A stretch of 64,000 nucleotides of DNA. Source: Noviherbaspirillum saxi (GTDB taxonomy: Bacteria > Pseudomonadota > Gammaproteobacteria > Burkholderiales > Burkholderiaceae_D). The stretch lies in the NCBI RefSeq assembly GCF_003591035.1, contig NZ_QYUO01000002.1, forward strand, positions 930,001 to 994,000, written 5' to 3'. The stretch's first letter is position 1, and every line of letters begins with the position of its first letter. Below are positions 1 to 64,000 of this stretch, piece by piece. Under the pieces are notes generated by a model. The model was not told where the DNA came from. It worked only from the letters and a program-made list of their open reading frames with translations, and did no database searches. The translations under genes and the position numbers were made by a program.

Positions 1-1
1 G

Positions 2-2332
2 GTGGCGCTTTGCTTGTTGCTTACGGTGATTCTTGGCTGGCAGGCGACGAAGCTGCAGCTCAACGCCAGCTTCGAGGACATGATCCCCAAGGGCCATCCT
101 TACATTGCGAATTACCTGCAAAACAAGAAGGATCTGGCAGGTCTGGGCAATGCAGTGAGGGTCGCGGTCGAAGCAAAGGGCGGAAATATCTACGATCCGG
201 CTTATCTGGCTGCGCTGCAAAAGATCAGTGATGAAATCTTCCTGTTGCCGGGCGTCGACCGGGCTGCAATGAAGTCCTTGTGGACGCCTTCCACGCGCTG
301 GGTAGGCGTGACCGAAGACGGCATGGACGGCGGCCCGGTGATACCGAACGACTACGACGGATCGGCGCAAAGCGTCGCACAGGTCAAATTGAACGTGCAG
401 CGTTCGGGTCAGATCGGACAGCTGGTGGCACGCGATGGAAAGTCGAGCATCATCTATGTATCGCTGCTCGCCACGGACAGCCAGACCGGCCAGCCGCTCG
501 ACTACGCCGCGTTCTCCACGCGCCTGGAAAACATTCGCGCCAAATACCAGAACGACAACGTCAACATCTATATCGTCGGTTTCGCGAAAGTGATCGGTGA
601 CCTGATCGACGGGCTCAGGTTGATCCTGCTGTTTTTCGGCGCCGCGATCCTGATTGCCGCCGGCATGCTCTACTGGTACACGCGCTGCGTGCGCAGCACC
701 ACGCTGGTCGTGGCCTGCTCCTGCGTGGCTGTCGTGTGGCAGCTCGGTCTTCTGCCGATGCTCGGTTACAGCCTCGATCCTTATTCCGTGCTGGTTCCGT
801 TTCTGGTGTTTGCGATTGGCATGAGCCACGGGGCGCAAAAGATGAACGGCATCATGCAGGATATCGGCCGCGGCGCACACAAGGCGGTCGCCGCCCGATT
901 TACATTTCGCCGACTGTTTCTTGCCGGCTTGACCGCGCTTCTGTGCGACGCCGTCGGATTCGCGGTGCTTGCGGTCATCGATATCAAGGTCATTCAGGAT
1001 CTCGCCGCGATTGCCAGCATCGGCGTCGCCGCATTGATTTTCACCAATCTTATCCTGCTGCCGATCCTGCTGTCGTATATCGGCGTCAGCTCTCTCGCCG
1101 CCAGACGCAGCCTCCAGGCAGATATGGCTGACGCCAATGCAGGAAGCAAAACCGGCCTCTCGGTCTGGCATATGCTTAACCTGTTCACGCAAAAGCACTG
1201 GGCCACCGGGGCCATCGTCGTCGCGGCCGTGCTGGGCATCGGAGGCTATCTCGTCAGCCTGCAACTCAAGATCGGCGATCTTGATCCCGGCGCGCCGGAG
1301 CTGCGGGCGGACTCCCGCTACAACCGCGACAATGCATATGTGGTCAAGAATTACGCGGCGAGCAGCGACGTGTTTGCGATCATGGTGAAGACGCCCGACA
1401 ACCGCTGTTCCGATTACCACACGCTGATGCGCGTCGATGCACTTGAATGGCAACTGGCGCAGCTGCCCGGCGTGGAAACGACCAATACGCTGGCACTGCT
1501 CAATCGCCGCGTCATTACCGGCCTCAACGAAGGCAACATGAAGTGGTACGACCTGCTGCACAACCAGAGTTCGCTGAACATGGTGACCGCTGGTGCACCG
1601 CGCGGCCTGTATAACGATGCATGCAACCTACTGACCATGTATGTGTATCTGCAGGATCACAAGGCAGACACGCTGACCCGTGTGGTCGATGCGATCGAAC
1701 AATTCGCCAAGGAAAACAATACAAAGGAAGTGAGCTTCCAGCTGGCGGCCGGCAATGCGGGCATCGAGGCGGCAACGAACATTGTGGTCAAGGATGCCAG
1801 TCGCGAGATGTTGTATTGGGTCTACGGCGCGGTGATTTTGTTGTGCCTGATCACCTTCCGTTCCTGGCGCGCGGTGATCTGCGCCGTGGTGCCGCTGATC
1901 CTGACTTCCATCCTGTGCGAGGCGCTGATGGTATGGCTGAACATTGGTGTCAAGGTTGCCACGCTGCCTGTCATTGCACTGGGCGTCGGCATCGGTATCG
2001 ACTATGCGCTGTATGTGATGAGTATCATGCTGGCCCGCATGCGTGCCGGCGACAGCCTGTCCGTGGCGTATTACCAGGCGCTGCTTTTTACGGGCAAGGT
2101 GGTCTTGCTGACCGGTGTCACGCTCGCGGTCGGCGTCTTTACCTGGGTGCTTTCCCCGATCAAGTTCCAGGCAGACATGGGGCTGCTTCTCGCATTCATG
2201 TTTCTGTGGAATATGGTTGGCGCGCTCGTCCTGTTGCCCGCGCTCGCACACTTCCTGTTGCCCGGCAAGCGGCACGCGGAGGAGGCCGCTGTCGCGGACG
2301 ACAAGCTGGTGCAACCATTGAACGTGGCATGA
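2..2332 (+). CDS. RND/MMPL-family transporter, 5' end outside window
   Basis: Inner-membrane RND-superfamily exporter of the MMPL/SSD type. Two membrane blocks (about residues 205-370 and 600-760 of the visible part) each follow a periplasmic loop. Signatures match the complete paralogue at 57163-59607 almost throughout: PFLVFAIGMSHGAQKMNGI in block 1 and LGVGIGIDYALY in block 2. By comparison with that paralogue about 50 N-terminal residues lie before the window, so the GTG at position 2 is only the first in-frame codon, not the start. Such RND proteins occur next to DUF1302 and DUF1329 genes, and both follow here. The substrate is unknown; a hydrophobic or aromatic compound handled by the downstream operon is an inference. 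Confidence 0.9.
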   Translation: MALCLLLTVILGWQATKLQLNASFEDMIPKGHPYIANYLQNKKDLAGLGNAVRVAVEAKGGNIYDPAYLAALQKISDEIFLLPGVDRAAMKSLWTPSTRWVGVTEDGMDGGPVIPNDYDGSAQSVAQVKLNVQRSGQIGQLVARDGKSSIIYVSLLATDSQTGQPLDYAAFSTRLENIRAKYQNDNVNIYIVGFAKVIGDLIDGLRLILLFFGAAILIAAGMLYWYTRCVRSTTLVVACSCVAVVWQLGLLPMLGYSLDPYSVLVPFLVFAIGMSHGAQKMNGIMQDIGRGAHKAVAARFTFRRLFLAGLTALLCDAVGFAVLAVIDIKVIQDLAAIASIGVAALIFTNLILLPILLSYIGVSSLAARRSLQADMADANAGSKTGLSVWHMLNLFTQKHWATGAIVVAAVLGIGGYLVSLQLKIGDLDPGAPELRADSRYNRDNAYVVKNYAASSDVFAIMVKTPDNRCSDYHTLMRVDALEWQLAQLPGVETTNTLALLNRRVITGLNEGNMKWYDLLHNQSSLNMVTAGAPRGLYNDACNLLTMYVYLQDHKADTLTRVVDAIEQFAKENNTKEVSFQLAAGNAGIEAATNIVVKDASREMLYWVYGAVILLCLITFRSWRAVICAVVPLILTSILCEALMVWLNIGVKVATLPVIALGVGIGIDYALYVMSIMLARMRAGDSLSVAYYQALLFTGKVVLLTGVTLAVGVFTWVLSPIKFQADMGLLLAFMFLWNMVGALVLLPALAHFLLPGKRHAEEAAVADDKLVQPLNVA

Positions 2333-2440
2333 GGCCAGGATGTATCGCGTGCGCCGATACGAAAGATCGCAACAATGGATTTTACTAATACCGGCGGCAA
2401 ACTTAAGATCAATGCACAACAGTCCGGGACGCAACGGCAC

Positions 2441-2601
2441 TAGAGCAGTTTCACCCTTACTGTACCGTCGATCCCGGACGCTTTGCCCGCGGCACGGCGT
2501 TGCGACTCCTTGCCATGGCTCGCCATGTCGCGTCGCCGCGCCTTGTTCCACAGGCAAATCGCCTCGGCCTCGCCTGGTAAAGTCAGGGTGAAACTGCTCT
2601 A
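2441..2601. mobile_element. MITE-like palindromic element, copy 1
   Basis: A 161-bp non-coding element. It starts TAGAGCAGTTTCACCCTTAC and ends with the near-perfect inverse, GTCAGGGTGAAACTGCTCTA. TA lies at both outer edges, as expected for a TA target duplication of IS630/Tc1-mariner type. The inside is GC-rich and partly palindromic. A diverged second copy lies at 52014-52178. It carries no gene, so it would need a transposase in trans. It lies between the RND gene and DUF1302, about 295 bp upstream of the latter. Confidence 0.75.
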
Positions 2602-2895
2602 GCGGCGAACCCGGGCGCAATAAGAAGAGCGCACCGCATAACAGATGCGTGGACGTGTATCCCACTTCAGGAGAAATGCAATGAGACAGCATCCCTATCC
2701 GCTCGCAACCGTAATGCGAAGACATTCTCATTGCATCATGCCGATCTAATCCGGCCTTATACCAATCCGACCGATTGCTGCGGCGCTTCGCTGGCGCCGT
2801 AGGAAGCGCTCGTCTCATCGCAGGGGTATGCCTGCGATGCAGCGACAAAAAATATTAAAGAAGCGGAAAAACCAGTTCAACGAAGAGGAGAGTAC
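2602..2895. promoter_or_regulatory. Leader region of DUF1302 gene with two inverted repeats
   Basis: No gene is seen here. Two inverted repeats are visible: ATGCAATGAGA (2676-2686) with TCTCATTGCAT (2726-2736), and the tight hairpin ATCGCAGG-ggtatg-CCTGCGAT (2817-2838), about 60 bases before the DUF1302 start. They could be an operator and a 5'-UTR structure. No promoter could be assigned with confidence. Confidence 0.35.
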
Positions 2896-4572
2896 ATGAA
2901 GAACCCGAGGGCAACCCAGGCGCAGCACCTGTTTATCCGCAAGCCGATGGCCAATGTCGTGGCATTGCTGTTCGCAGGCGCTATTGCGCCGGCCGCGCTT
3001 GCGGTGGAAATTGACGTGGGCAATCCGGATGTAAAGGTTCGCTTCGACAATACGGTCAAGTACAGCACGGCGTTTCGCCTGAAGGATCAGTCGCCGGCGC
3101 TAAGCAGCTGCGCAACTTGCCTTAACCAGAACGACGGCAACAATAACTTCAACAAGGGCATGGTTTCGAACCGCGTCGATCTCCTGAGCGAGTTCGACGT
3201 GATAGCACAGAACTTCGGATTGCGCGTGAGCGGCGCGGCCTGGTACGACGCCAAGTACAACACCGCTAACGACAACAACACCTTCACATCGAACAGCATT
3301 CCACGCAACGCTTTTCCGGACGCCACGCGCGAACTGATGGGACGCAAGGCGGAACTGCTCGATGCCTTCGTGTTCGGCAAAGGCGAGATCGGCGACATGC
3401 CGGCTTCCTTTCGCCTTGGCCGGCATACGCTGCTATGGGGCGAGAGTCTGTTCTTCGGCAGTAACGGTATCGCCGGCGGTCAGGCGCCGGTAGACCTGGT
3501 CAAGCTGCTGAGCGTGCCGAATGCCCAGTTCAAGGAAACCGCGATGCCAACCGGGAAGCTCTCGGGCCAGATCCAGGTGACGCCGGACGCGTCCATTGGA
3601 GCGTATTACCAATACGACTGGCGCAAGACGCGACTGATGCCGGTAGGGGCCTATCTATCGACTTCCGACTCGCTGGGCGAGGGCGCGCAACGCATCATCG
3701 CAGGAAATCCGGCAGCACCCAATCCCCCAGCCTTTATCGCCCAGCCGGACATGCGTCCGCGCGACTCGGGGCAGCACGGCTTGCAACTGCGCCTGCGCAA
3801 TACAGAACTCGATACCGACTTCGGTTTCTACGCGATCCGTTATAACGCGACCACGCCGAGCAACATCTACAACACTTTGTCGGGACGTCCTCCTGCTGTA
3901 GTTCCGAGCACTACTCAGTGGGCATATGCGGAAGGCATCAAGGCTTTCGGCGCGAGCTTCGCAAAAACCGTTGGGGAATTTGCACTCGCCGGCGAAGTAT
4001 CGATACGCCGCGACGCGCCACTCGCAAGTTCGGGACAGTCGATTATTCCGGGCATCGGCGTCAATGTTGGTTTGAACAATACCTCCAATCCCGGTTATGC
4101 CGTCGGCAATACTGCCCATGCGCAATTGTCCTGGCTGGCTTCCCTCGGGCCGTCGTTCATGTCGAATGAAGCGGCGCTTCTGGGTGAGATTGCCTGGAAT
4201 ACGCGTACCAGCGTGACGCGCAATGCAGCGATGCTCAACCCGAACGCCGACAAGTCGGCGACCGCCATGCGCGTCGTCTATTCACCCACATATCGTCAGA
4301 TCCGGCCAGGGCTGGACGTCAGTGTCCCGGTCGGCTTCAGTTATACCCGGGGACGATCATCGGCCGTCGGTGCCGGGTTCGGCGTGAATCGCGGCGGCGA
4401 CATCAATATCGGCGTGACGGCAACCTATCTCAATGGATGGATCTTTGCTATCAACTATGCCCACTTCTACGGGCCGGAGGGCACCACGCTGGATGCCGCC
4501 AACAACGCGCAGTACAAGCAGGCGCTCAAGGATCGCGACTACATCTCGCTGTCCATCCGCAACACCTTTTAA
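2896..4572 (+). CDS. DUF1302 family outer-membrane protein (cluster 1)
   Basis: A 558-residue exported protein of the DUF1302 family. The N-terminus is basic then hydrophobic (VVALLFAGAIAPAALA) and fits a signal peptide cleaved before VEIDVGNPDVKVRFDNTVKYS. The rest alternates short amphipathic strands and ends RDYISLSIRNTF, with a C-terminal aromatic residue typical of beta-barrels. The start ATG is preceded by GAAGAGGAGAG. The paralogue at 52890-54566 has exactly the same length. Family members are found with DUF1329 and RND genes; a channel or receptor for a hydrophobic substrate is the usual guess, with no proven biochemistry that I know of. Confidence 0.88.
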   Translation: MKNPRATQAQHLFIRKPMANVVALLFAGAIAPAALAVEIDVGNPDVKVRFDNTVKYSTAFRLKDQSPALSSCATCLNQNDGNNNFNKGMVSNRVDLLSEFDVIAQNFGLRVSGAAWYDAKYNTANDNNTFTSNSIPRNAFPDATRELMGRKAELLDAFVFGKGEIGDMPASFRLGRHTLLWGESLFFGSNGIAGGQAPVDLVKLLSVPNAQFKETAMPTGKLSGQIQVTPDASIGAYYQYDWRKTRLMPVGAYLSTSDSLGEGAQRIIAGNPAAPNPPAFIAQPDMRPRDSGQHGLQLRLRNTELDTDFGFYAIRYNATTPSNIYNTLSGRPPAVVPSTTQWAYAEGIKAFGASFAKTVGEFALAGEVSIRRDAPLASSGQSIIPGIGVNVGLNNTSNPGYAVGNTAHAQLSWLASLGPSFMSNEAALLGEIAWNTRTSVTRNAAMLNPNADKSATAMRVVYSPTYRQIRPGLDVSVPVGFSYTRGRSSAVGAGFGVNRGGDINIGVTATYLNGWIFAINYAHFYGPEGTTLDAANNAQYKQALKDRDYISLSIRNTF

Positions 4573-4589
4573 TAAAGCAGGAGACGATC

Positions 4590-5954
4590 ATGACACTGAA
4601 GAAATTCACTTTGCCAAGCCTGTTGTGCGCGGCCTCACTGAGCTGCGCGGGCTTTGGCCAGGCTCTGGCGGGCGTCACATCTGAAGAAGCGGCACAACTG
4701 AAGTCGACACTGACCCCGTTCGGCGCAGAAAAGGCAGGCAACAAGGAAGGCACCATTCCGGCCTGGAGCGGCGGTTATACGACAGCGGTACAGGGTTTCA
4801 AGAATGGCGGGCGCAGGGGTGATCCGTTTGCCAACGAAAAACCGCTGTTCAGCATTTCGGCCAAGAATGCGGACCAGTATGCGGACAAGTTGACCGACGG
4901 CACCAAGGCCTTGCTCAAAAAATATCCCAACAGCTATCGCCTCGATGTCTTCCAGACGCATCGCACGGCAGCCGCCCCGCAATGGGTGTATGACAACACC
5001 TTCAAGAATGCGACCACTGCGAAGATGAATGGCGAAGTCGTGACCGGTGCTTATGGCGGTATTCCGTTTCCGATTCCGAAAAGCGGTCGCGAGATCATGG
5101 CCAATCACCTGCTGCACTGGCGCGGCGAAGGGTGGCAGCAGGAATTTCGCCAGTACCTGATGACCTCCGACGGCAAGCGTGTGCTGGCAAGCGAAGGCAA
5201 TGGCATGTATCAGATGCCGTATTACTTCAAGGATGCCGCGGATAAGTTCAAGGGTGACTACTGGATGATCCGTCTGACCACATCGGCGCCGGCCATCCGT
5301 GCCGGCGAGGCGATTTCGGGACTGGAAAACATCGATCCCGACAAGTCCCAGGCCTGGGTGTATCTCACCGGACAGCGCCGCGTGCGCAAGTTGCCCAATG
5401 CCTGTTGTGACACCCCCACGCCCGCATCGGCCGGCGTCATGAGTTTCGACGAGATCGATGTCTGGAATGGCCGGGGTGACCGCTTCGACTGGAAGATCGT
5501 CGGCAAAAAGGAAATGTATATCCCGTATAACGTTAACGGTCTCTACACGCCGAAGAGCGACGCCGACGTGCTGGGTGCCAATCATCTCAATCCCGACCAT
5601 GTGCGCTGGGAACTGCATCGCGTGTGGGTGGTCGAGGCAACAGTCCAGCAGGGCAAGCGTCATCAGGCGCCCAAATCGCGTTACTACATTGACGAAGATA
5701 CCTGGGTAGCCGTCCTTGCCGACCGCTGGGATGCCAACGGTCAGTTATGGAAGACGGTATGGTCGCACCCGGTCGTCATGCCCGACCTGCCTGCGACCAC
5801 GCCCCAGCAACAATTCGGCTTCAATGACCTGTTGTCCGGTGCCTGGTACATGAGCGGTGTCGTCAACGAGAAGAATACTCAGTATCGGATCATGAACCGG
5901 ATGCCTGAATCGAGCTTTACCGGCGATGCGCTCGCGGGTGAAGGCGTACGTTAA
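4590..5954 (+). CDS. DUF1329 family periplasmic protein (cluster 1)
   Basis: A 454-residue secreted protein. The chosen start MTLKKFTLPSLLCAASLSCAG follows AGCAGGAG and gives a good signal peptide ending near QALAGV; longer in-frame starts would run into DUF1302. Family signatures shared with the copy at 54579: LTPFGAEKAGNKEGTIPAW, NEKPLFSI, TDGTKALLKKYP, FPIPKSGREIMANHL and RYYIDEDTWV. The gene begins 17 bp after DUF1302, so the two are probably co-transcribed. DUF1329 proteins are thought to have a lipoprotein-carrier (LolA/LolB-like) fold, which would suit shuttling a hydrophobic ligand between membranes; this is an inference. Confidence 0.88.
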   Translation: MTLKKFTLPSLLCAASLSCAGFGQALAGVTSEEAAQLKSTLTPFGAEKAGNKEGTIPAWSGGYTTAVQGFKNGGRRGDPFANEKPLFSISAKNADQYADKLTDGTKALLKKYPNSYRLDVFQTHRTAAAPQWVYDNTFKNATTAKMNGEVVTGAYGGIPFPIPKSGREIMANHLLHWRGEGWQQEFRQYLMTSDGKRVLASEGNGMYQMPYYFKDAADKFKGDYWMIRLTTSAPAIRAGEAISGLENIDPDKSQAWVYLTGQRRVRKLPNACCDTPTPASAGVMSFDEIDVWNGRGDRFDWKIVGKKEMYIPYNVNGLYTPKSDADVLGANHLNPDHVRWELHRVWVVEATVQQGKRHQAPKSRYYIDEDTWVAVLADRWDANGQLWKTVWSHPVVMPDLPATTPQQQFGFNDLLSGAWYMSGVVNEKNTQYRIMNRMPESSFTGDALAGEGVR

Positions 5955-6033
5955 GCGATATGACACGGGCTGCCGGCGACGTGTCTTGTGCAGAAACCTG
6001 ACCGTCATTCGATGGGGATGCAAGAGATTCGTC

Positions 6034-6981
6034 ATGCGCTTCAATAAACTTGATCTCAATCTGCTGGTCGCGCTTGACGTTCTGCTGAGCGAGCAAAGCA
6101 TCACCAGGGCAGCGCGCAAACTCAATCTGAGCCAGTCTGCCACCAGCGGTGTGCTGGCCCGCTTGCGCGAGTATTTCAAGGATGATTTGTTGATCCAGGT
6201 CGGACGCATCATGGTGCGGACCGTGCTGGCCGAGCAATTGTCCAATCCGGTACGCGACGTGCTGCTGCAGATTCAATCGACTATCGAGACCAAGCCGGGC
6301 TTTGATCCGGCACGGTCGACACGGCATTTCCGCATCGCCGCATCCGACTATTCGACCTGCGTGATCCTGTCCAGATTGGTACGTCGGTTGGGCGACGATG
6401 CACCCGGCATTTCGCTGGAAATCATATCGCCGCGCGATGACACGGTGGAGCAAGCCGAACGCGGCGAGATCGATATCGTGTTGATGCCGCGCGCCTTTAC
6501 CGGGATGGAAGCGCATTCCGGCGAACTGCTCCTGCGCGACGTTTATTGCTGCATCGTCTGGGAAGGCAACACCTTGGTGGATTACGCAATCACAATGCAG
6601 CAGTACCTGGCGATGGATCATGTTGCAGCACGCTTCGGTGACCGTGCATCGTCATTCGAAGAATGGACATTGCATGGTGCCGGCATCGAACGACGCATTG
6701 CCACTACCAGTACCCATTTCAGCATCTTGCCGCAGTTGCTGATCGGGACCAACCGCGTGGCCACGTTGCAGAGTCGGCTCGCCGCATTGTCCGCAAGATA
6801 TTTTCCGATACGCATCCTGCAAGCGCCGATGGCGATCCCACCGATGGAAATGATGATGCGATGGCATCGCTTTCTCGACGGCGATCTTGCACACCACTGG
6901 CTGCGCGAGCAACTCAAGTCGGCGGCTGCGAGCGGGAGCGATTCAGAGGAGGAGGGCGACGCTGTTCACGCAGCGACCTAA
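6034..6981 (+). CDS. NodD-like LysR regulator (FdeR-like)
   Basis: A 315-residue LysR-type activator. The N-terminal winged helix reads MRFNKLDLNLLVALDVLLSE followed by SITRAARKLNLSQSATSGVLARLR, strikingly like rhizobial NodD, the flavonoid-sensing branch. The C-terminal effector domain has the NodD-like stretch RHFRIAASDYSTCVILSRLV. It sits between DUF1329 and a catabolic operon on the same strand. In Herbaspirillum seropedicae a NodD-like LysR protein (FdeR) controls naringenin degradation, so a flavonoid or related phenolic is the likely inducer. That assignment rests on family resemblance plus the downstream gene order. Confidence 0.8.
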   Translation: MRFNKLDLNLLVALDVLLSEQSITRAARKLNLSQSATSGVLARLREYFKDDLLIQVGRIMVRTVLAEQLSNPVRDVLLQIQSTIETKPGFDPARSTRHFRIAASDYSTCVILSRLVRRLGDDAPGISLEIISPRDDTVEQAERGEIDIVLMPRAFTGMEAHSGELLLRDVYCCIVWEGNTLVDYAITMQQYLAMDHVAARFGDRASSFEEWTLHGAGIERRIATTSTHFSILPQLLIGTNRVATLQSRLAALSARYFPIRILQAPMAIPPMEMMMRWHRFLDGDLAHHWLREQLKSAAASGSDSEEEGDAVHAAT

Positions 6982-7174
6982 CCGTATCGAAGTGCCGCGA
7001 TGGTTCACAGACCTATCGGTGCCAACGATAGCAAGCATGGGAATAATCCATTTTACCAATCGTCGGCCGCTCTTTATATTGAACAACAGACAGAGGGAAG
7101 AAGGCTTAAAGAGCCCATGAATCGCACTATGCCGTCTTCGTGCCCGTCATTACTCAACCCGAGAAAGCCTAGCA

Positions 7175-8335
7175 ATGTTCAAATATTTTCCCAGCAATTA
7201 TGTATGGAATCTGTCGGTTGACCTCGCCATCGAAATGGGCGCAAGAATCGGCGAGATTGAAGAGATGTGTGCGCCGCTGCAGGATGCCGCGAAGCAGTCT
7301 GACGCCGCCGGCACCAAAGCCTTTCGTGAAACCTGGTCTCGCATGGCAGACAAACTGTGCGAGCTCGCCGCCGAGGACGAATCGCGCGGCCGCATGATTT
7401 CTGCCGGTGACAAGTACGGCCGCGCCTCGACCTATTACCTGACGGCGGAACGCCTGCAGGCGCACGGCGCGGAAGGACGCGAGGCGCTGTACCGACGCTT
7501 CCTCGACGTGTTCGTCAAGAGCATCAAACTCGCCGGAGAGAATTGCGAACGCGTCGAGATTCCCTATGGCGACGCCCATCTGTCCGGCCTCTATGTCAGG
7601 GCAGAAGGTGCATCCGGCAGGGCGCCGATCCTGGTGCAAGTGAACGGCCTCGATTCCACCAAGGAGATGAAGTACCGCGTCGGATTGCCGCGCTGGCTTG
7701 CACAGCGTGGTGTTTCCTCACTGGTCATCGACCAGCCCGGCACTGGCGAGGCGCTGCGTCTGCATGGCATGCATGCGGTCTACAACAGCGAGGTGTGGGC
7801 CAGCAAGGTGGTCGACTGGCTGGAGACGCGCAACGACATTGACCCCAAGCGCATAGGCCTGGAAGGCGTTTCCCTTGGCGGTTATTACTGTCCGCGTGCC
7901 GTTGCTTTCGAGCCGCGCTTCGCCTGCGGCGTGGTGTGGGGCGCCAACCATGATTGGCGAGACGTGCAGCAGAAGCGTCTGCAGCGCGAGGGCAGCTTTC
8001 CGGTACCGCATTATTGGGAACATGTGCGTTGGATATGGGGCGCGAAGGATCAGGATGACTTCATGCGGATTGCCGAGAGCGTGCATCTGGATGGCGTACT
8101 CGACCGCATCAAGGTGCCCTTTCTGGTCACGCATGGCGAGAAGGATTCCCAAATTCCCCTGCATTGGGCGCAGCGCACCTATGAGCAACTGGTCAACAGT
8201 CCCAGGCGCGAATTGAAGATTTTTACCGGCCGCGAAGGCGGGGTGCAGCACTCCAGTTTCGACAATTCCGCAAATGCCGGCGCGTATATCGCCGACTGGG
8301 TTGCCGAAGCTCTTGGCGGCCGCACTTCGCTCTGA
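7175..8335 (+). CDS. Alpha/beta hydrolase, FrsA/DHPON-hydrolase-like (FdeB position)
   Basis: A 386-residue serine hydrolase. A helical N-terminal region (about 1-115) precedes the alpha/beta-hydrolase core. The nucleophile elbow is GVSLGG with Ser233; Asp324 (HGEKDSQIP) and His359 (GGVQHSSFDNS) complete a likely triad. The layout resembles the family containing 2,6-dihydroxypseudooxynicotine hydrolase, which cleaves C-C bonds beside a carbonyl. As the first gene of the operon it may cleave a diketone-type ring-fission product. Start ATG 7175 follows GAGAAAGCC, a weak ribosome site. Function within the pathway is inferred from position. Confidence 0.8.
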   Translation: MFKYFPSNYVWNLSVDLAIEMGARIGEIEEMCAPLQDAAKQSDAAGTKAFRETWSRMADKLCELAAEDESRGRMISAGDKYGRASTYYLTAERLQAHGAEGREALYRRFLDVFVKSIKLAGENCERVEIPYGDAHLSGLYVRAEGASGRAPILVQVNGLDSTKEMKYRVGLPRWLAQRGVSSLVIDQPGTGEALRLHGMHAVYNSEVWASKVVDWLETRNDIDPKRIGLEGVSLGGYYCPRAVAFEPRFACGVVWGANHDWRDVQQKRLQREGSFPVPHYWEHVRWIWGAKDQDDFMRIAESVHLDGVLDRIKVPFLVTHGEKDSQIPLHWAQRTYEQLVNSPRRELKIFTGREGGVQHSSFDNSANAGAYIADWVAEALGGRTSL

Positions 8336-8367
8336 AAATTCCTGAACCTGAAAGGCAAGCAAGCATC

Positions 8368-9327
8368 ATGAATATTATTGGACCTGACGCACTGGTCTTC
8401 GGCGTGGACGACGTCGCCGCATGCACCCGATATCTGACCGACTATGGATTGGATCCGGTCGGCGTCACCGCTTCCGGCGGACGTTTCGAGGCGCTGGACG
8501 GCACCGCCGTCGTGATTGCACACAAGGATGATCCTGCTTTGCCTCCCGCCATGGGCACCAGCAGCATGCTGCGCAAGACCGTTTATGGAGTGGCGGACGG
8601 GCAGACCCTGGAAGCGATTGCGCTCGAACTCGGCAAGGATCGCGAGGTGCGACACCTGCCCGATGGCAGCATCGAAGCCGAAGACGATATGGGTTTCATG
8701 CTCGGCTTCCAGGTTAGCGTGCGTCGCGCAATCGCACTGCCGGCCGAGACGGTCAATGCGCCCGGAGCGACGGCACAGCGCGCGGTGAACAAGACGGCAT
8801 CCGACGAGCACGCGGTGGTTCGCCCAAGATCGTTGTCGCACGTCGTCTATTTCGTGCCCGATCAGCCGAAAGCAGAAGCGTTCTACGTTGAGCGGCTCGG
8901 TTTCTGCTGCACCGATCGTCTGCTCGGGGCGGGTCCGTTCCTGCGCCCGGCTGGAACGCTCGATCACCACACGCTGTTTTTGATCCAGACGCCGCCGTTC
9001 ATGAAGGGCTGCGAGCATTTCACTTTCCACATGGGGGGACCGACCGAAGTGATGCAGGCCGGCACGCGCATGGTGAACAAAGGCTATCAGTCCTTCTGGG
9101 GTCCGGGCCGCCACAAGTTCGGCTCGAACTGGTTCTGGTATTTCAACAGTCCGCTCGGCTGCCATGTCGAGTATGACGCGGACATGGATTTGCACGATGC
9201 CACCTGGGTGGCGCGCGAAGCACCGATGAGCGCCGATGCATCGCAGGTATTCCTGTTTGAAGCGCGCGAGAAGTGGGCCCCCGGTGGCCCGCCGCCCGGT
9301 GCCGGCGGCAAGGCCGCGCAACATTAA
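8368..9327 (+). CDS. Two-domain VOC protein, extradiol dioxygenase-like (FdeC-like)
   Basis: A 319-residue vicinal-oxygen-chelate protein with two repeated modules, the layout of extradiol ring-cleavage dioxygenases. The second module carries the likely metal ligands: His in LSHVVYFVPD, His in TLDHHTLFLIQ, and Glu in GCHVEYDADMDL. It starts 32 bp after the hydrolase. In an fde-type pathway this enzyme would open the hydroxylated A ring made by the FAD monooxygenase. Dioxygenase activity is inferred from the fold, ligands and neighbours. Confidence 0.78.
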   Translation: MNIIGPDALVFGVDDVAACTRYLTDYGLDPVGVTASGGRFEALDGTAVVIAHKDDPALPPAMGTSSMLRKTVYGVADGQTLEAIALELGKDREVRHLPDGSIEAEDDMGFMLGFQVSVRRAIALPAETVNAPGATAQRAVNKTASDEHAVVRPRSLSHVVYFVPDQPKAEAFYVERLGFCCTDRLLGAGPFLRPAGTLDHHTLFLIQTPPFMKGCEHFTFHMGGPTEVMQAGTRMVNKGYQSFWGPGRHKFGSNWFWYFNSPLGCHVEYDADMDLHDATWVAREAPMSADASQVFLFEAREKWAPGGPPPGAGGKAAQH

Positions 9328-9338
9328 AGGCGGGGACG

Positions 9339-9689
9339 ATGAGCGCCGGTCACTACCTCTGCCGTCTGGATGAACTTCCGGACGGCGACTCGCGCGGCTT
9401 CGATCCCTTGCGCCAGGGGCGGGATGCGGTACTCGTCGTCAGGCAAGGTGCGCGCGTGCATGCCTACCTCGATGCCTGCCCGCACCACGGCGGCACGCCG
9501 ATGGCGTGGCGCAAGGACGCCTACCTGAACGGCGACCGTGACCGCATCGTCTGCAGCGCTCATGGCGCCCAGTTCGATATCGCCACCGGGCTGTGCACGC
9601 TTGGCCCCTGCCTGGGGCAGTCGCTGCAACCGGTGGCCGTCACTATTACACAAGACCAAGACATCTACATCGTGCCAAACGGCATATAG
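9339..9689 (+). CDS. Rieske [2Fe-2S] protein (FdeD position)
   Basis: A 116-residue cytoplasmic Rieske ferredoxin-like protein. Both cluster motifs are intact: C47-P-H49 (CPHHGGT) and C72-x2-H75 (CSAHGAQFD). There is no signal peptide or membrane segment, which separates it from cytochrome bc1 Rieske proteins. The start ATG follows AGGCGGGG and lies 11 bp after the VOC gene. It probably supplies electrons to, or keeps reduced, one of the oxygenases in the operon; the partner cannot be told from sequence. Confidence 0.88.
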   Translation: MSAGHYLCRLDELPDGDSRGFDPLRQGRDAVLVVRQGARVHAYLDACPHHGGTPMAWRKDAYLNGDRDRIVCSAHGAQFDIATGLCTLGPCLGQSLQPVAVTITQDQDIYIVPNGI

Positions 9690-9699
9690 GAGACACAAC

Positions 9700-10830
9700 A
9701 TGACTTCTCCCGCACGCAGTATCCTGATCATCGGCGGCGGCTTTTCCGGCATGTCGGCCGCCATCGAATTACGCAAGCAAGGGATCGATGTCGACCTTGT
9801 CGAGATCGATCCCGGCTGGCGTTCGTATGGCGCCGGCATCAGCCTCGGCGGCGCCACGCTGCGCGCCTTCCGCACGCTCGGCATCCTCGATGCATTCATG
9901 CAGCGCGGCGCGGCCTCCGATGGCCTGGACATCTTCACCTCATCCGGCATGCCGCTCGGTAGCCTGCCGACACCTCGCCTTGCAGGCCCGGACGTGCCTG
10001 GAGGCGGGGCCATCCTGCGTCCGGTTCTGGCGAGAATTCTTGCAGAAGCGACGCGCGCATCCGGTGCCGTTGTGCGTCTCGGCTGTACGTTTCATTCGAT
10101 CAGCCAGGACGCAGATGGCGTCGATGTCGGCTTCACCGATGGCAGCAGCAAGCGCTATGACCTTGTGATCGGTGCCGATGGCTTGTATTCGACGCTGCGC
10201 GAGACGGTATTTCCGGACGCGCCACAGCCGAAGTACAGCGGCCAGGGCGTCTGGCGCGCAGTGTTGGCACGCCCACCTGAAGTGGAAAGGGCGATGATGT
10301 GGCTCGGACCTAAGATTAAAGCCGGCGTCAATCCCGTGTCCGCAAACGAAATGTATTTGTTCGTCACCGAAGACCGGGCGGAACGGGTTCACATCGACCC
10401 GGCCAATTTTGTACCGATGCTCAAGGACTTGCTTGCGCCATTCGCTGCGCCGCTGATGCAGGAAATCCGTGAACAGCTCGGCGAGCAATCGCAGATCAAC
10501 TATCGACCGCTGGAAGGCTTGCTGATGCCGCGTCCATGGTACAGAGGCCGCATCGTGCTGATTGGCGACACCGTCCACGCAACGACGCCGCACATGGCGT
10601 CCGGCGCCTGCATCGGCATTGAAGATGCGATCGTGCTGGCGGAAGAATTAGCAAGGGCGGACACAGTGCCGTCGGCGCTGGAAGGCTTTCAGGCGCGACG
10701 CTGGGAACGCTGCCGCATGGTTGTCGAGAACTCTGGCCGCCTCGGAGATATTGAAATCGCCGGCGGCGACAAAGAAGAGCATGCGCGCATCATGCGCGAA
10801 ACGCTGATCGCATTGGCTGCGCCGATTTGA
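9700..10830 (+). CDS. FAD-dependent aromatic monooxygenase (FdeE-like)
   Basis: A 376-residue class A flavoprotein monooxygenase (PHBH/UbiH type). The N-terminal Rossmann motif is ILIIGGGFSGMSAAIELRKQG; the second FAD/NADH motif is LVIGADGLYSTLR; the ribityl-binding GD motif is IVLIGDTVHATTPHMASGA. The start ATG 9700 follows TAGGAGACACAAC and is 10 bp after the Rieske gene. In H. seropedicae the FAD monooxygenase FdeE hydroxylates naringenin at C8, and this gene sits at the matching position; the exact substrate here is inferred. Confidence 0.85.
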   Translation: MTSPARSILIIGGGFSGMSAAIELRKQGIDVDLVEIDPGWRSYGAGISLGGATLRAFRTLGILDAFMQRGAASDGLDIFTSSGMPLGSLPTPRLAGPDVPGGGAILRPVLARILAEATRASGAVVRLGCTFHSISQDADGVDVGFTDGSSKRYDLVIGADGLYSTLRETVFPDAPQPKYSGQGVWRAVLARPPEVERAMMWLGPKIKAGVNPVSANEMYLFVTEDRAERVHIDPANFVPMLKDLLAPFAAPLMQEIREQLGEQSQINYRPLEGLLMPRPWYRGRIVLIGDTVHATTPHMASGACIGIEDAIVLAEELARADTVPSALEGFQARRWERCRMVVENSGRLGDIEIAGGDKEEHARIMRETLIALAAPI

Positions 10831-10840
10831 GGAGCCAGAC

Positions 10841-11419
10841 ATGACAATCAAGCCGATACGCCGCATCGTCACCGGTCACGATGCGCAAGGCAAGGCCATC
10901 GTCATCGAGGACGGTCCGCTGCCGACCGTGGTGCCGATCGAAAAGATTCCCGGCACGATGTTCCATGAAATCTGGTCGACCGAAGGCACGCCTGCAGCCG
11001 TGCACAATGGACCGGACCCGACGCTCGGGCCACTGATGCTGCCGCCGCCTAAGCATGGCTCCCGCATCCGCGTGGTCGATATTCCGCCGGATAGCGAAGA
11101 ATACCTGACCCACGGCGCGGCGCGCATGAAAGAGGCGTTTGCGCAGATCGGCGATGCCGCCGCGTCTACGGTCAGAACGGATTCGCCCCATCCGCTGATG
11201 CACCGGACCGAGTCGGTCGATTACGGCGTCGTCCTTGAGGGCGAAATGACGCTGGTGCTCGACGACAGCGAAGTGCTGCTGCATCAGGGCGATGTGGTCG
11301 TGCAGCGTGGCACCAATCACGCGTGGGCAAATCGCTCGGGAAGGATGTGCCGGATGCTGTTCATTCTCATCGACGGCGAATATGACCCGGCGATCCGCGA
11401 CGCGCTGGCGTCACGATAA
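10841..11419 (+). CDS. Cupin-domain protein (FdeF position)
   Basis: A 192-residue protein whose C-terminal half is a single cupin barrel: motif 1 includes the stretch around H-x-T-E-S-V-D-Y-G-V-V-L-E-G-E (about 125-140), and motif 2 is GDVVVQRGTNHAW (about 153-165). These are typical metal-binding cupin motifs. It starts 10 bp after the FAD monooxygenase, with GAGGAG upstream. Cupins in aromatic operons may be isomerases, hydrolases or dioxygenases, and this one cannot be narrowed further. Confidence 0.78.
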   Translation: MTIKPIRRIVTGHDAQGKAIVIEDGPLPTVVPIEKIPGTMFHEIWSTEGTPAAVHNGPDPTLGPLMLPPPKHGSRIRVVDIPPDSEEYLTHGAARMKEAFAQIGDAAASTVRTDSPHPLMHRTESVDYGVVLEGEMTLVLDDSEVLLHQGDVVVQRGTNHAWANRSGRMCRMLFILIDGEYDPAIRDALASR

Positions 11420-11507
11420 CGCAACATAGCGCAACGAACACCCGAACAATAACCACTACCACTGTATGCGAGTTCGCGCTTCGCATGCGGCGAGAGGAGA
11501 CCAGAGC

Positions 11508-12320
11508 ATGGCACGAAGCTTTATCGATCTGTCCATTTTTCTTGAGAACGAAGTGCTGTCTGATCCGCCGCCGCTGGTGCCGAAGATCACTTATCAAAAG
11601 CATTCGGAAACACTGCCGGAGTTCATGGCGATGATTCCCGGCACCACGCCGGAAGATTATCCGGATGGCGAAGCCGCTGCCGCCGAATGGGTGACGATGA
11701 CAACCCATAGCGGCACGCATCTCGATGCGCCTTACCACTTCCATTCGACGATGGATGCGAAGAGTGGCGAAAAGAAGCCGTCGATCACCATCGATCAGGT
11801 ACCGCTGGAGTGGTGTTTTCAACCGGGCGTGAAACTCGACTTCCGGCATTTTCCCGATGGCTATGTGGCCACCGCCGCCGATGTGGAAGCCGAGCTGCAA
11901 CGCATCGGCCACGTCCTGCAGCCGTTCGACATCGTGTTGGTCAACACGCGTGCAGGCAGCCGCTATGGACACAATGACTACATTTCCGCCGGCTGCGGCA
12001 TGGGATATGAAGCGACCATGTATTTGCTGGAACGCGGCGTGCGCCTGACCGGTACCGACGCCTGGAGCTGGGATGCGCCGTTTTCGTACACTGCGAAAAA
12101 AATCAGCGAGACCGGCAACAAAGCCCTGATCTGGGAAGGCCACAAGGCGGGTCGCGACATCGGTTATTGCCATCTTGAAAAGCTGCATAAGCTCGAATCC
12201 TTGCCCGGTCACGGTTTTTACATCAGTTGCTTTCCGCACAAGGTGAGAGCGGGATCGGCCGGCTGGACCCGCGCGGTGGCGATTGTTGACGATGCGCTGC
12301 TGGCGCTGCCGCGCGCCTGA
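11508..12320 (+). CDS. Cyclase/kynurenine-formamidase family hydrolase (FdeG position)
   Basis: A 270-residue metal-dependent hydrolase of the cyclase family (kynurenine formamidase-like). The defining motif HSGTHLDAPYHF is present, with further conserved residues in GHVLQPFDIVLVNTRA and GTDAWSWD. The start MARSFIDLSIFLENEV follows GAGGAGA; an earlier ATG in frame at 11466 lacks such a site. It probably acts on a ring-cleavage product or amide/lactone in the pathway. The substrate is not deducible. Confidence 0.82.
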   Translation: MARSFIDLSIFLENEVLSDPPPLVPKITYQKHSETLPEFMAMIPGTTPEDYPDGEAAAAEWVTMTTHSGTHLDAPYHFHSTMDAKSGEKKPSITIDQVPLEWCFQPGVKLDFRHFPDGYVATAADVEAELQRIGHVLQPFDIVLVNTRAGSRYGHNDYISAGCGMGYEATMYLLERGVRLTGTDAWSWDAPFSYTAKKISETGNKALIWEGHKAGRDIGYCHLEKLHKLESLPGHGFYISCFPHKVRAGSAGWTRAVAIVDDALLALPRA

Positions 12321-12335
12321 TCAAGGAGAACCAAC

Positions 12336-13319
12336 ATGAAACTCGCCACTCTTCGTTCCACCAGTCCCGACGGCCGCCTGATTGTTGTTTCCCGCGATTT
12401 GCGCAAGGCGGTCGATGCCGCCGCCATCGCTCCGTCTCTGCGGCAGGCAATTGAGCAATGGGATCTCGTGGCTCCCGCATTGCAGGCGCTATCTGACCGA
12501 CTCAATACGGGGGATGCTTCCGGCGCCTTCGACTTCGACACCACCGCCTGCGCTGCGCCCTTGCCGCGCTGCTTTCAGTGGTGCGACGCGTCGGCGTTTC
12601 TCAATCACGGCAGGCTGATGGAACGCGCATTCAAGACCGAGCCGATTCCCGACTTCGACACGATACCGGTGATGTACCAGGGTGCGTCGGACGATTTTCT
12701 CGGTCCGCATGACGATGTCCCGTTGCCCGATGAAAGCCTGGGCATCGATTTCGAAGGCGAGTTCGGCGTCGTGGTCGACCACGTCGAGATGGGCGCATCT
12801 CCGCTTGCCGCACTGGAGAGAGTGCTGCTGCTGGTACAGATCAATGACTGGAGCCTGCGCGCGCTTGGGCCGCGAGAGATGAAATCCGGCTTCGGCTTCC
12901 TGCAGGCCAAGCCATCGACCAGCTTTGCGCCTGTCGCGATCACACCTGATGAACTGGGCGCCGACTGGCGCGGCGGGCGCGTGCGGCTGGACTTGCATGT
13001 GCAATGGAATGACGCTTGGTTCGGACAGCCCAATGGCGGCGAGATGAATTTCGATTTCGGCGAACTGATCGCGCATGCCGCACGCACACGACGGCTGGGC
13101 GCGGGCACCATCATCGGATCGGGGACCGTATCGAATGCAAATAGAGCAGCCGGTTCCGCCTGCATCGCCGAACGTCGGGTGATCGAGATGCTGGATCAGG
13201 GCGATATAAAAACCGCCTTCATGCGCTTCGGCGACAGGGTGCGGATGGAAGCCAGAAATGCGGAAGGAATCGCACCTTTCGGCGTGGTGGATCAGCGCGT
13301 GGTACGCGCCGGACTATGA
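12336..13319 (+). CDS. Fumarylacetoacetate hydrolase family protein (FdeH position)
   Basis: A 327-residue FAH-superfamily enzyme. The metal-binding acidic cluster is visible at GIDFEGEFGVVVDHVEMG, and GAGTIIGSGTVSN is the usual C-terminal signature. It opens with the MKLATLRS sequence seen in many FAH proteins and follows AAGGAG. FAH enzymes cleave C-C bonds in acylpyruvate or diketo acids, or hydrate or decarboxylate them, a sensible late step after ring cleavage. It overlaps the next gene by an ATGA. Confidence 0.87.
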   Translation: MKLATLRSTSPDGRLIVVSRDLRKAVDAAAIAPSLRQAIEQWDLVAPALQALSDRLNTGDASGAFDFDTTACAAPLPRCFQWCDASAFLNHGRLMERAFKTEPIPDFDTIPVMYQGASDDFLGPHDDVPLPDESLGIDFEGEFGVVVDHVEMGASPLAALERVLLLVQINDWSLRALGPREMKSGFGFLQAKPSTSFAPVAITPDELGADWRGGRVRLDLHVQWNDAWFGQPNGGEMNFDFGELIAHAARTRRLGAGTIIGSGTVSNANRAAGSACIAERRVIEMLDQGDIKTAFMRFGDRVRMEARNAEGIAPFGVVDQRVVRAGL

Positions 13320-14554
13320 GCAATCAGGACAGGAAAGCGACCATGAACGAGACGAACAAGTCGATGGCATCCTTCCGGCATGCGGTGATTCTGCTGCTAG
13401 GAAGCTGTTTGCCGGTGATGGCGACGGTGCTGATCGCCCCCATATTGCCGCAGATCATGCGGCATTTTTCCGCCACGCCGAATGCGGATGCGCTGGTGCC
13501 GCTGGCACTCACCGTGCCGGCCCTCATCATCGGAATTTGTGCGCCGATCGTCGGCATCGTCATCGATCGTGCCGGGCGCAAGAAGCTTTTGCTCGCAGGC
13601 ATGGTGCTGTATTCGGTGTTCGGTACCGCGCCGCTCTATCTCGATTCGCTTGCGGCCATCATCGTCAGCCGTGCGGCGGTCGGATTGACCGAAGCCATCA
13701 TCATGACGGCTTGCACCTCGCTCATTGCCGACTATTTTTCCGGGCCTCTGCGCGAGCGTTATCTCGCGCAGCAGACCATGTGGGCCTCGGTATCGGCCAC
13801 ACTGTTCTTCGGCATCGGCGGCGCGCTTGGCGAAGGCGGCTGGCGGATGCCGTTCTGGATGTATCTCGCCGCTCTGCTGCTGGTGCCGGTAATGGCCGCA
13901 ATGCTGTGGGAACCGAAGGTGGACCACTCGGTAAAGCAGGGGGTCTCGACAGAAGCGCGTCGTCGCTTTCCGCTGAAGGCGGTATTGGGCATTTGCGTGA
14001 TTACCTTCGGCAGCGCGCTGGCCTTCTATACCTTGCCGGTGCATCTGGGCTTTGTTCTGCATGCGATCGATGTCACATCGCCGGCAATGATCGGCATGGC
14101 GACTGCCGCCGGCAGCGTGGCGACCGTCATTGGCGCGGTATCGTCCCGTCGTCTCGCGATGCTGGGTGTCGCGGGCTGCCTCGCCATCGCCTTCGGAACG
14201 CTCGGCGCCGGATTCATCGTGGTCGGCACCGCGGCATCGCTTGCGGCGGTCGTCGTCGGCGCGGTAATCCATGGTTTCGGTGCCGGACTGGCCCTGCCGA
14301 CGCTGCTGACCTGGCTGATGCGCCAGCTGCGTTTCGAGGAACGAGGCCGGGGTTCAGGTGCGTTTACCGCAAACTTCTTTTCCGGGCAGTTCATTTGTCC
14401 GCTGGTGGTGCTCGGCTTGGGCAAACTGCTGGGTGGACTTGGACCGGCGCTCGGCGGCCTGGGATGGTTGCTTGCGGTGGCGGCCATGCTGGCGGTGTGC
14501 ACGGCGGTTTTCCTGCGCCCGGCGACTTCGCTGAAATTGCCTTCTTCGCATTGA
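13316..14554 (+). CDS. MFS permease (FdeI position)
   Basis: A 12-segment major facilitator of 412 residues. It has the loop 2-3 signature in GIVIDRAGRKKLLLAGM and hydrophobic segments throughout. Its ATG overlaps the FAH stop (ATGA), implying translational coupling; a second start at 13343, preceded by AGGACAGGAAAG, is also possible. In this operon it probably imports the aromatic substrate or exports an intermediate. The family alone does not show direction or ligand. Confidence 0.85.
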   Translation: MSNQDRKATMNETNKSMASFRHAVILLLGSCLPVMATVLIAPILPQIMRHFSATPNADALVPLALTVPALIIGICAPIVGIVIDRAGRKKLLLAGMVLYSVFGTAPLYLDSLAAIIVSRAAVGLTEAIIMTACTSLIADYFSGPLRERYLAQQTMWASVSATLFFGIGGALGEGGWRMPFWMYLAALLLVPVMAAMLWEPKVDHSVKQGVSTEARRRFPLKAVLGICVITFGSALAFYTLPVHLGFVLHAIDVTSPAMIGMATAAGSVATVIGAVSSRRLAMLGVAGCLAIAFGTLGAGFIVVGTAASLAAVVVGAVIHGFGAGLALPTLLTWLMRQLRFEERGRGSGAFTANFFSGQFICPLVVLGLGKLLGGLGPALGGLGWLLAVAAMLAVCTAVFLRPATSLKLPSSH

Positions 14555-14649
14555 TGGCTAAGCAGAGACGCGTGGTCATCGACGGCGGTATACGGACCGT
14601 CGGCTGCTCATGAAGAACATTTCTATTTCTGAACTGTGAAAGTACGCGC

Positions 14650-15606
14650 ATGCATATCGTGATTACCGGCGCCGGCGGCTTCGTCGGCTCTGCCCTCGGC
14701 AAGCGCCTGCTCTCGGTGGGTATGCTTGCCGATACCCCCATCTCGCGGCTGACATTGATTGACCGGAATTTCTCGTCGCAAGCGGACGACAGTCGTGTAC
14801 GTCTTCTGTCCGGGGATTTCGGACAACAGGGTTTGCTGGACGCGATGAGTGAAACGCCCGTAGACGTGGTGTTTCATCTGGCAAGCGTGCCGGGCGCACA
14901 GGCCGAACGCGATTTTCGGCTTGGCTACGAAGTCAATCTCATAGGAACGCTCGCGCTATTCGAACATATCGCGAAACAGAGGGGCGATTGTGCGCCGCGC
15001 GTGGTATTTGCCAGCAGCATCGCGGTCTATGGCAGCGCATTGCCCGCCGTGATTGACCGCGATACCAGAGCACATCCTGCGCTGAGCTATGGGGCACACA
15101 AGCTCGTGGGCGAGATTGTGCTGGCCGATCTGTCGCGCCGTGGCATGGTTGATGGCCTGTCCCTGCGTCTGCCCGGTATCGTGGCGCGCCCCGGTGCGTC
15201 GGCGGGCCATGGCTCGGCCTTCATGAGCGACATCATGCACGCTGCCGCAGCAGGCAGCCCCTATTCCTGTCCGGTATCGGCCGATGCGACATCGTGGTGG
15301 ATGTCATTGCCATGCTGCGTTGACAATCTGCTCCATGCCGCGCAAATCGACACCAGCAGCCTATCAGCCGACCGCGCTTATGCGTTGCCGGTCTTGTGGC
15401 TGACGCTGCGGCAGGTCATCGACGCGCTCGGCCGCCGTTTCGGTAATGGCAACATTGTCTCCATCGAGCATGTGCCTAACGAGGCGATTGAGAACTTGTT
15501 CGGGTGCCAGCCGCCGTTGCGACTGCCGGAAGTCGAGGCTCTTGGCTTCCGCCATGACGGCGATGCGGATCGATTGGTGTTGCGGGCATTGCAGGAAACT
15601 GGCTGA
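14650..15606 (+). CDS. NAD-dependent epimerase/dehydratase, SDR (FdeJ position)
   Basis: A 318-residue extended SDR protein. The NAD site is GAGGFVGSALGKRLL at the N-terminus and the catalytic pair is SYGAHK (Y-x3-K), with the upstream Ser in FASSIAVYGSA. The overall pattern resembles D-erythronate-dehydrogenase-like SDRs. It lies 95 bp after the permease and ends the catabolic operon. It may oxidise or reduce a side-chain alcohol. The accessory island begins within about 70 bp of its stop. Confidence 0.82.
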   Translation: MHIVITGAGGFVGSALGKRLLSVGMLADTPISRLTLIDRNFSSQADDSRVRLLSGDFGQQGLLDAMSETPVDVVFHLASVPGAQAERDFRLGYEVNLIGTLALFEHIAKQRGDCAPRVVFASSIAVYGSALPAVIDRDTRAHPALSYGAHKLVGEIVLADLSRRGMVDGLSLRLPGIVARPGASAGHGSAFMSDIMHAAAAGSPYSCPVSADATSWWMSLPCCVDNLLHAAQIDTSSLSADRAYALPVLWLTLRQVIDALGRRFGNGNIVSIEHVPNEAIENLFGCQPPLRLPEVEALGFRHDGDADRLVLRALQETG

Positions 15607-15676
15607 AGAACTTACTTCGAGTCGAGCTTGTCGACATCATCTGTCCGGGTTCAATATAGAAGCCCGCATTCTCATC

Positions 15677-15913
15677 TCAGAGCCACCCAAGAGCTGTCGC
15701 AATGTAAATGGCACCGTATGTGGCATAGACCCGAGCGCTGGCCGCCGGATGCAATGTCAGCAGCCAGACAAAGATCACCAGGCTGAGTGCGGCAGGAAGC
15801 AGCAACCAGGTAGCTCCCTTACTCGATAGCCAAAGTAACGGGAGATAACACCCAACCAACTCAGCAACCGCCGCAGCGAAGAACAATCCAAGGTGCGTGT
15901 CACTCCTGCCCAT
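15677..15913 (-). pseudogene. ynfA: YnfA (UPF0060) membrane protein, C-terminally truncated
   Basis: The 78 residues follow the start of the YnfA small membrane family closely, including [41 protein letters not shown]. Intact YnfA is about 108 residues with four membrane segments; here the reading frame stops right after GWL, so the last helix and its linker are missing. The bases after the stop do not encode the missing part in another frame that I can see. The break therefore probably marks the left junction of the accessory island, about 70 bp from the epimerase stop. Confidence 0.75.
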
Positions 15914-15920
15914 TTCATGC

Positions 15921-16448
15921 CTATGTCCGCCTGATCTGTTTGAATGCGGTGGACTCTACAGGCGTACGCTTTTTCTTTTGCGGTGGCAGCGTGGCACAGC
16001 ATCCTCCTTGACGGGCGGCTGACATGTCAGGTCCGACAGCGGCCAAGTCCTCAATGATGGTGCAGTCCCGTGTAGACCCCTGACAACAGGCCTCGTCGCA
16101 GCTCTCGACGAACGACACCAGACTTGCTTCGAGCTGCAGCATTTCTTCAAGCTTTGCGCGCACGGCATCGAGGTGCAGTTGAGCGAGATCCCTGACTTCA
16201 ATGCACGAACGGTCCCCGTCTTCGAACAGCTTGACCAGTTCCCTTACCTGCTCAATCGGGAAGCCAAAGTCCCGGCAGCGCTTGACGAAGGTTAGTCGCT
16301 TTAGATCGGCATCTCGGTAGTAGCGACGCCCATTCTCCGAACGCTGAGCCTGCGGCAACAAACCTATTTCCTCATAGTAACGGATGGTGGGCACATTGGT
16401 GTTGGTATGCGTAGCTAGGGCACCGATGGTCAGGCTGGAGTGCGACAT
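15921..16448 (-). CDS. MerR-family thiol-metal-responsive regulator
   Basis: A 175-residue MerR-family regulator. The N-terminal winged helix ([20 protein letters not shown] to [11 protein letters not shown]) is followed by a dimer helix and a Cys-rich tail. Cys82 and Cys117 occupy the same positions as two of the three mercury ligands of Tn501 MerR, with further Cys at 121, 122 and 129 ([13 protein letters not shown]). This points to a soft metal such as Hg, Pb or Cd. It is divergent from the small membrane protein at 16544, with the promoter between them. The start at 16448 was chosen as the first residue of the conserved domain. Confidence 0.85.
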
Positions 16449-16470
16449 TGTGCGGTCCTTTAAGAAATCC

Positions 16471-16501
16471 TTGCTCCTAAAGTTACTTGAGGTTGTACCT
16501 T
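16471..16501 (+). promoter_or_regulatory. MerR-type promoter with operator in a 19-bp spacer
   Basis: The -35 box TTGCTC (16471-16476) and -10 box TACCTT (16496-16501) are separated by 19 bp, the over-long spacing that MerR proteins correct by twisting DNA. The spacer carries the dyad CCTAAAG-TTA-CTTGAGG (16476-16492), one mismatch in seven pairs. It faces the membrane-protein gene at 16544 and overlaps the leader of the divergent regulator. Confidence 0.75.
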
Positions 16502-16543
16502 GGATGCAAGCACAACATTCGTGTGCCTTCAAAAGGAGCATTC

Positions 16544-16843
16544 ATGAACAAATCACAAATGAAGCGTGGGCCAACGGCTGCAAAGGTAGGAACCGCGGGT
16601 GCGGCAGGCGTCGCATTGGCGGCTTGTGCTGCATGCTGTGCCCCCTTGATTGCGCCATTGTTGGCATGGTTCGGGGTGTCCAGCCTTGGGATGGCAGCGA
16701 CTGGCTGGTATGTGGAGCTCGCAGTTGGATCCGCCTTGGTACTTGGCGGGTTCTTGCTACTTCGCCGTCGCAAAGCAATGAATCGTACGCAGGCATGTCA
16801 GGTTGATGGCAGCTGCGGATGTGGTGGTAGCCCCAAGACCTGA
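16544..16843 (+). CDS. Small two-helix Cys-rich membrane protein, MerT/MerF-like
   Basis: A 99-residue protein with two predicted membrane helices. A vicinal cysteine pair lies in helix 1 (ALAACAACCAPLIAPLLAW), followed by a cytoplasmic Cys-rich tail (CQVDGSCGCGG). That arrangement parallels the mercuric-ion carriers MerT and MerF. The start is set by AAAAGGAG six bases upstream. Expression from the MerR-type promoter supports a role in metal uptake for detoxification or in efflux; which metal is unknown. Confidence 0.7.
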   Translation: MNKSQMKRGPTAAKVGTAGAAGVALAACAACCAPLIAPLLAWFGVSSLGMAATGWYVELAVGSALVLGGFLLLRRRKAMNRTQACQVDGSCGCGGSPKT

Positions 16844-16866
16844 CCATGAACGCGAAAGGACCTCTA

Positions 16867-17058
16867 ATGAACACCATGAAATCTGCGCCAATAGCCTGCA
16901 CCTTGTCAGCCATTGACTTCAAGGAGCGTTTGCAGTGCTGTAGCTTCTTGCAGTTTCAAATTGATCGGACATCTATCCATATAGAGCTGACGATCATTGC
17001 TCAAACAGAAGCCGAAAACGACGCGTGGGCGCTGTTCGCGCACTTAACCCTACGCTAA
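16867..17058 (+). CDS. Small protein of MerR-type operon, probably internally deleted
   Basis: A 63-residue protein (start ATG after AAAGGACCTCTA; a weaker ATG lies at 16846). It begins MNTMKSAPIACTLSAIDFKERL and continues directly into QCCSFLQFQ. From memory, relatives in metal-resistance operons are about 90-100 residues, with a helical stretch between the ERL segment and the CC-FL-F segment. The join here looks like an in-frame internal deletion. It follows the membrane protein by 23 bp. Function is unknown; the CC motif suggests metal binding. Confidence 0.55.
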   Translation: MNTMKSAPIACTLSAIDFKERLQCCSFLQFQIDRTSIHIELTIIAQTEAENDAWALFAHLTLR

Positions 17059-17099
17059 TCATGCACTTTACGTGGAACAGATGCCGGGTGATTTCTTAA

Positions 17100-17141
17100 C
17101 TGACCTTCGACTGATCACTTCGTCGACGTGCCGAAGGTCAG
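17100..17141. repeat. Inverted repeat, 10-bp arms
   Basis: CTGACCTTCG (17100-17109) and CGAAGGTCAG (17132-17141) form perfect arms around a 22-base loop. There is no T-run, so it is not a classical terminator. It lies between the metal operon and the HD-domain gene, in a 245-bp stretch with no other feature, and may be the end of a decayed element. Confidence 0.4.
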
Positions 17142-17303
17142 CTCTTGGCCGCATCCGGTATTAGCAATGCTGCGCTCACCGACGGCTATAGCCCACCTTG
17201 CGGGCTTTATCGAGCTACGAAGGCAATGGGACTGTCAATCTGAAGAAGGCTGTCGCCACCGCCGTTGTATATACTATCAAGTCACATTCGGATGCAAAAA
17301 ATT

Positions 17304-17912
17304 ATGCAATTAACAGCATTGGAAAAGCAGTTAGATTTTCTAAGAGAAATCGATAGACTGAAAACCGTTGTACGGCAGTCACCGCTGCTCGACAAAAGTC
17401 GGAAAGAAAATTCTGCCGAGCATTCTTGGCACTTAGCGATGTATGCCTTACTACTGAATGAGTATGCCTGCGGAACTGTCAATACACATCGCGTTATACA
17501 GATGCTCTTACTGCATGACGTCGTCGAGATAGACGTCGGCGATTTTCCAATCCATAGTGGGTCTTCAAGCGAATTGCAGGCTGAACAAGAATCTAGAGCA
17601 GCGGCGCGATTGTTTGGCTTATTGCCACAGCAACAAGGCAACGAACTTCTGGCTTTATGGCAGGAATTTGAGCGTGGAGAGACAGAGGACGCGAAGTTTG
17701 CGAAGGCGCTTGATCGCTTTCAACCTCTCCTTATAAATGTATTCACCGGTGGAGGAACCTGGACAGAGAACAGTGTTTCACTTGAACAGGTTTTCTCCCG
17801 GTATGGTCCCGTCATTAAAAGAGGTGCACCGCTGCTATGGACCGTGTGTGAGCAGTGGGTAACCCAACACTTTGCAGGGCAAGCGTCGGGAATGTCGAGG
17901 CAAACTAGGTGA
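17304..17912 (+). CDS. HD-domain phosphohydrolase (YfbR/HDDC2-like)
   Basis: A 202-residue HD-superfamily metal-dependent phosphohydrolase. The ligand pattern is clear: His in ENSAEHSWHLA, His-Asp in MLLLHDVVEIDVGDF, and a later Asp in FAKALDRFQPLL. This layout matches the 5'-deoxynucleotidase YfbR/HDDC2 group, which removes phosphate from dNMPs. An alternative in-frame start lies at 17292; neither has a strong ribosome site. It lies just outside the last attC site, on the opposite strand to the cassette genes, and has AT-rich codons. Confidence 0.78.
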   Translation: MQLTALEKQLDFLREIDRLKTVVRQSPLLDKSRKENSAEHSWHLAMYALLLNEYACGTVNTHRVIQMLLLHDVVEIDVGDFPIHSGSSSELQAEQESRAAARLFGLLPQQQGNELLALWQEFERGETEDAKFAKALDRFQPLLINVFTGGGTWTENSVSLEQVFSRYGPVIKRGAPLLWTVCEQWVTQHFAGQASGMSRQTR

Positions 17913-18052
17913 GCACAAGGGCAAGACATTATGAATGACTCACTGCGCGTACTTTATTTCGGCAAGATGTGCTTATAGCGACTCGACCCGTCCCCAAAGG
18001 GACTGTCCGCTTCTGACCGCACCCGGTAGTAGGCCTCCCGCACACTGCCGGC

Positions 18053-18108
18053 GGCTAACGTTCTAGGTTGACTGGCGCGGTGCGTCGGCGTCGAATACCA
18101 CGTTAGGT
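18053..18108 (-). other. attC site 1 (integron cassette recombination site)
   Basis: Read on the minus strand the site starts with R'' ACCTAAC and ends with R' GTTAGCC; the latter has one departure from GTTRRRY. The inner boxes form an imperfect hairpin. The stop codon of the cassette gene at 18103 lies inside R''. This is the last site of the array, and its less canonical R' fits an end position. Confidence 0.7.
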
Positions 18109-18336
18109 CTCACAATTAGACCTTCGTACAACCGCTCCAATTTTATTCAGGATCCAAGCAACTCCAAGTATCACGATTGCCCCTCCACTTCCAACCAATA
18201 GCACTTGTAGGAAGGGTGCATGAAGCCATATAACCATGAATCCTACGTATAAAGGTATGCACAAAGCAGCAATGACCATCATGGCGATAGCTATTATGGT
18301 GAAGCTCCTGCCAACAATTTCTCGTAATAGCTTCAT
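18103..18336 (-). CDS. Cassette gene 1: small two-helix membrane protein
   Basis: A 77-residue protein with two hydrophobic segments (FTIIAIAMMVIAALCIPLYVGF and VLLVGSGGAIVILGVAWIL) separated by a short loop and flanked by basic residues. I do not recognise the family. Its stop codon is embedded in attC1 and its start lies just inside the boundary set by attC2, so gene plus attC1 forms a compact cassette of about 300 bp. Like most cassettes it has no promoter of its own. Confidence 0.6.
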   Translation of the reverse strand: MKLLREIVGRSFTIIAIAMMVIAALCIPLYVGFMVIWLHAPFLQVLLVGSGGAIVILGVAWILNKIGAVVRRSNCET

Positions 18337-18344
18337 GTGAGGAT

Positions 18345-18399
18345 GCCTAACGATTAGGTTGATCCACGCGAAGCGTGGGTATCGAATGGGGAGTTAGAC
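18345..18399 (-). other. attC site 2
   Basis: On the minus strand: R'' GTCTAAC, R' GTTAGGC, both matching the RYYYAAC and GTTRRRY consensus. The arms contain CCCACGCTTCGCGTGG, a strong hairpin almost identical to that in attC5, so cassettes 2 and 5 share the same attC subfamily. The stop of the gene at 18394 lies within R''. Confidence 0.85.
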
Positions 18400-18708
18400 A
18401 GCGGGGTCATAAGACGTAAGAAACCTGTGTGCTTTCTCAAGAAGAATGCCTGAAGCGACTTTGTCTAATTCAGCAGAGGACGGAAATAACGTGATCCCTG
18501 AATAATGCTCAAGATGAAGTGTAAGCGTCACCTTTTCGATCTTTAGATCCCAGTAGCGTTGGTCAATGCCATCAACCTGCTCACCCCATGAGCCGCTAAA
18601 TTCCCGTTGGAGGACGCTGGCGATTTCATCAAACAGCCCCCAGGCTGAGTCATCAGAAATTTGCAGTTCCAGACGCTCGGGAGTTTGAAGGAGTCGTATG
18701 TTGTTCAT
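18394..18708 (-). CDS. Cassette gene 2: hypothetical protein
   Basis: A 104-residue soluble protein starting MNNIRLLQTPERLELQISDD and containing DLKIEKVTLTLHLEHYSGITLF. I do not recognise it with confidence; the WDL-LTLH-EHYSGI pattern recalls small uncharacterised cassette or gamma-proteobacterial proteins. The start at 18708 was chosen because longer frames would cross the recombination point in attC3. The stop lies in attC2. Confidence 0.6.
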   Translation of the reverse strand: MNNIRLLQTPERLELQISDDSAWGLFDEIASVLQREFSGSWGEQVDGIDQRYWDLKIEKVTLTLHLEHYSGITLFPSSAELDKVASGILLEKAHRFLTSYDPAV

Positions 18709-18717
18709 AGCTAAGCT

Positions 18718-18774
18718 ACCTAACGTTTCGGATAACGGGCGCGAGATGCGCCCCGGTTCATGCACATGTTAGGC
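18718..18774 (-). other. attC site 3
   Basis: On the minus strand: R'' GCCTAAC, R' GTTAGGT, both canonical. The centre reads GGGGCGCATCTCGCGCCC, a strong hairpin. The stop codon of the gene at 18769 lies within R''. Confidence 0.85.
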
Positions 18775-19158
18775 ATCGCGTAGGTCGAGTCTTGTAATCT
18801 CAAAATCAACGATCCCGTCGCAAGGCACGCTACCGAAGTCAATGACGAAACCCTGTACTCTTACCAACCCTTCGGCGTGATCAATAACTTGGCCCCGCCC
18901 ACGATAGGAGTAGTTACCCGTCTTTTCAAGGTACTCAGATGAATGCGCTTCCTTCATCTCGCTCGGCCAGTCAGACAGAAATGCCGACCGTACATCGCCA
19001 TCAAGTGTCGAAAGACGATTAGAAATGATGTCGCCAGGTTTTACATTGCACAGATGGCAAAATGCCGTGGCTTCATCTTTCGCGCTTCGCAATAGAACGT
19101 CCGCACACTCGTCGCCGGGTGTGTATGGTCGAACATCGATGACTTTTAATGTGTCCAT
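18769..19158 (-). CDS. Cassette gene 3: hypothetical protein
   Basis: A 129-residue soluble protein (MDTLKVIDVRPYTPGDECAD...). It contains two Cys near HLCNVKPGDI and ends with an acidic strand-rich region (FVIDFGSVPCDGIVDFEITRLDL). No membrane segment, signal peptide or family match is evident. It sits precisely between attC4 (upstream) and attC3 (holding its stop), as an integron cassette gene should. Confidence 0.65.
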   Translation of the reverse strand: MDTLKVIDVRPYTPGDECADVLLRSAKDEATAFCHLCNVKPGDIISNRLSTLDGDVRSAFLSDWPSEMKEAHSSEYLEKTGNYSYRGRGQVIDHAEGLVRVQGFVIDFGSVPCDGIVDFEITRLDLRDA

Positions 19159-19162
19159 GTTT

Positions 19163-19219
19163 GCCTAACGTTCTGGACAACAGGCGGCGCAGCCGTCGAA
19201 GTTCATTGTCATGTTAAAC
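19163..19219 (-). other. attC site 4
   Basis: On the minus strand: R'' GTTTAAC, R' GTTAGGC, both canonical, with GACGGCTGCGCCGCC forming the centre of the hairpin. The stop codon of the DUF6572 gene (19214-19216) is inside R''. Confidence 0.85.
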
Positions 19220-19540
19220 ATTTGCAACCTCCCAGCGAAATGGCGCGCCGTAGTCTTTCGTAATCGTCCCAATCTTTTCAAATGATGCGACGGCCGCAGG
19301 AGGTAGGGTGAACCGCAGAATCAAATCGATCCTACACTTGCGACCAGCCGAGCCAGGATAGGCCGACGCCAGCTCGCCAGACTCGATGAAGCCAAGGTAG
19401 GCGTTCAATTTCTCTTGGAGCAGATAAAGATGGTCGCTCACGTTATCCCAATCCAGGGAATCGATAATCGTCAAGACCGTTTCGTCTGATGCTTTGTCGA
19501 CTCCTACGGCGTCAACCTCATTTGTTGCTTCTATAGCCAT
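19214..19540 (-). CDS. Cassette gene 4: DUF6572-like protein
   Basis: A 108-residue protein opening AIEATNEVDAVGVDKASDETVLTI and containing DHLYLLQEKLNAYLGFIESGEL. I recognise this as the DUF6572 pattern, small proteins of unknown function common in integron cassettes and polymorphic-toxin or immunity neighbourhoods. Its start is about 12 bp inside attC5 and its stop is in attC4, so the whole cassette is minimal. Confidence 0.65.
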   Translation of the reverse strand: MAIEATNEVDAVGVDKASDETVLTIIDSLDWDNVSDHLYLLQEKLNAYLGFIESGELASAYPGSAGRKCRIDLILRFTLPPAAVASFEKIGTITKDYGAPFRWEVANV

Positions 19541-19551
19541 CGCTTGTTGAT

Positions 19552-19606
19552 GTTTAACGTTCAGGTTGATCCACGCGGAGCGTGGGCATCAAATAGCATG
19601 TTGAAC
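19552..19606 (-). other. attC site 5, abutting the IS91-type element
   Basis: On the minus strand: R'' GTTCAAC, R' GTTAAAC, both canonical, with the hairpin CCCACGCTCCGCGTGG shared with attC2. On the plus strand it ends in GAAC, a tetranucleotide used as a target by IS91-family elements; sequence belonging to the mobile element appears to begin at once after it. Confidence 0.8.
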
Positions 19607-19711
19607 TAAACCGCTGCGCGGTGGCAAGACGCGCAACGAAGGATCGTGCTCGATGAGCAAGTCTCCTACGCTGGACTTGGGAATGTTCCCGGTTCATTCG
19701 AGGAGAGCATC

Positions 19712-20560
19712 ATGAGCCCGCTTCGTCAGCAAATGATCGCCGACATGCAATTGCGCGGTCTGGCCCAACGCACCCAGAAGACCTATCTGGCGGTGGTCGA
19801 GCAACTTGCCGACTACTACCATCAGTCGCCCGCGCACCTGACCCAGAACCAGATCCAGTGCTACCTGCTGCACCTGATCGAGGACCGCAAGCTGGCCTGG
19901 AGCAGCACCAACCAGGCTGCCTGCGCCTTGCGCTTCCTGTACCGCACCACGCTGCACCAGCCTGATACGTACTGCTGCATCCCGGCCCGCAAGAGCGCCG
20001 CCCAGCTCCCGGAGATCCTGTCGCCCAATGAAGTCGCTCGCCTGCTGGACGCCTGCCTGCTGCTCAAACACCGTGCCCTGCTGATGACGACGTACGCGGC
20101 AGGGCTACGGGTTTCAGAGACTTGTGCGCTGAAGGTAGACGACATCGACAGCGAACGCATGATGCTGCGTATCGAAGGCGGCAAGGGAGGCCGCGACCGC
20201 TATTCGCTCTTGTCACCCGCGTTGCTGGAAACGCTCCGCCAATACTGGCGGGCAGAGCGGCCACGGCACTGGCTGTTTGCCAAACGCAATGGCAGCGGCC
20301 CCATCGATGTCTCGCAGGCGCAGAAGGTGTTTTACCGCGCCAAACGACGCGCCGGCATCCACAAGGTGGGCGGCATTCACAGCCTGCGGCACGCGTTCGC
20401 CACCCACCTGCTGGAAGCCGGCGTCGACATCCACACCATCGGGCGCCTGATGGGTCATGACAAGATCACGACCACGGCACGCTATCTGCATCTGCGGCAG
20501 CAGCAGGCAAAGACCAACTCCCCCTTGGACCTGCTGTCGGCGCTGAAGAACAAGCAGTAG
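19712..20560 (+). CDS. Tyrosine recombinase of IS91-type element
   Basis: A 282-residue phage-integrase-family recombinase (start ATG after GAGGAGAGC; an upstream GTG at 19646 is less likely). A SAM-like N-terminal domain (RTQKTYLAVVEQLADYYHQSP) is followed by the catalytic domain. Catalytic residues are visible: Arg in YAAGLRVSE, Lys in GGKGGRDR, His-x2-Arg in GGIHSLRHAFATHLL, His in LMGHDKITTTARYLHL, the last containing the nucleophilic Tyr. It lacks the extra patch that marks integron integrases and so is not IntI. It is paired with the transposase, whose GTG start lies three bases after its stop. Confidence 0.88.
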   Translation: MSPLRQQMIADMQLRGLAQRTQKTYLAVVEQLADYYHQSPAHLTQNQIQCYLLHLIEDRKLAWSSTNQAACALRFLYRTTLHQPDTYCCIPARKSAAQLPEILSPNEVARLLDACLLLKHRALLMTTYAAGLRVSETCALKVDDIDSERMMLRIEGGKGGRDRYSLLSPALLETLRQYWRAERPRHWLFAKRNGSGPIDVSQAQKVFYRAKRRAGIHKVGGIHSLRHAFATHLLEAGVDIHTIGRLMGHDKITTTARYLHLRQQQAKTNSPLDLLSALKNKQ

Positions 20561-20563
20561 AAC

Positions 20564-21736
20564 GTGGCCGGCTGCGGCCGCACCGAACTGGCCGATATTT
20601 TCCGCCTGCACGGGCAAGGCTACCTTGCCACGCATGCGCTCGCCCGATCGCAAGCCAAGGCATGGCGTGCGATCGTCTCCTGCCGTACCCCGGCCCTGGG
20701 CGGGCATGTCGACCAATGCGCCGCCTGCGGCACGACCAGGCACGTCTATCATTCCTGCCGCAACCGCCACTGTCCGCGCTGCCAGACACGCGCCAAGGAA
20801 CAATGGATCGCGAACCGGCATCGCGAACTCCTGCCGGTGCCTTACACCCATCTGGTCTTTACCATCCCGCATGCGCTCAATGGCGTGGCCAGCCATCACT
20901 TCCGGGCAATCACCGACATCCTGTTCGCGTCGGCAGCCGCCACGTTGACCGCCTTCGGCGGCAACCCGCGCTGGCTGGGCGGCAAGCTCGCGTTCTCGCT
21001 GGTGCTGCATACCTGGTCGCAGAGCCTGATGCGGCACCTGCATGTGCATGCACTGGTTGCAAGTGGTGCATTGACGCCGGACGGGCAGTGGGTGAGCAGC
21101 CGTCGCGGCTTCCTGTTCCCGGTCAAGGCGCTGTCGAAGGTGTTTCGCGGGAAGTTCATTGATGCGCTTACCCAGGCGCGCGAGCAAGGGCGCTTGAACC
21201 AGGATGCCAACACCAGCGACGCGGCATGGCGGCAGTTGCTGCGCGAGTTACGCCGGCACGACTGGGTGGTGTACGCCAAGCAGCCGCTGGGCGGTCCGGC
21301 TCAAGTACTGGAGTACTTGGCGCGCTACACGCATCGGGTTGCCATCTCCCACGAGCGGCTGGTCAGCATGGCCAATGGCACCGTCGCCTTCCGGGTGCGC
21401 GACAACGCCAATCCGGGCAAGAAGCGCATAGAGCGCCTGCCGGCACAACAGTTCATCGGCCGCTTCCTGCTGCATGTACTGCCGTTGGGATTCAAGCGCA
21501 TCCGGCACTACGGCATTCTCGCCAGCGTTCACAAGCACAGGCAGCTGGCGCGATGCCGGCAGGCACTGGCAGCGCCCGAACCAGACGCCGCCATCATTGA
21601 AACAGTCGATGCGTTCTTGCGCAGGGTAACCGGACAGGCGCTGGCTTGCTGCCCGCATTGCGGACAGCCCGCAATGCGATTGATGGAAGTGGTCGCGCCC
21701 AGCCGGTGGCATGCTTGCTCGACAGGACCGCCATGA
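20564..21736 (+). CDS. IS91-family Y2 transposase
   Basis: A 390-residue HUH/Y2-type rolling-circle transposase. The N-terminal zinc-binding region is intact (CAACGTTRHVYHSCRNRHCPRCQ), followed by the HUH motif region HLHVHALVASGAL and the core RYTHRVAISHERL. The GTG start is tightly coupled to the recombinase. The C-terminus has a second Cys pattern (CCPHCG). Being full length with intact motifs, the element may be active. Confidence 0.9.
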   Translation: MAGCGRTELADIFRLHGQGYLATHALARSQAKAWRAIVSCRTPALGGHVDQCAACGTTRHVYHSCRNRHCPRCQTRAKEQWIANRHRELLPVPYTHLVFTIPHALNGVASHHFRAITDILFASAAATLTAFGGNPRWLGGKLAFSLVLHTWSQSLMRHLHVHALVASGALTPDGQWVSSRRGFLFPVKALSKVFRGKFIDALTQAREQGRLNQDANTSDAAWRQLLRELRRHDWVVYAKQPLGGPAQVLEYLARYTHRVAISHERLVSMANGTVAFRVRDNANPGKKRIERLPAQQFIGRFLLHVLPLGFKRIRHYGILASVHKHRQLARCRQALAAPEPDAAIIETVDAFLRRVTGQALACCPHCGQPAMRLMEVVAPSRWHACSTGPP

Positions 21737-21974
21737 ATGCTGCCCAAGAATTCCATCACCCCTTGGGATGGCAAGCGACGTTGCCAGGGCGGGGCTCGTC
21801 CGGTCCGGCAAAATCAAGGCACGATCAACACACGGCCGGAGGCCATCGACATCTGCCTGCTTGTCGGCAGATGTATCAAACAAGAGAAATGGTCGGCCGG
21901 CACCGGATTCCCTTGCCAAACCAACACCCGCCCGGCTTACAATCCCCCTAACCACCGCCGAAGTTGGCGGTTCA

Positions 21975-22058
21975 GTCCAACAGCGTTTATCTGCCGCTGC
22001 CGCGCCGCAGCCCTTGACTGACGCTGCTGGAGCGACAGATAAACTCTATTCGTTATAG
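21975..22058 (-). other. attC site 6 (84 bp)
   Basis: On the minus strand the site ends with R' GTTGGAC (21975-21981 on plus as GTCCAAC), fully canonical. It begins at 22052-22058 with CTATAAC, which only partly matches RYYYAAC. Inside, GTTTATCTGcCGCT (21985-21998) pairs with AGCGaCAGATAAAC (22031-22044) with a single mismatch. A stop codon (22053-22055) sits inside the R'' position as in the other five sites. It is longer than sites 1-5. Confidence 0.55.
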
Positions 22059-22211
22059 GCCTGTAGATTGGCCGCTGGAAGTGGCGGCTTTACGAACGAA
22101 TCCGGCCACTGAACCATCGAGCCTGTTCAGATCGACTCGCCACCACACCAGGGCGACGCCAATGGTTGCACCGGCGATGAGTGCCGTTTGGATGTAGACC
22201 GCTCCCTGCAA
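22053..22211 (-). CDS. Possible cassette gene 6: 52-residue membrane protein
   Basis: This short frame ends with a stop codon inside attC6 and encodes a hydrophobic stretch IQTALIAGATIGVALVWWRV. The only reasonable start in frame before the flanking repeat is TTG at 22211, without a clear ribosome site. Position relative to attC6 argues for a cassette gene; the missing good start argues against. Unknown function. Confidence 0.3.
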   Translation of the reverse strand: MQGAVYIQTALIAGATIGVALVWWRVDLNRLDGSVAGFVRKAATSSGQSTGL

Positions 22212-22545
22212 TTGTCCGTTTTCCCGAAACTTTCGAGTTTCAATTGTCGGAACCACACGACTGTTTTCGACAATTGAAACTCGAAAATTCTCGCGCACTA
22301 GACCATTGATTTATATAGGTGACCCAAATCCGACATTTACCGCAAAAAGCTGTAACGGTCACCAGTAATGCTTGTCCGCATTTGAAAAGGACAATTGAAA
22401 CTTGAAAATTTCATTCTTTTCGGAATGTTGACCTTCCTACAATACCGTTGGGGCTAGAAGTCCGGTGTCAGCACAAATGGCTGCTCTCGGTCATGTTTCG
22501 GCCGTTGTCCTACTTTAGGCATGTGCCCGTGATCGACCCAAAGCG
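22210..22545. repeat. 330-bp gene-flanking repeat, copy A
   Basis: A long direct repeat whose second copy is at 24414-24735. It is built on repeats of GACAATTGAAAC in both orientations. The strongest is a perfect 19-bp inverted pair, TTTCGAGTTTCAATTGTCG (22231-22249) and CGACAATTGAAACTCGAAA (22268-22286); a further GGACAATTGAAACTTGAAAA lies at 22389-22408. Shared 3' blocks include GGAATGTTGACC and CCGTTGGGGCTAGAAG. It lies 3' of the membrane hydrolase gene. No gene spans it. Confidence 0.75.
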
Positions 22546-22660
22546 GTAGTCTGAGCACTCGGAGTGGCAAGCTGACGCAGCTTTTCGGCTTCGTTCCGCA
22601 GAAGAATTAGCTCTGGAAGTTTTTGCAGCGCGAGGGTAAACAAGGAGACTGCCAGTCCTA

Positions 22661-24019
22661 TCAGGAGTGTATGTGATAAATTTGAATCGGATCAAGCCAC
22701 AGCCAAACTGCGAGGGCGGCGAGCAAAATCCAAGATACCACGCGGACTACCATCGACCCAGACGGCCGCTTGCCCAATGTTTGCTCGGGGCTGCTAACTG
22801 TAGCAAACAGTTCCGGCGATTCGATCCACTCGGCAACTGCCTTCATAACGACGGGATCGTTGTAGAGAAAGCTGTGACGTCCGAACTTGACCTGACTTGG
22901 TACTTTCTTTAGCGACCACTTTGGCCCAAGCCCGGGTGACTTCCTGACATGAATATCCAACAACCAATTAGGCCAAAAGGACTCTTCACCATAGCCGTAG
23001 CGATGAAGCCTGACTATGGGCCAGACAATCATCAACCCATGAAGCAATAAAGACAAAATGGCTATCCAAAAAAATCCCCACAATTGGAATTTGGCGATCC
23101 CGAAGCTTGAACGCATCAAGAATTCCACTACATTCGGGGTTTTCGCATAGAATAAATACATGCGTTTTAGAAGCACAGCGAAGCCGAGCAAGAAGGAAAT
23201 ATAGACGGCTGGCCGAATGGCGTAGGACAAGACGTCATGGATGAAATGGGCGAGTCCCCCAAAACCGCGCAGAATTCGCAAAAGCATGCGTGCTTCGTCA
23301 AGATCAACGGAAACGGCTAGTAGCCTGGTGTCCCGCACAAAGCGATAGGGCTCGCGCATGGAGACGTAAAGTCGTCGCTGCTTGGCCCGAACCTTTTTAA
23401 AGGCTACGGCTATCACCGCATGCAAAATGCTCTTCTTGAGGCGTAGTTTAATGGAGATGAACAGTATTCCAATGAACACGACGAGACATACAACCGTAAC
23501 TGCTGTCCCTACGCTAGAAGAAAAACGCCCATTCACATTCGCAATCTCATAAATGAAGGCAACTACTCCCAAAAAAAGAAGAGTGATTGCCCACAGCCAC
23601 ATTAGGTATAGGTTTCGACCTAGCTTGACGATTTCCTTGAACAACCGAATCGGTCCTCGTAAGTCTCGGCGCCGGGAGTGAATGAAGGGGGTGCCGAGTG
23701 TGATGACGCCGCTTAACGACTGTCGGACTGATTCGTCTTCACATGCATGAAGGACAATCGTTCCACCATGGCTGTGCGCGATGACGAAGTGCTTTGCAGC
23801 GGGATGCCGCTGATGCTGATCAAGCAAGCAATTGCCGATATTCTCCGATTCTTTCAGCCGCCCGATGTGTGTGTTGATGCCCGACCATTCCGGAGCCGTG
23901 ATGACACAGCCTGGGTAGCGGGCCTCCAGAAAGTCTCGAAGCTTTGAGCCGGGTTGAGTCCACGCGGCCTTCGGCCTGAAAGTGCCATGGATCAGCGTGA
24001 ATACATATGGCGGGTCCAT
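22661..24019 (-). CDS. Membrane-embedded alpha/beta hydrolase
   Basis: A 452-residue protein. It begins with an alpha/beta-hydrolase domain: oxyanion-type HGTF at 11-14 and nucleophile elbow AHSHGG with Ser83, then GTPF. About five predicted membrane helices follow (for example LYLMWLWAITLLFLGVVAFIYEI and LWGFFWIAILSLLLHGLMIVW), and a last helix at the C-terminus. ATG 24019 is preferred over an upstream TTG because AAGGGG lies seven bases before it. I know no characterised member of this layout; a membrane-acting lipase or esterase is plausible. It lies between two copies of the 330-bp repeat. Confidence 0.7.
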   Translation of the reverse strand: MDPPYVFTLIHGTFRPKAAWTQPGSKLRDFLEARYPGCVITAPEWSGINTHIGRLKESENIGNCLLDQHQRHPAAKHFVIAHSHGGTIVLHACEDESVRQSLSGVITLGTPFIHSRRRDLRGPIRLFKEIVKLGRNLYLMWLWAITLLFLGVVAFIYEIANVNGRFSSSVGTAVTVVCLVVFIGILFISIKLRLKKSILHAVIAVAFKKVRAKQRRLYVSMREPYRFVRDTRLLAVSVDLDEARMLLRILRGFGGLAHFIHDVLSYAIRPAVYISFLLGFAVLLKRMYLFYAKTPNVVEFLMRSSFGIAKFQLWGFFWIAILSLLLHGLMIVWPIVRLHRYGYGEESFWPNWLLDIHVRKSPGLGPKWSLKKVPSQVKFGRHSFLYNDPVVMKAVAEWIESPELFATVSSPEQTLGKRPSGSMVVRVVSWILLAALAVWLWLDPIQIYHIHS

Positions 24020-24413
24020 CCATCTGCCCCTTGGTGGCAACCGGCCTCATGGGCCAGGAAACGAGCGTGACGGCCTGCAAGGCTCGTCGACGACAGCGCG
24101 GCCAAGAATTTTCGAGCGAGATCTAAGCGAAGAAGTGGTACGCACATTCGACAAACTTGAACATATAGTAAGCGCCGGCGATGGATTTGGTCAAATTGCC
24201 AGACATGGTGTTGACGTCCTTGACTTCTCCAGCTTTACGCTCTAGCGCCCGCCGCCGCCTTGAAGCAAGTGGCCATCGAAGTCTGCTTTTGGCCGAACTC
24301 AGCAGCAGATTGACCGGTGGCCATCGGCTTCAATGGGTGACTTACCGAATCGATCGAAGCTGTCAATGGCATGGCGTCAAAAGCGATATTTGTCACCAAA
24401 AATTTTCAACATT
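24020..24413. other. Intergenic stretch upstream of membrane hydrolase
   Basis: A 394-bp stretch between the hydrolase start and repeat copy B. No convincing gene was found on either strand; short frames lack ribosome sites and family resemblance. It presumably holds the hydrolase promoter, which I could not place. Confidence 0.4.
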
Positions 24414-24735
24414 AATTGTCCATTTTCGACTTTCAATTGTCGGAACCAATAGTGCTTTCGACAATTGAAACGTGAAAAGTCTCGCGCTCTAGACCGTTGA
24501 TTTCTATAGGTGACGCAAATCCGACAATTACCGAAAGAAGGTGTAACGGTCATCAATATTCCTTTTCCGAATTTGAAATGGACAATTGAAACTTGAAAAG
24601 TCCATTCCTTTAGGAATGTTGACCGCTTATGGATACGGTTGGGGCTAGAAGCCGGGGTTAGCGTAATTGACCGCTCTTGGCTACGTTGCGGCCGTTGTCA
24701 AACGTTAGTGATATGCCCGTGTTCGACCCACAACT
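24414..24735. repeat. 330-bp gene-flanking repeat, copy B
   Basis: Direct copy of 22210-22545, clearly diverged but alignable along its length. The inverted core is TTTCAATTGTCG (24431-24442) with CGACAATTGAAA (24459-24470); GGACAATTGAAACTTGAAAA is at 24580-24599. It lies 48 bp from the 3' end of the kinase gene, the same side and orientation as copy A relative to the hydrolase gene. The GACAATTGAAA multiplicity recalls the repeated end motifs of IS21-type elements; no transposase is present. Confidence 0.75.
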
Positions 24736-24782
24736 GCCTGTCGCTTTGCTCCGAAGCGGACGTTCAACGTTCGTGTGCAGAC

Positions 24783-25880
24783 CTATAGCTCTCGAATTCG
24801 CTCCTCAATGCCAGATATTACAGCATGAGCCGTGGCCGGACGCAGCGATAGGTCCCGCGCGAGCACCTGTGCGAGTCGTTCCGCAATCTCGTTGGGCACG
24901 TCAGGTCTAAAACTGCGAATGTCGGGCGCGTCCTTATTTACCTTAGCTTCAAGAACCGCCAGGATCTCTCGAGTGTCATCAAACGGTATTACCTTTGAAA
25001 TCATCTCGAACAGGACAATGCCGAAACTGTATATATCTGCCTGAGGTGTTGGCGGCATTCCCACTATTAGTTCCGGCGCAAGGTAACCCGGGGTTCCCGC
25101 GAACTCCCTAGGAATAACGGTAATGACACGTTCTACTGCGCCTAGAATCTTTGCGATTCCGAAGTCGCTCAATGCGACGCGGCCTTCTGGATTCGACTCG
25201 AAGAGTACATTGCCAGGTTTCACATCGAGGTGAATCACACCACGCGAATGCGCATAGTCGAGCGCCTCGGCAATCTGTGAGGCTATAGAAAGGATGTCGC
25301 GTCCAGGCAACCTGTTATGGGTTCTCAGCCAATCTTGTAGGGAACCGCCCTGAAGATATTCAAGGATCGTGAAGGGATATCCTATGCGTAGACCTCGGTC
25401 CAGAGTTTGCACGATATTCCGATGTGTCAAAATTTCCGCGCTGCGTTGTTCTTGTTGGAAGAGTTCCCATGGTGGTGAGTTTGGCGTAAGTCCACGCCAG
25501 TACACCTTTGCCAGGACCGTGTGGCCGCCCGGATCCTCGGCCTTGTAGAGAGTGGCTCTTGTGCCTCCGAAAAAAGCCGACGAAACGCGGTATTTTTTAC
25601 CGGCAGCGCCGTCGAGAATTGTGCCCCGACCGACGACTGGGCTGGGAAATGCTTCAGTGGTCGAAGCGTCCGATGACACCATGTCTTCGCCCCCGTTTAG
25701 CGGGTTTACTAGTGCCTTTGGACGTTCACCGATAGAAGGAGGCCAAAACGAGATGCTCCGGCCCTGTGCAAAAGCCACAACGTAAATCACCGTGACGATG
25801 ACAGTCAGAATGACGATAGCAGCACTGATGACGATTGCGATTATTGATCCCGTTGACAGAAATTTAATCAGTTCGCTCAT
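24783..25880 (-). CDS. Membrane-anchored Ser/Thr protein kinase
   Basis: A 365-residue Hanks-type kinase. The N-terminal membrane helix (about 11-37) is followed by a linker and the kinase domain (about 97-365). Key residues: Lys125 in VLAKVYW, catalytic loop HLDVKPGN (Asp219, Lys221, Asn224), DFG 239-241, and APE 268-270 in GTPGYLAPE. The loop has HLD instead of the common HRD, as in some bacterial kinases, and the Gly-rich loop is atypical (FFGGTRATLYKAE). There is no sensor domain after the kinase. It faces the cytoplasm. The only neighbour on the same strand is the membrane hydrolase, so a signalling or defence pair is possible. Confidence 0.85.
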   Translation of the reverse strand: MSELIKFLSTGSIIAIVISAAIVILTVIVTVIYVVAFAQGRSISFWPPSIGERPKALVNPLNGGEDMVSSDASTTEAFPSPVVGRGTILDGAAGKKYRVSSAFFGGTRATLYKAEDPGGHTVLAKVYWRGLTPNSPPWELFQQEQRSAEILTHRNIVQTLDRGLRIGYPFTILEYLQGGSLQDWLRTHNRLPGRDILSIASQIAEALDYAHSRGVIHLDVKPGNVLFESNPEGRVALSDFGIAKILGAVERVITVIPREFAGTPGYLAPELIVGMPPTPQADIYSFGIVLFEMISKVIPFDDTREILAVLEAKVNKDAPDIRSFRPDVPNEIAERLAQVLARDLSLRPATAHAVISGIEERIREL

Positions 25881-26684
25881 CTGCGTTCTATGGCTTGCGT
25901 CTCTAAGATGCTCAACTTGTTATAAATTGCAGAACGCCTGATTAACTTGGAATCCGGTATTTAACGGCAACGGTAAACAGGCCCGTAGCCTTAGTGAATT
26001 GGCTATGCGTTGTTTCTTATATAAATATACACGATCAGCGGTGCCAGCAAACTAAGCAATGTAACAGGCGACAGGGGGGTGTTCAATCTATCGCTGAGGT
26101 AAACGGACCTACAGAAATTGTCTAATTTCAAGATTCTGCATGAATGGCAGGGAATGGCCGGCTATAGGCCTACACATGATATCGTTCAACGGCCGGTAAT
26201 CGTCATGAAACGGTCATCCATACATAATTGGCCAAGCACGGGTGCCGACTCCAAACTGGTCTTACAGGCAAGCCGAAAACCGACGGTCAACGTGGATGCA
26301 AGCAACCTACCAGGACGGACAGACGCAGATAATCTAGGCAGGGTCCGGTAGAGCCACCTGACGTCAGGTTATGGCTCGCTTCACATATAGGCTGCCTGAA
26401 AGCAGCTTCTAAAGGACCAAAACGTCGTTTCCGATAAAACCATGGAAAGGCGTATGTGGTGCCGCACAGCCGATAAAAACTTGTCCAGCTTCTAAGGAGA
26501 AAGCTCCTTCATGTCTGCGATGTACTTGTCGCCAGTTTGCCAGCCGAATATAAGCAACATGGCGCAGTACTATTGCAAATTGTCAATTCCCCACTGTGTA
26601 TTCGCGCTAATCTTAGTTCGATAAATAAGCCATCCGCCGTGCATACATCTCGATGACATGCCGTACTAACAGAGGAGCCACGGC
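25881..26684. other. 800-bp stretch without a convincing gene; cruciform at 26351-26377
   Basis: AT-rich sequence between the kinase and a plus-strand membrane protein. Short open frames (for example 26118-26351) lack ribosome sites and recognisable motifs. One structure stands out: the perfect palindrome CCTGACGTCAGG (26357-26368) flanked by GAGCCA and TGGCTC, which could extrude as a cruciform or bind a dimeric regulator. AAGGAG-aaag-CTCCTT occurs near 26500. Confidence 0.45.
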
Positions 26685-27224
26685 TTGTGTCAAACAGGAC
26701 GTACGAGAATGAAATGTACACAAAAAATATTTGCTGTCGCATACATCCTGACGACCCTTTTTTTCTTTTTGTGTGGCGTTTCACTTATTGTGTTCGCCGC
26801 TATCGAACTATGGTTTGCGGTCAATCCATTAGCTCAACTCCCCATGCGCTCTCGTTTTGTTCAAATCCTTGAATGCATTGGACTGCTTACTATTGCAGTG
26901 GCAGCATTCGAACTTGGCCAGACGATTCTTGAAGAGGAAGTACAGCGTTCGGCCAGTATGAGTGCACCCACACGCGTACGGCGTTTCATGTCACGATTCT
27001 TGATAGTAGTCATTGTGTCGTTGTCTATCGAATGCCTGGTCGCGGTATTTCAGCTCATACACAAATCGCCTGAATTGCTGCCGCAAGCCGCTTCAATTGG
27101 TATCGCAGCTGCCATACTGCTTGCAGCATGGGGCTTGTTCGTCAATCTGAATATTGCTGCTGAAAACCTCGAGCCACAGGCTATGCAACAAGCCAAGGCC
27201 GAAGACCATAAAGTTGAGACTTAA
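26685..27224 (+). CDS. Four-helix membrane protein of unknown function
   Basis: A 179-residue integral membrane protein with four hydrophobic segments (about 14-40, 60-80, 105-128, 140-160). A TTG start at 26685 is supported by AGAGGAG seven bases upstream; the next start, ATG 26709, has no such site but a more usual codon. The charged C-terminal tail (QAMQQAKAEDHKVET) should be cytoplasmic. I do not recognise a named family. It is AT-rich like the rest of the island and transcribed towards the VOC gene. Confidence 0.65.
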   Translation: MCQTGRTRMKCTQKIFAVAYILTTLFFFLCGVSLIVFAAIELWFAVNPLAQLPMRSRFVQILECIGLLTIAVAAFELGQTILEEEVQRSASMSAPTRVRRFMSRFLIVVIVSLSIECLVAVFQLIHKSPELLPQAASIGIAAAILLAAWGLFVNLNIAAENLEPQAMQQAKAEDHKVET

Positions 27225-27289
27225 TCCCATGGACCGCAATAGCACAATTGCAGTCGTATTGATTCGTTAATCGGCTCAGGAGACACGAA

Positions 27290-27769
27290 ATGACCAGCAA
27301 GAACACGATCTGTCTGTGGTACGACGGCGGCGCCGTTGAGGCCGCCAACTTCTATGCCGAAACATTTCCCGACAGCGCTGTCGGCGCCGTCCTCCGCGCA
27401 CCGGGCGACTATCCCGACGGCAAGCAGGGCGATGTCCTCACGGTCGAGTTCACCGTCGTCGGCATCCCCTGCGTCGGGCTGAACGGCGGCCCGCATTTCA
27501 AGCACAACGAGGCCTTCTCTTTTCAAATCGCGACCGACGACCAGGCCGAAACCGACCGCTTGTGGAACGCCATCGTCGGCAATGGCGGCCAAGAAAGCGA
27601 ATGCGGCTGGTGCAAGGACCGGTGGGGATTGTCATGGCAAATCACCCCGCGCGCCCTTATCGCGGCGATATCCGATCCCGATCCTGCAGCGGCCAAGCGC
27701 GCATTCGACGCGATGATGACCATGAAAAAGATCGACATCGCCGCGATAGAGGCGGCACGGCTGGGCTGA
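27290..27769 (+). CDS. VOC-family protein, PhnB/3-demethylubiquinone-methyltransferase-like
   Basis: A 159-residue single-module protein of the 3-demethylubiquinone-9 3-methyltransferase-like VOC group (PhnB type). Typical landmarks: the N-terminal CLWYDGGAVEAANFYAETFPDS, then LNGGPHFKHNEAFSFQIAT, WGLSWQITP, and the alpha-helical end AKRAFDAMMTMKKIDIAAIEAA. The start follows CAGGAGACACGAA. Its codons are GC-rich, unlike the flanking island. Despite the name, most such proteins are not methyltransferases; function unknown. Confidence 0.82.
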   Translation: MTSKNTICLWYDGGAVEAANFYAETFPDSAVGAVLRAPGDYPDGKQGDVLTVEFTVVGIPCVGLNGGPHFKHNEAFSFQIATDDQAETDRLWNAIVGNGGQESECGWCKDRWGLSWQITPRALIAAISDPDPAAAKRAFDAMMTMKKIDIAAIEAARLG

Positions 27770-27910
27770 AACCTATCCTCAAGTGAATGGAGCGTGTCGC
27801 GCACGTTCTCTCCTGTTCGGATTTGAGGGGATGGCTGACCGACCGGTTCTGTTAAGGGTTGTAGGATGGCTCTTGACTGAAAGCCCGTGCTCATACAGAA
27901 GTGCGCAAAG

Positions 27911-28284
27911 TTAATGTGCGAACTTTGCGACTGCCTTCTCGTTCCATGCAATACCTTGACCAGGCCGGTCCGGAATATTGATATACCCGTTCTCAAGGAT
28001 AAATGGATCCTGTAGCACAGGATCGGCCCAGTCCTGCCATTCCAGCCAATGAGCCGTATCAGTGACCCGCATGAGATGCGCTGCTATTTCTGGATACAAA
28101 TGTGTCGACATCGGAATGCCAGCGGCACTTGCGATGCCAGCCGCCCGCAACCATCCACTTGCGCCACCAATTCGCATCCTGTCCGGCATGACATAGTCGC
28201 CAGCCGCCGCGCGCACTGCTTGGTACAGCAGTCGTGGGCCGTAAAAATTTTCGCCTAGCGCGAAGTATTTTTGCCGGGTTCAAC
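27911..28284 (-). pseudogene. Mandelate racemase/enolase-superfamily C-terminal fragment
   Basis: The visible frame runs from KYFALGENFYGPRLLYQAVRA through MPDRMRIGGASGWLRAAGIA and GIPMSTHLYPEIAAHLM to the stop. This is the last third of an enolase-superfamily enzyme (the barrel strand after the general base, with the conserved H in STHLYPE). A stop codon lies just before the fragment, and the capping domain and metal ligands are absent. The 5' part was probably lost at the right junction of the island. A complete member of the same superfamily is at 30315. Confidence 0.75.
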
Positions 28285-28376
28285 ATTAAGCATGGGGCCG
28301 TTGCGCTATGTCAGAAGTGCTTGTTTAAGCCGGTACGTGAAACGATGAAAATCGCTGGTATTTTTCCTAGACTGAC

Positions 28377-28394
28377 TTTCCGTGGCCACGGAAA
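28377..28394. promoter_or_regulatory. Perfect 18-bp palindrome upstream of P450
   Basis: TTTCCGTGGCCACGGAAA is a perfect palindrome 148 bp before the P450 start. Such sites usually bind a dimeric regulator (TetR, MarR or LacI type), none of which is encoded nearby. The rest of 28285-28541 holds no convincing gene. Confidence 0.4.
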
Positions 28395-28541
28395 TGCCAC
28401 GGCCTGGATATCAATGGCACGAAAGGAAACACCATGCGCATTTTATCTACGTTGGCGCGACAGGTCGGTACAGCAACGATTGGGCCATGTCTATAGTCGG
28501 TACGTTCATGACCGCTCGCCGTTGCCAGAAAGGAGATCCTT

Positions 28542-29987
28542 ATGGCTTCTAACCCGATGCTTGAGCCATCATCGCTCGCACCACCTCATCGATCAATCAG
28601 AGATTTGCCCGGTCCTAGAGGCGTTCCATTTCTTGGGAATGCGCTGCAAATCAAAACTTCCAGAATTCATTTACAACTTGAGGCGTGGAGCCGAGTTTAC
28701 GGCGAGCGTTATCGCATATCACTAGGACCGAGAACATTTCTAGTGACATCAAATCAAAACGACATAAGCCAAGTGATGAAGGATCGCCCTGATGGATTCC
28801 GCCGCACCAGCAGGCTGGAAATGATAAGTAAGGGATTCGGCATGGGTGGTCTATTCTCCGCGAATGGAGAACAGTGGAAGCGTCAGCGACCGCTCATAAT
28901 GTCAGCCTTTAATCCAGGACATGTCAAGGCCTATTTCTCGGCAATTCACACAGCGACACGCCGGTTGCAGCAGCGCTGGAAAAATTTTTCTGAGTCCGGT
29001 GCCGCATTCGAGCTCGAACCTGACCTGATGCGGTATACCGTGGATATCACTGCTGGCCTTGCCTTTGGAACGGACATAAACACTATTGAAAGTAAGGAAG
29101 AAATCATCCAGGAACATTTGCAAGACATCTTTCGGATGTTGCAGAAGAGGCTGTTTGCTCCAATCCCATACTGGCGCTGGATACGTTTAGCAGAGGATCG
29201 CAAGCTCGACCAGGATCTGCAATCTGTAGGCGTCGCAATAACTGGGTTCATTGCCGCCGCTCGTCAGCGCATGCAAAATAATCCAAGTTTGTATGAACAG
29301 CCAAGCAACCTGCTCGAGGCAATGATAGCGGCGCGTGATGGGAACGACAGTAAGCTTTCCGAAAGCGAACTGGCTGGGAATATGCTGACCATGCTGCTAG
29401 CCGGGGAAGACACCACCGCCCATACGCTTGCCTGGCTGATTCACTTTCTCTACTGCAGTCCTCAAGTGCTGGAGCGTGTACGCCAGGAGGTTAATAGCGT
29501 GCTCGGCGCAGAACCAATTGCAACTCGGCATGAGCAATTGAGTCAACTCGACTATGTCGATGCTTGTATTCAGGAAGCGATGCGGCTCAAACCGGTTGGC
29601 CCAATCATGGCCACTGAAGCCAACCAAGACACAGTGCTGGCCGGCATCTCCCTTCCAAAAGGCAGCTTAGTCATGTTACTTACTCGAATGGGCTGTCTGA
29701 ATGAGGAGCACTTCGATGCCCCGCAAGCATTTCTACCTGAACGCTGGTTAGGAGGGGCTACACCGGCAACGCATAGGAAGATTTCCATTCCTTTCGGCGC
29801 TGGCCCGCGTACCTGTCCAGGACGCTATCTAGCGTTGGAAGAAATGAAGATGCTGATCTCAATGCTGCTTCATAACTTCGATATTGACAGTGTCCAGACC
29901 ACTGATGGAGACACGGTCGAGGAACGATTGAGCTTTACTCTGGTTCCTGTTGGTTTACAGATGCGATTAGCCGATCGACGAAGCTAG
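28542..29987 (+). CDS. Cytochrome P450
   Basis: A 481-residue soluble P450 without a membrane anchor. Diagnostic motifs: I-helix oxygen-binding LAGEDTTAHT, K-helix EAMR (E-x2-R), and the heme loop FGAGPRTCPGR with the axial Cys at residue 425. The N-terminal LPGPRGVPFLGNALQI is typical of class-wide P450 openings. The start ATG has AAAGGAG six to seven bases upstream. No redox partner is encoded beside it. The pattern is closer to long-chain or CYP102/CYP110-like monooxygenases than to camphor-type ones; the substrate is unknown. Confidence 0.9.
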   Translation: MASNPMLEPSSLAPPHRSIRDLPGPRGVPFLGNALQIKTSRIHLQLEAWSRVYGERYRISLGPRTFLVTSNQNDISQVMKDRPDGFRRTSRLEMISKGFGMGGLFSANGEQWKRQRPLIMSAFNPGHVKAYFSAIHTATRRLQQRWKNFSESGAAFELEPDLMRYTVDITAGLAFGTDINTIESKEEIIQEHLQDIFRMLQKRLFAPIPYWRWIRLAEDRKLDQDLQSVGVAITGFIAAARQRMQNNPSLYEQPSNLLEAMIAARDGNDSKLSESELAGNMLTMLLAGEDTTAHTLAWLIHFLYCSPQVLERVRQEVNSVLGAEPIATRHEQLSQLDYVDACIQEAMRLKPVGPIMATEANQDTVLAGISLPKGSLVMLLTRMGCLNEEHFDAPQAFLPERWLGGATPATHRKISIPFGAGPRTCPGRYLALEEMKMLISMLLHNFDIDSVQTTDGDTVEERLSFTLVPVGLQMRLADRRS

Positions 29988-30136
29988 ACTTAGCTTTCCA
30001 TCATTTAGTAGCGGCGCATGCTGGTACTGGAGATGCGGTTTCACCCGCCATCGAGCACACCCTTCAGTGAGTCGCCCCATCTGCAGGTTGGGTGTGCAGG
30101 GTGTTGTTGAGCAACGCGATATGATGCTTTCGCACC

Positions 30137-30290
30137 AGGAGTCTGCGCGGCAGAAGAAAAGGAAATTTACTTAAAAATTTTCAGCCTTATAGAACGCGCT
30201 ACAAGCGATTTTTTCGGCTGTGTGAAGAGGGTAAAAGACCCCTGAAATTGCCAGAAATCGATCCTCAATCCTTCTGCCGCGCAGATTCCT
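30137..30290. mobile_element. MITE-like element with 20-bp terminal inverted repeats
   Basis: AGGAGTCTGCGCGGCAGAAG (30137-30156) is repeated inverted as CTTCTGCCGCGCAGATTCCT (30271-30290) with a single mismatch. The 114 bp between hold no gene and are AT-rich. The element lies in the 327-bp gap between the convergent P450 and enolase-superfamily genes. Arms are too far apart for a terminator. No target duplication was seen. Confidence 0.5.
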
Positions 30291-30314
30291 AGAAGACTTT
30301 TATGCGCAGTGTCA

Positions 30315-31436
30315 TTAGTTCATTCGGTAATCCCGAATGACGTCCGCATCCGGCTCAATGCCAAGCCCTGGACCTTGCGGCACCGCGATAGCGCCGCGCT
30401 TGGGGATGATTGCATCGCCGTACAACTGCGCTTCCAGATCGAAGTAGCGCCATTCCACCAGCGCACTCGGACCGCCTAATGCAGCACTGCTGTGTACACT
30501 CGCAAGCAATCCGGGACCGTCATAAAATGCATGCACCATGACGGTCGTATTATGGGCACTAGCCAGCGCGAATACTTTGCGTAATTCGGTGATGCCACCC
30601 ATCTTCGCCGGGCTCGGCTGCACGAAATCGACAGCTTGCGCTTGCAGCAAGTGCTGGAAATCCATCAAGGTCGATGCATTCTCGCCGGCAGCGATCGGAA
30701 TCCCGCCTTCGCGGCGCACCCTTGCGAGGCCGTCATAATTTTCAGGTGGCCACACCGGTTCTTCCAGCCAGCGCAAGTTATAGGGATGCAGTTCATTGGT
30801 CCTATCCAGCGCTTCGCGCACCGTCCATGGACAATTCACGTCGAGTGTCATCTCCACATCGTCCCCGGCTGCTTCGCGCGCAGACCGCACACAGTCGATC
30901 TTCACTTCATGCAACTTGATATGCCGGTAGCCGTCGCTCAGTGCACGCGTGACATTTGCTGTGACCAGTTCGGGATCCGTGTACCGGATAAGGCTAGCAT
31001 AACAGGGCAGTCGGTCGACGTCGCTGCCTCCCAGCAGTTGATGAACCGGTTGGCCGGCCTCTTTGCCAGCGATATCCCACAACGCTATATCCAGCGCCGA
31101 CAAACCATACATGATGGCTCCGCTGCGTCCGAAGATATGCAAGGTTACTTGAAGCTCGTGCATGAGCTTGCCAATGAGTGATGGATCGCGACCAATGCAA
31201 AGCGGTGCAATGATTTTCTCAATTGCCACTTTCACAGCCGGGATCACGGTAAACCCAAAACTTTCGCCCCAACCGACAAGCCCTTGATCTGTGGTTACTT
31301 TTACGATCAGCGAATCGACGGTTTTCAAATCCTTCCCGCCCCATGCGCCGGTATCCGACCTGCCTCCGGCGGTAAATGGAATACGCAATGGAATGGCTTC
31401 GATCGTTTCTATCTTCCTGCTGACGGTGATGCTCAT
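30315..31436 (-). CDS. Mandelate racemase/muconate lactonizing enzyme family protein
   Basis: A 373-residue enolase-superfamily enzyme with the N-terminal capping domain (about 1-125) and the C-terminal barrel. Metal ligands are Asp in LDVNCPW, Glu in LEEPVWPP and Glu in AAGEN. A Lys-x-His (IKLHEV) replaces the more usual Lys-x-Lys acid/base motif, so the chemistry may differ from classical racemases. A later His lies in VMVHAFYDGPG. The nitronate monooxygenase lies 56 bp upstream on the same strand, so they probably share an operon. Likely an acid-sugar or hydroxy-acid dehydratase or racemase. Confidence 0.85.
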   Translation of the reverse strand: MSITVSRKIETIEAIPLRIPFTAGGRSDTGAWGGKDLKTVDSLIVKVTTDQGLVGWGESFGFTVIPAVKVAIEKIIAPLCIGRDPSLIGKLMHELQVTLHIFGRSGAIMYGLSALDIALWDIAGKEAGQPVHQLLGGSDVDRLPCYASLIRYTDPELVTANVTRALSDGYRHIKLHEVKIDCVRSAREAAGDDVEMTLDVNCPWTVREALDRTNELHPYNLRWLEEPVWPPENYDGLARVRREGGIPIAAGENASTLMDFQHLLQAQAVDFVQPSPAKMGGITELRKVFALASAHNTTVMVHAFYDGPGLLASVHSSAALGGPSALVEWRYFDLEAQLYGDAIIPKRGAIAVPQGPGLGIEPDADVIRDYRMN

Positions 31437-31492
31437 GGTGGCGTTCCTGTCAATGCAGAAGTCATCGTTTGTCTCACTATGGCGTCGTCGTA

Positions 31493-32476
31493 TCAGAGTG
31501 ACGACCGGGAATCTACTTGAAGCGCTCCATTAGAAAGAAGCGCTGATGCATCGCGCATGACTTTTTGGACGACGTCGCCTGCGGAAGGAAGGTCTTGAAC
31601 TAAGCCAATGGCCTCGCCTGCGATCACTGCTGCAATGTCGAAGTTGCCTTCCCGGCGTGCCTCTGCGTATTTTGAAGCCTCTTCTTGATGCCGCAACAAC
31701 TCGATCTCGCGACCGAACCAGCGGTCCAAATGTATATTGCGCAGACAGCGTCCGGTAAAAGGAGCGGGCCATATATTGCGTCGGGAGATATCGAACACGA
31801 TGCTGCGCAACGTGTCGTCACCCGTGGCGGCAAGGACACGCTCCTTTGCCGCTTGCAGCGCGGCCGATTCCTGTGTGGCGTAAAACCGTGTTCCCATGAG
31901 TGCTCCTGAAGCGCCAAGCATGAACGCTGCGGCCAACCCGCGACCGTCGGCAATTCCGCCTGCAGCGACGATCGGCAGCGTGCTTCCAAGCGCATCCACA
32001 ATTTCCGGCACCAAGGTAAACAGCCCACGAGACATGCCATGACCGCCGGCCTCCGCCCCCTGCGCGACGAGGATATCGGCACCGCTCTCTGCGGCTTCTT
32101 TTGCAAGGGCGAGGGACTGGACCTGACAGACCAAAATCGCGCCGGTGCGTTTGATTCGATCGGCGAATGGCTTTGGATTCCCGAAAGAAAGCATGACTGC
32201 TGCCGGTTTATGCTCCAGAGCGATGTCAAGAAGCCTGGGGTTCTTTGCCATGCTCCAAGTGATGAAGCCGACGCCATAACGTGACTTGGCTTGTTCAAGC
32301 AGGCCGAGTTCACGGACGAGCCACTGTTCATCGCCGTATCCGCCTCCAAGAATTCCAAGGCCGCCGGCAGCGATGACCGCTGCTGTCAAACGTGCATCGG
32401 ACACCATATCCATGGGTGCCAGCAGAATCGGATGGGATATACGGAGTAGTTCCGTTATTGCCGTACTGATCGACAT
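31493..32476 (-). CDS. Nitronate monooxygenase family flavoenzyme (2-nitropropane dioxygenase-like)
   Basis: A 327-residue FMN-binding TIM-barrel protein. FMN contacts are seen in LLAPMDMVSD near the N-terminus, the catalytic-region motif AQGAEAGGHG, the phosphate-binding IVAAGGIADGRGLAAAFMLGA, and GTRFYATQESAA. The start ATG 32476 was chosen because GGAGG stands five bases upstream; two upstream ATGs lack this. The family oxidises alkyl nitronates to carbonyls and nitrite, but many members have other roles. It precedes the enolase-superfamily gene in the same direction. Confidence 0.87.
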   Translation of the reverse strand: MSISTAITELLRISHPILLAPMDMVSDARLTAAVIAAGGLGILGGGYGDEQWLVRELGLLEQAKSRYGVGFITWSMAKNPRLLDIALEHKPAAVMLSFGNPKPFADRIKRTGAILVCQVQSLALAKEAAESGADILVAQGAEAGGHGMSRGLFTLVPEIVDALGSTLPIVAAGGIADGRGLAAAFMLGASGALMGTRFYATQESAALQAAKERVLAATGDDTLRSIVFDISRRNIWPAPFTGRCLRNIHLDRWFGREIELLRHQEEASKYAEARREGNFDIAAVIAGEAIGLVQDLPSAGDVVQKVMRDASALLSNGALQVDSRSSL

Positions 32477-32907
32477 ACGAGCCTCCATCCGGTTATGCAA
32501 CAATCAAATTTTGGAAAATCTGAAATCACAGACCTGTAGATGTTGCAAATCGGTCAGGCGCTTAGGCAAGTCCTCTTTTATGCTCCCCCCGTAATGCCCT
32601 CGGCCTGCTTTGAACGTAGATTTCTTCATCCATAGAGAAACAAAGGAACGGGATCGTGAAATGAGTGATAGTGGCTCACAGGACTGCCATACATTTGCAC
32701 ACGTATTCCAGTCTATATTCCGCTTGTAATACCTGTGCCAGCAAAGCATCTCATTAGCAATCCAATTGATCCTCGTCAAACCGGTTGAGGCTGGCAACAG
32801 ACCCCAACACTCGAGGATAGATTGCCTGAAAACTACTAGCGCTAATCAGTAAACTTCGGAAATGGAATTCATCCAGTACTACAACCCTTAACAGATCCGT
32901 CCCGTGT
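32477..32907. other. Intergenic stretch
   Basis: A 431-bp AT-rich gap between the antiporter stop and the nitronate monooxygenase start. Frames on both strands are short and unlike proteins. No repeat or terminator was noted. Confidence 0.4.
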
Positions 32908-34002
32908 TCAAGGAACGATTGTGGTAAATAAATAGACTGCAAAGATCACCAAGTGCACAGTTCCCTGCATGACTGTCGTGCGACCGGTACCTAACGACAG
33001 CGTCGCCACGATAAGGGATAGCACCAGGAGTACCGTGGACTTGACGTCGATCCCGAGCGACAAGGTCCAGCCCGTGGCCAATGAGACGATGACTACAGCA
33101 GGAATGGTCAGACCGATGCTGGCCAAGGCTGATCCCAGAGCCAGGTTGAGACTGGTTTGCAGGCGATTGGCACGCGCCGCTTGAAACGCGGCAATCCCTT
33201 CTGGCAGGAGCACGACGGTCGCGATAATGATGCCCACGAGCGCCTTCGGTGCGCCCGCAGCAACCACTGCCGCCTCCAGCGTTGGTGCAAGTGATTTGGC
33301 TAGCAGGACTACGCTGCCCAGGCAGGCCAGCAGGAGTGCGCCGCTGATCCAGGCTAGTTTGGCCGAGGGGGGCGCCGCGTGAATCTCCTCGTCGCCCATG
33401 GCAACTTCCGGCAGGAAGTAATCACGGTGCCGCACGGCCTGTATCAGCACGAAAGTCCCGTAAAGCACGATAGAAACGATGGCAATGAAAGCCAGTTGGC
33501 TTTCGCTGTAAACGGGACCTGGAGTGGTAGTCGTGTAGTTCGGCAGTACCAACGTCAACACGGAAATCGCTGCGAGCGTCGCAAGCGCAGCCGACACGCC
33601 ATGCAGCCCGAAAGTCTGCTCACGATGGCGCGTACCACCCGCTAGCAGGCATAGTCCGACCATTCCGTTCAGGATGATCATCACTGCGGCAAACACCGTA
33701 TCGCGCGCCAGTCCGGTGGTGGCTTCGCCGCCGGCGATCATGAGCGATACGATCAACGCGACTTCGATCGCCGTGACCGCCACGGCCAGTACCAGCGTGC
33801 CATACGGCTCACCAATCCGGTGTGCAACCACTTCCGCATGGAACACCGCAGCCAGCACTCCCGCGAACAGCCCAATTGCGAGGAGGAAGATGTAGACACC
33901 ACCGAGAATTTCACTGGCGCCAAGCCCGGCACCTGCGAGCAGGAGCCAGGCAACAACGGGGGCGGCGATGGACCAAAGGGGAAGGGATGTTGAGATTTTC
34001 AT
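32908..34002 (-). CDS. Calcium/proton antiporter (ChaA-like)
   Basis: A 364-residue CaCA-superfamily exchanger, the usual ChaA length. Two homologous halves each carry the acidic alpha-repeat: AVTAIEVALIVSLM in the first, TVVLLPEGIAAFQAA in the second. The loop between the halves is hydrophilic and acidic (VAMGDEEIHAAPPSAK). The start MKISTSLPLWSIAAP was taken because the upstream extension is not membrane-like. It should export Ca2+ (and possibly Na+ or K+) in exchange for H+ at alkaline pH. A stand-alone gene. Confidence 0.88.
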   Translation of the reverse strand: MKISTSLPLWSIAAPVVAWLLLAGAGLGASEILGGVYIFLLAIGLFAGVLAAVFHAEVVAHRIGEPYGTLVLAVAVTAIEVALIVSLMIAGGEATTGLARDTVFAAVMIILNGMVGLCLLAGGTRHREQTFGLHGVSAALATLAAISVLTLVLPNYTTTTPGPVYSESQLAFIAIVSIVLYGTFVLIQAVRHRDYFLPEVAMGDEEIHAAPPSAKLAWISGALLLACLGSVVLLAKSLAPTLEAAVVAAGAPKALVGIIIATVVLLPEGIAAFQAARANRLQTSLNLALGSALASIGLTIPAVVIVSLATGWTLSLGIDVKSTVLLVLSLIVATLSLGTGRTTVMQGTVHLVIFAVYLFTTIVP

Positions 34003-34100
34003 GGCGACATTGGAAAAGAGACAAGCGATTTTACCAATTCCGCCTTGGTTTCCCCGATGTCTGTTGTCGCCAGAAGAGCAGAGTTCGCGCAGGCGCAAGC

Positions 34101-34376
34101 CTAAGCATCATCCTTGGGCGCCTTGAAAAGATCATCAAGTTGCCGGGATGTTCCCTGCGGTCGGACGGTGCCTCGACGACCCGAAAATTCTTCCTCTATG
34201 TTGTCGCGGTAGTAGCTCCAGGCCGATCCGGAGGTTGATAATGTGCGCCAGACCTCGGCCCCTACACCCGAATAATCTATCGCACTACCATCCTCGAATT
34301 CGACGCGCAGGATACGTTCGCGCGGGTCGTAACCAATCGCACGTAGTTTTCCGGCATTGATCCTTTTCATCTCCAT
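34101..34376 (-). CDS. KTSC-domain small protein
   Basis: A 91-residue protein with a KTSC domain: AIGYDPRERILRVEFEDGSAIDYSGV followed by V-W-x-T-L-S-T and an aromatic YYRDNI. This domain is found alone or fused to phage and RNA-related proteins; its role is unclear. The start ATG 34376 follows GGAGTTAATC. The C-terminal tail (RPQGTSRQLDDLFKAPKDDA) is charged and probably disordered. Confidence 0.75.
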   Translation of the reverse strand: MEMKRINAGKLRAIGYDPRERILRVEFEDGSAIDYSGVGAEVWRTLSTSGSAWSYYRDNIEEEFSGRRGTVRPQGTSRQLDDLFKAPKDDA

Positions 34377-34477
34377 GATTAACTCCATCCATGTTTATGA
34401 TTGTCCGCGACAGGCCGGTTGGCCTCCATCGTTGGGATTTCACTCGTGGATTTTACCGTTCAAGCGGACATCGCAGG

Positions 34478-36121
34478 TTATCCCTGTGAGTTTGTCGAAA
34501 CTTTCTCTGTCAGCTCATGGGGCCTACTTGCGCGGTTTAGTTTGCCGCTCATACGCCGCGGTGCGATCATGATCCAGGCGAACAGTGCGCCAGCTACGGC
34601 CATACCGGCCGACACCAGCATCACCTGCCTGAAACCCGACACCATCGAAGCGGCGACCGCCTGCTCCACCGCATTACGTACTGCGGGCGGCGCATCTGTC
34701 GGCGCCACGATGGCCCCCATTCTGTCGCGCTGGGCCAGCACCGCCTGCTCGAGCGGTGCGGCAAGCTCAAGGCCCTCGATGCGCGCATCGAGGGCGCGGC
34801 CAAAGCCTGCGCCCATTACCAGCCCAAGCACCGCGATCGCGAGAACGGCACCGACGCGCGACACAGCATTGTTGATGCCCGAAGCCATACCGGCCAGCCG
34901 TTCGCCGTGGGCATTCATTACCGTAGTGGTCAGCGGCGCGACGGTGATGGCCATGCCAAGACCGAGTACGATGACTGCGGGGAAATAGGTAGACCAATAG
35001 CTGCCGCCCAGCCCGGGCAATGCGAACAGGGCGAAGCCGGCCGCGGCGACCAGCGGGCCGATAACCAACGGCAACCGGGCGCCGTAACGGTCCGCCACAC
35101 CGCCGCTCCAGCGTGACAGCAGGAACATGATCGCGACGAAGGGCAGCAGCGTGGCGCCGGCTTCCGTAGGTGTGTAGCGCTGCGCCTGGATCAGGTTAAG
35201 CGGCAGGAAGTACAGGCCGCCGCCCAGCCCCGCATACAACAACAAGGTAAGCAGGTTGGCGCCGCTGAAATCGCGCGAGCGGAACAGGGAAAAACGCAGC
35301 AGCGGCGCCGGATGACCGCGCTCCACCACGGCGAACAGGCTGCCCGCGACCACGGCCAACGTCACGGCGGCCAGCACCGGAGCGCTGCGCCAGCCGCGCT
35401 CCGGCCCGTCGGTGAGGAAAAACACCAGGCTGCCCAGCGCCAGGCTGGCGAGAAGGGCGCCGGCCCAGTCAAAGCGGCTGTCGCGGCCAGGCGCGTGGCT
35501 TTCGGGAATACAGCGCCACGTGAGAAGAAGCACGGCAATGCCCAGCGGAATGTTGATCAGGAAGGCGGCGCGCCAGGACAGGTGATCGATCAGGAAGCCG
35601 CCCAGCACCGGCCCGATGGCGGCGGTGAGCGAGGTATAGGCCGACCAGGTGCCGATGGCCTTGCCCCTTCCTTCTTCATCGAAGGATGCACTGATGATGG
35701 CGAGGCTGCCTGGCACCAGCAAGGCGCCGCCCACACCCTGCACCGCACGTGCGGCAATGAGCTGATTGATCGAGCCTGCCAGGCCGCATGCGAGGGAGGC
35801 CAGCGTGAACACCAGCGTGCCGAGCGCAAACACCTTGCGCCGGCCGAAGCGGTCGCCGGCCGCGCCGCCGGCGAGCAGCAGCGCGGCCAGCATCAGGGCA
35901 TAGGCTTCGATCACCCATTGCGCCTGGCGCGCGCTGGCGCCCAGCGTCTCTTGCAGCGCGGGCAGCGCGACATTGGCAACGGTACCGTCGACGAAGACCA
36001 TGCTGGACGCGAGGATAGTCGTGGCCAGCACCCAAGGACGCATGCGTGCGACGCAGGGTGCTGCGCAAGGAGTGGCGCGGATCGCGGCTTCACCGCAAGG
36101 CAGGAGAGAGGGGCCGTGCAT
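34478..36121 (-). CDS. DHA2-family MFS drug exporter (EmrB/QacA-like)
   Basis: A 547-residue, 14-helix major facilitator. The DHA2 signature VDGTVANVALPALQ is in helix 1, GDRFGRRKVFALG in loop 2-3, and motif C-like GSINQLIAARAVQGVGGALLVPGSLAII in helices 4-5. The start ATG has AAAGG eight bases upstream; 36043 is an alternative closer to helix 1. Members export lipophilic or cationic drugs using the proton gradient. It is GC-rich, like the core chromosome. There is no adjacent membrane-fusion protein. Confidence 0.88.
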   Translation of the reverse strand: MHGPSLLPCGEAAIRATPCAAPCVARMRPWVLATTILASSMVFVDGTVANVALPALQETLGASARQAQWVIEAYALMLAALLLAGGAAGDRFGRRKVFALGTLVFTLASLACGLAGSINQLIAARAVQGVGGALLVPGSLAIISASFDEEGRGKAIGTWSAYTSLTAAIGPVLGGFLIDHLSWRAAFLINIPLGIAVLLLTWRCIPESHAPGRDSRFDWAGALLASLALGSLVFFLTDGPERGWRSAPVLAAVTLAVVAGSLFAVVERGHPAPLLRFSLFRSRDFSGANLLTLLLYAGLGGGLYFLPLNLIQAQRYTPTEAGATLLPFVAIMFLLSRWSGGVADRYGARLPLVIGPLVAAAGFALFALPGLGGSYWSTYFPAVIVLGLGMAITVAPLTTTVMNAHGERLAGMASGINNAVSRVGAVLAIAVLGLVMGAGFGRALDARIEGLELAAPLEQAVLAQRDRMGAIVAPTDAPPAVRNAVEQAVAASMVSGFRQVMLVSAGMAVAGALFAWIMIAPRRMSGKLNRASRPHELTEKVSTNSQG

Positions 36122-36301
36122 GAAAGAACCTTTCCGGGTAGGCTGGGATGAAAGGCTGGCGCATCCGAAAGTAAGGCAACGTGTGCAATCTTCACGTTCA
36201 ATTTTTAATTCGATTTCTCATTGAAGGATGTGCGGACACATTGCCGGCAGCCATCGACGCCGCCGCTTTGGCATGCCCGGCACAACGCGCACATCAATTG
36301 T

Positions 36302-37108
36302 TCAAGCCGTCTTTTCCGTCAGGTAACGTCTGGCGTAGCGGCTATCCAGATTGGCCAAAGGCAAAAGGACGAGCAGGTCCGCACAATGAAATTCGGGATC
36401 CCATGCCGGTTCGCCGCAAATCCATGCGCCGCTGCGCAAATAAGCTTTGAGCAGTGGTGGAATGGCACGAGGCGCATCGGCGTCGCATTGCTGCAAGGGC
36501 AAACGCAGATGCGGGGTGGCCCGATATTCGGCTGGCGCAATGTGCTGGCTCGTCGCCAATTGTTGATAGACCACCGACGCGTTTGCTCCGCCATCGGCGA
36601 GACTGATGCTTGCACAGCCGATCAGGTAATCGCAATGATGGCGGCGAAGATAGCCGGCAAGTCCCGCCCACAGCAGCATGATGACAGCACCGCTGCGGTA
36701 ATCCGGATGAATGCAGGCCCGACCTGCTTCGACCATGCGACCGCGTAAATGCTCGAAGCGCAACAGGTCGAATTCGCTTTCGCAATACAGCCGACCGGTT
36801 TCACGTGCGGCTGCAGGTTTGAGCAAGCGATACGTGCCGACGACCTGCAATGTACCGGAGTCACGCACAATCAAATGATCGCAATACCGGTCAAACTCAT
36901 CCTGGTCGAGACGTTCCGCATTCATCAGGGACGAGAGTCCTCCGGCCTCGATAAAGATCTTGTATCGCCGGCGCTGCAGACAGACTGGTGCATCCCAGTT
37001 GCTCAACGCGCCTCGCCGTCGCATGGCGAACACCGCTACGTATCCATACCGACGCGGGGCACGATTTGCCGCTGCAGGATGCCGCATGGGTCGCACGCGA
37101 AGTTGCAA
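36302..37108 (-). CDS. GNAT-type N-acyltransferase (OlsB/hemolysin-like)
   Basis: A 268-residue protein resembling ornithine-acyl[ACP] N-acyltransferases (PF13444 group). Landmarks are VVGTYRLLKPAAARETGRLYCESEFDL, then MVEAGRACIHPDYRSGAVIMLLWAGLAGYL and YLIGCASISL. OlsB adds a 3-hydroxy fatty acid to ornithine, the first step of ornithine lipid synthesis; the second-step enzyme OlsA is not next to it, so the acyl acceptor remains uncertain. Confidence 0.78.
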   Translation of the reverse strand: MQLRVRPMRHPAAANRAPRRYGYVAVFAMRRRGALSNWDAPVCLQRRRYKIFIEAGGLSSLMNAERLDQDEFDRYCDHLIVRDSGTLQVVGTYRLLKPAAARETGRLYCESEFDLLRFEHLRGRMVEAGRACIHPDYRSGAVIMLLWAGLAGYLRRHHCDYLIGCASISLADGGANASVVYQQLATSQHIAPAEYRATPHLRLPLQQCDADAPRAIPPLLKAYLRSGAWICGEPAWDPEFHCADLLVLLPLANLDSRYARRYLTEKTA

Positions 37109-37294
37109 GCTGGTCTTCTTGTCATGGAAATTACCTAGAGTCGCCTCGTATCAGCGACCGGTAAGGAATGCGCGAACATAGAGGCGACTGGGTGCATTTT
37201 CCAAGACATAAGAGCGCCAATTCCATAGCCAATTCTCATTGATGTAATGCCGACGATGGTGTGTCGATTCGGTTGCAAAACGGACCGTATGCCG

Positions 37295-38281
37295 TTACCC
37301 GATAAAAGGCTGATATTTCAAAGCAGACGATCCGACCGGTTCGGTTGATTCCTCCACTTTGTGCATAAAATATGTTGCAGCGAGGAGATCGGCGGCACCG
37401 CCTGGAGAGATATTATTGCGTACGAAGTCGTGGTGGCACTTCACGGCAACTGTGCGCCAGTCCGGATTAGCCGTACCCCCTTCTTTTAGAAACGCTGATG
37501 CGCGTTGCCTGACGAACCGGTTGGCAGAGGCTCCACCTCGGTAATAGATATTCGTATCATCCATCTCGGCCATCAATGTGAAGAGCACGTCCACGAGCGC
37601 CCATTCCAAATCTCCTCCTGCCTGGAGAGTCTTTCGCAGGACCGGAAGCCCAACGTTAAACACCGACGGAAACCCCCTGGCAGCCTCTTCACGTGCGCCA
37701 CCGACAAGGTGGGCGTTTGCAACTAGTTGACCGTGTGACAGGCCCGCGCCTCTGTTCATATGGCGGCAGACATCCTCTCCCCAAACGTCTAAAAATACTC
37801 GCCGCACCTTCGTCGCGGTTGGCACAATGTTGATTGCATAACACTGGCCGACTGAAGCGCACAGCAATCCAAGACTGAAGATTGCACCTCGATGTGTATT
37901 GATGCCGTTCGTTGCCTTCAACATCCTGTATTCAGCTGCCAAGCCCAACTGTTTCAGAACGTCAAATGAGGCGCCGTCTCCCCCTGCTGCAGTGATCACG
38001 CCGAAGTATGTTCGTAAGGCGAAAAGGCTGCGCAAAAACGTCTTCGCCGTCATATCCTTATGGCTGCCATTGTCGACAAATGAAACTAAACCAGGCTTTG
38101 GATAGAGTGCGATTTCATGGTAGAGACTCTGGATCGCCAGCCGAGCGACCGCTAAGTGAGAGCGCGGTACAGTAATGCGGCTTGTAAGACCCGTCACGTA
38201 ATTGGTGCTCACTGATGATGTTCTATGATGTTGCAACTGGAAACCAGTGTCCCTAGGGTCAAGGAGAGGTGAACCGTTCAT
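37295..38281 (-). CDS. mdcB: MdcB, triphosphoribosyl-dephospho-CoA synthase
   Basis: A 328-residue protein of the CitG/MdcB family, which makes the precursor of the malonate decarboxylase prosthetic group from ATP and dephospho-CoA. Family hallmarks: ALYPKPGLVSFVDNGSHKDM, GINTHRGAIFSLGLLCA, and near the end CHHDFVRNNISPGGAADLLAATYFM. Its ATG overlaps the mdcG stop (ATGA at 38278-38281), showing translational coupling. It is the last gene of the operon; mdcH is not downstream. Confidence 0.92.
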   Translation of the reverse strand: MNGSPLLDPRDTGFQLQHHRTSSVSTNYVTGLTSRITVPRSHLAVARLAIQSLYHEIALYPKPGLVSFVDNGSHKDMTAKTFLRSLFALRTYFGVITAAGGDGASFDVLKQLGLAAEYRMLKATNGINTHRGAIFSLGLLCASVGQCYAINIVPTATKVRRVFLDVWGEDVCRHMNRGAGLSHGQLVANAHLVGGAREEAARGFPSVFNVGLPVLRKTLQAGGDLEWALVDVLFTLMAEMDDTNIYYRGGASANRFVRQRASAFLKEGGTANPDWRTVAVKCHHDFVRNNISPGGAADLLAATYFMHKVEESTEPVGSSALKYQPFIG

Positions 38282-38955
38282 TGCGTCGTTTCAAATGTAT
38301 GTAGAAGTGTATCCATTTTGGCGAGATAGGCTTTGTGGCACCCCTTCACCAACACTCGGCGTCCGTCGTTGGAGTGACGCGCTGCCTGCCATTCTTTCCA
38401 CGCCACTGCTTCCATGCTCGGGAAAACAACTTCACCGTCCAAGGGCAACTGATCAGCGGTGTGGTCCAACAAATCGACTATCCTTTTCAGTTCTTCTTGT
38501 GTGCGGGGATAGCACAAGATGTCTATATCTGAGTTGTTACGAACATAGGGTTGGCCGGTGATGAACTGCCAGGAAGCAGACCCATATACGCGAAGCGTAA
38601 TGTTGAGGTTAGCAGCTTCCTGTAGCAAAGTAGTGATTCCATCGTGCCAACGAGTCGGCAAGACACTTATCACACGATCTAAAGAAATCGGGGCTGTTGT
38701 TCTAGAGACCGCATCTCGTGGGATTGCAAGTGGAACTCGAGGCCGTGTACCGTCGTCGCGCGGCGGGCCAGCAATCCCGACACAAATCTGATCTTCAGCT
38801 ATTCCTACTTCGTGCCGCCTTGCGATTGCAGGCCAATCTTTGGTACACCACTCCTCTATCAGGGTGACGTTTCCGGGATGGACCTGGTTCATTACTGAGT
38901 CCCAGCCTTCTGACGACAACCACACTAGGAAGTGCCTATTGAGCATTATCGTCAT
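38278..38955 (-). CDS. mdcG: MdcG, malonate decarboxylase holo-ACP synthase
   Basis: A 225-residue nucleotidyltransferase that transfers the phosphoribosyl-dephospho-CoA group onto the acyl carrier subunit MdcC. The nucleotidyltransferase motif is intact: RVYGSASWQFITGQ followed by NNSDIDIL with the two metal-binding Asp. It overlaps mdcE by 20 bp and mdcB by four, as in a compact operon. Confidence 0.9.
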   Translation of the reverse strand: MTIMLNRHFLVWLSSEGWDSVMNQVHPGNVTLIEEWCTKDWPAIARRHEVGIAEDQICVGIAGPPRDDGTRPRVPLAIPRDAVSRTTAPISLDRVISVLPTRWHDGITTLLQEAANLNITLRVYGSASWQFITGQPYVRNNSDIDILCYPRTQEELKRIVDLLDHTADQLPLDGEVVFPSMEAVAWKEWQAARHSNDGRRVLVKGCHKAYLAKMDTLLHTFETTQ

Positions 38956-39646
38956 TCGCGTAGTATTCGATTACCGAGGCAGCCAATTTGCGGCCGCCGC
39001 GGCGATCGCCAATTTGATGCCGGTTATCTTCCTTTGTTGGTGAGTTAAGCGCACCCTTAAGTGCCGCGGCTAAATTTTCGCTCCAGATTTCATGAACGCC
39101 GCCCATGCGGTAATAATTCTCGACGCCCGGCGCAAAAACGGGATTGTCTTTCGCAAGCGAGGTAAGGCGCTCTTCTGCGACTTTTGTAATCCGTGCCATG
39201 GCCGGTAACCCCATTACCCGTATGGTCGCGTCAGGTAAAGCGTAGCAAGAATCAGCCATCAGGCCACTTGTGATGAAGCCTCCTGAGAGAGCTTGATCGT
39301 AAACAAGTCCAATAACTTGGTGACCGCTGCGGCGCGCCAGGTCAATGCATTTCCCAAGATGCGCCATATAGCCATTAATTCCCAGCATTTCATCGCGATG
39401 GCGGAGACGTTGGCCCTGTGTATCAATCAGGATCACTATGGGCTGCCCTGGGGCGTTCTGGATCGTTTCGAGGATAGCATGCGCTTGCGCCATTGCTATC
39501 TCAACCCCGATAGCTACATGATCGGTCGTGCCTATAACCCGTACTGCGGAACCGTTCACTGTCGCTTCGCCGGATAGAAATGACCCTTCCTCGGAAATGC
39601 TATGCCCCTCTGGAAAGAGAAGCTCGGTCAAAGTACGCCATTCCAT
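38936..39646 (-). CDS. mdcE: MdcE, malonate decarboxylase gamma subunit
   Basis: A 236-residue carboxyltransferase-like subunit that, with MdcD, decarboxylates malonyl-S-ACP to acetyl-S-ACP. The crotonase-like core shows IVILIDTQGQRLRHRDEMLGI, LVYDQALSGGFITSGLMAD and LPDATIRVMGLPAMARIT. The start MEWRTLTELLF is preceded by AAGAGGG; an earlier ATG at 39688 lacks homology. It is separated from mdcD by the nitrilase and oxidoreductase genes, whereas mdcD and mdcE are normally adjacent. A 238-bp gap precedes it, holding nothing recognisable. Confidence 0.9.
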   Translation of the reverse strand: MEWRTLTELLFPEGHSISEEGSFLSGEATVNGSAVRVIGTTDHVAIGVEIAMAQAHAILETIQNAPGQPIVILIDTQGQRLRHRDEMLGINGYMAHLGKCIDLARRSGHQVIGLVYDQALSGGFITSGLMADSCYALPDATIRVMGLPAMARITKVAEERLTSLAKDNPVFAPGVENYYRMGGVHEIWSENLAAALKGALNSPTKEDNRHQIGDRRGGRKLAASVIEYYANDDNAQ

Positions 39647-39884
39647 TTTTGCCCTCTTAAGGTGAGTTAGTGGATCGTTGGAAAGCACTGATTAGCACGC
39701 GCGTTCGCGCCCTGCGTATCACTAATATGGCGCTCCATAGCAATGCATCCTTTCCGGAGAAATCCTATGCAAAGGCACTTTCCTCCATTCATAAGCGTGC
39801 GACGCCCATAACTCACAGGCGGGTGAGGAATAGTTTACAACGCCAGGCCAAGGCAGCCGGATGTCGATGCGCTTGCTGTGTAGG

Positions 39885-40892
39885 CTACTTCGCAATTACC
39901 TGAATCCGATTTACTTCATTTCTTGAGCCACTTAAAGGCTGTGTAAGTCCATTAATGTCCGTCGCACGACATGCAATGCGGTGACTGCCGTTTGGAAGGT
40001 TGACCAGCACTTGGAAGCGCTGCCATTCAAATTGGTGCCGTGGCTTCACATCGGCTTCAATCCACGATGCACCGTCATCGACCGATACTTCTACCTTCGA
40101 AACCGGCTGACCAGCCCATGCCCAACCATTCAGATTTACGGGACCTGACTGAACGGTGCTTTGATCTCCGGGCGATGTAATGATCGAATGAGGTGTAGCT
40201 TCCCATACTGGCCGAGTAACTGTCGAGCCGCTTTCTCCTACGGTTTCGTTATACCAAACGGTAGTGAATGGGCTTTGAGGCCGATCACGCTGCGCAGAAA
40301 TCTTGCACAGCCACTTTGTCGAATTCGTTCCAAAGTAACCGGGCACGACCAAGCGGGCTGGGCCCCCTCGATTGATGGATAGCGGCATACCATTCATCGC
40401 ATAGGCAACCAGCACCTCTGTAGAAAGTGCTTTTTCTAAAGGGATGTCCTTTTGATACCTGTCAATCGCTTGGCCACCGTAGCTGCCGCGATCCAGACCT
40501 TCTGACCATATGAACTGTGCGTCTTTTTCAAGGCCAGCCAAATTAAGAAGCACGTCAAGCGGTACGCCCGTCCAGGTCACATTACCCACACGATGAACGG
40601 GCGATGTAGCGGGTTTTAATGGGCTTCCATAGCATTCATGAAACGACGTAACCTCTTTGTACGGTAGTGTTTTAAGATCAGCGAGAGATAAACGCAGGGG
40701 CTTACGTACCAATCCATCTATCGCCAGTATCCATGCACTCTCATCTACCTTAGGTGCACCCATATGAATCGTTTCAAACAAATTCGCGTCACTGGTCAGG
40801 AACTCAGTGAGTTCATGAGGTGGGGGCGATGGCTTGAGATGAAAGCCTTCGAAAACATACCCTGCGAAGGCCTTGCGTTCATTTTCGTTCAT
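39885..40892 (-). CDS. Molybdopterin-dependent sulfite-oxidase-family oxidoreductase
   Basis: A 335-residue enzyme with the Mo-cofactor domain (about 40-225) and C-terminal dimerisation domain (about 235-335). The Mo-ligand Cys is in TSFHECYGSPLK, and cofactor contacts appear in SINRGGPARLVVPGYFG and NSTKWLCKI. There is no signal peptide or Tat motif, so it is probably cytoplasmic, and no heme domain is fused. It lies 30 bp after the nitrilase on the same strand, inside the malonate decarboxylase locus. The reaction is unknown; sulfite oxidation is only one possibility. An oxidation that prepares or clears a nitrile-related compound is speculation. Confidence 0.85.
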   Translation of the reverse strand: MNENERKAFAGYVFEGFHLKPSPPPHELTEFLTSDANLFETIHMGAPKVDESAWILAIDGLVRKPLRLSLADLKTLPYKEVTSFHECYGSPLKPATSPVHRVGNVTWTGVPLDVLLNLAGLEKDAQFIWSEGLDRGSYGGQAIDRYQKDIPLEKALSTEVLVAYAMNGMPLSINRGGPARLVVPGYFGTNSTKWLCKISAQRDRPQSPFTTVWYNETVGESGSTVTRPVWEATPHSIITSPGDQSTVQSGPVNLNGWAWAGQPVSKVEVSVDDGASWIEADVKPRHQFEWQRFQVLVNLPNGSHRIACRATDINGLTQPLSGSRNEVNRIQVIAK

Positions 40893-40922
40893 TTCAAATA
40901 GCCGAAAAGGTTTGGAACCAGG

Positions 40923-41972
40923 TTACATTGACTGTGCGATGTCTTGTTGTAGGTCGAGCGCGGCGGACTGATCCTTGTTCCGCATTGGCGTGTCATTAAA
41001 GCTGATCGGTTCAAGACGCGTTCGATTAACGTTTAGGTTGAAAATATCAAAGCGATTGTAGTAGCCCACTACGTCGTGGAATTGCTTAGGCTCAACGCAG
41101 TCTTCCACGTCAATCTCGGCATACAGAATTCCCTCGTCATTTTGCAAACTATCACCGATTTGTTTGCTTGAAGGCCCAATAAACATAGAGACAGAACGGG
41201 GAGTTTGATCGAGTATTTCTGCTACGGAATTGTCGTGGCTCACCAAGTAGTCGCGCATTGCCTTGTCCATAAAGCCAGAACTGACAATGCCAAATGCCTT
41301 CGCTTCGAAGGAATGTGCGCCAGCCCGAATGCGGACGGCAGCTGCTATATCGTAATTGGCGGCAGTGTTCGTACTACTTGGTTTCTCCGTCGGCCAGATC
41401 GGCGGCCACGCTGAGATATGAATCTGCTCGCCTTGTGCCATTAGCGAAAAGCGTGCAAGAGGATTGGTGTTCTCACCGCAGATTAAAGCCCCAATTTTTC
41501 CAAGACGCGTATTGCTTACTTGCAGGCCAGCTCCGTCACCCGGCGCCCAGACCATCTTCTCATAGAAAGTAGGGACAAGTTTGCGGTGGTGGTTCAGGAT
41601 TTCACCTTCGTCAGAAATCAAGAGATTACTGTTCCATATACCACCAACACTTACGGGGTTCGTCTCACTGATTCCAATTGAGACGAAGATATTGTTTTTC
41701 TTCGCCTCTTGGCAAATACGTTGCACTTGCGGACCATCAACGGCTACGGAGTTTGCCACCATGCGTTTGAAGAAAGCGTGGTTATATATCGGCGCCCACA
41801 ATGCCGCCCAAACGGGAAATGCCGGGATGAACGACTCGGGAAATACAACCAGCTCGGCTCCGTTGTGCGCAGCCTCCCTGATGAGATCGCACACCTTCAA
41901 TGTCGTTGCTTCACGGTTCAGAAAAACCGGAGCGGCATGCACGGTTGCAGCCTTAAATTTTGGATAGATCAT
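40923..41972 (-). CDS. Nitrilase (aliphatic/arylaceto type)
   Basis: A 349-residue nitrilase-superfamily branch 1 enzyme hydrolysing R-CN to acid and ammonia. The triad is visible: Glu46 in VVFPESFIPAFPVW, Lys131 in HHRKLVPTFYEK, Cys165 in GALICGENTNPLARF. The start MIYPKFKAATVHAAP was chosen on family grounds. Gene order mdcD-nitrilase-oxidoreductase-mdcE suggests its product feeds malonate decarboxylase; cyanoacetate (giving malonate) or malononitrile is then the natural substrate. That substrate is an inference from context only. Confidence 0.9.
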   Translation of the reverse strand: MIYPKFKAATVHAAPVFLNREATTLKVCDLIREAAHNGAELVVFPESFIPAFPVWAALWAPIYNHAFFKRMVANSVAVDGPQVQRICQEAKKNNIFVSIGISETNPVSVGGIWNSNLLISDEGEILNHHRKLVPTFYEKMVWAPGDGAGLQVSNTRLGKIGALICGENTNPLARFSLMAQGEQIHISAWPPIWPTEKPSSTNTAANYDIAAAVRIRAGAHSFEAKAFGIVSSGFMDKAMRDYLVSHDNSVAEILDQTPRSVSMFIGPSSKQIGDSLQNDEGILYAEIDVEDCVEPKQFHDVVGYYNRFDIFNLNVNRTRLEPISFNDTPMRNKDQSAALDLQQDIAQSM

Positions 41973-42103
41973 AACGGTTCCACATAAGATTGTTCTGAAG
42001 TCACGATAGCACCGAAGGCTTAAAACCGGTATTCCGAAGAAATGCACACTATCGTGTAAAAATGCTGTCCTGTTTTTCGGAGAAACAAAAGCTAAAACGC
42101 CTG

Positions 42104-43036
42104 TTAATTAAAGGTCAACATGTGGAGCGACCGGTTTCTGATACTTATACGCACCGTATTGACGCGTTCTAAGAATCGATCGATATCGCATAGAGGAAGA
42201 GTGGATGCATCATCGATTCCTACGGCCGTCCATATAGAGGTGGAGTCTGCCATCCCTCCGTATTTATCAATTCGCGCCTGAAGCAAGGCATGCTCATCGC
42301 CAAGTGCTTCGAGCGTTAGTTCGGCAGCCATTTTTTCACTACGGTAGGCATTTATTGCTCCGATAGCTGCATGGCGGAATGCATCCGTGCTATCAGGTAC
42401 GATCCCGTCTGCGTCGTTCATGATGTAGCGGTGCTTCCCGCCGGTCGTTCGCCACACTAGTGCCCGGTCGCGGGAGTCGAATTCTTCAACACCATTGGCC
42501 GTCTCGATGACTTCCGGACCAGACATCCCTAAGCGGGCCTCTTCAGACATTACAATGAAGTTTGTGCATTTGGCTACTATGCCCATGCCACCAAAGCATC
42601 CATTCGAACCGCCGATCAAAGTTATAACAGGGATTCCCGCGGCTCTTACCGCCAGAATCGCACGCATCACTTCAGATACCGCAATAAGGCCGGCATTGGC
42701 TTCGTGTAATCTCACACCGCCGGTATCAAGTAGCAATAGAAGGGCGGTGCAATTCTGCCGCACGGCACGTTTCGATAGACCCACGAGTTTAGCCCCGTGT
42801 ACTTCGCCGACAGCACCTCCCATAAATCTACCTTCCTGAGAGGCTATCAATACTTTACTTCCTCCAAGGAGACCTTCTCCAGTTATCACGCCATCATCAA
42901 ATGCCACCGGCAAATACAATTGGGCGAGGTGGGGACTCGTCATGCGCAGTTCAGGGCGTAGAAGCTCCCGGAAGCTACCCGGATCAAGGATGTGTTCTAT
43001 ACGTTGTCGAGCTGAGGCTTCTAAAAAGCTATTCAT
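42104..43036 (-). CDS. mdcD: MdcD, malonate decarboxylase beta subunit
   Basis: A 310-residue carboxyltransferase-like subunit of biotin-independent malonate decarboxylase. Landmarks: GGAVGEVHGAKLVGLSKRAVRQ, LLLLDTGGVRLHEANAGLIAVSEVMRA, IGGSNGCFGGMGIVAKC, and SEEARLGMSGPEVIETANGVEEFDSRDRALVWRTTGGKH. The start at MNSFLEASARQRI follows mdcC after about 50 bp. With MdcE it removes CO2 from malonyl-S-ACP. Confidence 0.92.
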   Translation of the reverse strand: MNSFLEASARQRIEHILDPGSFRELLRPELRMTSPHLAQLYLPVAFDDGVITGEGLLGGSKVLIASQEGRFMGGAVGEVHGAKLVGLSKRAVRQNCTALLLLLDTGGVRLHEANAGLIAVSEVMRAILAVRAAGIPVITLIGGSNGCFGGMGIVAKCTNFIVMSEEARLGMSGPEVIETANGVEEFDSRDRALVWRTTGGKHRYIMNDADGIVPDSTDAFRHAAIGAINAYRSEKMAAELTLEALGDEHALLQARIDKYGGMADSTSIWTAVGIDDASTLPLCDIDRFLERVNTVRISIRNRSLHMLTFN

Positions 43037-43084
43037 TTTTGACCTATGTCTTGGGATGAGCTGGCACGGCACGATGGGCCAGCG

Positions 43085-43414
43085 CTAGCCCCCTAGTTTG
43101 GAAGATTTGCTGGTGGCGACTAGCTCTGCCGCTTGATCTAACCGAAGGCGGACAACTGCAGGGGTCGCTCCCATGTCATTGATTGAGACCTTTGTATCCG
43201 TAAAGAGCCATGCCTGATGAAAATCCGCGACCACTGCCTTCCAGGTTGCATCGAATCCGGTCACAGACGTGTTGACTTCAAAAGTACACGCACCACTGTG
43301 TGGGCTTGGTTCAATTAGTATCTCCAGGTTTCCGGACGCTACAACACCGGCTATGACGGGCTTTTGCACACTGGAGTACTTTCCATCAAGGTGTTTAAAA
43401 ACAAGCCTTTGCAT
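43085..43414 (-). CDS. mdcC: MdcC, malonate decarboxylase acyl carrier subunit (delta)
   Basis: A 109-residue acyl carrier protein of malonate decarboxylase, unrelated to classical ACP. The serine carrying the dephospho-CoA prosthetic group should be Ser27 in GVVASGNLEIL (GSGD in Klebsiella MdcC). The conserved end motif reads INDMGATPAVVRLRLDQAAEL. It sits between mdcA and mdcD, the usual order. Confidence 0.9.
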   Translation of the reverse strand: MQRLVFKHLDGKYSSVQKPVIAGVVASGNLEILIEPSPHSGACTFEVNTSVTGFDATWKAVVADFHQAWLFTDTKVSINDMGATPAVVRLRLDQAAELVATSKSSKLGG

Positions 43415-43428
43415 TTCAGGTCCTCACG

Positions 43429-45108
43429 TTACCAATTTCGGAATTGACGAGGTGGATCGTAGAGCCCACCGGAAAGACGCACTAAATCTTTCATTGTTTT
43501 GGCGGCAAGTAGGTCTCTCGTGGCTAGCGATTTATCGATACCGAGATCTGCCGGACGTTGAATGATTCCCCGATCCCGTAGATTCTCTACGACGCGTCTG
43601 TCACGCCCCATACCGACCGGCGTATATCCGGCGACGCCTCTAATAGCCTGTTCACGTTCTTCAACATTGCGGCAGAGAAGAAGATTGGCGATGCCTTCTT
43701 CGGTAAGAATGTGCGTGACATCCTCACCGTAGATCATTACCGGCGGAAGGGGCATGGATGCCTGCTCCGCAAGTTGCCATGCGTCGAGTTTTTCAACAAA
43801 GGCGCTATGCATATGCTCGCGGAACGTTTCGACCATCTGCACTACTAATTTCTGGCCGCGGGGAATCTGTCCCGAGGCTTGCCTTCCTTGTTTCCCTGCT
43901 TTCAACCAAGCGGCACTGGCATGTCTGCGTCCACGGGAATCCGATCCCATGTTCGGTGCGCCCCCAAAACCAGAAATTCTTCCAAGCGTCGCCGTTGATG
44001 AATTACCCATCAGGTCGATCTGAAGTGTTGACCCGATAAACATATCGCACGCATAGTGACCTGCTACTTGGCATAGAGCACGGTTACTGCGCATTGATCC
44101 ATCAGGACCGACGAAGAAAATATCCGGGCGGGCACGAATGTAGTTTTCCATACCCAGTTCAGATCCGAACGAGTAGACCGATTCGACGAAACCTGCTTCA
44201 ATCGCCGGGATCAGGGTCGGGTGCGGATTGAGTGCCCAATGACGTGCGATCTTTCCGCGGAGTCCTAGCGCCTCGCCATAAGTCGGTAAGATCAGTTCAA
44301 TTGCCGCCGTATCAAAACCAATACCGTGGTTAAGACGGTTGACTTCATACTCCTTATAGATTCCTTTAATAGCCATCATGGCCATAAGAATCTGAATCTC
44401 CGAAATTTGGGCAGGATCACGAGTGAAGAGTGGCTCAATATAATGCGGTCGGGGCGCTTCGACTACAAAGTCAACCCAGTCGGCAGGCACATCGATCCGC
44501 GGAAGTTGATCAACAATCTGGTTAACCTGAACGATTACGATCCCGCCTTTGAACGCAGTCGCCTCGAGAATTGCGGGAGTGTCCTCGGTATTTGGCCCTG
44601 TATAGAGATTGCCCTGGCGATCGGCGTACTGAGCGGCGACCAGGGCAACACGTGGCGTAAGGTCAACGAAATAACGCGCAAATAGTTCGAGGTAGGTATG
44701 GATAGCACCTATATTGAGCTTCCCTGACGATACTAGCTTTGCTAATCGGTTCGCCTGGGGCCCAGAGAAAGAAAAGTCGAGCTTTGATGCGATTCCCTTT
44801 TCGAATACGTCCAGATGCGCTGGAAGTGCGATTACTGACTGGATCATGTGGAGGCCATTTATTCGCTGCGGGTCCACCGACCGAAGGGATTCAGCTAGAA
44901 AATCAGCCTGTTTCTGATTGTTGCCTTCAAGGCATACTCGATCGCCTGGCTCTAGAACCGAATGAAGAAGGGGAACAATTTCCAATGCAGGCAGGATTTT
45001 TCCACTCAACGCTAAACCCAACGTTTCCTGTGCACGTTGCATCCTCGAAATACGATTGGCCTGCTGAGATCGCCAAGATAATTTCTCATTTAAAAGGTTT
45101 ATAGCCAT
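43429..45108 (-). CDS. mdcA: MdcA, malonate decarboxylase alpha subunit
   Basis: A 559-residue acetyl-S-ACP:malonate ACP transferase that swaps acetate for malonate on MdcC, releasing free acetate. It begins with the typical WRSQQANRISRM and has conserved stretches PGDRVCLEGNNQKQADFLAESL, YADRQGNLYTGPNTEDTPAI and LNHGIGFDTAAIELILPTYGE. First gene of the minus-strand operon and divergent from a LysR gene 191 bp away, whose product probably controls it. The start at MAINLLNEKLSWRSQ was preferred over 45171 by family length. Confidence 0.92.
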   Translation of the reverse strand: MAINLLNEKLSWRSQQANRISRMQRAQETLGLALSGKILPALEIVPLLHSVLEPGDRVCLEGNNQKQADFLAESLRSVDPQRINGLHMIQSVIALPAHLDVFEKGIASKLDFSFSGPQANRLAKLVSSGKLNIGAIHTYLELFARYFVDLTPRVALVAAQYADRQGNLYTGPNTEDTPAILEATAFKGGIVIVQVNQIVDQLPRIDVPADWVDFVVEAPRPHYIEPLFTRDPAQISEIQILMAMMAIKGIYKEYEVNRLNHGIGFDTAAIELILPTYGEALGLRGKIARHWALNPHPTLIPAIEAGFVESVYSFGSELGMENYIRARPDIFFVGPDGSMRSNRALCQVAGHYACDMFIGSTLQIDLMGNSSTATLGRISGFGGAPNMGSDSRGRRHASAAWLKAGKQGRQASGQIPRGQKLVVQMVETFREHMHSAFVEKLDAWQLAEQASMPLPPVMIYGEDVTHILTEEGIANLLLCRNVEEREQAIRGVAGYTPVGMGRDRRVVENLRDRGIIQRPADLGIDKSLATRDLLAAKTMKDLVRLSGGLYDPPRQFRNW

Positions 45109-45235
45109 AAACTCTTTGCGATAATGGGTTGAAGTTGAACTGCTCTTGCAGAACTCAGGAGGGTTCCGCAAACGTTTGGAGGCGAACGGCCAGTTAACAC
45201 TATCAGCTCGGCGCTAAATAGCGAAACGGAAATAA

Positions 45236-45258
45236 CGCACCTATTTGTGCAAAAATGC
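45236..45258. promoter_or_regulatory. Candidate LysR operator between mdcA and LysR gene
   Basis: Two overlapping dyads lie in the 191-bp divergent region: GCAC-CTATTT-GTGC (45236-45249) and TGCAAAAATGCA (45247-45258). They lie about 40-65 bp before the LysR start and 130 bp before mdcA, plausible for a LysR-type protein controlling both directions. Binding is inferred from symmetry and position only. Confidence 0.4.
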
Positions 45259-45299
45259 ATAGGGCTATGGACGAAGGCGCCTAGTATTCAGGAGGAGTT

Positions 45300-46202
45300 A
45301 TGCAGTTTCAGCATCTAAATTGGGATGATCTCCGCGTTTTCCTCGAGGTGGCACGCGCGGGCAACATATCTAAGTCTGCAAAGCGGCTAAACATTGATCA
45401 TTCAACGGCCAGCAGACGTATAACGCAATTAGAGTTCTCGCTCGGGTCCAGCCTGTTCGAGCGCAATCGAAGCGGGCTCGTACTTAATGCTCTAGGTCAG
45501 CGCCTGCTTGTCTACGTTGAAGGTATTGAAAGCAATGTCCTAGCCATTGGCGAGGCTGTAGGTGCAAAGGAACTCGAGCTGAGCGGGACAGTGCGCGTTG
45601 GGACGATGGAAGGTATTGCGTCGCTATATTTGGCCGAGCGGTTCTTGGGACTTCGAGAGCGGTACGGGGCGTTGCGCATCGAACTAGTCACTTCGTCTCA
45701 GCAACTACACGTCACCCGCCGCGAAGCTGACATCTTTTTGAGCTTCTTCCGGCCTGAGGGCAGAGGATTAGACGCTGAGATGATTGGTAAATTTAACCTC
45801 AATCTTTATGCTACGAGAAGTTACCTCGATAAACGTGGAGTTCCTACTTCGAGGGCGGATCTTAGGGACCATGACTTCGTCGGATATGTACATGATCTGA
45901 TCCAGGTAGATACCGTCCGGTGGCTCGACGAAGTTATCGTCAACCCGAATCTCGTTTTTCATTCCACCAGCATGATTTCCCAGATGCATGCCGCGAGTAG
46001 CGGACTTGGGATAGTTCTTTTACCAACTTTCGCTGTACCGGAAAGACTCGGTCTTGAACGTTTACCGGTACAAGACGTAAAGGTCGAGCGTAAAATCTGG
46101 TTAAGTGCCCATCAAGACTTGCGTTATATTCCGCGTGTCAAGGCGGTTGTGCAATATCTTATGGCTATCGTTAGGAAAGATATGGAATTCCTGTCCACTT
46201 AG
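45300..46202 (+). CDS. LysR-family regulator of the malonate/nitrile locus
   Basis: A 300-residue LysR-type regulator. The N-terminal helix-turn-helix reads NWDDLRVFLEVARAGNISKSAKRLNIDHSTASRRITQLE, and the effector domain starts near ELSGTVRVGTMEGIASLYLAERFL. The HSTASRR form places it in a different LysR branch from the classical MdcR proteins I recall. It follows AGGAGG and is divergent from mdcA. The MHS permease gene follows on the same strand after 148 bp. Its ligand is probably the imported acid or nitrile. Confidence 0.87.
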   Translation: MQFQHLNWDDLRVFLEVARAGNISKSAKRLNIDHSTASRRITQLEFSLGSSLFERNRSGLVLNALGQRLLVYVEGIESNVLAIGEAVGAKELELSGTVRVGTMEGIASLYLAERFLGLRERYGALRIELVTSSQQLHVTRREADIFLSFFRPEGRGLDAEMIGKFNLNLYATRSYLDKRGVPTSRADLRDHDFVGYVHDLIQVDTVRWLDEVIVNPNLVFHSTSMISQMHAASSGLGIVLLPTFAVPERLGLERLPVQDVKVERKIWLSAHQDLRYIPRVKAVVQYLMAIVRKDMEFLST

Positions 46203-46350
46203 CCAATGTGAGCGTGCATTTTCGCAAAGCACAACGACAGATGCTCTTTTTTCGCACAATGGTCTGCAGAATTGCTCGTATTTAAGCGTCACGAAATCTT
46301 GTAATGTGCTTGCAACGATTGTTCGTTCTAGGTGATTACAGGAGACAGAA

Positions 46351-47958
46351 ATGGAATATCTTGACGCGGCCGCCCGACCAAGCGGCAGTATCGACAATGA
46401 AGCTAAGGAGATGCGAAAGGTGATCTTCGGATCATCCCTCGGTACTGCATTCGAATGGTATGACTTCTTTGTATTTGGCACGCTCGCGGCAATACTCGGC
46501 CCGCTATTTTTTTCAAAGGAACTCGGCGAGACAGGCGCCTTTCTCGCGGGCCTAGCGACCTATGGAGCTGGTTTGGTCTTGCGACCATTCGGCTCACTCT
46601 TGTTCGGGAAAATGGGTGACATTGCTGGTCGGAAGACAACTTTCATGATCACGATGGCCCTTATGGGTGTTTCGACCGCCGGAGTGGGCCTGTTACCTAC
46701 CTACGAGCAGGCAGGGATCATCGCTCCGATCTTGCTTGTCATCCTGAGATGTTTACAGGGCCTGGCGCTGGGTGGTGAATATGGTGGCGCGGCTACGTAT
46801 GTTGCAGAACATGCTGCTCCAGGACGCCGCGGATATGCTACAGGTTGGATTCAGATCTGCGCTACCGTAGGCTTTTTCCTCTCGCTGGTTATCGTGCTGT
46901 CGTGCCAGACTGCGCTCGGCCCAGAACAGTTTAAAGCCTGGGGCTGGCGGATTCCGTTCCTTATTTCCGTGGGATTGTTCGGCGTCTCCATGTATATCCG
47001 GTCGCAGCTCAACGAGTCGCCCGTCTTTATGAAGATGAAAGCTGCCGGCCATCTTACAAAGTCGCCGATCAAAGATAGTTTCGGAAACTGGGAAAATATG
47101 AAAGTTGTCCTGCTCGCATTGTTCGGTGCGGTAGCGGGCTCCGGCATCATCTGGTACACCGGCCAGTTCTATGCCCTCATTTTCCTGCAGAAGTCGCTTA
47201 AAATGGAATTCGGGACTGCATACATCTTGGTCTCGATTGCGTTGGCCATGGCTACTCCATTCTTCGTGATTTTTGGCTGGCTGTCGGACGTAATCGGACG
47301 TAAGAAGATTATGATGTTTGTCTTTCTGCTCGCGGCCGTGACATATGTGCCGATTTTCCAAGGACTTACCCATTATGGGAATCCGGCTTTGGAAAGAGCA
47401 ATTGCAACTTCACCAGTTACGGTTGCATCGAATGAATGCTCCATTCGCGCATTCTCAGGACCGCAGACCGACTGCGAGAAGGTCAAGGAGTTTCTTAATA
47501 CTGCTTCCGTGCCGCATACTCTAGTCGCAAAGAGCGGCCCTGGAGTAACGACAAAAATTGGTAATAAAGTCGTTGAAGGTCTTGATGTCGCAGGTCTCAA
47601 AGCAGCTATCAAATCCGCCCAGTATCCGGAAAAGGCATTGGATAGCGAGATTAACAAGCCGATGGTTGTACTGTTACTGTTCATTCTCGTGATGTACGTG
47701 TGTATGGGGTACGGCCCGCTTGCTGCCTTGTTAGTGGAGCTCTTCCCGACACGTATCCGCTATTCGAGCATCTCTATGCCGTATCACATTGGTACCGGTT
47801 ATTTTGGTGGGTTCATGCTGTACTTCGCCACCTTGATCACTACGAGTACTGGAGATATTTATGCAGGGTTGTATTATCCGATTGTGATCGCTGTATTGTC
47901 TTTAATCGTCGGTCTTTTCTGGCTTCCTGAGACAAAGGACTTTGACGTTAGTCGTTAA
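46351..47958 (+). CDS. MHS-family permease with large internal hydrophilic loop
   Basis: A 535-residue metabolite:H+ symporter of the major facilitator superfamily. Helix 1 region reads GTAFEWYDFFVFGTLAAILG, the MHS hallmark; loop 2-3 is GKMGDIAGRKTTFM. Between helices about 10 and 11 is a hydrophilic domain of roughly 100 residues (about 340-440) with two Cys (SNECSIRAF, QTDCEKV), seen in one subgroup of bacterial MHS carriers. The start follows CAGGAGACAGAA. As mdcF, madLM or mdcL are absent, this is the likely importer of malonate or its precursor. Confidence 0.88.
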   Translation: MEYLDAAARPSGSIDNEAKEMRKVIFGSSLGTAFEWYDFFVFGTLAAILGPLFFSKELGETGAFLAGLATYGAGLVLRPFGSLLFGKMGDIAGRKTTFMITMALMGVSTAGVGLLPTYEQAGIIAPILLVILRCLQGLALGGEYGGAATYVAEHAAPGRRGYATGWIQICATVGFFLSLVIVLSCQTALGPEQFKAWGWRIPFLISVGLFGVSMYIRSQLNESPVFMKMKAAGHLTKSPIKDSFGNWENMKVVLLALFGAVAGSGIIWYTGQFYALIFLQKSLKMEFGTAYILVSIALAMATPFFVIFGWLSDVIGRKKIMMFVFLLAAVTYVPIFQGLTHYGNPALERAIATSPVTVASNECSIRAFSGPQTDCEKVKEFLNTASVPHTLVAKSGPGVTTKIGNKVVEGLDVAGLKAAIKSAQYPEKALDSEINKPMVVLLLFILVMYVCMGYGPLAALLVELFPTRIRYSSISMPYHIGTGYFGGFMLYFATLITTSTGDIYAGLYYPIVIAVLSLIVGLFWLPETKDFDVSR

Positions 47959-48367
47959 TCACGAACGTGAATGGGGCGAGGTCCATTAGCCGCAGCCCCA
48001 TGTTTCCTTGTCCTTGTTTCGGCGAATTCCTATTCGCCAGCGAGCGGGGGACTGTAGGAGCAGCCATCGCGTTACCATAGCCCGCGCTGGCTCTTCGATT
48101 CGGGATGTGAGCTCAACTAATGCGCAGCTGATTCCGCGCCTAGGAATGACGGTACAAAAGCACCAAACCAGAGATGGCTTAGTTACCCTACGGTGTCTCC
48201 TTCTTCCAACGACTAAAAAAATGAATCCGATCAAGAGTCCGTGAAGTCGCGCGTCGCAGTCCTTGTCGCATTCTTATGCGTAAGGTGGCCTTCGACAAAG
48301 CTTGCATAACTAGGTAGCGTTTGAAGAATCGAACCTACTGCTGTTTTAATTTACTACATATCAAACT
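47959..48367. other. 409-bp stretch upstream of acs, no convincing gene
   Basis: Overlapping short frames exist on both strands (for example 48008-48244) but none has a ribosome site or family resemblance. The acs start is preceded by AT-rich sequence (TTTAATTTACTACATATC) that could hold a promoter but lacks a visible Shine-Dalgarno. Confidence 0.4.
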
Positions 48368-50347
48368 ATGACAATTCATGAGTCCGAGATGAGGGTATTT
48401 TTACCGCCTGTTGCATTGGCAGAGAGAGCAACAGTGTCGAGCATGGAAGCATATACGGCAATGTGCACCGCAGCGGATGAAGACTACGAGGGCTTCTGGG
48501 CAAAACTTGCTAATGAAAATCTCCATTGGCACAAACCCTTCACAAAGACGTTAAACGAGTCAGATGCTCCCTTCTATAGATGGTTTGACGACGGACGTCT
48601 GAATGTCTCTTACAATTGCCTGGATCGAAATTTGCAGCATGGTAATGCTGACAAGACGGCGGTGATTTTTGAGGCCGATGACGGTGAGATAACCAATATC
48701 ACCTATTCGGATATGCACGAGCGCGTTTGCCAGTTTGCGAATGGGCTCAAGTCGCTCGGCATCAAGAAGGGCGATCGCGTCGTGATCTACATGCCGATGT
48801 CGGTCGAAGGCATCGTCGCGATGCAGGCTTGTGCCCGTATTGGTGCCACCCACTCTGTCGTCTTTGGAGGCTTTTCCGCAAAGTCCTTGCAGGAACGCAT
48901 AATCGATGCAGGTGCGGTCGCTGTCATCACCGCCGATGAACAAGTACGCGGCGGGAAGCGGCTACCGCTTAAGACGATTGTCGACGAAGCGATCAATGGA
49001 GACGTCTGTGATTTCGTGCGGAATGTGATCGTGTATCGGCGAACCGGCGGTGACGTCGAAATGATTGCTGATCGCGATCTTTGGCTGCATGAGGTCATCG
49101 CAGACCAGCCCGCCGACTGCGAGCCGGAATGGGTCGATGCCGAGCATCCGCTGTTCATCCTCTATACCTCCGGCTCGACCGGCAAACCCAAGGGCGTCCA
49201 GCATTCCTCGGCTGGCTACCTGCTGTGGGCGATGCTGACCATGAAGTGGACTTTCGACATCAAGCCCACTGACATCTTCTGGTGCACCGCCGACATCGGC
49301 TGGGTCACCGGCCACACCTATATCGCCTATGGCCCGCTGGCCGTAGGCGCAACCCAGATCGTGTTCGAAGGCGTGCCGACCTATCCCAATGCCGGCCGTT
49401 TCTGGGACATGATTGCCAAACACAAGGCCACCATTTTCTATACCGCGCCGACGGCGATCCGCTCGCTGATCAAGGCCGCCGACGCCGATGCCGAAGTGCA
49501 TCCAAAGAAATACGATCTGTCCAGCCTGCGCCTGCTGGGCTCGGTCGGCGAGCCGATCAATCCGGAAGCCTGGATGTGGTACTACCGCAATGTGGGCAAT
49601 GAACACTGCCCGATCGTCGATACCTTCTGGCAAACCGAGACCGGCGGCCACATGATCACGCCGCTGCCGGGTGCCACACCGATGGTGCCGGGTTCATGCA
49701 CGATGCCGCTGCCGGGCATCATGGCCGCGGTGGTCGATGAAACCGGCAACGACTTGCCGAATGGACAGGGCGGCATCCTGGTGGTCAAGCGGCCCTGGCC
49801 ATCGATGATCCGCACCATCTGGGGCGATCCGGAGCGGTTCAAGAAGAGTTATTTCCCGGAAGAGCTGGGCGGCAAGATTTACCTGGCTGGCGACGGGGCG
49901 GTGCGCAATGACAAGACCGGTTACTTCACGATCACCGGTCGCATCGACGATGTCTTGAATGTGTCGGGTCACCGCATGGGCACGATGGAAATCGAATCGG
50001 CGCTGGTGGCCAATCCGCTGGTGGCGGAAGCGGCGGTGGTGGGCAAGCCGGACGAGACCACGGGCGAATCGATTTGCGCCTTCGTGGTGCTGAAGCGGGC
50101 ACGGCCGAGCGGCGAGGAAGCCAGGCAGATTGCCAAGGAATTGCGCGACTGGGTGGCCAGGGAAATTGGTCCGATCGCCAAGCCCAAGGAAATCCGATTT
50201 GGCGACAACCTGCCCAAGACCCGTTCCGGCAAGATCATGCGCCGCTTGCTGCGCGTACTGGCCAAGGGCGAGCAGATCACGCAAGATATCTCCACGCTGG
50301 AAAACCCAGCCATCCTTCAACAGCTAAAGACGGTAGTAACCACCTGA
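48368..50347 (+). CDS. acs: Acetyl-CoA synthetase
   Basis: A 659-residue AMP-forming acetyl-CoA synthetase. Core motifs are intact: P-loop [31 protein letters not shown] segment, [18 protein letters not shown], hinge [21 protein letters not shown] and the C-terminal acetylation-site motif [11 protein letters not shown]. It would activate the acetate released by malonate decarboxylase, closing the pathway. Codon use changes along the gene: the first 300-600 bp use AGA, AGG, TTA and ATA freely like the neighbouring island, the rest is GC-rich. No clear ribosome site was found at the start; an internal ATG at 48395 is also possible. Confidence 0.92.
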
Positions 50348-50408
50348 AGATACCCATTAATAAGAACAGCAATTCAGCATCTTTACGATTAATTAGTTAA
50401 GGAAAAGC

Positions 50409-50870
50409 ATGAAATCAATGATTATTCGATCGCTCATTTTGCTTACTACAGCGCTTTTTCTGACAAGCACAGGTGCAGCCGAGCGTGCATCGAAAGAAGA
50501 AGCAGTCGCGATGGTGAAAAAGGCAGTCGCATATTACAAGAAGAACGGTAGAGACAAGGCACTGACGGCTTTTAGCGATGACAAAGGTCAGTTCAGAGAT
50601 CGGGAACTATTTCTCGTGGTCTTAGACGACGGAGGGCAAGTGCTAGCTCATTCAGCGTTACCAAAGATGATTGGCGCAAACATAAGCGAAATGAAAGACA
50701 GTAATGGTGTGTTCATTACAAAAGGCTTCTACAAAGCTGTGAAAAACAGCAGCCATGGGTGGAGTGACGAATATGTCTTCACTAACCCGCACACTAAAAC
50801 AATGGAGAAAAAACATACTTACGTAGAAAAAGTCGACAATCTACTCATCGCATGTGGAGTGTATAAGTAG
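50409..50870 (+). CDS. Secreted single-Cache (sCache_2) protein
   Basis: A 153-residue protein with a clear signal peptide (IIRSLILLTTALFLTSTGAAE) and one Cache domain: EAVAMVKKAVAYYKKNGRDKALTAFSD, FLVVLDDGGQVLAHSALPKMIGANISEMKD, and W-x-D-EYVFTNPHTK-KKHTYVEKVDNLLIACGVY. Cache domains bind small acids such as acetate, propionate or pyruvate. With no membrane anchor or output domain it would act in the periplasm as a soluble binding protein. It follows AAGGAAAAGC, 61 bp after acs. Confidence 0.8.
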   Translation: MKSMIIRSLILLTTALFLTSTGAAERASKEEAVAMVKKAVAYYKKNGRDKALTAFSDDKGQFRDRELFLVVLDDGGQVLAHSALPKMIGANISEMKDSNGVFITKGFYKAVKNSSHGWSDEYVFTNPHTKTMEKKHTYVEKVDNLLIACGVYK

Positions 50871-51395
50871 TACCGTTTTTAGAGATCTGGCGGTTCCCAG
50901 CCAGTCTATTGGCAGCGTACTAAGGAATCATACGTAGGCGACATGCAACCGAATGTGGTTAGCCCAATACCTCTGGGGAGCCGTCAACCCACTCTCACGT
51001 CGACCTATCCGAGCGACCAACTTCTAAAGAGGCGAAATGCCGCGAGCAACGCATGCTTGGCACGATTGCATTGGGGCTCCCCGCCAGATTTCGAGGCACG
51101 AAGCGAAGTTCCTTTTGTCCCGATGCTAATCATGGTTAGCGCATCGGATATTCATGAATGTCCAGTCCTTCACTATCGTCATATAGGGTCGAGATCTATC
51201 CACAAGCGAGATCGTAAGACCAGGGCTGGACAATCGAGCAACGAATTTCATAATCAAACCGACGAATAAAAGAAAGGTGGGGAGACATTACCGCACCTGC
51301 TACGCGTTAGAAGTCCGGATCAACAGACGAACCAGCGGAACGCTTAAGTGGGTGCCATTAATCATTAGGGCAACCTTATCTAGAGAGTCGATATT
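50871..51395. other. Intergenic stretch, no convincing gene
   Basis: A 525-bp stretch after the sCache gene. A 108-codon frame (50943-51269) has no ribosome site, irregular composition and no recognisable motif. No repeat or terminator was noted. Confidence 0.4.
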
Positions 51396-51692
51396 ATGAT
51401 CAAAACGATATCCAATGATGTTTATATACTGTGCAGTTACGAGCTGAATGCGCTCTTAGAAGCGCTTCGTCGTGATATGCGATCCCAAACGAACCTGGGG
51501 CACGAAAATACGCAATACAAGGACTTCCACTATCTAAATGCACGTACAAGCAAACGATTATTGGAAGCACTGAACCCGAAATCAGTTACACATCGCCATA
51601 CCTCTGTCATACCCAAATCTCAAGCGATAGGCATTAAACGCTATGAACCTATGCCACATTCGCGTAACACGGTCGTAGCGTTAATGGACTAG
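51396..51692 (+). CDS. Hypothetical 98-residue protein
   Basis: An open frame MIKTISNDVYILCSYELNALLEALRRDM... with a reasonable helical N-terminal half and basic C-terminal half. A weak GAGAG lies ahead of the start. No domain is recognised. It may be a real small gene or a chance frame in AT-rich DNA. Confidence 0.3.
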   Translation: MIKTISNDVYILCSYELNALLEALRRDMRSQTNLGHENTQYKDFHYLNARTSKRLLEALNPKSVTHRHTSVIPKSQAIGIKRYEPMPHSRNTVVALMD

Positions 51693-51782
51693 CTTTCAGG
51701 AGTGGTCCACCTGCCTTGTTTGCAATGAATAGCAGGAAGTCGAAGATCGTGATTGCTTAGGTCCGGGCATGGAGGTTGAGTC

Positions 51783-51980
51783 ATGGGAACGAAACGGACC
51801 AAACTGGATTTCACGGCACTCGAACAACGCCGGCATTGGGAGCGTCAGCGGATCTTCACCCAGCAACTGCAACGTCCGCATAACGATGGCATTAGCATCC
51901 CACGTCGATTCAGAGAGAAAGAATTGCACTTGTTACGCAGGCGCAGTCTGCGCCTGCACCAACGACTCCGCCCCCGCTAA
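51783..51980 (+). pseudogene. Transposase N-terminal remnant (IS630-like)
   Basis: A frame with a strong ribosome site (GGAGG seven bases before ATG) opens with GTKRTKLDFTALEQRR, resembling the first residues of IS630-family transposases. It then diverges into a basic, non-homologous sequence and stops after 65 codons. The helix-turn-helix and catalytic DDE parts are absent. It lies only 34 bp from the TA-bounded MITE at 52014, the element type such a transposase would mobilise. Identification is tentative because so little is left. Confidence 0.35.
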
Positions 51981-52013
51981 CGCGGTGAGTGTCTTGAGTC
52001 GGTCGTGCGGGGC

Positions 52014-52178
52014 TAGAGCAGTTTCATCCTGACTGTGCCGTCGATGCCGGACGCTTTGCCCGCGGCACTGCGTTGTCTTGGGGCCGCCGAGGCCTCCTTG
52101 CCATGTCGCGTCGCCGCGCCTTGCTCCACGGACAAATCGCCTCGGCCTTGCCTGGCAAGTCAGGATGAACTTGCTCTA
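52014..52178. mobile_element. MITE-like palindromic element, copy 2
   Basis: Diverged copy of 2441-2601, 165 bp. Begins TAGAGCAGTTTCATCCTGAC and ends GTCAGGATGAACTTGCTCTA, again with TA at both edges. The inner part keeps GCCGGACGCTTTGCCCGCGG and CATGTCGCGTCGCCGCGCC but has a replaced middle segment. It lies upstream of the second DUF1302 gene, as copy 1 lies upstream of the first. Confidence 0.75.
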
Positions 52179-52889
52179 GCAGATCGGCAGGATAGGTGCA
52201 CAAGCAGTGGCGTTGCGCCAGCGAATGAAACAGGGCGTCGAATTACGCCGCATAGTCTTCCAATGGACCGGGTGCCGGTGTACACGGACGCCGGGCAGTC
52301 ATGGCGGTGCCTTCTGTTCCCATCCTAGCCCCTCAATCAACCACTTTCAACAAACTACCGCTAGCGACCTGTCATTAACTAGTTTGAGTTCGCACTCCCA
52401 AACTAATTGATGACAGGCCCTAGTTCGCTAAAGGCATTCTTGGCCTGGCGTGTCAATGAAATCTCGACACGTTGCTTTTTCTTGACGGCCTATCTTTACC
52501 CCCCCCTTTTTTGGAGGGGGGCGAGCGGAAATTCGCCTCGTTTAACCTCGCGTTGAAGGGAAAGGGTAAGTCGGATACGCACTGCGCAAGCTTAAGTTTA
52601 TCGAAATCAATCAGTTATTGCGCTCGATCATTAGCAAAACGAACCGCTTGCCTTCCTTGCCATAGAGGCAAGGATTTGTGCGAGATGGGCGATATACCCG
52701 GTTCGGCGATAGAGGACTGATATGCGGAGGCTGATTAGTAAGTAAGCAAGAACAACAATCCAATACGAGGGGCAGTGAAGATGGAGGAAAGCAACATGCG
52801 GATTTGAAGCGCGCTCTGGGAGGCCCTGATGCAAATGAGCAGCAGGGTACAAAAAAGCATTAGAAAAATTAAGACTTTGGAGAATCAAG
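52179..52889. promoter_or_regulatory. 710-bp upstream region of second DUF1302 gene
   Basis: No gene is seen. Structures: a long imperfect dyad CCTGTCATTAACTAGTTTG / CAAACTAATTGATGACAGG (52368-52417, two mismatches in 19), suited to a dimeric regulator; an eight-C and six-G hairpin (52499-52521); and CCTTGCC-ataga-GGCAAGG (52655-52673). The DUF1302 start itself follows CTTTGGAGAATCAAG. Which of these controls the cluster cannot be told. Confidence 0.4.
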
Positions 52890-54566
52890 ATGAACAATAC
52901 CAAACAAGCGCGATTCATCGGCTTTCGGCGCACCGCATTTGCCGCGGCGGCGGCGGCCTTGTGCGCGGGCTTCTGCGCCAGCGCGAACGCATTCGAAATC
53001 GATACCGGCAATGACGACGTGCAGATGCGCTTCGATAACACCATCCGTTACAACTTCGGCCATCGCGTCGAAAAGCAAAATCCCAGCATCCTGCTAAACC
53101 TGAACGCCGACGACGGTAACCGTAATTTCAAGAAGGGCAGCACGGTAACCAACCGTATCGACTTGCTGACTGAATTCGACGTTGTCTATCAAAAGAAATT
53201 CGGCGCCCGCGTGTCCGCAGCATCCTGGTATGACCAGGCGTATTCGGGCGGCTTCGACAACACCAGCCTCGCCACCTCCAACCATTTGGTCAACGGTACG
53301 CCGGCCTTTGGATTGTCTCCGTATGCAAATCGCTATTACAACGGCTTGTCCGGTGAATTCCTCGACGCCTTTGTGTTTGGCGGTTTCGACGTTGGCAACA
53401 CGGCGGTTACGGTGCGCGCCGGCCGCCATACCGTGAATTGGGGCGAAGCGTTGCTGGGCAGCGGCGCTATCCACGGCGTTACGTATGCACAGGCACCGCT
53501 GGATCAGGCCAAGGGCTTTGCCAATCCGGGCGTCGAAGCCAAAGAATTGTTCCTGCCCCAGACACAGATCTCCAGCACGATTCAGGCAACACGGGAATTG
53601 TCGCTTGCCGGTCAATACTTCTTTGAATGGGATGCCACCCGCATTCCTGAAGGTGGCTCTTATCTGGGCTTCAACGATGCGCTGCAATTCGGCGGCGAAT
53701 CGCTGTATCTCGCACCTGGCGTGCGTGCGGCTCGCGGCAACGACATCAAGCCGAAGAACCGCGGTGACTGGGGTCTGGCCGCTCGCTGGAGCCCCGAATG
53801 GCTGGACGGCACGATGGGCTTCTATGTGCGCCAGTTCTCCGACAGACTGCCGCAGCTCTCCGTCATGGCCGCCGCGCCGCGCCAGTATTTCATGAGCTAC
53901 GCCGACAACGTCGACATGTACGGCATCAGTCTGACCAAGCAGATCGCCGGCATCAGTTTTGGCGCAGATCTGAACTACCGCAAGAACATGCCGCTCAACA
54001 GCGATGCGGTCACCATTACTTCGCTGGCAGCCTTGCCAACGCCCGGTAATGTCCCTGGCGCACGCGGCGACACGATGCATGGCGTGCTCAATGCCCTCGG
54101 CTCGCTTCCCGCTTCGCCCTTGTGGGAAGGCGGTTCCTGGGCCGCCGAGATGACCTGGAACCGCTGGCTGTCGGTGAACCAGGGACATGCATTTTTCAAG
54201 GGCCGTAACGGCTACACCGGCATCGACCGCGTCAGCAAGGACTTCGTCGGCCTGGCATTGAACTTCACACCGGTCTGGTACCAGGTGTTCCCGGGTGCGG
54301 ACTTGTCGATGCCGATGAGCTACTCGCGCGGTATGTGGGGTAACGCCGCAGCGGTGCAATTTGGCGGCAACAAGGCTGCTGGTACGTTCGCGGTCGGCCT
54401 TGGCCTGGACCTGTACAGCAAATACCGCTTTGATCTGAAGTATGTCGACTACTTCGGTCGTTCCCAAGTGAACCCGGCGACCGGCCAAATGACAGCTGTG
54501 AACGGCAGCGGTACATGGCTGCAAGATCGCGGCACGGTATATCTGACATTCAAGACCGCATTCTAA
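52890..54566 (+). CDS. DUF1302 family outer-membrane protein (cluster 2)
   Basis: A 558-residue exported protein, the same length as the cluster 1 copy. Signal peptide: FAAAAAALCAGFCASANAFEI. The mature start IDTGNDDVQMRFDNTIRYN mirrors IDVGNPDVKVRFDNTVKYS of the paralogue. Shared landmarks: GRHTVNWGEALLGSGAIHG and C-terminal RGTVYLTFKTAF, ending in Phe like a beta-barrel. It starts a four-gene set with DUF1329, a Ycf48-like protein and an RND exporter. Confidence 0.88.
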   Translation: MNNTKQARFIGFRRTAFAAAAAALCAGFCASANAFEIDTGNDDVQMRFDNTIRYNFGHRVEKQNPSILLNLNADDGNRNFKKGSTVTNRIDLLTEFDVVYQKKFGARVSAASWYDQAYSGGFDNTSLATSNHLVNGTPAFGLSPYANRYYNGLSGEFLDAFVFGGFDVGNTAVTVRAGRHTVNWGEALLGSGAIHGVTYAQAPLDQAKGFANPGVEAKELFLPQTQISSTIQATRELSLAGQYFFEWDATRIPEGGSYLGFNDALQFGGESLYLAPGVRAARGNDIKPKNRGDWGLAARWSPEWLDGTMGFYVRQFSDRLPQLSVMAAAPRQYFMSYADNVDMYGISLTKQIAGISFGADLNYRKNMPLNSDAVTITSLAALPTPGNVPGARGDTMHGVLNALGSLPASPLWEGGSWAAEMTWNRWLSVNQGHAFFKGRNGYTGIDRVSKDFVGLALNFTPVWYQVFPGADLSMPMSYSRGMWGNAAAVQFGGNKAAGTFAVGLGLDLYSKYRFDLKYVDYFGRSQVNPATGQMTAVNGSGTWLQDRGTVYLTFKTAF

Positions 54567-54578
54567 AAGGAGACACAC

Positions 54579-55934
54579 ATGAAAAAACTCGTAACAGCAT
54601 TGATCGGCGCGGGCCTGTTGTCCGCGGCCATCGGCATCGCCCACGCCGCGGTCACCGCGGAAGAAGCGAAAAAACTCGGTACCACGCTGACACTGGTCGG
54701 CGCGGAAAAGGCCGGCAACAAGGAAGGCACCATTCCCGAATACACCGGCGGCCTGACTACGCCGCCGGCTGGTTTCGTCAAGGGCAGCAACGTGCGTCCC
54801 GACCCGTTCGCGAATGAAAAGCCTTTGTTCTCGATCGATGCGAAAAACATCGCCCAGTATGCGGATAATCTGACCGAAGGCACAAAGGCCTTGATGAAGG
54901 CGCATGCCGATTACCGCATCGATGTCTACAAGACGCACCGCACTGCGGCCTACCCGAAGTTCGTGCTTGACAATACGGTAAAGAACGCGACCAAGGCGAC
55001 ACTGGACGAGAATGGAGATCCGCGCGGCGCACGTGCTGGCATCCCGTTCCCGATTCCAAAGTCTGGCCAAGAGGTGATGGTGAACTTCATGGCGCGGTTT
55101 AATGGCAACTCGTTCACGATCCCGAAGTACAGCGCCTTCAATGTCGACAGCTCGGGCAAGCTGGTGTTGTCGACGCAAGGCACCTATATCAATGAAAGCC
55201 TCTACTACGACGATTCGAAAACAGAGGATCCCACCTTGCTCGCCCGGGTTCGCGCCAATTACAGTGGGCCGGCGCGCCGTGCGGGCGAACAGATCATGAC
55301 ACAGGAAATGTTCGCTTACGGTGACAAAGGCCGCCGTGCGTGGCAGTACCTGCCGGGCCAGCGTCGCGTGCGCCTCGCCCCCGACCTTGCCTACGATACG
55401 CCAAACTCCAGTACCTCCGGCATGTCGACTTATGACGATGTCAGCATGTACAACGGCAAGATGGACCGCTATGACTTCAAGCTGATCGGCAAGAAGGAAA
55501 TGTATGTGCCGTACAACACGTACAAATTCACTTACCACGACAAGGCGGAAGACGTATTCCAGGCTAAGTTCATCAACCCGTCGATAGTTCGCTGGGAACT
55601 GCACCGTGTTTGGGTAGTCGAGGCGAAGCTGAAGGAAGGAAAGCGTCACATTTATTCGAAGCGCACGTTCTACATCGATGAGGATAGCTGGAACATCCTT
55701 GCCAGCGATCAGTATGACGGACGTGGTCAACTCTGGCGTCCGGGATTTGGCTACATTGCCCCGGCTTATGAAGTATCGGCGCCCATTTCGAGCGCCAACG
55801 GTCATTACGATCTGATCGCGGGCACTTATTACATCAACATGTGGCCGGGTGTTGGCGGCGTGAAGATTTCGGACACACGCATGCCGGACTCCGCTTGGAC
55901 GCCTGACAGCATGGCAGGATCGGGCGTGCGCTGA
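54579..55934 (+). CDS. DUF1329 family periplasmic protein (cluster 2)
   Basis: A 451-residue secreted protein with signal peptide LVTALIGAGLLSAAIGIAHA. It shares TLVGAEKAGNKEGTIPEYTGG, RPDPFANEKPLFSI, PFPIPKSGQEVM and FYIDEDSWNILASDQYD with the cluster 1 copy. It starts 12 bp after DUF1302, with AAGGAGA upstream. Likely a periplasmic partner in the same transport machine; a role in carrying a hydrophobic ligand is inferred. Confidence 0.88.
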   Translation: MKKLVTALIGAGLLSAAIGIAHAAVTAEEAKKLGTTLTLVGAEKAGNKEGTIPEYTGGLTTPPAGFVKGSNVRPDPFANEKPLFSIDAKNIAQYADNLTEGTKALMKAHADYRIDVYKTHRTAAYPKFVLDNTVKNATKATLDENGDPRGARAGIPFPIPKSGQEVMVNFMARFNGNSFTIPKYSAFNVDSSGKLVLSTQGTYINESLYYDDSKTEDPTLLARVRANYSGPARRAGEQIMTQEMFAYGDKGRRAWQYLPGQRRVRLAPDLAYDTPNSSTSGMSTYDDVSMYNGKMDRYDFKLIGKKEMYVPYNTYKFTYHDKAEDVFQAKFINPSIVRWELHRVWVVEAKLKEGKRHIYSKRTFYIDEDSWNILASDQYDGRGQLWRPGFGYIAPAYEVSAPISSANGHYDLIAGTYYINMWPGVGGVKISDTRMPDSAWTPDSMAGSGVR

Positions 55935-56083
55935 AAACTTTGGCAATCACTTGTGCGGTGTCTGGTGAAAAACGGACCCGCACATATTTAAAAAATGCTC
56001 CTGAGGGTGGGTGGCCGAGATGATGAATTCACCTTGGCCACTAATGCATCGCCCGCATCGAGTAAATTTGGATGGAGCGAGAC

Positions 56084-57145
56084 GTGCGGTACAAAGCTTT
56101 TTGGGCCCCCCTTGTGCTTGGGGCTGCAATGATTTCCGGTGCAACTGCAGCGGAACCCATCTTTCAATCGCCGCTGGCGCTGCCGGCAGCCAAGAGTTCT
56201 CTGGCGCTGCGCGCGCCGCTCAAGGCATTGGCATTGGCCGGCAAGCGCCTGGTTACAGCAGGTCAGCGCGGCCATATTCTGTATTCCGATGACGGCAAGA
56301 ACTGGACACAGGCCGAGGTGCCGGTCAGTTCCGACCTGACAGCTCTGTATTTCCCGAGTGCGCAGCAAGGCTGGGCGGTCGGCCATGAAGGCGTGATCCT
56401 GCATACCGCCGATGGCGGCGCCACCTGGCGCAAGCAGCTCGATGGCAAAGCCGCCGCCGACCTGCTCGTGAAACACTATGACAAGCCTTCCAATGCCGGT
56501 GACCCCAAGGCGCAACGCCTGCAACAGGATGCCGAGATGTTCGCCGCACAAGGCGCCGATAAACCCTTTCTCGATGTCTGGTTCGAAGACGACAAGCGCG
56601 GTTTTGCCATTGGCGCGTTCAACCTGATTGTGCGCACCGAAGACGGCGGCCAGAGCTGGACGCCCTGGCTGGACCGTGTCGACAACCCGAAAGCCTTGCA
56701 CCTGTATGCAATCCGCCCGGCCGGCGGCACGCTGTTCATCGCCGGCGAACAAGGGCTGGTATTGAAATACGACCGTGCCCAGCGCCGTTTCACCTCAGTG
56801 GAACTGCCATACCAAGGCACGCTGTTCGGTGTCACCGGTACGGAAAACATGGCGCTGGTGTATGGACTGCGCGGCAATGCCTACCGCAGCACCGACGGTG
56901 GTGCTTCCTGGATCAAGGTTGATACCGGGGTGAATGCCGGCATCACCAGCGGCATGGTACGTGCCGACGGCTCGGTGGTACTGGCCAGCCAGGCCGGGCA
57001 GGTGCTGGTGAGCAGCGATAACGGTACCAACTTCAACCGGGCCAAGGTAATTACGGCTGCGCCGGCATTTGCAATGGCCGATACCGGCAACGGCGCCATC
57101 GCGTTGGCCGGTATCGGCGGCGTGCGTGTCGAAGCGCTGAAGTAA
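56084..57145 (+). CDS. Ycf48/Hcf136-like beta-propeller protein, periplasmic
   Basis: A 353-residue secreted repeat protein. The GTG at 56084, preceded by GGAG, gives a compact signal peptide MRYKAFWAPLVLGAAMISGATAAE; an ATG at 56072 is the alternative. BNR/Ycf48 repeats are visible: ILYSDDGKNWTQAEVP, VILHTADGGATWRKQ, LIVRTEDGGQSWTPW, AYRSTDGGASWIKVD and VLVSSDNGTNFNRA, the Asp-box pattern of a propeller. Proteins of this kind recur beside RND/DUF1302/DUF1329 genes and probably act as a periplasmic assembly or adaptor part. In plants and cyanobacteria the family helps assemble photosystem II; there is no link to photosynthesis here. Confidence 0.85.
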   Translation: MRYKAFWAPLVLGAAMISGATAAEPIFQSPLALPAAKSSLALRAPLKALALAGKRLVTAGQRGHILYSDDGKNWTQAEVPVSSDLTALYFPSAQQGWAVGHEGVILHTADGGATWRKQLDGKAAADLLVKHYDKPSNAGDPKAQRLQQDAEMFAAQGADKPFLDVWFEDDKRGFAIGAFNLIVRTEDGGQSWTPWLDRVDNPKALHLYAIRPAGGTLFIAGEQGLVLKYDRAQRRFTSVELPYQGTLFGVTGTENMALVYGLRGNAYRSTDGGASWIKVDTGVNAGITSGMVRADGSVVLASQAGQVLVSSDNGTNFNRAKVITAAPAFAMADTGNGAIALAGIGGVRVEALK

Positions 57146-57162
57146 AACAAAGAAAGAATGCA

Positions 57163-59607
57163 ATGCTAACGAACAACATCGACGACATGCCGCCCATCCG
57201 CGAGTTGAAGGATTTCGACCGCAACTCCGGCAGCCGTTTCGAGCGGCTGATTTTCAACAACCGCCTGCTGGTGATTCTCGCCTGTGTGCTGACCACAGTG
57301 GTGCTGGGCTTCCAGGCCACCAAGCTGACGCTGAATGCGGCCTTCGAAAAGACGATCCCGCACAACCAGCCGTACATCAAGAACTTCCTCGAGAACCGCA
57401 ATGAGCTGAAGGGTTTGGGCAATGCGCTGCGCATCGTAGTCGAGAATAAGAACGGTGACATTTTCGACCCTGCGTATCTGCAGGCGTTGAAGCAGATCAA
57501 CGATGAACTGTTCCTGACGCCGGGTGTCGACCGCGCCAACGTCAAATCGCTGTGGATGCCAGTGGTACGCTGGAACGAGGTAACCGAAGAGGGTTTCAGC
57601 GGCGGCCCCGTGATGCCGGACAACTACGACGGTTCGCCCAAGCACACCGAGCAATTGCGCCAGAACATCGCCCGCGCGCAGATCTACGGCAGCCTGGTCG
57701 GTACCGATTACAAGTCCAGCATGATTTTCGTGCCGCTGATGGACAAGGACGTGCGTACGGGTGCTGCGCTCGATTACCAAGAACTGTCCAAGCGACTGGA
57801 AGACATCCGCGCCAAGTATGCGCAAGCCGAAGGGGCCGAGATCGAGATCCGTATCGTCGGCTTTGCCAAGGTGGTGGGTGACCTCTTGGCCGGCTTGCAG
57901 CAGATGATGATTTATTTCGGTGTGGCTGCTGTGATCGCCGCTGCCATCATCTTCTGGTGGACGCGCTGCACGCGCAGTACGACCCTCGTCTTGCTTTGTT
58001 CGCTGGTGGCGGTGTTGTGGCAATTGGGCTTGGTGACGACACTCGGTTACGAGCTCGATCCGTACTCGATCCTGGTACCGTTCCTGGTGTTTGCGATTGG
58101 TGTGTCGCACGGCGCGCAAAAGATGAACGGTATCATGCAGGATGTCGGCCGCGGCACGCATAAGCTGGTCGCCGCACGTTACACGTTCCGCCGCTTGTTC
58201 CTCGCTGGTTTGACTGCCCTGGCGGCCGATGCGGTCGGGTTTGCCGTATTGATGTTGATCGATATTCCAGTGATTCAGGATCTGGCAATTACTGCCAGCC
58301 TGGGGGTGGCCTTGCTCGTGTTCACCAATCTCGTGCTGCTGCCGGTATTGCTGTCGTATACCGGCGTGAGCAAGAAGGCGGCCGAGCGTGCCTTGCAGGC
58401 TGAACAACGCGAAGAAGGCGGCATCTGGAAATGGCTGGAACGCTTTACCGAGCGGCGCTGGGCCATAGGTGCCATCGCCGTCTCGCTCTTGATTGGGGTG
58501 GCCGGCTTTGTCGTCAGCCTGAACCTGAAGATCGGCGACCTCGATCCTGGCGCATCGGAACTGCGCCCGAACTCGCGCTACAACCTCGACAATGCCTACA
58601 TCACCGGCAAGTATTCCTTGTCCAACGACCAGTTCGCGGTGATCGTCAAGACGAAACCGGAAGGCTGCCTGGAATACGCCACGCTGATGGAAACCGACCG
58701 TTTGGGCTGGATGCTGCAGCAAGTTCCTGGTGTGCAAACCACGGTGTCCTTGCCCGATGCGGTGCGCAAGATCACTGCCGGCACTTTCGAGGGCAGCAGC
58801 AAGTGGCTGGCCATTTCGCCGAACCAGGATGTGCTGAACTACGCGGCGCGTACCGCATCCACCAGCAACCCGGACCTGTTCAACAACGAGTGCTCGGTCA
58901 TGCCGGTGGTCGCCTATCTCGCCGACCACAAGGCGGAGACGCTGGACCGCGTGGTGAAGGCAGCGGACCAGTTCGCCAAAGAACACAGTACGCCGGAGCG
59001 CCAGTTCCTGCTGGCCGCAGGCAGCGCCGGCATCGAAGCAGCCACGAACATCGTGGTCAAGCAGGCCAATGTCACGATGCTGCTGTACGTGTATGCGGCG
59101 GTGATCCTGCTGTGCTTCATCACCTTCCGTAGCTGGCGCGCGGTGGTGGTGGCGGTGGTGCCGCTGGTGATTACCTCGATCCTGTGCGAAGCCTTGATGG
59201 TGGCGCTGGGCATGGGCGTGAAGGTCGCGACCTTGCCGGTAATCGCGCTGGGTGTCGGTATCGGCGTCGACTATGCCCTGTACCTGCTCTCGATCCAGTT
59301 GCAGCAGCAGCGCGCGGGCGCAACGCTGGCTGATGCATATCGCCATGCATTGCGCTTTACCGGCAAGGTGGTGGCGCTGGTCGGCGTGACGCTGGCTGCG
59401 GGCGTGATCACCTGGGCCTGGTCGCCGATCAAGTTCCAGGCTGACATGGGCATTTTGCTGACCTTCATGTTCATCTGGAACATGGTGGGCGCGCTGGTGC
59501 TGATTCCGGCCTTGTCGCACTTCCTGTTGGGTCGCGTCGGCCACGCCAGCACGAAGGAAGAGCCGGTAGGCGTAGAGCAATTTGCAAAGGAGGCCAAGCG
59601 CGCCTGA
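57163..59607 (+). CDS. RND/MMPL-family transporter (cluster 2, complete)
   Basis: An 814-residue inner-membrane exporter. Layout: N-terminal helix (about 27-47), periplasmic domain 1 to about 240, five-helix block (about 245-400), helix and periplasmic domain 2 (about 420-625), second block to about 795. Sterol-sensing-like blocks carry PFLVFAIGVSHGAQKMNGI and LGVGIGVDYALYLLSIQ. It starts 17 bp after the Ycf48 gene and closely resembles the partial gene at 2-2332. The proton-relay Asp in GVDYALY is conserved. Probably moves a hydrophobic substrate with the DUF1302/1329 proteins. Confidence 0.92.
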   Translation: MLTNNIDDMPPIRELKDFDRNSGSRFERLIFNNRLLVILACVLTTVVLGFQATKLTLNAAFEKTIPHNQPYIKNFLENRNELKGLGNALRIVVENKNGDIFDPAYLQALKQINDELFLTPGVDRANVKSLWMPVVRWNEVTEEGFSGGPVMPDNYDGSPKHTEQLRQNIARAQIYGSLVGTDYKSSMIFVPLMDKDVRTGAALDYQELSKRLEDIRAKYAQAEGAEIEIRIVGFAKVVGDLLAGLQQMMIYFGVAAVIAAAIIFWWTRCTRSTTLVLLCSLVAVLWQLGLVTTLGYELDPYSILVPFLVFAIGVSHGAQKMNGIMQDVGRGTHKLVAARYTFRRLFLAGLTALAADAVGFAVLMLIDIPVIQDLAITASLGVALLVFTNLVLLPVLLSYTGVSKKAAERALQAEQREEGGIWKWLERFTERRWAIGAIAVSLLIGVAGFVVSLNLKIGDLDPGASELRPNSRYNLDNAYITGKYSLSNDQFAVIVKTKPEGCLEYATLMETDRLGWMLQQVPGVQTTVSLPDAVRKITAGTFEGSSKWLAISPNQDVLNYAARTASTSNPDLFNNECSVMPVVAYLADHKAETLDRVVKAADQFAKEHSTPERQFLLAAGSAGIEAATNIVVKQANVTMLLYVYAAVILLCFITFRSWRAVVVAVVPLVITSILCEALMVALGMGVKVATLPVIALGVGIGVDYALYLLSIQLQQQRAGATLADAYRHALRFTGKVVALVGVTLAAGVITWAWSPIKFQADMGILLTFMFIWNMVGALVLIPALSHFLLGRVGHASTKEEPVGVEQFAKEAKRA

Positions 59608-59633
59608 ATACACATCACGCTGCACATTCCAAT

Positions 59634-59656
59634 CACCGCCGGCATTGCCGGCGGTG
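59634..59656. terminator. Hairpin after RND gene
   Basis: CACCGCCGGC-att-GCCGGCGGTG is a perfect 10-bp stem with a three-base loop, 27 bp after the RND stop. It lacks a T-run, so it is a weak or factor-dependent terminator, or an mRNA-stabilising structure between the RND gene and the chemoreceptor. Confidence 0.5.
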
Positions 59657-59708
59657 GCGCCGTAACAAGAAGCAAAAAGCAAAAAACGGTCAAGACGGGG
59701 AGAAACGA

Positions 59709-61349
59709 ATGAAATTGGCAAAGCTGAAGATCGGACAACGACTGACTCTCGGTTTCGGCATGGCGATCGCGGTGATGATCATTGTGATCCTGTTTGGCGC
59801 GGCCAAACTGATCAGTCTCAATCAAAACGTCGAGGTGATGGTCAACGATCGCTATCCGCAAACGGCCCTGGCCAACAGCATCAAATCCGACCTGTTCGAC
59901 GTTGTGCAAACCATGCGTGACATCCTGTTCGCCACCGACCAGGACGAAATCAACAATTACCTCGCCGGTATCGAACAGTCGATGGAGTTCGTCGAAAAGA
60001 GCACCGGCGAACTTAATGGCAAACCGTCCGCGTCTGCCGACGAAGACGAAATGAAGAAAGGTCTGAAGGACGCCCAAGACCGATTCAAGTCGGAACTTGA
60101 TCGCTTCAAGCAACTCGTGAAGGCCGGCGACCGCGACCAGGCCAAGGATATCCTGTACACCACGGTGCAGACGGCACAGCTCGCCTATTTTCAGGCCTTG
60201 AACCAGGAAATTACGTTTCATGCCGATGCAATGGTCAACAGCAGCCACGCCGCGATTAGCGACGCCAAGCGCTCGGTCGTAGTGATGCTCGGCCTGGGCA
60301 GTGGCGCCTGCGTGCTGGCGGTATTGATCGGCGTGTTTGTCACGCGCAGCATCACCAAACCACTGGGTCAGGCGGTCGATTTGGCCAAGCGCGTGGCGGC
60401 GGGCGACTTGACCGCCACCATCGAAGTGAAGAGCCAGGATGAAACCGGCATGCTGGTGCAATCCTTGAAAGAGATGAACGCAAGCCTGGCCCGTATCGTA
60501 TCTGACGTGCGCACCGGCATCGAGACGATCAGCACCGCGTCGGCGGAGATTGCCAGCGGCAACATGGACCTCGCGTCGCGCACCGAGCAGCAGGCCGGTT
60601 CGGTAGAACGCACCGTCGCCTCGATGGATGGCCTGACCTCGACGGTCAAGCAGAATGCCGACAACGCGCGCCAGGCAAACCAGCTTGCTGCTACGGCGTC
60701 GCAAGTGGCGATGAAGGGCGGTGAAGTCGTTGGGCAAGTGGTCGCGACCATGGAATCGATCAACGAATCGGCGAAGAAGATTGTCGACATCATCAGCGTG
60801 ATCGACGGCATTGCGTTCCAGACCAATATCCTCGCGCTCAATGCAGCGGTGGAAGCGGCACGCGCCGGTGAACAGGGACGTGGCTTTGCAGTGGTGGCAA
60901 GCGAGGTACGTAGCCTTGCACAGCGCAGCGCCGGCGCGGCCAAGGAAATCAAGCAACTCATCGGGGATTCCACGGATCGGGTGAATGTCGGCAGCAAGTT
61001 GGTCGGGCAGGCGGGCACGACGATGGACGAGGTGGTGGAAAGCGTCAAGCGCGTGACCAACATCATCGCAGAGATTTCGGCAGCCAGCGCAGAGCAAAGC
61101 GACGACATCGCGCAGATCAACCAGGCTTTCACACAGATCGACGAAACGACCAACCAGAACGCCGCATTGGTCGAGGAAGCAGCAGCCGCCGCAGAACGCA
61201 TGCGCGAGGAAGCGGCCATGCTCGCGCGTGCGGTGAGTGTCTTCCGATTGGATTCCGTCAATCGCGGACATACCGAGATAGACGTCACGCCTGCTGCTGC
61301 AGCCCTGCAGAATGCGGATGCGAGAAAGTCGGTACGGCAATTAAGCTAG
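59709..61349 (+). CDS. Methyl-accepting chemotaxis protein
   Basis: A 546-residue chemoreceptor: membrane helix 1 (about 13-33), a four-helix-bundle periplasmic sensor (about 34-192), membrane helix 2 (about 193-213), HAMP (about 214-266) and the signalling domain. The hairpin tip IDGIAFQTNILALNAAVEAARAGEQGRGFAVVASEVRSLAQRS is complete, the region that contacts CheA and CheW. The C-terminus ends RKSVRQLS with no NWETF-type tether for CheR. It follows a GGGGAGA site, 101 bp after the RND gene, so the ligand may be the same compound. Confidence 0.93.
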   Translation: MKLAKLKIGQRLTLGFGMAIAVMIIVILFGAAKLISLNQNVEVMVNDRYPQTALANSIKSDLFDVVQTMRDILFATDQDEINNYLAGIEQSMEFVEKSTGELNGKPSASADEDEMKKGLKDAQDRFKSELDRFKQLVKAGDRDQAKDILYTTVQTAQLAYFQALNQEITFHADAMVNSSHAAISDAKRSVVVMLGLGSGACVLAVLIGVFVTRSITKPLGQAVDLAKRVAAGDLTATIEVKSQDETGMLVQSLKEMNASLARIVSDVRTGIETISTASAEIASGNMDLASRTEQQAGSVERTVASMDGLTSTVKQNADNARQANQLAATASQVAMKGGEVVGQVVATMESINESAKKIVDIISVIDGIAFQTNILALNAAVEAARAGEQGRGFAVVASEVRSLAQRSAGAAKEIKQLIGDSTDRVNVGSKLVGQAGTTMDEVVESVKRVTNIIAEISAASAEQSDDIAQINQAFTQIDETTNQNAALVEEAAAAAERMREEAAMLARAVSVFRLDSVNRGHTEIDVTPAAAALQNADARKSVRQLS

Positions 61350-61475
61350 TGGAGGCGGTAGCTGGGGCATCGTAGCGCATGCCCCACGCTTGTGTGCACC
61401 TGCGGGCGCTACACACACCGATGTCGTTGCAAAGCGCTCGCGCGTAAAACGCACCACAGAATTTCGGAGGAATGC

Positions 61476-62612
61476 ATGAGGATTACCGGCTTTTTGCGTA
61501 ACACAGCTTTGCTAGTTTTGGGTAGTGCCTTTCATCTGGGGGCATTCGCCCAGGGCGTGACTGCCGACGATGTACTGTTCGGCACCACGCGTGCCATGTC
61601 CGGCCCTATGGCTTCAATTACGCATGAAGTTTTCACTGGCGCCGGCGCCTATCTTGACCATGTCAATGCGCAGGGCGGCGTCCATGGCCGCAAGATCCGG
61701 CTGATCGCGCTGGACGACGGTTACGATCCGGCGCGAGCGGTCGCCAACGTCAAACGCCTCATTGAGAAGGATAAAGTGTTCGCGCTGTTCGGCGTGACCG
61801 GGGCGCCGACCAATATGGCCATCATGCCGCTGCTGGCAGAAGCGGGGATACCCAGTATTGCGCCGCTGACTGCTTCCGAGGCGCTGCGCAAGCCGTTCAA
61901 CCGCTATGTTTTTCACGTCATGTGCGGTATCGCCGACGAGATCGACAAGATCGCCGAGCATCTCGCCATTCGCGGCATCAACAAAGTGGGCGTGGTCTAT
62001 GTGAACAATGCATTCGGACAAGAAGGCATGGCGCTAACTGAACGTGCTTTTGCCGCCCACAAGATCGCCATCGTGACAAAAAATGGTTTGGAATCAAATA
62101 GCGCCGATACCGAGGAAGTAAGCGCGTATATCGCAAAAAGCGCACCGCAAGCGGTTTTCCTGCTGACCATCGGCAAGCAGACTATCGATTTCGTCAAGGC
62201 ATATAACAGGCAGGCCCCCGGCGCACAGTACTTCGGCACCAGTTCGATGGGATTGCACATCATCGGGAAGGCACTGGGCAAAGATGGGGCGGGCATGGTC
62301 ACGACGCAGGCCACGCCATTCCCATATTCCGCGACCAACAATATCGTCATGGAGTACCAGAAAATCATGACGCAACGCGGATTGAAATATTCCTTTGAAT
62401 CGATGGGCGGTTTTCTTTACGCGAAATTTCTGGTGGAAGGTCTGCGCCGCGCTGGCCGCGATCTGAGTCGCGAGCGGTACATGCACTCGTTGGAAACGAT
62501 GGGCAAAGTCGATTTCGATGGCTACAGCATCAACTACAGCAAGACCGATCATTCCGGCACCCGCTACGTGGAACTGATGGTTCTTTCCAGGGACGGCGAG
62601 ATTCGTCGCTGA
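61476..62612 (+). CDS. Branched-chain-type ABC substrate-binding protein
   Basis: A 378-residue periplasmic binding protein of the LivJ type (type 1 fold). The signal peptide is FLRNTALLVLGSAFHLGAFAQG. Conserved features: LFGTTRAMSGPMASITHEVFTGAGAYLDHVNAQGGVHGRKIRLIALDDGYDP and LFGVTGAPTNMAIMPLLAEAGIPSIAP. Start ATG 61476 has CGGAGG five bases upstream. No permease or ATPase genes adjoin, so it is an orphan or serves a system elsewhere, or presents a ligand to the chemoreceptor next door. In aromatic gene sets such proteins bind aromatic acids. Confidence 0.88.
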   Translation: MRITGFLRNTALLVLGSAFHLGAFAQGVTADDVLFGTTRAMSGPMASITHEVFTGAGAYLDHVNAQGGVHGRKIRLIALDDGYDPARAVANVKRLIEKDKVFALFGVTGAPTNMAIMPLLAEAGIPSIAPLTASEALRKPFNRYVFHVMCGIADEIDKIAEHLAIRGINKVGVVYVNNAFGQEGMALTERAFAAHKIAIVTKNGLESNSADTEEVSAYIAKSAPQAVFLLTIGKQTIDFVKAYNRQAPGAQYFGTSSMGLHIIGKALGKDGAGMVTTQATPFPYSATNNIVMEYQKIMTQRGLKYSFESMGGFLYAKFLVEGLRRAGRDLSRERYMHSLETMGKVDFDGYSINYSKTDHSGTRYVELMVLSRDGEIRR

Positions 62613-62626
62613 CCAGTCGCGATTCC

Positions 62627-62643
62627 CCCCTCGAAGAGAGGGG
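62627..62643. repeat. Small hairpin before acyl-CoA dehydrogenase
   Basis: CCCCTC-gaaga-GAGGGG, 14 bp after the binding-protein stop. There is no T-run after it. Possibly a weak terminator. Confidence 0.35.
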
Positions 62644-62728
62644 CGCAGTCCCGCGCGGTGATCGTCATTCTTACGATTCCACCGCACCGCAATGCATCGG
62701 AAAGCGCGACACAATTTACGAGGAAAGA

Positions 62729-63871
62729 ATGAGTGATACAACAGCAGCATTCCTGAGCGAACAGGAAGTGATGATTCGTGATTCCGCCCGCAAAGTGGCG
62801 ATGGAAGTGGTGGCGCCGACCGCCGCCGAACGCGACCGCACCGGCGAATGGCCGCGCAACGAATTGAACGCCGTGGCCGAACTCGGCTTCCTCGGCATGT
62901 TGATTCCGGAAGAGTATGGCGGCGCCGGTGCGAGCTTCGTCGAATATTGCTTGGCCATCGAGGAATTCGCCGCTGCCGATACCGGCTTTGCCACGCTCAT
63001 CCACGTGCACAATTCCGCCGGCTTTGCCATCGTCAAGGACGGCACCGAGGAGCAGAAGCGTAAGTACCTGCCGGCACTGGCTTCCGGTGAAAAGATCGGC
63101 GCCTTCCTGCTGACCGAGCCGCATGCCGGTTCGGATACTGCCGCCTTCCGCACCACGGCACGGCGCGACGGCGCGCACTATGTTTTGAATGGCAGCAAGC
63201 AATTCATTTCCAACGGCAACCACGCCGGCGTGGGCATCGTGCTGTCGGTCACCGACAAGGCCGCCGGCAAGAACGGTGCCAGCATGTTCATCATCGATCC
63301 GAGCGAGCCGGGCTACAACGTGACGCGTGTGGAACACAAGATGGGCCAGCGTTCGGCGCATGTCGCCGCGATCCAGTTGGAAGACTTCCGCGTGCCGGTG
63401 GAGAACCTGGTCGGCGAAGAAGGCAGCGGCTACAAGAAAATCATGAGCGGTTTGTCCGAGGGCCGTGTGGCGATTGCGGCCGTGGCCATCGGCACCGCGC
63501 GTGCGGCGCTGGAAGCCGCGGTGCAATACGCGAAAGAACGCGAAGCCTACGGCGCGCCGATCATCAAGTTGCAAGGCGTGGCTTTCGATCTCGCCGGCAT
63601 GGCGACCAAGGTCGAAGTGGCACGGCAATTCATGCTCCATGCGGCGCGTCTGTGCGAGGCTGGCATTCCCTGCGGCAAGGAAGCCTCGATGGCGAAACTG
63701 TTTGCCAGCGAAATGGCGGAAGAAGTGTGCTCGGATGCCTTGCAAGTCCACGGCGGCTACGGTTACGTCAATGACTTCCCGGTCGAACGTTATTACCGCG
63801 ATGTGCGTGTGACCAAGATCTACGAAGGCACCAGCCATATCCAGAAGCTGATCATTGCGCGCGGTCTGTAA
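62729..63871 (+). CDS. Acyl-CoA dehydrogenase
   Basis: A 380-residue acyl-CoA dehydrogenase of usual length. Family signatures: FLLTEPHAGSDTAAFRTTA, the flavin-proximal QFISNGNHAGV, and at the end the pattern DALQVHGGYGYVNDFPVERYYRDVRVTKIYEGTSHIQKLIIA, whose Glu in YEGTSHIQ is the catalytic base. It follows GAGGAAAGA and is GC-rich. It oxidises an acyl-CoA to the enoyl-CoA, plausibly in beta-oxidation of a side chain handled by the neighbouring genes; chain length is not deducible. Followed by a strong terminator. Confidence 0.93.
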   Translation: MSDTTAAFLSEQEVMIRDSARKVAMEVVAPTAAERDRTGEWPRNELNAVAELGFLGMLIPEEYGGAGASFVEYCLAIEEFAAADTGFATLIHVHNSAGFAIVKDGTEEQKRKYLPALASGEKIGAFLLTEPHAGSDTAAFRTTARRDGAHYVLNGSKQFISNGNHAGVGIVLSVTDKAAGKNGASMFIIDPSEPGYNVTRVEHKMGQRSAHVAAIQLEDFRVPVENLVGEEGSGYKKIMSGLSEGRVAIAAVAIGTARAALEAAVQYAKEREAYGAPIIKLQGVAFDLAGMATKVEVARQFMLHAARLCEAGIPCGKEASMAKLFASEMAEEVCSDALQVHGGYGYVNDFPVERYYRDVRVTKIYEGTSHIQKLIIARGL

Positions 63872-63893
63872 GCGCTGTTGGTATTACTCAAGG

Positions 63894-63927
63894 ACGCGCC
63901 CGAGTACTCGATCGGGCGCGTTTTTTT
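63894..63927 (+). terminator. Rho-independent terminator after acyl-CoA dehydrogenase
   Basis: A 10-bp perfect stem ACGCGCCCGA (63894-63903) / TCGGGCGCGT (63912-63921) with an eight-base loop, followed by a run of seven T. It begins 22 bp after the stop codon. The clearest intrinsic terminator in the window. Confidence 0.92.
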
Positions 63928-63948
63928 CTGCCAGAAGGATTGGAGAAC

Positions 63949-64000
63949 ATGATGGACAATCAAGCTATGGCACCGGCGTATGCACACCGGCGCACCATCG
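63949..64000 (+). CDS. Start of a gene running off the window
   Basis: ATG 63949 (or 63952) with GGAG four bases upstream opens a frame of 17 codons (MMDNQAMAPAYAHRRTI) to the window edge. Too short for family assignment. The terminator just before it means it is probably transcribed from its own promoter. Confidence 0.5.
   Translation, partial: MMDNQAMAPAYAHRRTI

Follow-up and report, generated by a model that had tools for sequence, protein, structure and literature searches.

Biotin-independent malonate decarboxylase (mdc) operons are the closest described systems to the locus reported here. Its other components can be compared with branch-1 nitrilases and cyanide dihydratases, with the sulfite dehydrogenases SorA, SorT, and SoxC, with the malonate genes matAB(C) of rhizobia, and with aldoxime dehydratase-nitrilase gene pairs. 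We analyzed a 64,000-nucleotide stretch of the Noviherbaspirillum saxi genome (the window), in which six genes shared with known mdc operons (mdcA, mdcC, mdcD, mdcE, mdcG, and mdcB) each exceed at least one curated NCBIfam cut-off for malonate decarboxylase. Unlike those operons, the locus carries a nitrilase gene (NIT) and a gene for a molybdopterin enzyme of the sulfite-oxidase fold (SUOX) between mdcD and mdcE, is without mdcH, has a LysR-type regulator that is linked to NIT, and has an MHS-family permease in place of a known malonate importer. We consider it likely that this is an accessory catabolic locus in which cyanoacetate would be converted to acetyl-CoA via NIT, malonate decarboxylase (Mdc), and acetate-CoA ligase (Acs), with SUOX acting upstream. 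If correct, this would be a dedicated bacterial route from cyanoacetate to acetyl-CoA, repeatedly put together from parts already known, and it would assign a likely substrate to a nitrilase clade of legume symbionts and plant-associated bacteria.

Gene content of the locus

Using Pfam and NCBIfam profiles, we identified eight genes on the minus strand, in the order mdcA, mdcC, mdcD, NIT, SUOX, mdcE, mdcG, and mdcB, with a LysR gene, an MHS permease gene, and acs lying divergently, just as a preliminary description of this DNA had claimed. All four decarboxylase subunits are present and intact: alpha (mdcA, positions 43429 to 45108; PF16957, 977 bits; TIGR01110, 952 bits), the acyl carrier protein or delta subunit (mdcC, 43085 to 43414; PF06857 and TIGR03130, above cut-off), beta (mdcD, 42104 to 43072; TIGR03133, 364 bits, and NF005530, 397 bits, both above cut-off), and gamma (mdcE, 38936 to 39688; PF06833 and TIGR03134, above cut-off). 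The mdcA reading frame can be extended to position 45171; this longer form was scored against the profiles, and the 559-amino-acid form served as the mdcA search query. The prosthetic-group genes are present as well, namely, mdcG for the holo-ACP synthase (38278 to 38955; TIGR03135, 153.5 bits against a cut-off of 99.7) and mdcB for triphosphoribosyl-dephospho-CoA synthase (37295 to 38281; TIGR03132, 309 bits against a cut-off of 282). NIT (40923 to 41972) encodes a CN_hydrolase of the nitrilase branch (PF00795, 136 bits), and SUOX (39885 to 40892) matches PF00174 with 153 bits and PF03404 with 44.6 bits. On the plus strand lie the genes for the LysR regulator (45300 to 46202; PF03466/PF00126), for the MHS-family permease, a candidate importer (46351 to 47958; TIGR00883, 332 bits, below the cut-off of 443), and for Acs (48368 to 50347). 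The usual malonate importers had been described as absent, which holds at the locus: the 16 proteins scanned include no MdcF, MadLM, SLC13, or TRAP protein.

The mdc genes of the window are a second, accessory copy, since the genome holds another mdc locus (L059, at G000:C3:963898), which is ordered A-C-D-E-G-B-mdcH and has an mdcA 81% identical to that of the window. The earlier claim that one locus encodes the full route proved too strong. No gene for the malonyl-CoA:ACP transacylase MdcH was found in the window (best tblastn E value of 0.037 with the mdcH genes of L059 and of a Variovorax plasmid, L083, as queries), acs is one of three close copies, and the MHS permease is a candidate importer only. 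MdcH from the other mdc locus could act in trans. The two acs paralogues elsewhere in the genome are 88 to 89% identical, and acs is not specific to this locus. Best mdcA matches with a genus name include Noviherbaspirillum, Massilia, Herminiimonas, and Undibacterium, all of which are Oxalobacteraceae. The GC content is 49 to 54% across 37 to 49 kb of the window and 55 to 69% in 12 of the 16 other kilobases profiled between 30 and 58 kb; kilobases 32 and 50 to 52 are as low as the locus. A promoter and terminator scan returned fewer sites than in shuffled sequence, and when the first 25 kb of the window were searched against plasmids, the matches were short and partial only.

Active sites of NIT and SUOX

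The most likely start of NIT is the ATG at 41972, which gives 349 amino acids, because a 97% identical relative (P0001) is also of this length. With this start, the catalytic residues that had been described as intact fall exactly on Glu46, Lys131, and Cys165, and the second glutamate is Glu138. Lys131, Glu138, and Cys165 occur in all 69 rows of the NIT alignment, and Glu46 occurs in 66, with a gap in the other 3. NIT thus has the CN_hydrolase fold and the Glu-Lys-Cys triad of branch-1 nitrilases. Among solved structures, the nearest are those of cyanide dihydratases and nitrilases (PDB 28to, 9er3, 6zby, and others), which share the Glu-Lys-Glu-Cys active site over about 315 matched residues. 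Nevertheless, NIT is distant from them, with a best score of 182 bits and none of the 28 matched solved sequences close, and it has the motif CGENTNPL where the three cyanide-degrading enzymes of the alignments have CWEH. Against the Nit6803-type nitrilase profile (TIGR04048), NIT scored 217 bits, below the curated cut-off of 502.6.

SUOX shares its fold with SorA, SorT, and SoxC, and when aligned to SorA it keeps the molybdenum-ligand Cys104, His57, and Tyr236 (SorA numbering). In contrast, it is without Arg55 and Arg109 of SorA, which we take to be the sulfite-binding arginines. In the NIT-linked SUOX relatives that we aligned, the Arg55 position is occupied by Thr, Val, Ile, or Leu (23 of 23), and the Arg109 column is empty in all 23. 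Because both residues are lost, SUOX is probably not a sulfite oxidase, and we hold sulfite unlikely as its substrate. If SUOX were instead a genuine oxidase of sulfite (or of organic sulfur) in a locus that handles a sulfur-bearing nitrile, this would agree with the family fold, the molybdenum ligand, and the transsulfuration-type PLP enzymes that neighbor some NIT-SUOX loci. The replaced arginines count against this reading, as do scores far below the sulfite dehydrogenase cut-offs (152 bits against 600 for SorA, 163 against 570 for SorT, and 179 against 420 for SoxC), and we regard it as very improbable. SUOX also differs from these enzymes in that no signal or leader peptide was seen by eye and no cytochrome partner was found among the 16 window proteins scanned. 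SUOX is a frequent partner of NIT. Since its sulfite site is lost and it is tied to a nitrilase, the reaction that it catalyzes is probably new.

Linkage of NIT relatives to malonate genes

The 69-row NIT tree has seven places in which NIT relatives adjoin malonate genes or sit within about 12 kb of them; these malonate genes belong either to Mdc or to the malonyl-CoA route, which is unrelated to it. L013 and L011 have a symporter-NIT-mdcACDEGB arrangement with mdcH and a LysR gene; in L013, NIT directly precedes mdcA and SUOX is absent. The Variovorax plasmid (L083) carries the set found in the window (NIT, SUOX, LysR, acs, and mdc) in a different order: SUOX-NIT, LysR, a PLP enzyme, LysR, acs, mdcH-B-G-E-D-C-A, and SLC13. 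An mdc operon lies about 2 kb from NIT in L048, where mdcH-like pieces directly follow NIT, and mdc genes lie about 8 kb away in L027. As for the malonyl-CoA route, L087 (Rhizobium sp. CIAT894) has Rid-NIT-SUOX beside an SLC13 permease, malonyl-CoA synthase, and malonyl-CoA decarboxylase, which recalls the rhizobial matAB(C) genes, whereas the window has Mdc and Acs instead and its genome gave no match to malonyl-CoA decarboxylase. The reading frames of NIT and malonyl-CoA decarboxylase overlap by 17 bases in L060, and L034 combines NIT, TRAP, malonyl-CoA decarboxylase, and MatB. The number of places could shift by one either way, because the window row and L060 are adjacent near the base, where support for separating them is not strong (fork 91/79), and because L048 is grouped weakly with L011 and L013.

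In one scan of the whole collection, malonate genes were on the fetched stretch in 5 of the 41 loci with a NIT of at least 50% identity, or in 4 if L011 and L013 are taken as one. About 0.07 such loci would be expected by chance (Poisson P of about 1e-6 for at least 4, under a model of random gene positions, though catabolic genes cluster). The remaining 36 loci had no malonate gene on the fetched stretch; the cells concerned may rely on mdc or mat genes at other sites, or the substrate may be a different one. The arrangement had been put forward as one to seek in other genomes. Its NIT-SUOX pair and its malonate linkage recur, which rules out an oddity of the window only; none of the other loci fetched showed the precise insertion between mdcD and mdcE.

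A close pair, P0001 (97%) and P0121 (91%), is apparently on one 26,425-base contig. No contig of that length appears among the 120 best mdcA matches, so the NIT-SUOX pair can probably also occur in the absence of this mdc. That pair would be expected if the substrate of NIT were β-cyanoalanine or another amino-acid nitrile and NIT-SUOX had entered the mdc operon by chance, gaining a promoter only. The homoserine-type genes beside the rhizobial NIT-SUOX pair point the same way, the aspartate ammonia-lyase gene near NIT in L070 and L087 would suit an aspartate product, and Vicia and Lathyrus make β-cyanoalanine. We nonetheless judge this unlikely, as it does not explain why, in seven tree places, NIT is linked to malonate routes of two unrelated kinds, and in L013 NIT stands right before mdcA without SUOX.

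Proposed route and its upstream source

Because NIT relatives recur beside Mdc or malonyl-CoA genes, including the same set on the Variovorax plasmid, malonate is the best-supported prediction for the product of NIT and cyanoacetate the likeliest for its substrate. NIT would convert cyanoacetate (NC-CH2-COO-) to malonate and ammonia, the Mdc complex would decarboxylate malonate to acetate, and Acs would convert acetate to acetyl-CoA; the substrate, the direction of flux, co-transcription, and the SUOX reaction are as we infer them. Import would likely be by the MHS permease. The LysR gene, which probably arrived together with NIT, would encode a probable sensor of the nitrile or its precursor; it clusters at 40 to 55% identity with LysR genes of NIT loci, and by clustering and tblastn this cluster spans 32 loci (of which two represent a single place), all of which are NIT loci. 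Of the pathway from cyanoacetate or malononitrile suggested in the preliminary description, the feeding of Mdc by NIT is supported by the linkage. Nothing at the locus favors malononitrile, and neither it nor cyanoacetamide found support as natural substrate in any locus read. In our searches of the open literature, we found no paper coupling these enzymes, and two papers that mention cyanoacetate or cyanoacetic acid together with nitrilase dealt with unrelated matters.

The cyanoacetate might itself come from β-aminopropionitrile, a toxin of the legume Lathyrus. The toxin or a derivative would be oxidized to cyanoacetaldehyde and then to cyanoacetate, followed by NIT and Mdc, with SUOX in some redox role. 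The PLP enzymes that several loci have close to NIT-SUOX would fit. However, the 16 window proteins scanned include no amine oxidase or aldehyde dehydrogenase, and where aldehyde dehydrogenases occur near the rhizobial loci that we read, they go with homoserine dehydrogenase, so we give this origin little credence.

In the route that we favor, SUOX would act upstream of NIT on a compound yielding the nitrile. A few loci have an aldoxime dehydratase gene beside NIT, which makes chemistry at the N-O bond of an oxime or isoxazolin-5-one our likeliest candidate for this step. Specifically, Oxd-like genes near NIT relatives in L010, L023, L027, and L074 resemble aldoxime dehydratase-nitrilase pairs, whereas the genome of the window gave no match to PF13816, on which control genomes were equally silent. 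PLP enzymes, Rid, aldoxime dehydratase, and nitronate monooxygenase neighbor some NIT loci, which suggests isoxazolin-5-one toxins of legumes as a possible upstream source of cyanoacetate. Isoxazolin-5-one, the cyclic ester of 3-(hydroxyimino)propanoate, is isomeric with cyanoacetic acid. More speculatively, and with rather less than even confidence, we propose that NIT and SUOX could lie at the heart of a widespread pathway, often carried on plasmids, that breaks down these toxins. PLP lyase and Rid, where present, would release the ring from its amino-acid conjugate, SUOX (or a heme aldoxime dehydratase) would convert isoxazolin-5-one to cyanoacetate, NIT would yield malonate, and Mdc or MatAB would yield acetyl units. 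The literature passages searched covered occurrence and biosynthesis and held no direct evidence for conversion of isoxazolin-5-one to cyanoacetate.

Kuo et al. in 1982 reportedly found isoxazolin-5-ones in pea root exudates, and the idea would tie that observation to pRL8, the pea-rhizosphere plasmid of Rhizobium (strain R. johnstonii 3841), which has both NIT and SUOX genes. If true, this plasmid would equip the pea symbiont to break down a compound that pea is known to exude, and the reaction of SUOX would be new for a molybdoenzyme. For the nitrilase of pRL8, the main text of PMC3333776 gave no expression value. Plasmid-borne SUOX genes are nearly always close to NIT; among the 59 plasmid SUOX records close to NIT, 9 name no plant and 50 name a legume source.

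Gene content of the window locus

Open reading frames (ORFs) and family profiles bore out all eight minus-strand genes and three divergent genes of the preliminary description. In order of transcription, the minus-strand genes are mdcA, mdcC, mdcD, a nitrilase (NIT; 40923..41972), a sulfite-oxidase-fold molybdoenzyme (SUOX; 39885..40892), mdcE, mdcG, and mdcB. By ORF coordinates, gaps of 14 bases separate mdcA from mdcC, 12 bases mdcC from mdcD, 131 bases mdcD from the NIT start (ATG at 41972), 30 bases NIT from SUOX, and 196 bases SUOX from mdcE, while the mdcE-mdcG and mdcG-mdcB ORFs overlap. The triad previously assigned to the nitrilase (Glu46, Lys131, and Cys165) is intact, with exact numbering in the 349-residue form. 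Lys131, Glu138, and Cys165 occupied all 69 rows of an alignment, and Glu46 occupied 66, with a gap in three. GC content is 49 to 54% at 37 to 49 kb and 55 to 69% in 12 of the 16 other kilobases profiled; values as low as those of the mdc-NIT locus also occur at 32 and 50 to 52 kb. Downstream of acs lie a Cache-domain gene (50409-50870) and a gene for a DUF1302 family protein (52890-54566; PF06980, 372 bits).

The genome (6.5 Mb, three contigs) has another mdc locus on contig C3 (L059), ordered A-C-D-E-G-B with mdcH, whose mdcA is 81% identical. In the order sample, mdcA was present in 40 of 399 genomes (E 1e-150), compared with 4 of 399 for NIT (E 1e-100, own genome counted), so this nitrilase is rarer than mdcA there. 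Given these counts and the second locus, the window mdc locus is an accessory copy. NIT was found in 5 of 398 genomes of the phylum sample (E 1e-95, own genome counted). A tblastn search of the window did not find mdcH (best E 0.037), and two further copies of acs (88 to 89% identical) lie elsewhere in the genome.

Association of the nitrilase with malonate genes

One pattern-based scan of a genome collection yielded 54 loci, 41 of them with NIT at ≥50% identity (L001-L037, L045, L046, L048, and L049). Malonate genes were on the fetched stretch in five of the 41 (L011, L013, L027, L034, and L048), where about 0.07 would be expected by chance under a simple model (random positions, 4.5-Mb genomes, prevalences measured in this analysis). 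The other 36 had none on the stretch fetched, some stretches being short. In L011 and L013, NIT lies immediately upstream of mdcACDEGB and is alike in 323 of 324 letters. The NIT-mdc locus is near-identical between L011 (Bacteroidia MAG Bin_39) and L013 (Thauera sp. Sel9), likely because a contig was misbinned or the locus was transferred very recently. In L048 (Amphritea atlantica), mdcH-like pieces directly follow NIT and precede a LysR gene (~10558-11224), and a separate mdcH-like match lies at the mdc operon itself.

Three further malonate-linked loci came from other, unevenly sampled collections. In L060 (genome G179), the ORFs of NIT and a malonyl-CoA decarboxylase share 17 bases, and the order sample scan gave no mdcA match for this genome (E 1e-150). 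L083, on a Variovorax boronicumulans plasmid from a legume root, carries the window set (NIT, SUOX, LysR, acs, mdcA-E, G, and B). It additionally has mdcH and genes for a PLP enzyme, an SLC13 permease, and a symporter resembling that which neighbors NIT at other loci; no MHS permease match was found on the fetched locus. The third, L087, is from Rhizobium sp. CIAT894.

We built a maximum-likelihood tree of 69 NIT rows from 88 matched loci, leaving out rows with <50% identity or <230 aligned residues and five duplicate loci. Malonate-linked rows fell at seven places: the window, L083, L060, L087, L034, L027, and L048 with L011/L013 (weakly grouped). No malonate genes were found on the fetched stretches of the close relatives of L083 (L004, L006, and L084) or of L087 (L073, L089, L090, and L091); L046, near-identical to L034, stops shortly past NIT. 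The branch of the window row is long and belongs to no close group with good support; it lies beside L060 near the tree base, and its split from L060 is not strongly supported. The linked genes belong to two unrelated malonate routes, Mdc and MatB with malonyl-CoA decarboxylase. Mainly because of the seven tree places and the two routes, malonate is the best-supported candidate product of NIT.

Among 72,556 plasmid records, NIT matched 109 and mdcA 48. Among the matches listed, three Variovorax and six Bradyrhizobium records had both, with NIT and mdcA >330 kb apart in two of the Variovorax records; two more Bradyrhizobium records had SUOX and mdcA. The distance between the latter is ~94 kb in NZ_CP064685, so the genes are not adjacent. 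The NIT matches include 37 Burkholderia plasmid records, most of them B. glumae among the matches listed.

The closest relatives of the NIT-SUOX pair, P0001 (NIT, 97%) and P0121 (SUOX, 91%), are each on a JGI contig of size 26,425, and for P0004 and P0125 the common contig size is 46,920. Equal sizes suggest, without proving it, that NIT and SUOX matches share a contig; sizes >5 kb also common to the compared list parts were 14,737, 24,779, 86,386, and 6,909,234. Because none of the best 120 mdcA matches has a contig size of 26,425 or 46,920, the evidence speaks against an old or general fusion of mdc with NIT-SUOX.

Gene neighborhoods and the proposed pathway

In the best-supported part of the pathway, NIT would convert cyanoacetate to malonate and ammonia, Mdc would convert malonate to acetate and CO2, and Acs would yield acetyl-CoA. 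Judging by gene company, our guess is that SUOX may act upstream of NIT. In 19 of the 41 loci, NIT is immediately preceded by an acetate-symporter-like (SSS) gene; in the annotated plasmid loci L071, L072, and L086, a DUF485 gene accompanies this symporter. In L072, the DUF485-symporter-NIT genes and a LysR gene adjoin conjugation genes. SUOX was in none of the 19 symporter-NIT loci versus six others of the 41 (Fisher P = 0.02, uncorrected for kinship); one of the six, L006, gave a weaker symporter match at a distance of 6.6 kb. Some plasmid loci do combine symporter and SUOX, namely L092 and, with greater spacing, L083 and L093.

PLP enzymes are frequent in SUOX loci: a transsulfuration-type enzyme in L004, L006, L028, L083, and L084; a class V aminotransferase accompanied by Rid in L073, L087, L089, L090, and L091; and both the aminotransferase and Rid, with a cysteine-synthase-family gene, in L094 (Phyllobacterium, Vicia). 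Oxd-like aldoxime dehydratases lie near NIT in L010, L023, L027, and L074, the last also with SUOX. Nitronate monooxygenase genes lie near NIT-SUOX in L092 (Methylobacterium nodulans pMNOD01), with a tautomerase gene, and in L093 (Bradyrhizobium p192_1, Acmispon nodules), with a methylmalonate-semialdehyde dehydrogenase gene. Nitronate monooxygenase points to 3-nitropropanoate, and in both loci one island may serve to break down 3-nitropropanoate and isoxazolinone together. Isoxazolin-5-one and cyanoacetic acid are isomers, the former being 3-(hydroxyimino)propanoate closed into a cyclic ester; isoxazolin-5-ones reportedly occur in root exudates of pea and sweet pea, going by the title of a 1982 study by Kuo and coworkers. 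In leaf beetles, 3-nitropropanoate is found as an ester of isoxazolin-5-one glucoside (PMC4839037).

Neither a PLP lyase nor Rid nor Oxd was matched in the window locus, which counts against an isoxazolin-5-one route there. Transsulfuration-type homologs (51% and 41%) on contig C1 may be housekeeping enzymes. The Oxd search of this genome gave no match, with control genomes silent too. On pRL8 of R. johnstonii 3841 (L089), Rid-NIT-SUOX lies near a homoserine dehydrogenase gene. PMC3333776 calls pRL8 pea-rhizosphere specific and this gene specifically upregulated in pea rhizosphere; nitrilase is not mentioned in its main text.

Searches of open PMC papers found none that combines cyanoacetate, nitrilase, and malonate, or pRL8 and nitrilase. 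The one paper with malonate decarboxylase and nitrilase concerns arylmalonate decarboxylase. In one of four papers with cyanoacetic acid and nitrilase the acid is a synthesis reagent, and in one of three with cyanoacetate and nitrilase the compound is named within a reference title; two papers with isoxazolin and nitrilase are not on this topic by title and abstract start. The novelty of the NIT-malonate coupling thus holds for the open PMC literature searched, a limited claim because subscription journals are largely uncovered.

Distribution and residues of the molybdoenzyme

SUOX matched 59 plasmid records (E 1e-40). A nitrilase was placed for 56, at ≤1.5 kb in 50 and ≤5 kb in 53; in three Neorhizobium records NIT lies 17 to 21 kb from the best SUOX place, two of these having a second SUOX place whose position is missing from the distance table. 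CP090555 (L097), which is among the three, has a 30-residue NIT stretch ahead of SUOX. This N. galegae locus (CP090555.1, 919442-960380) has the short remnant between Rid and SUOX (~19814-20939), ~9 kb from nod genes, and an intact-looking NIT ~21 kb away. Two Bradyrhizobium records had no NIT position among the matches listed, and in Sinorhizobium chiapasense (L095) SUOX is interrupted, with no NIT seen out to 9 kb. Counted by eye, with some strains present with two plasmids, a legume or its root is given as source in 50 of the 59 records (including 24 with Pisum, Vicia, Lathyrus, Lens, or Vavilovia), and the other nine name no plant. As enrichment this is weak, because rhizobial plasmids are mostly of legume origin anyway; the three Variovorax records, also of legume-root origin, carry more weight.

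We aligned 25 SUOX rows with the sulfite dehydrogenase SorA (27 matched, two duplicates dropped). SorA Cys104 and Tyr236 are kept in all 25 and His57 in all 24 that have a residue at that position. At Arg55 the rows have Val (12), Leu (6), Thr (5), or Ile (1), with one row lacking data, and the Arg109 column is empty in all 25. Both arginines, which bind sulfite in SorA, are absent from all 23 NIT-linked rows, leaving out L095 and L062; the latter, a distant row (33%) located ~5 kb from NIT, shows an Arg close to the Arg109 column and may be misaligned. SUOX scored below the NCBIfam cutoffs for SorA, SorT, and SoxC, and a second close SUOX is absent from the genome, where the next match has 33% identity. 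Six relatives with 51 to 55% identity (P0133, P0168, P0181, P0184, P0212, and P0239) are named as proteins of ascomycetes, of the genera Zasmidium, Colletotrichum, Elasticomyces, and Fusarium.
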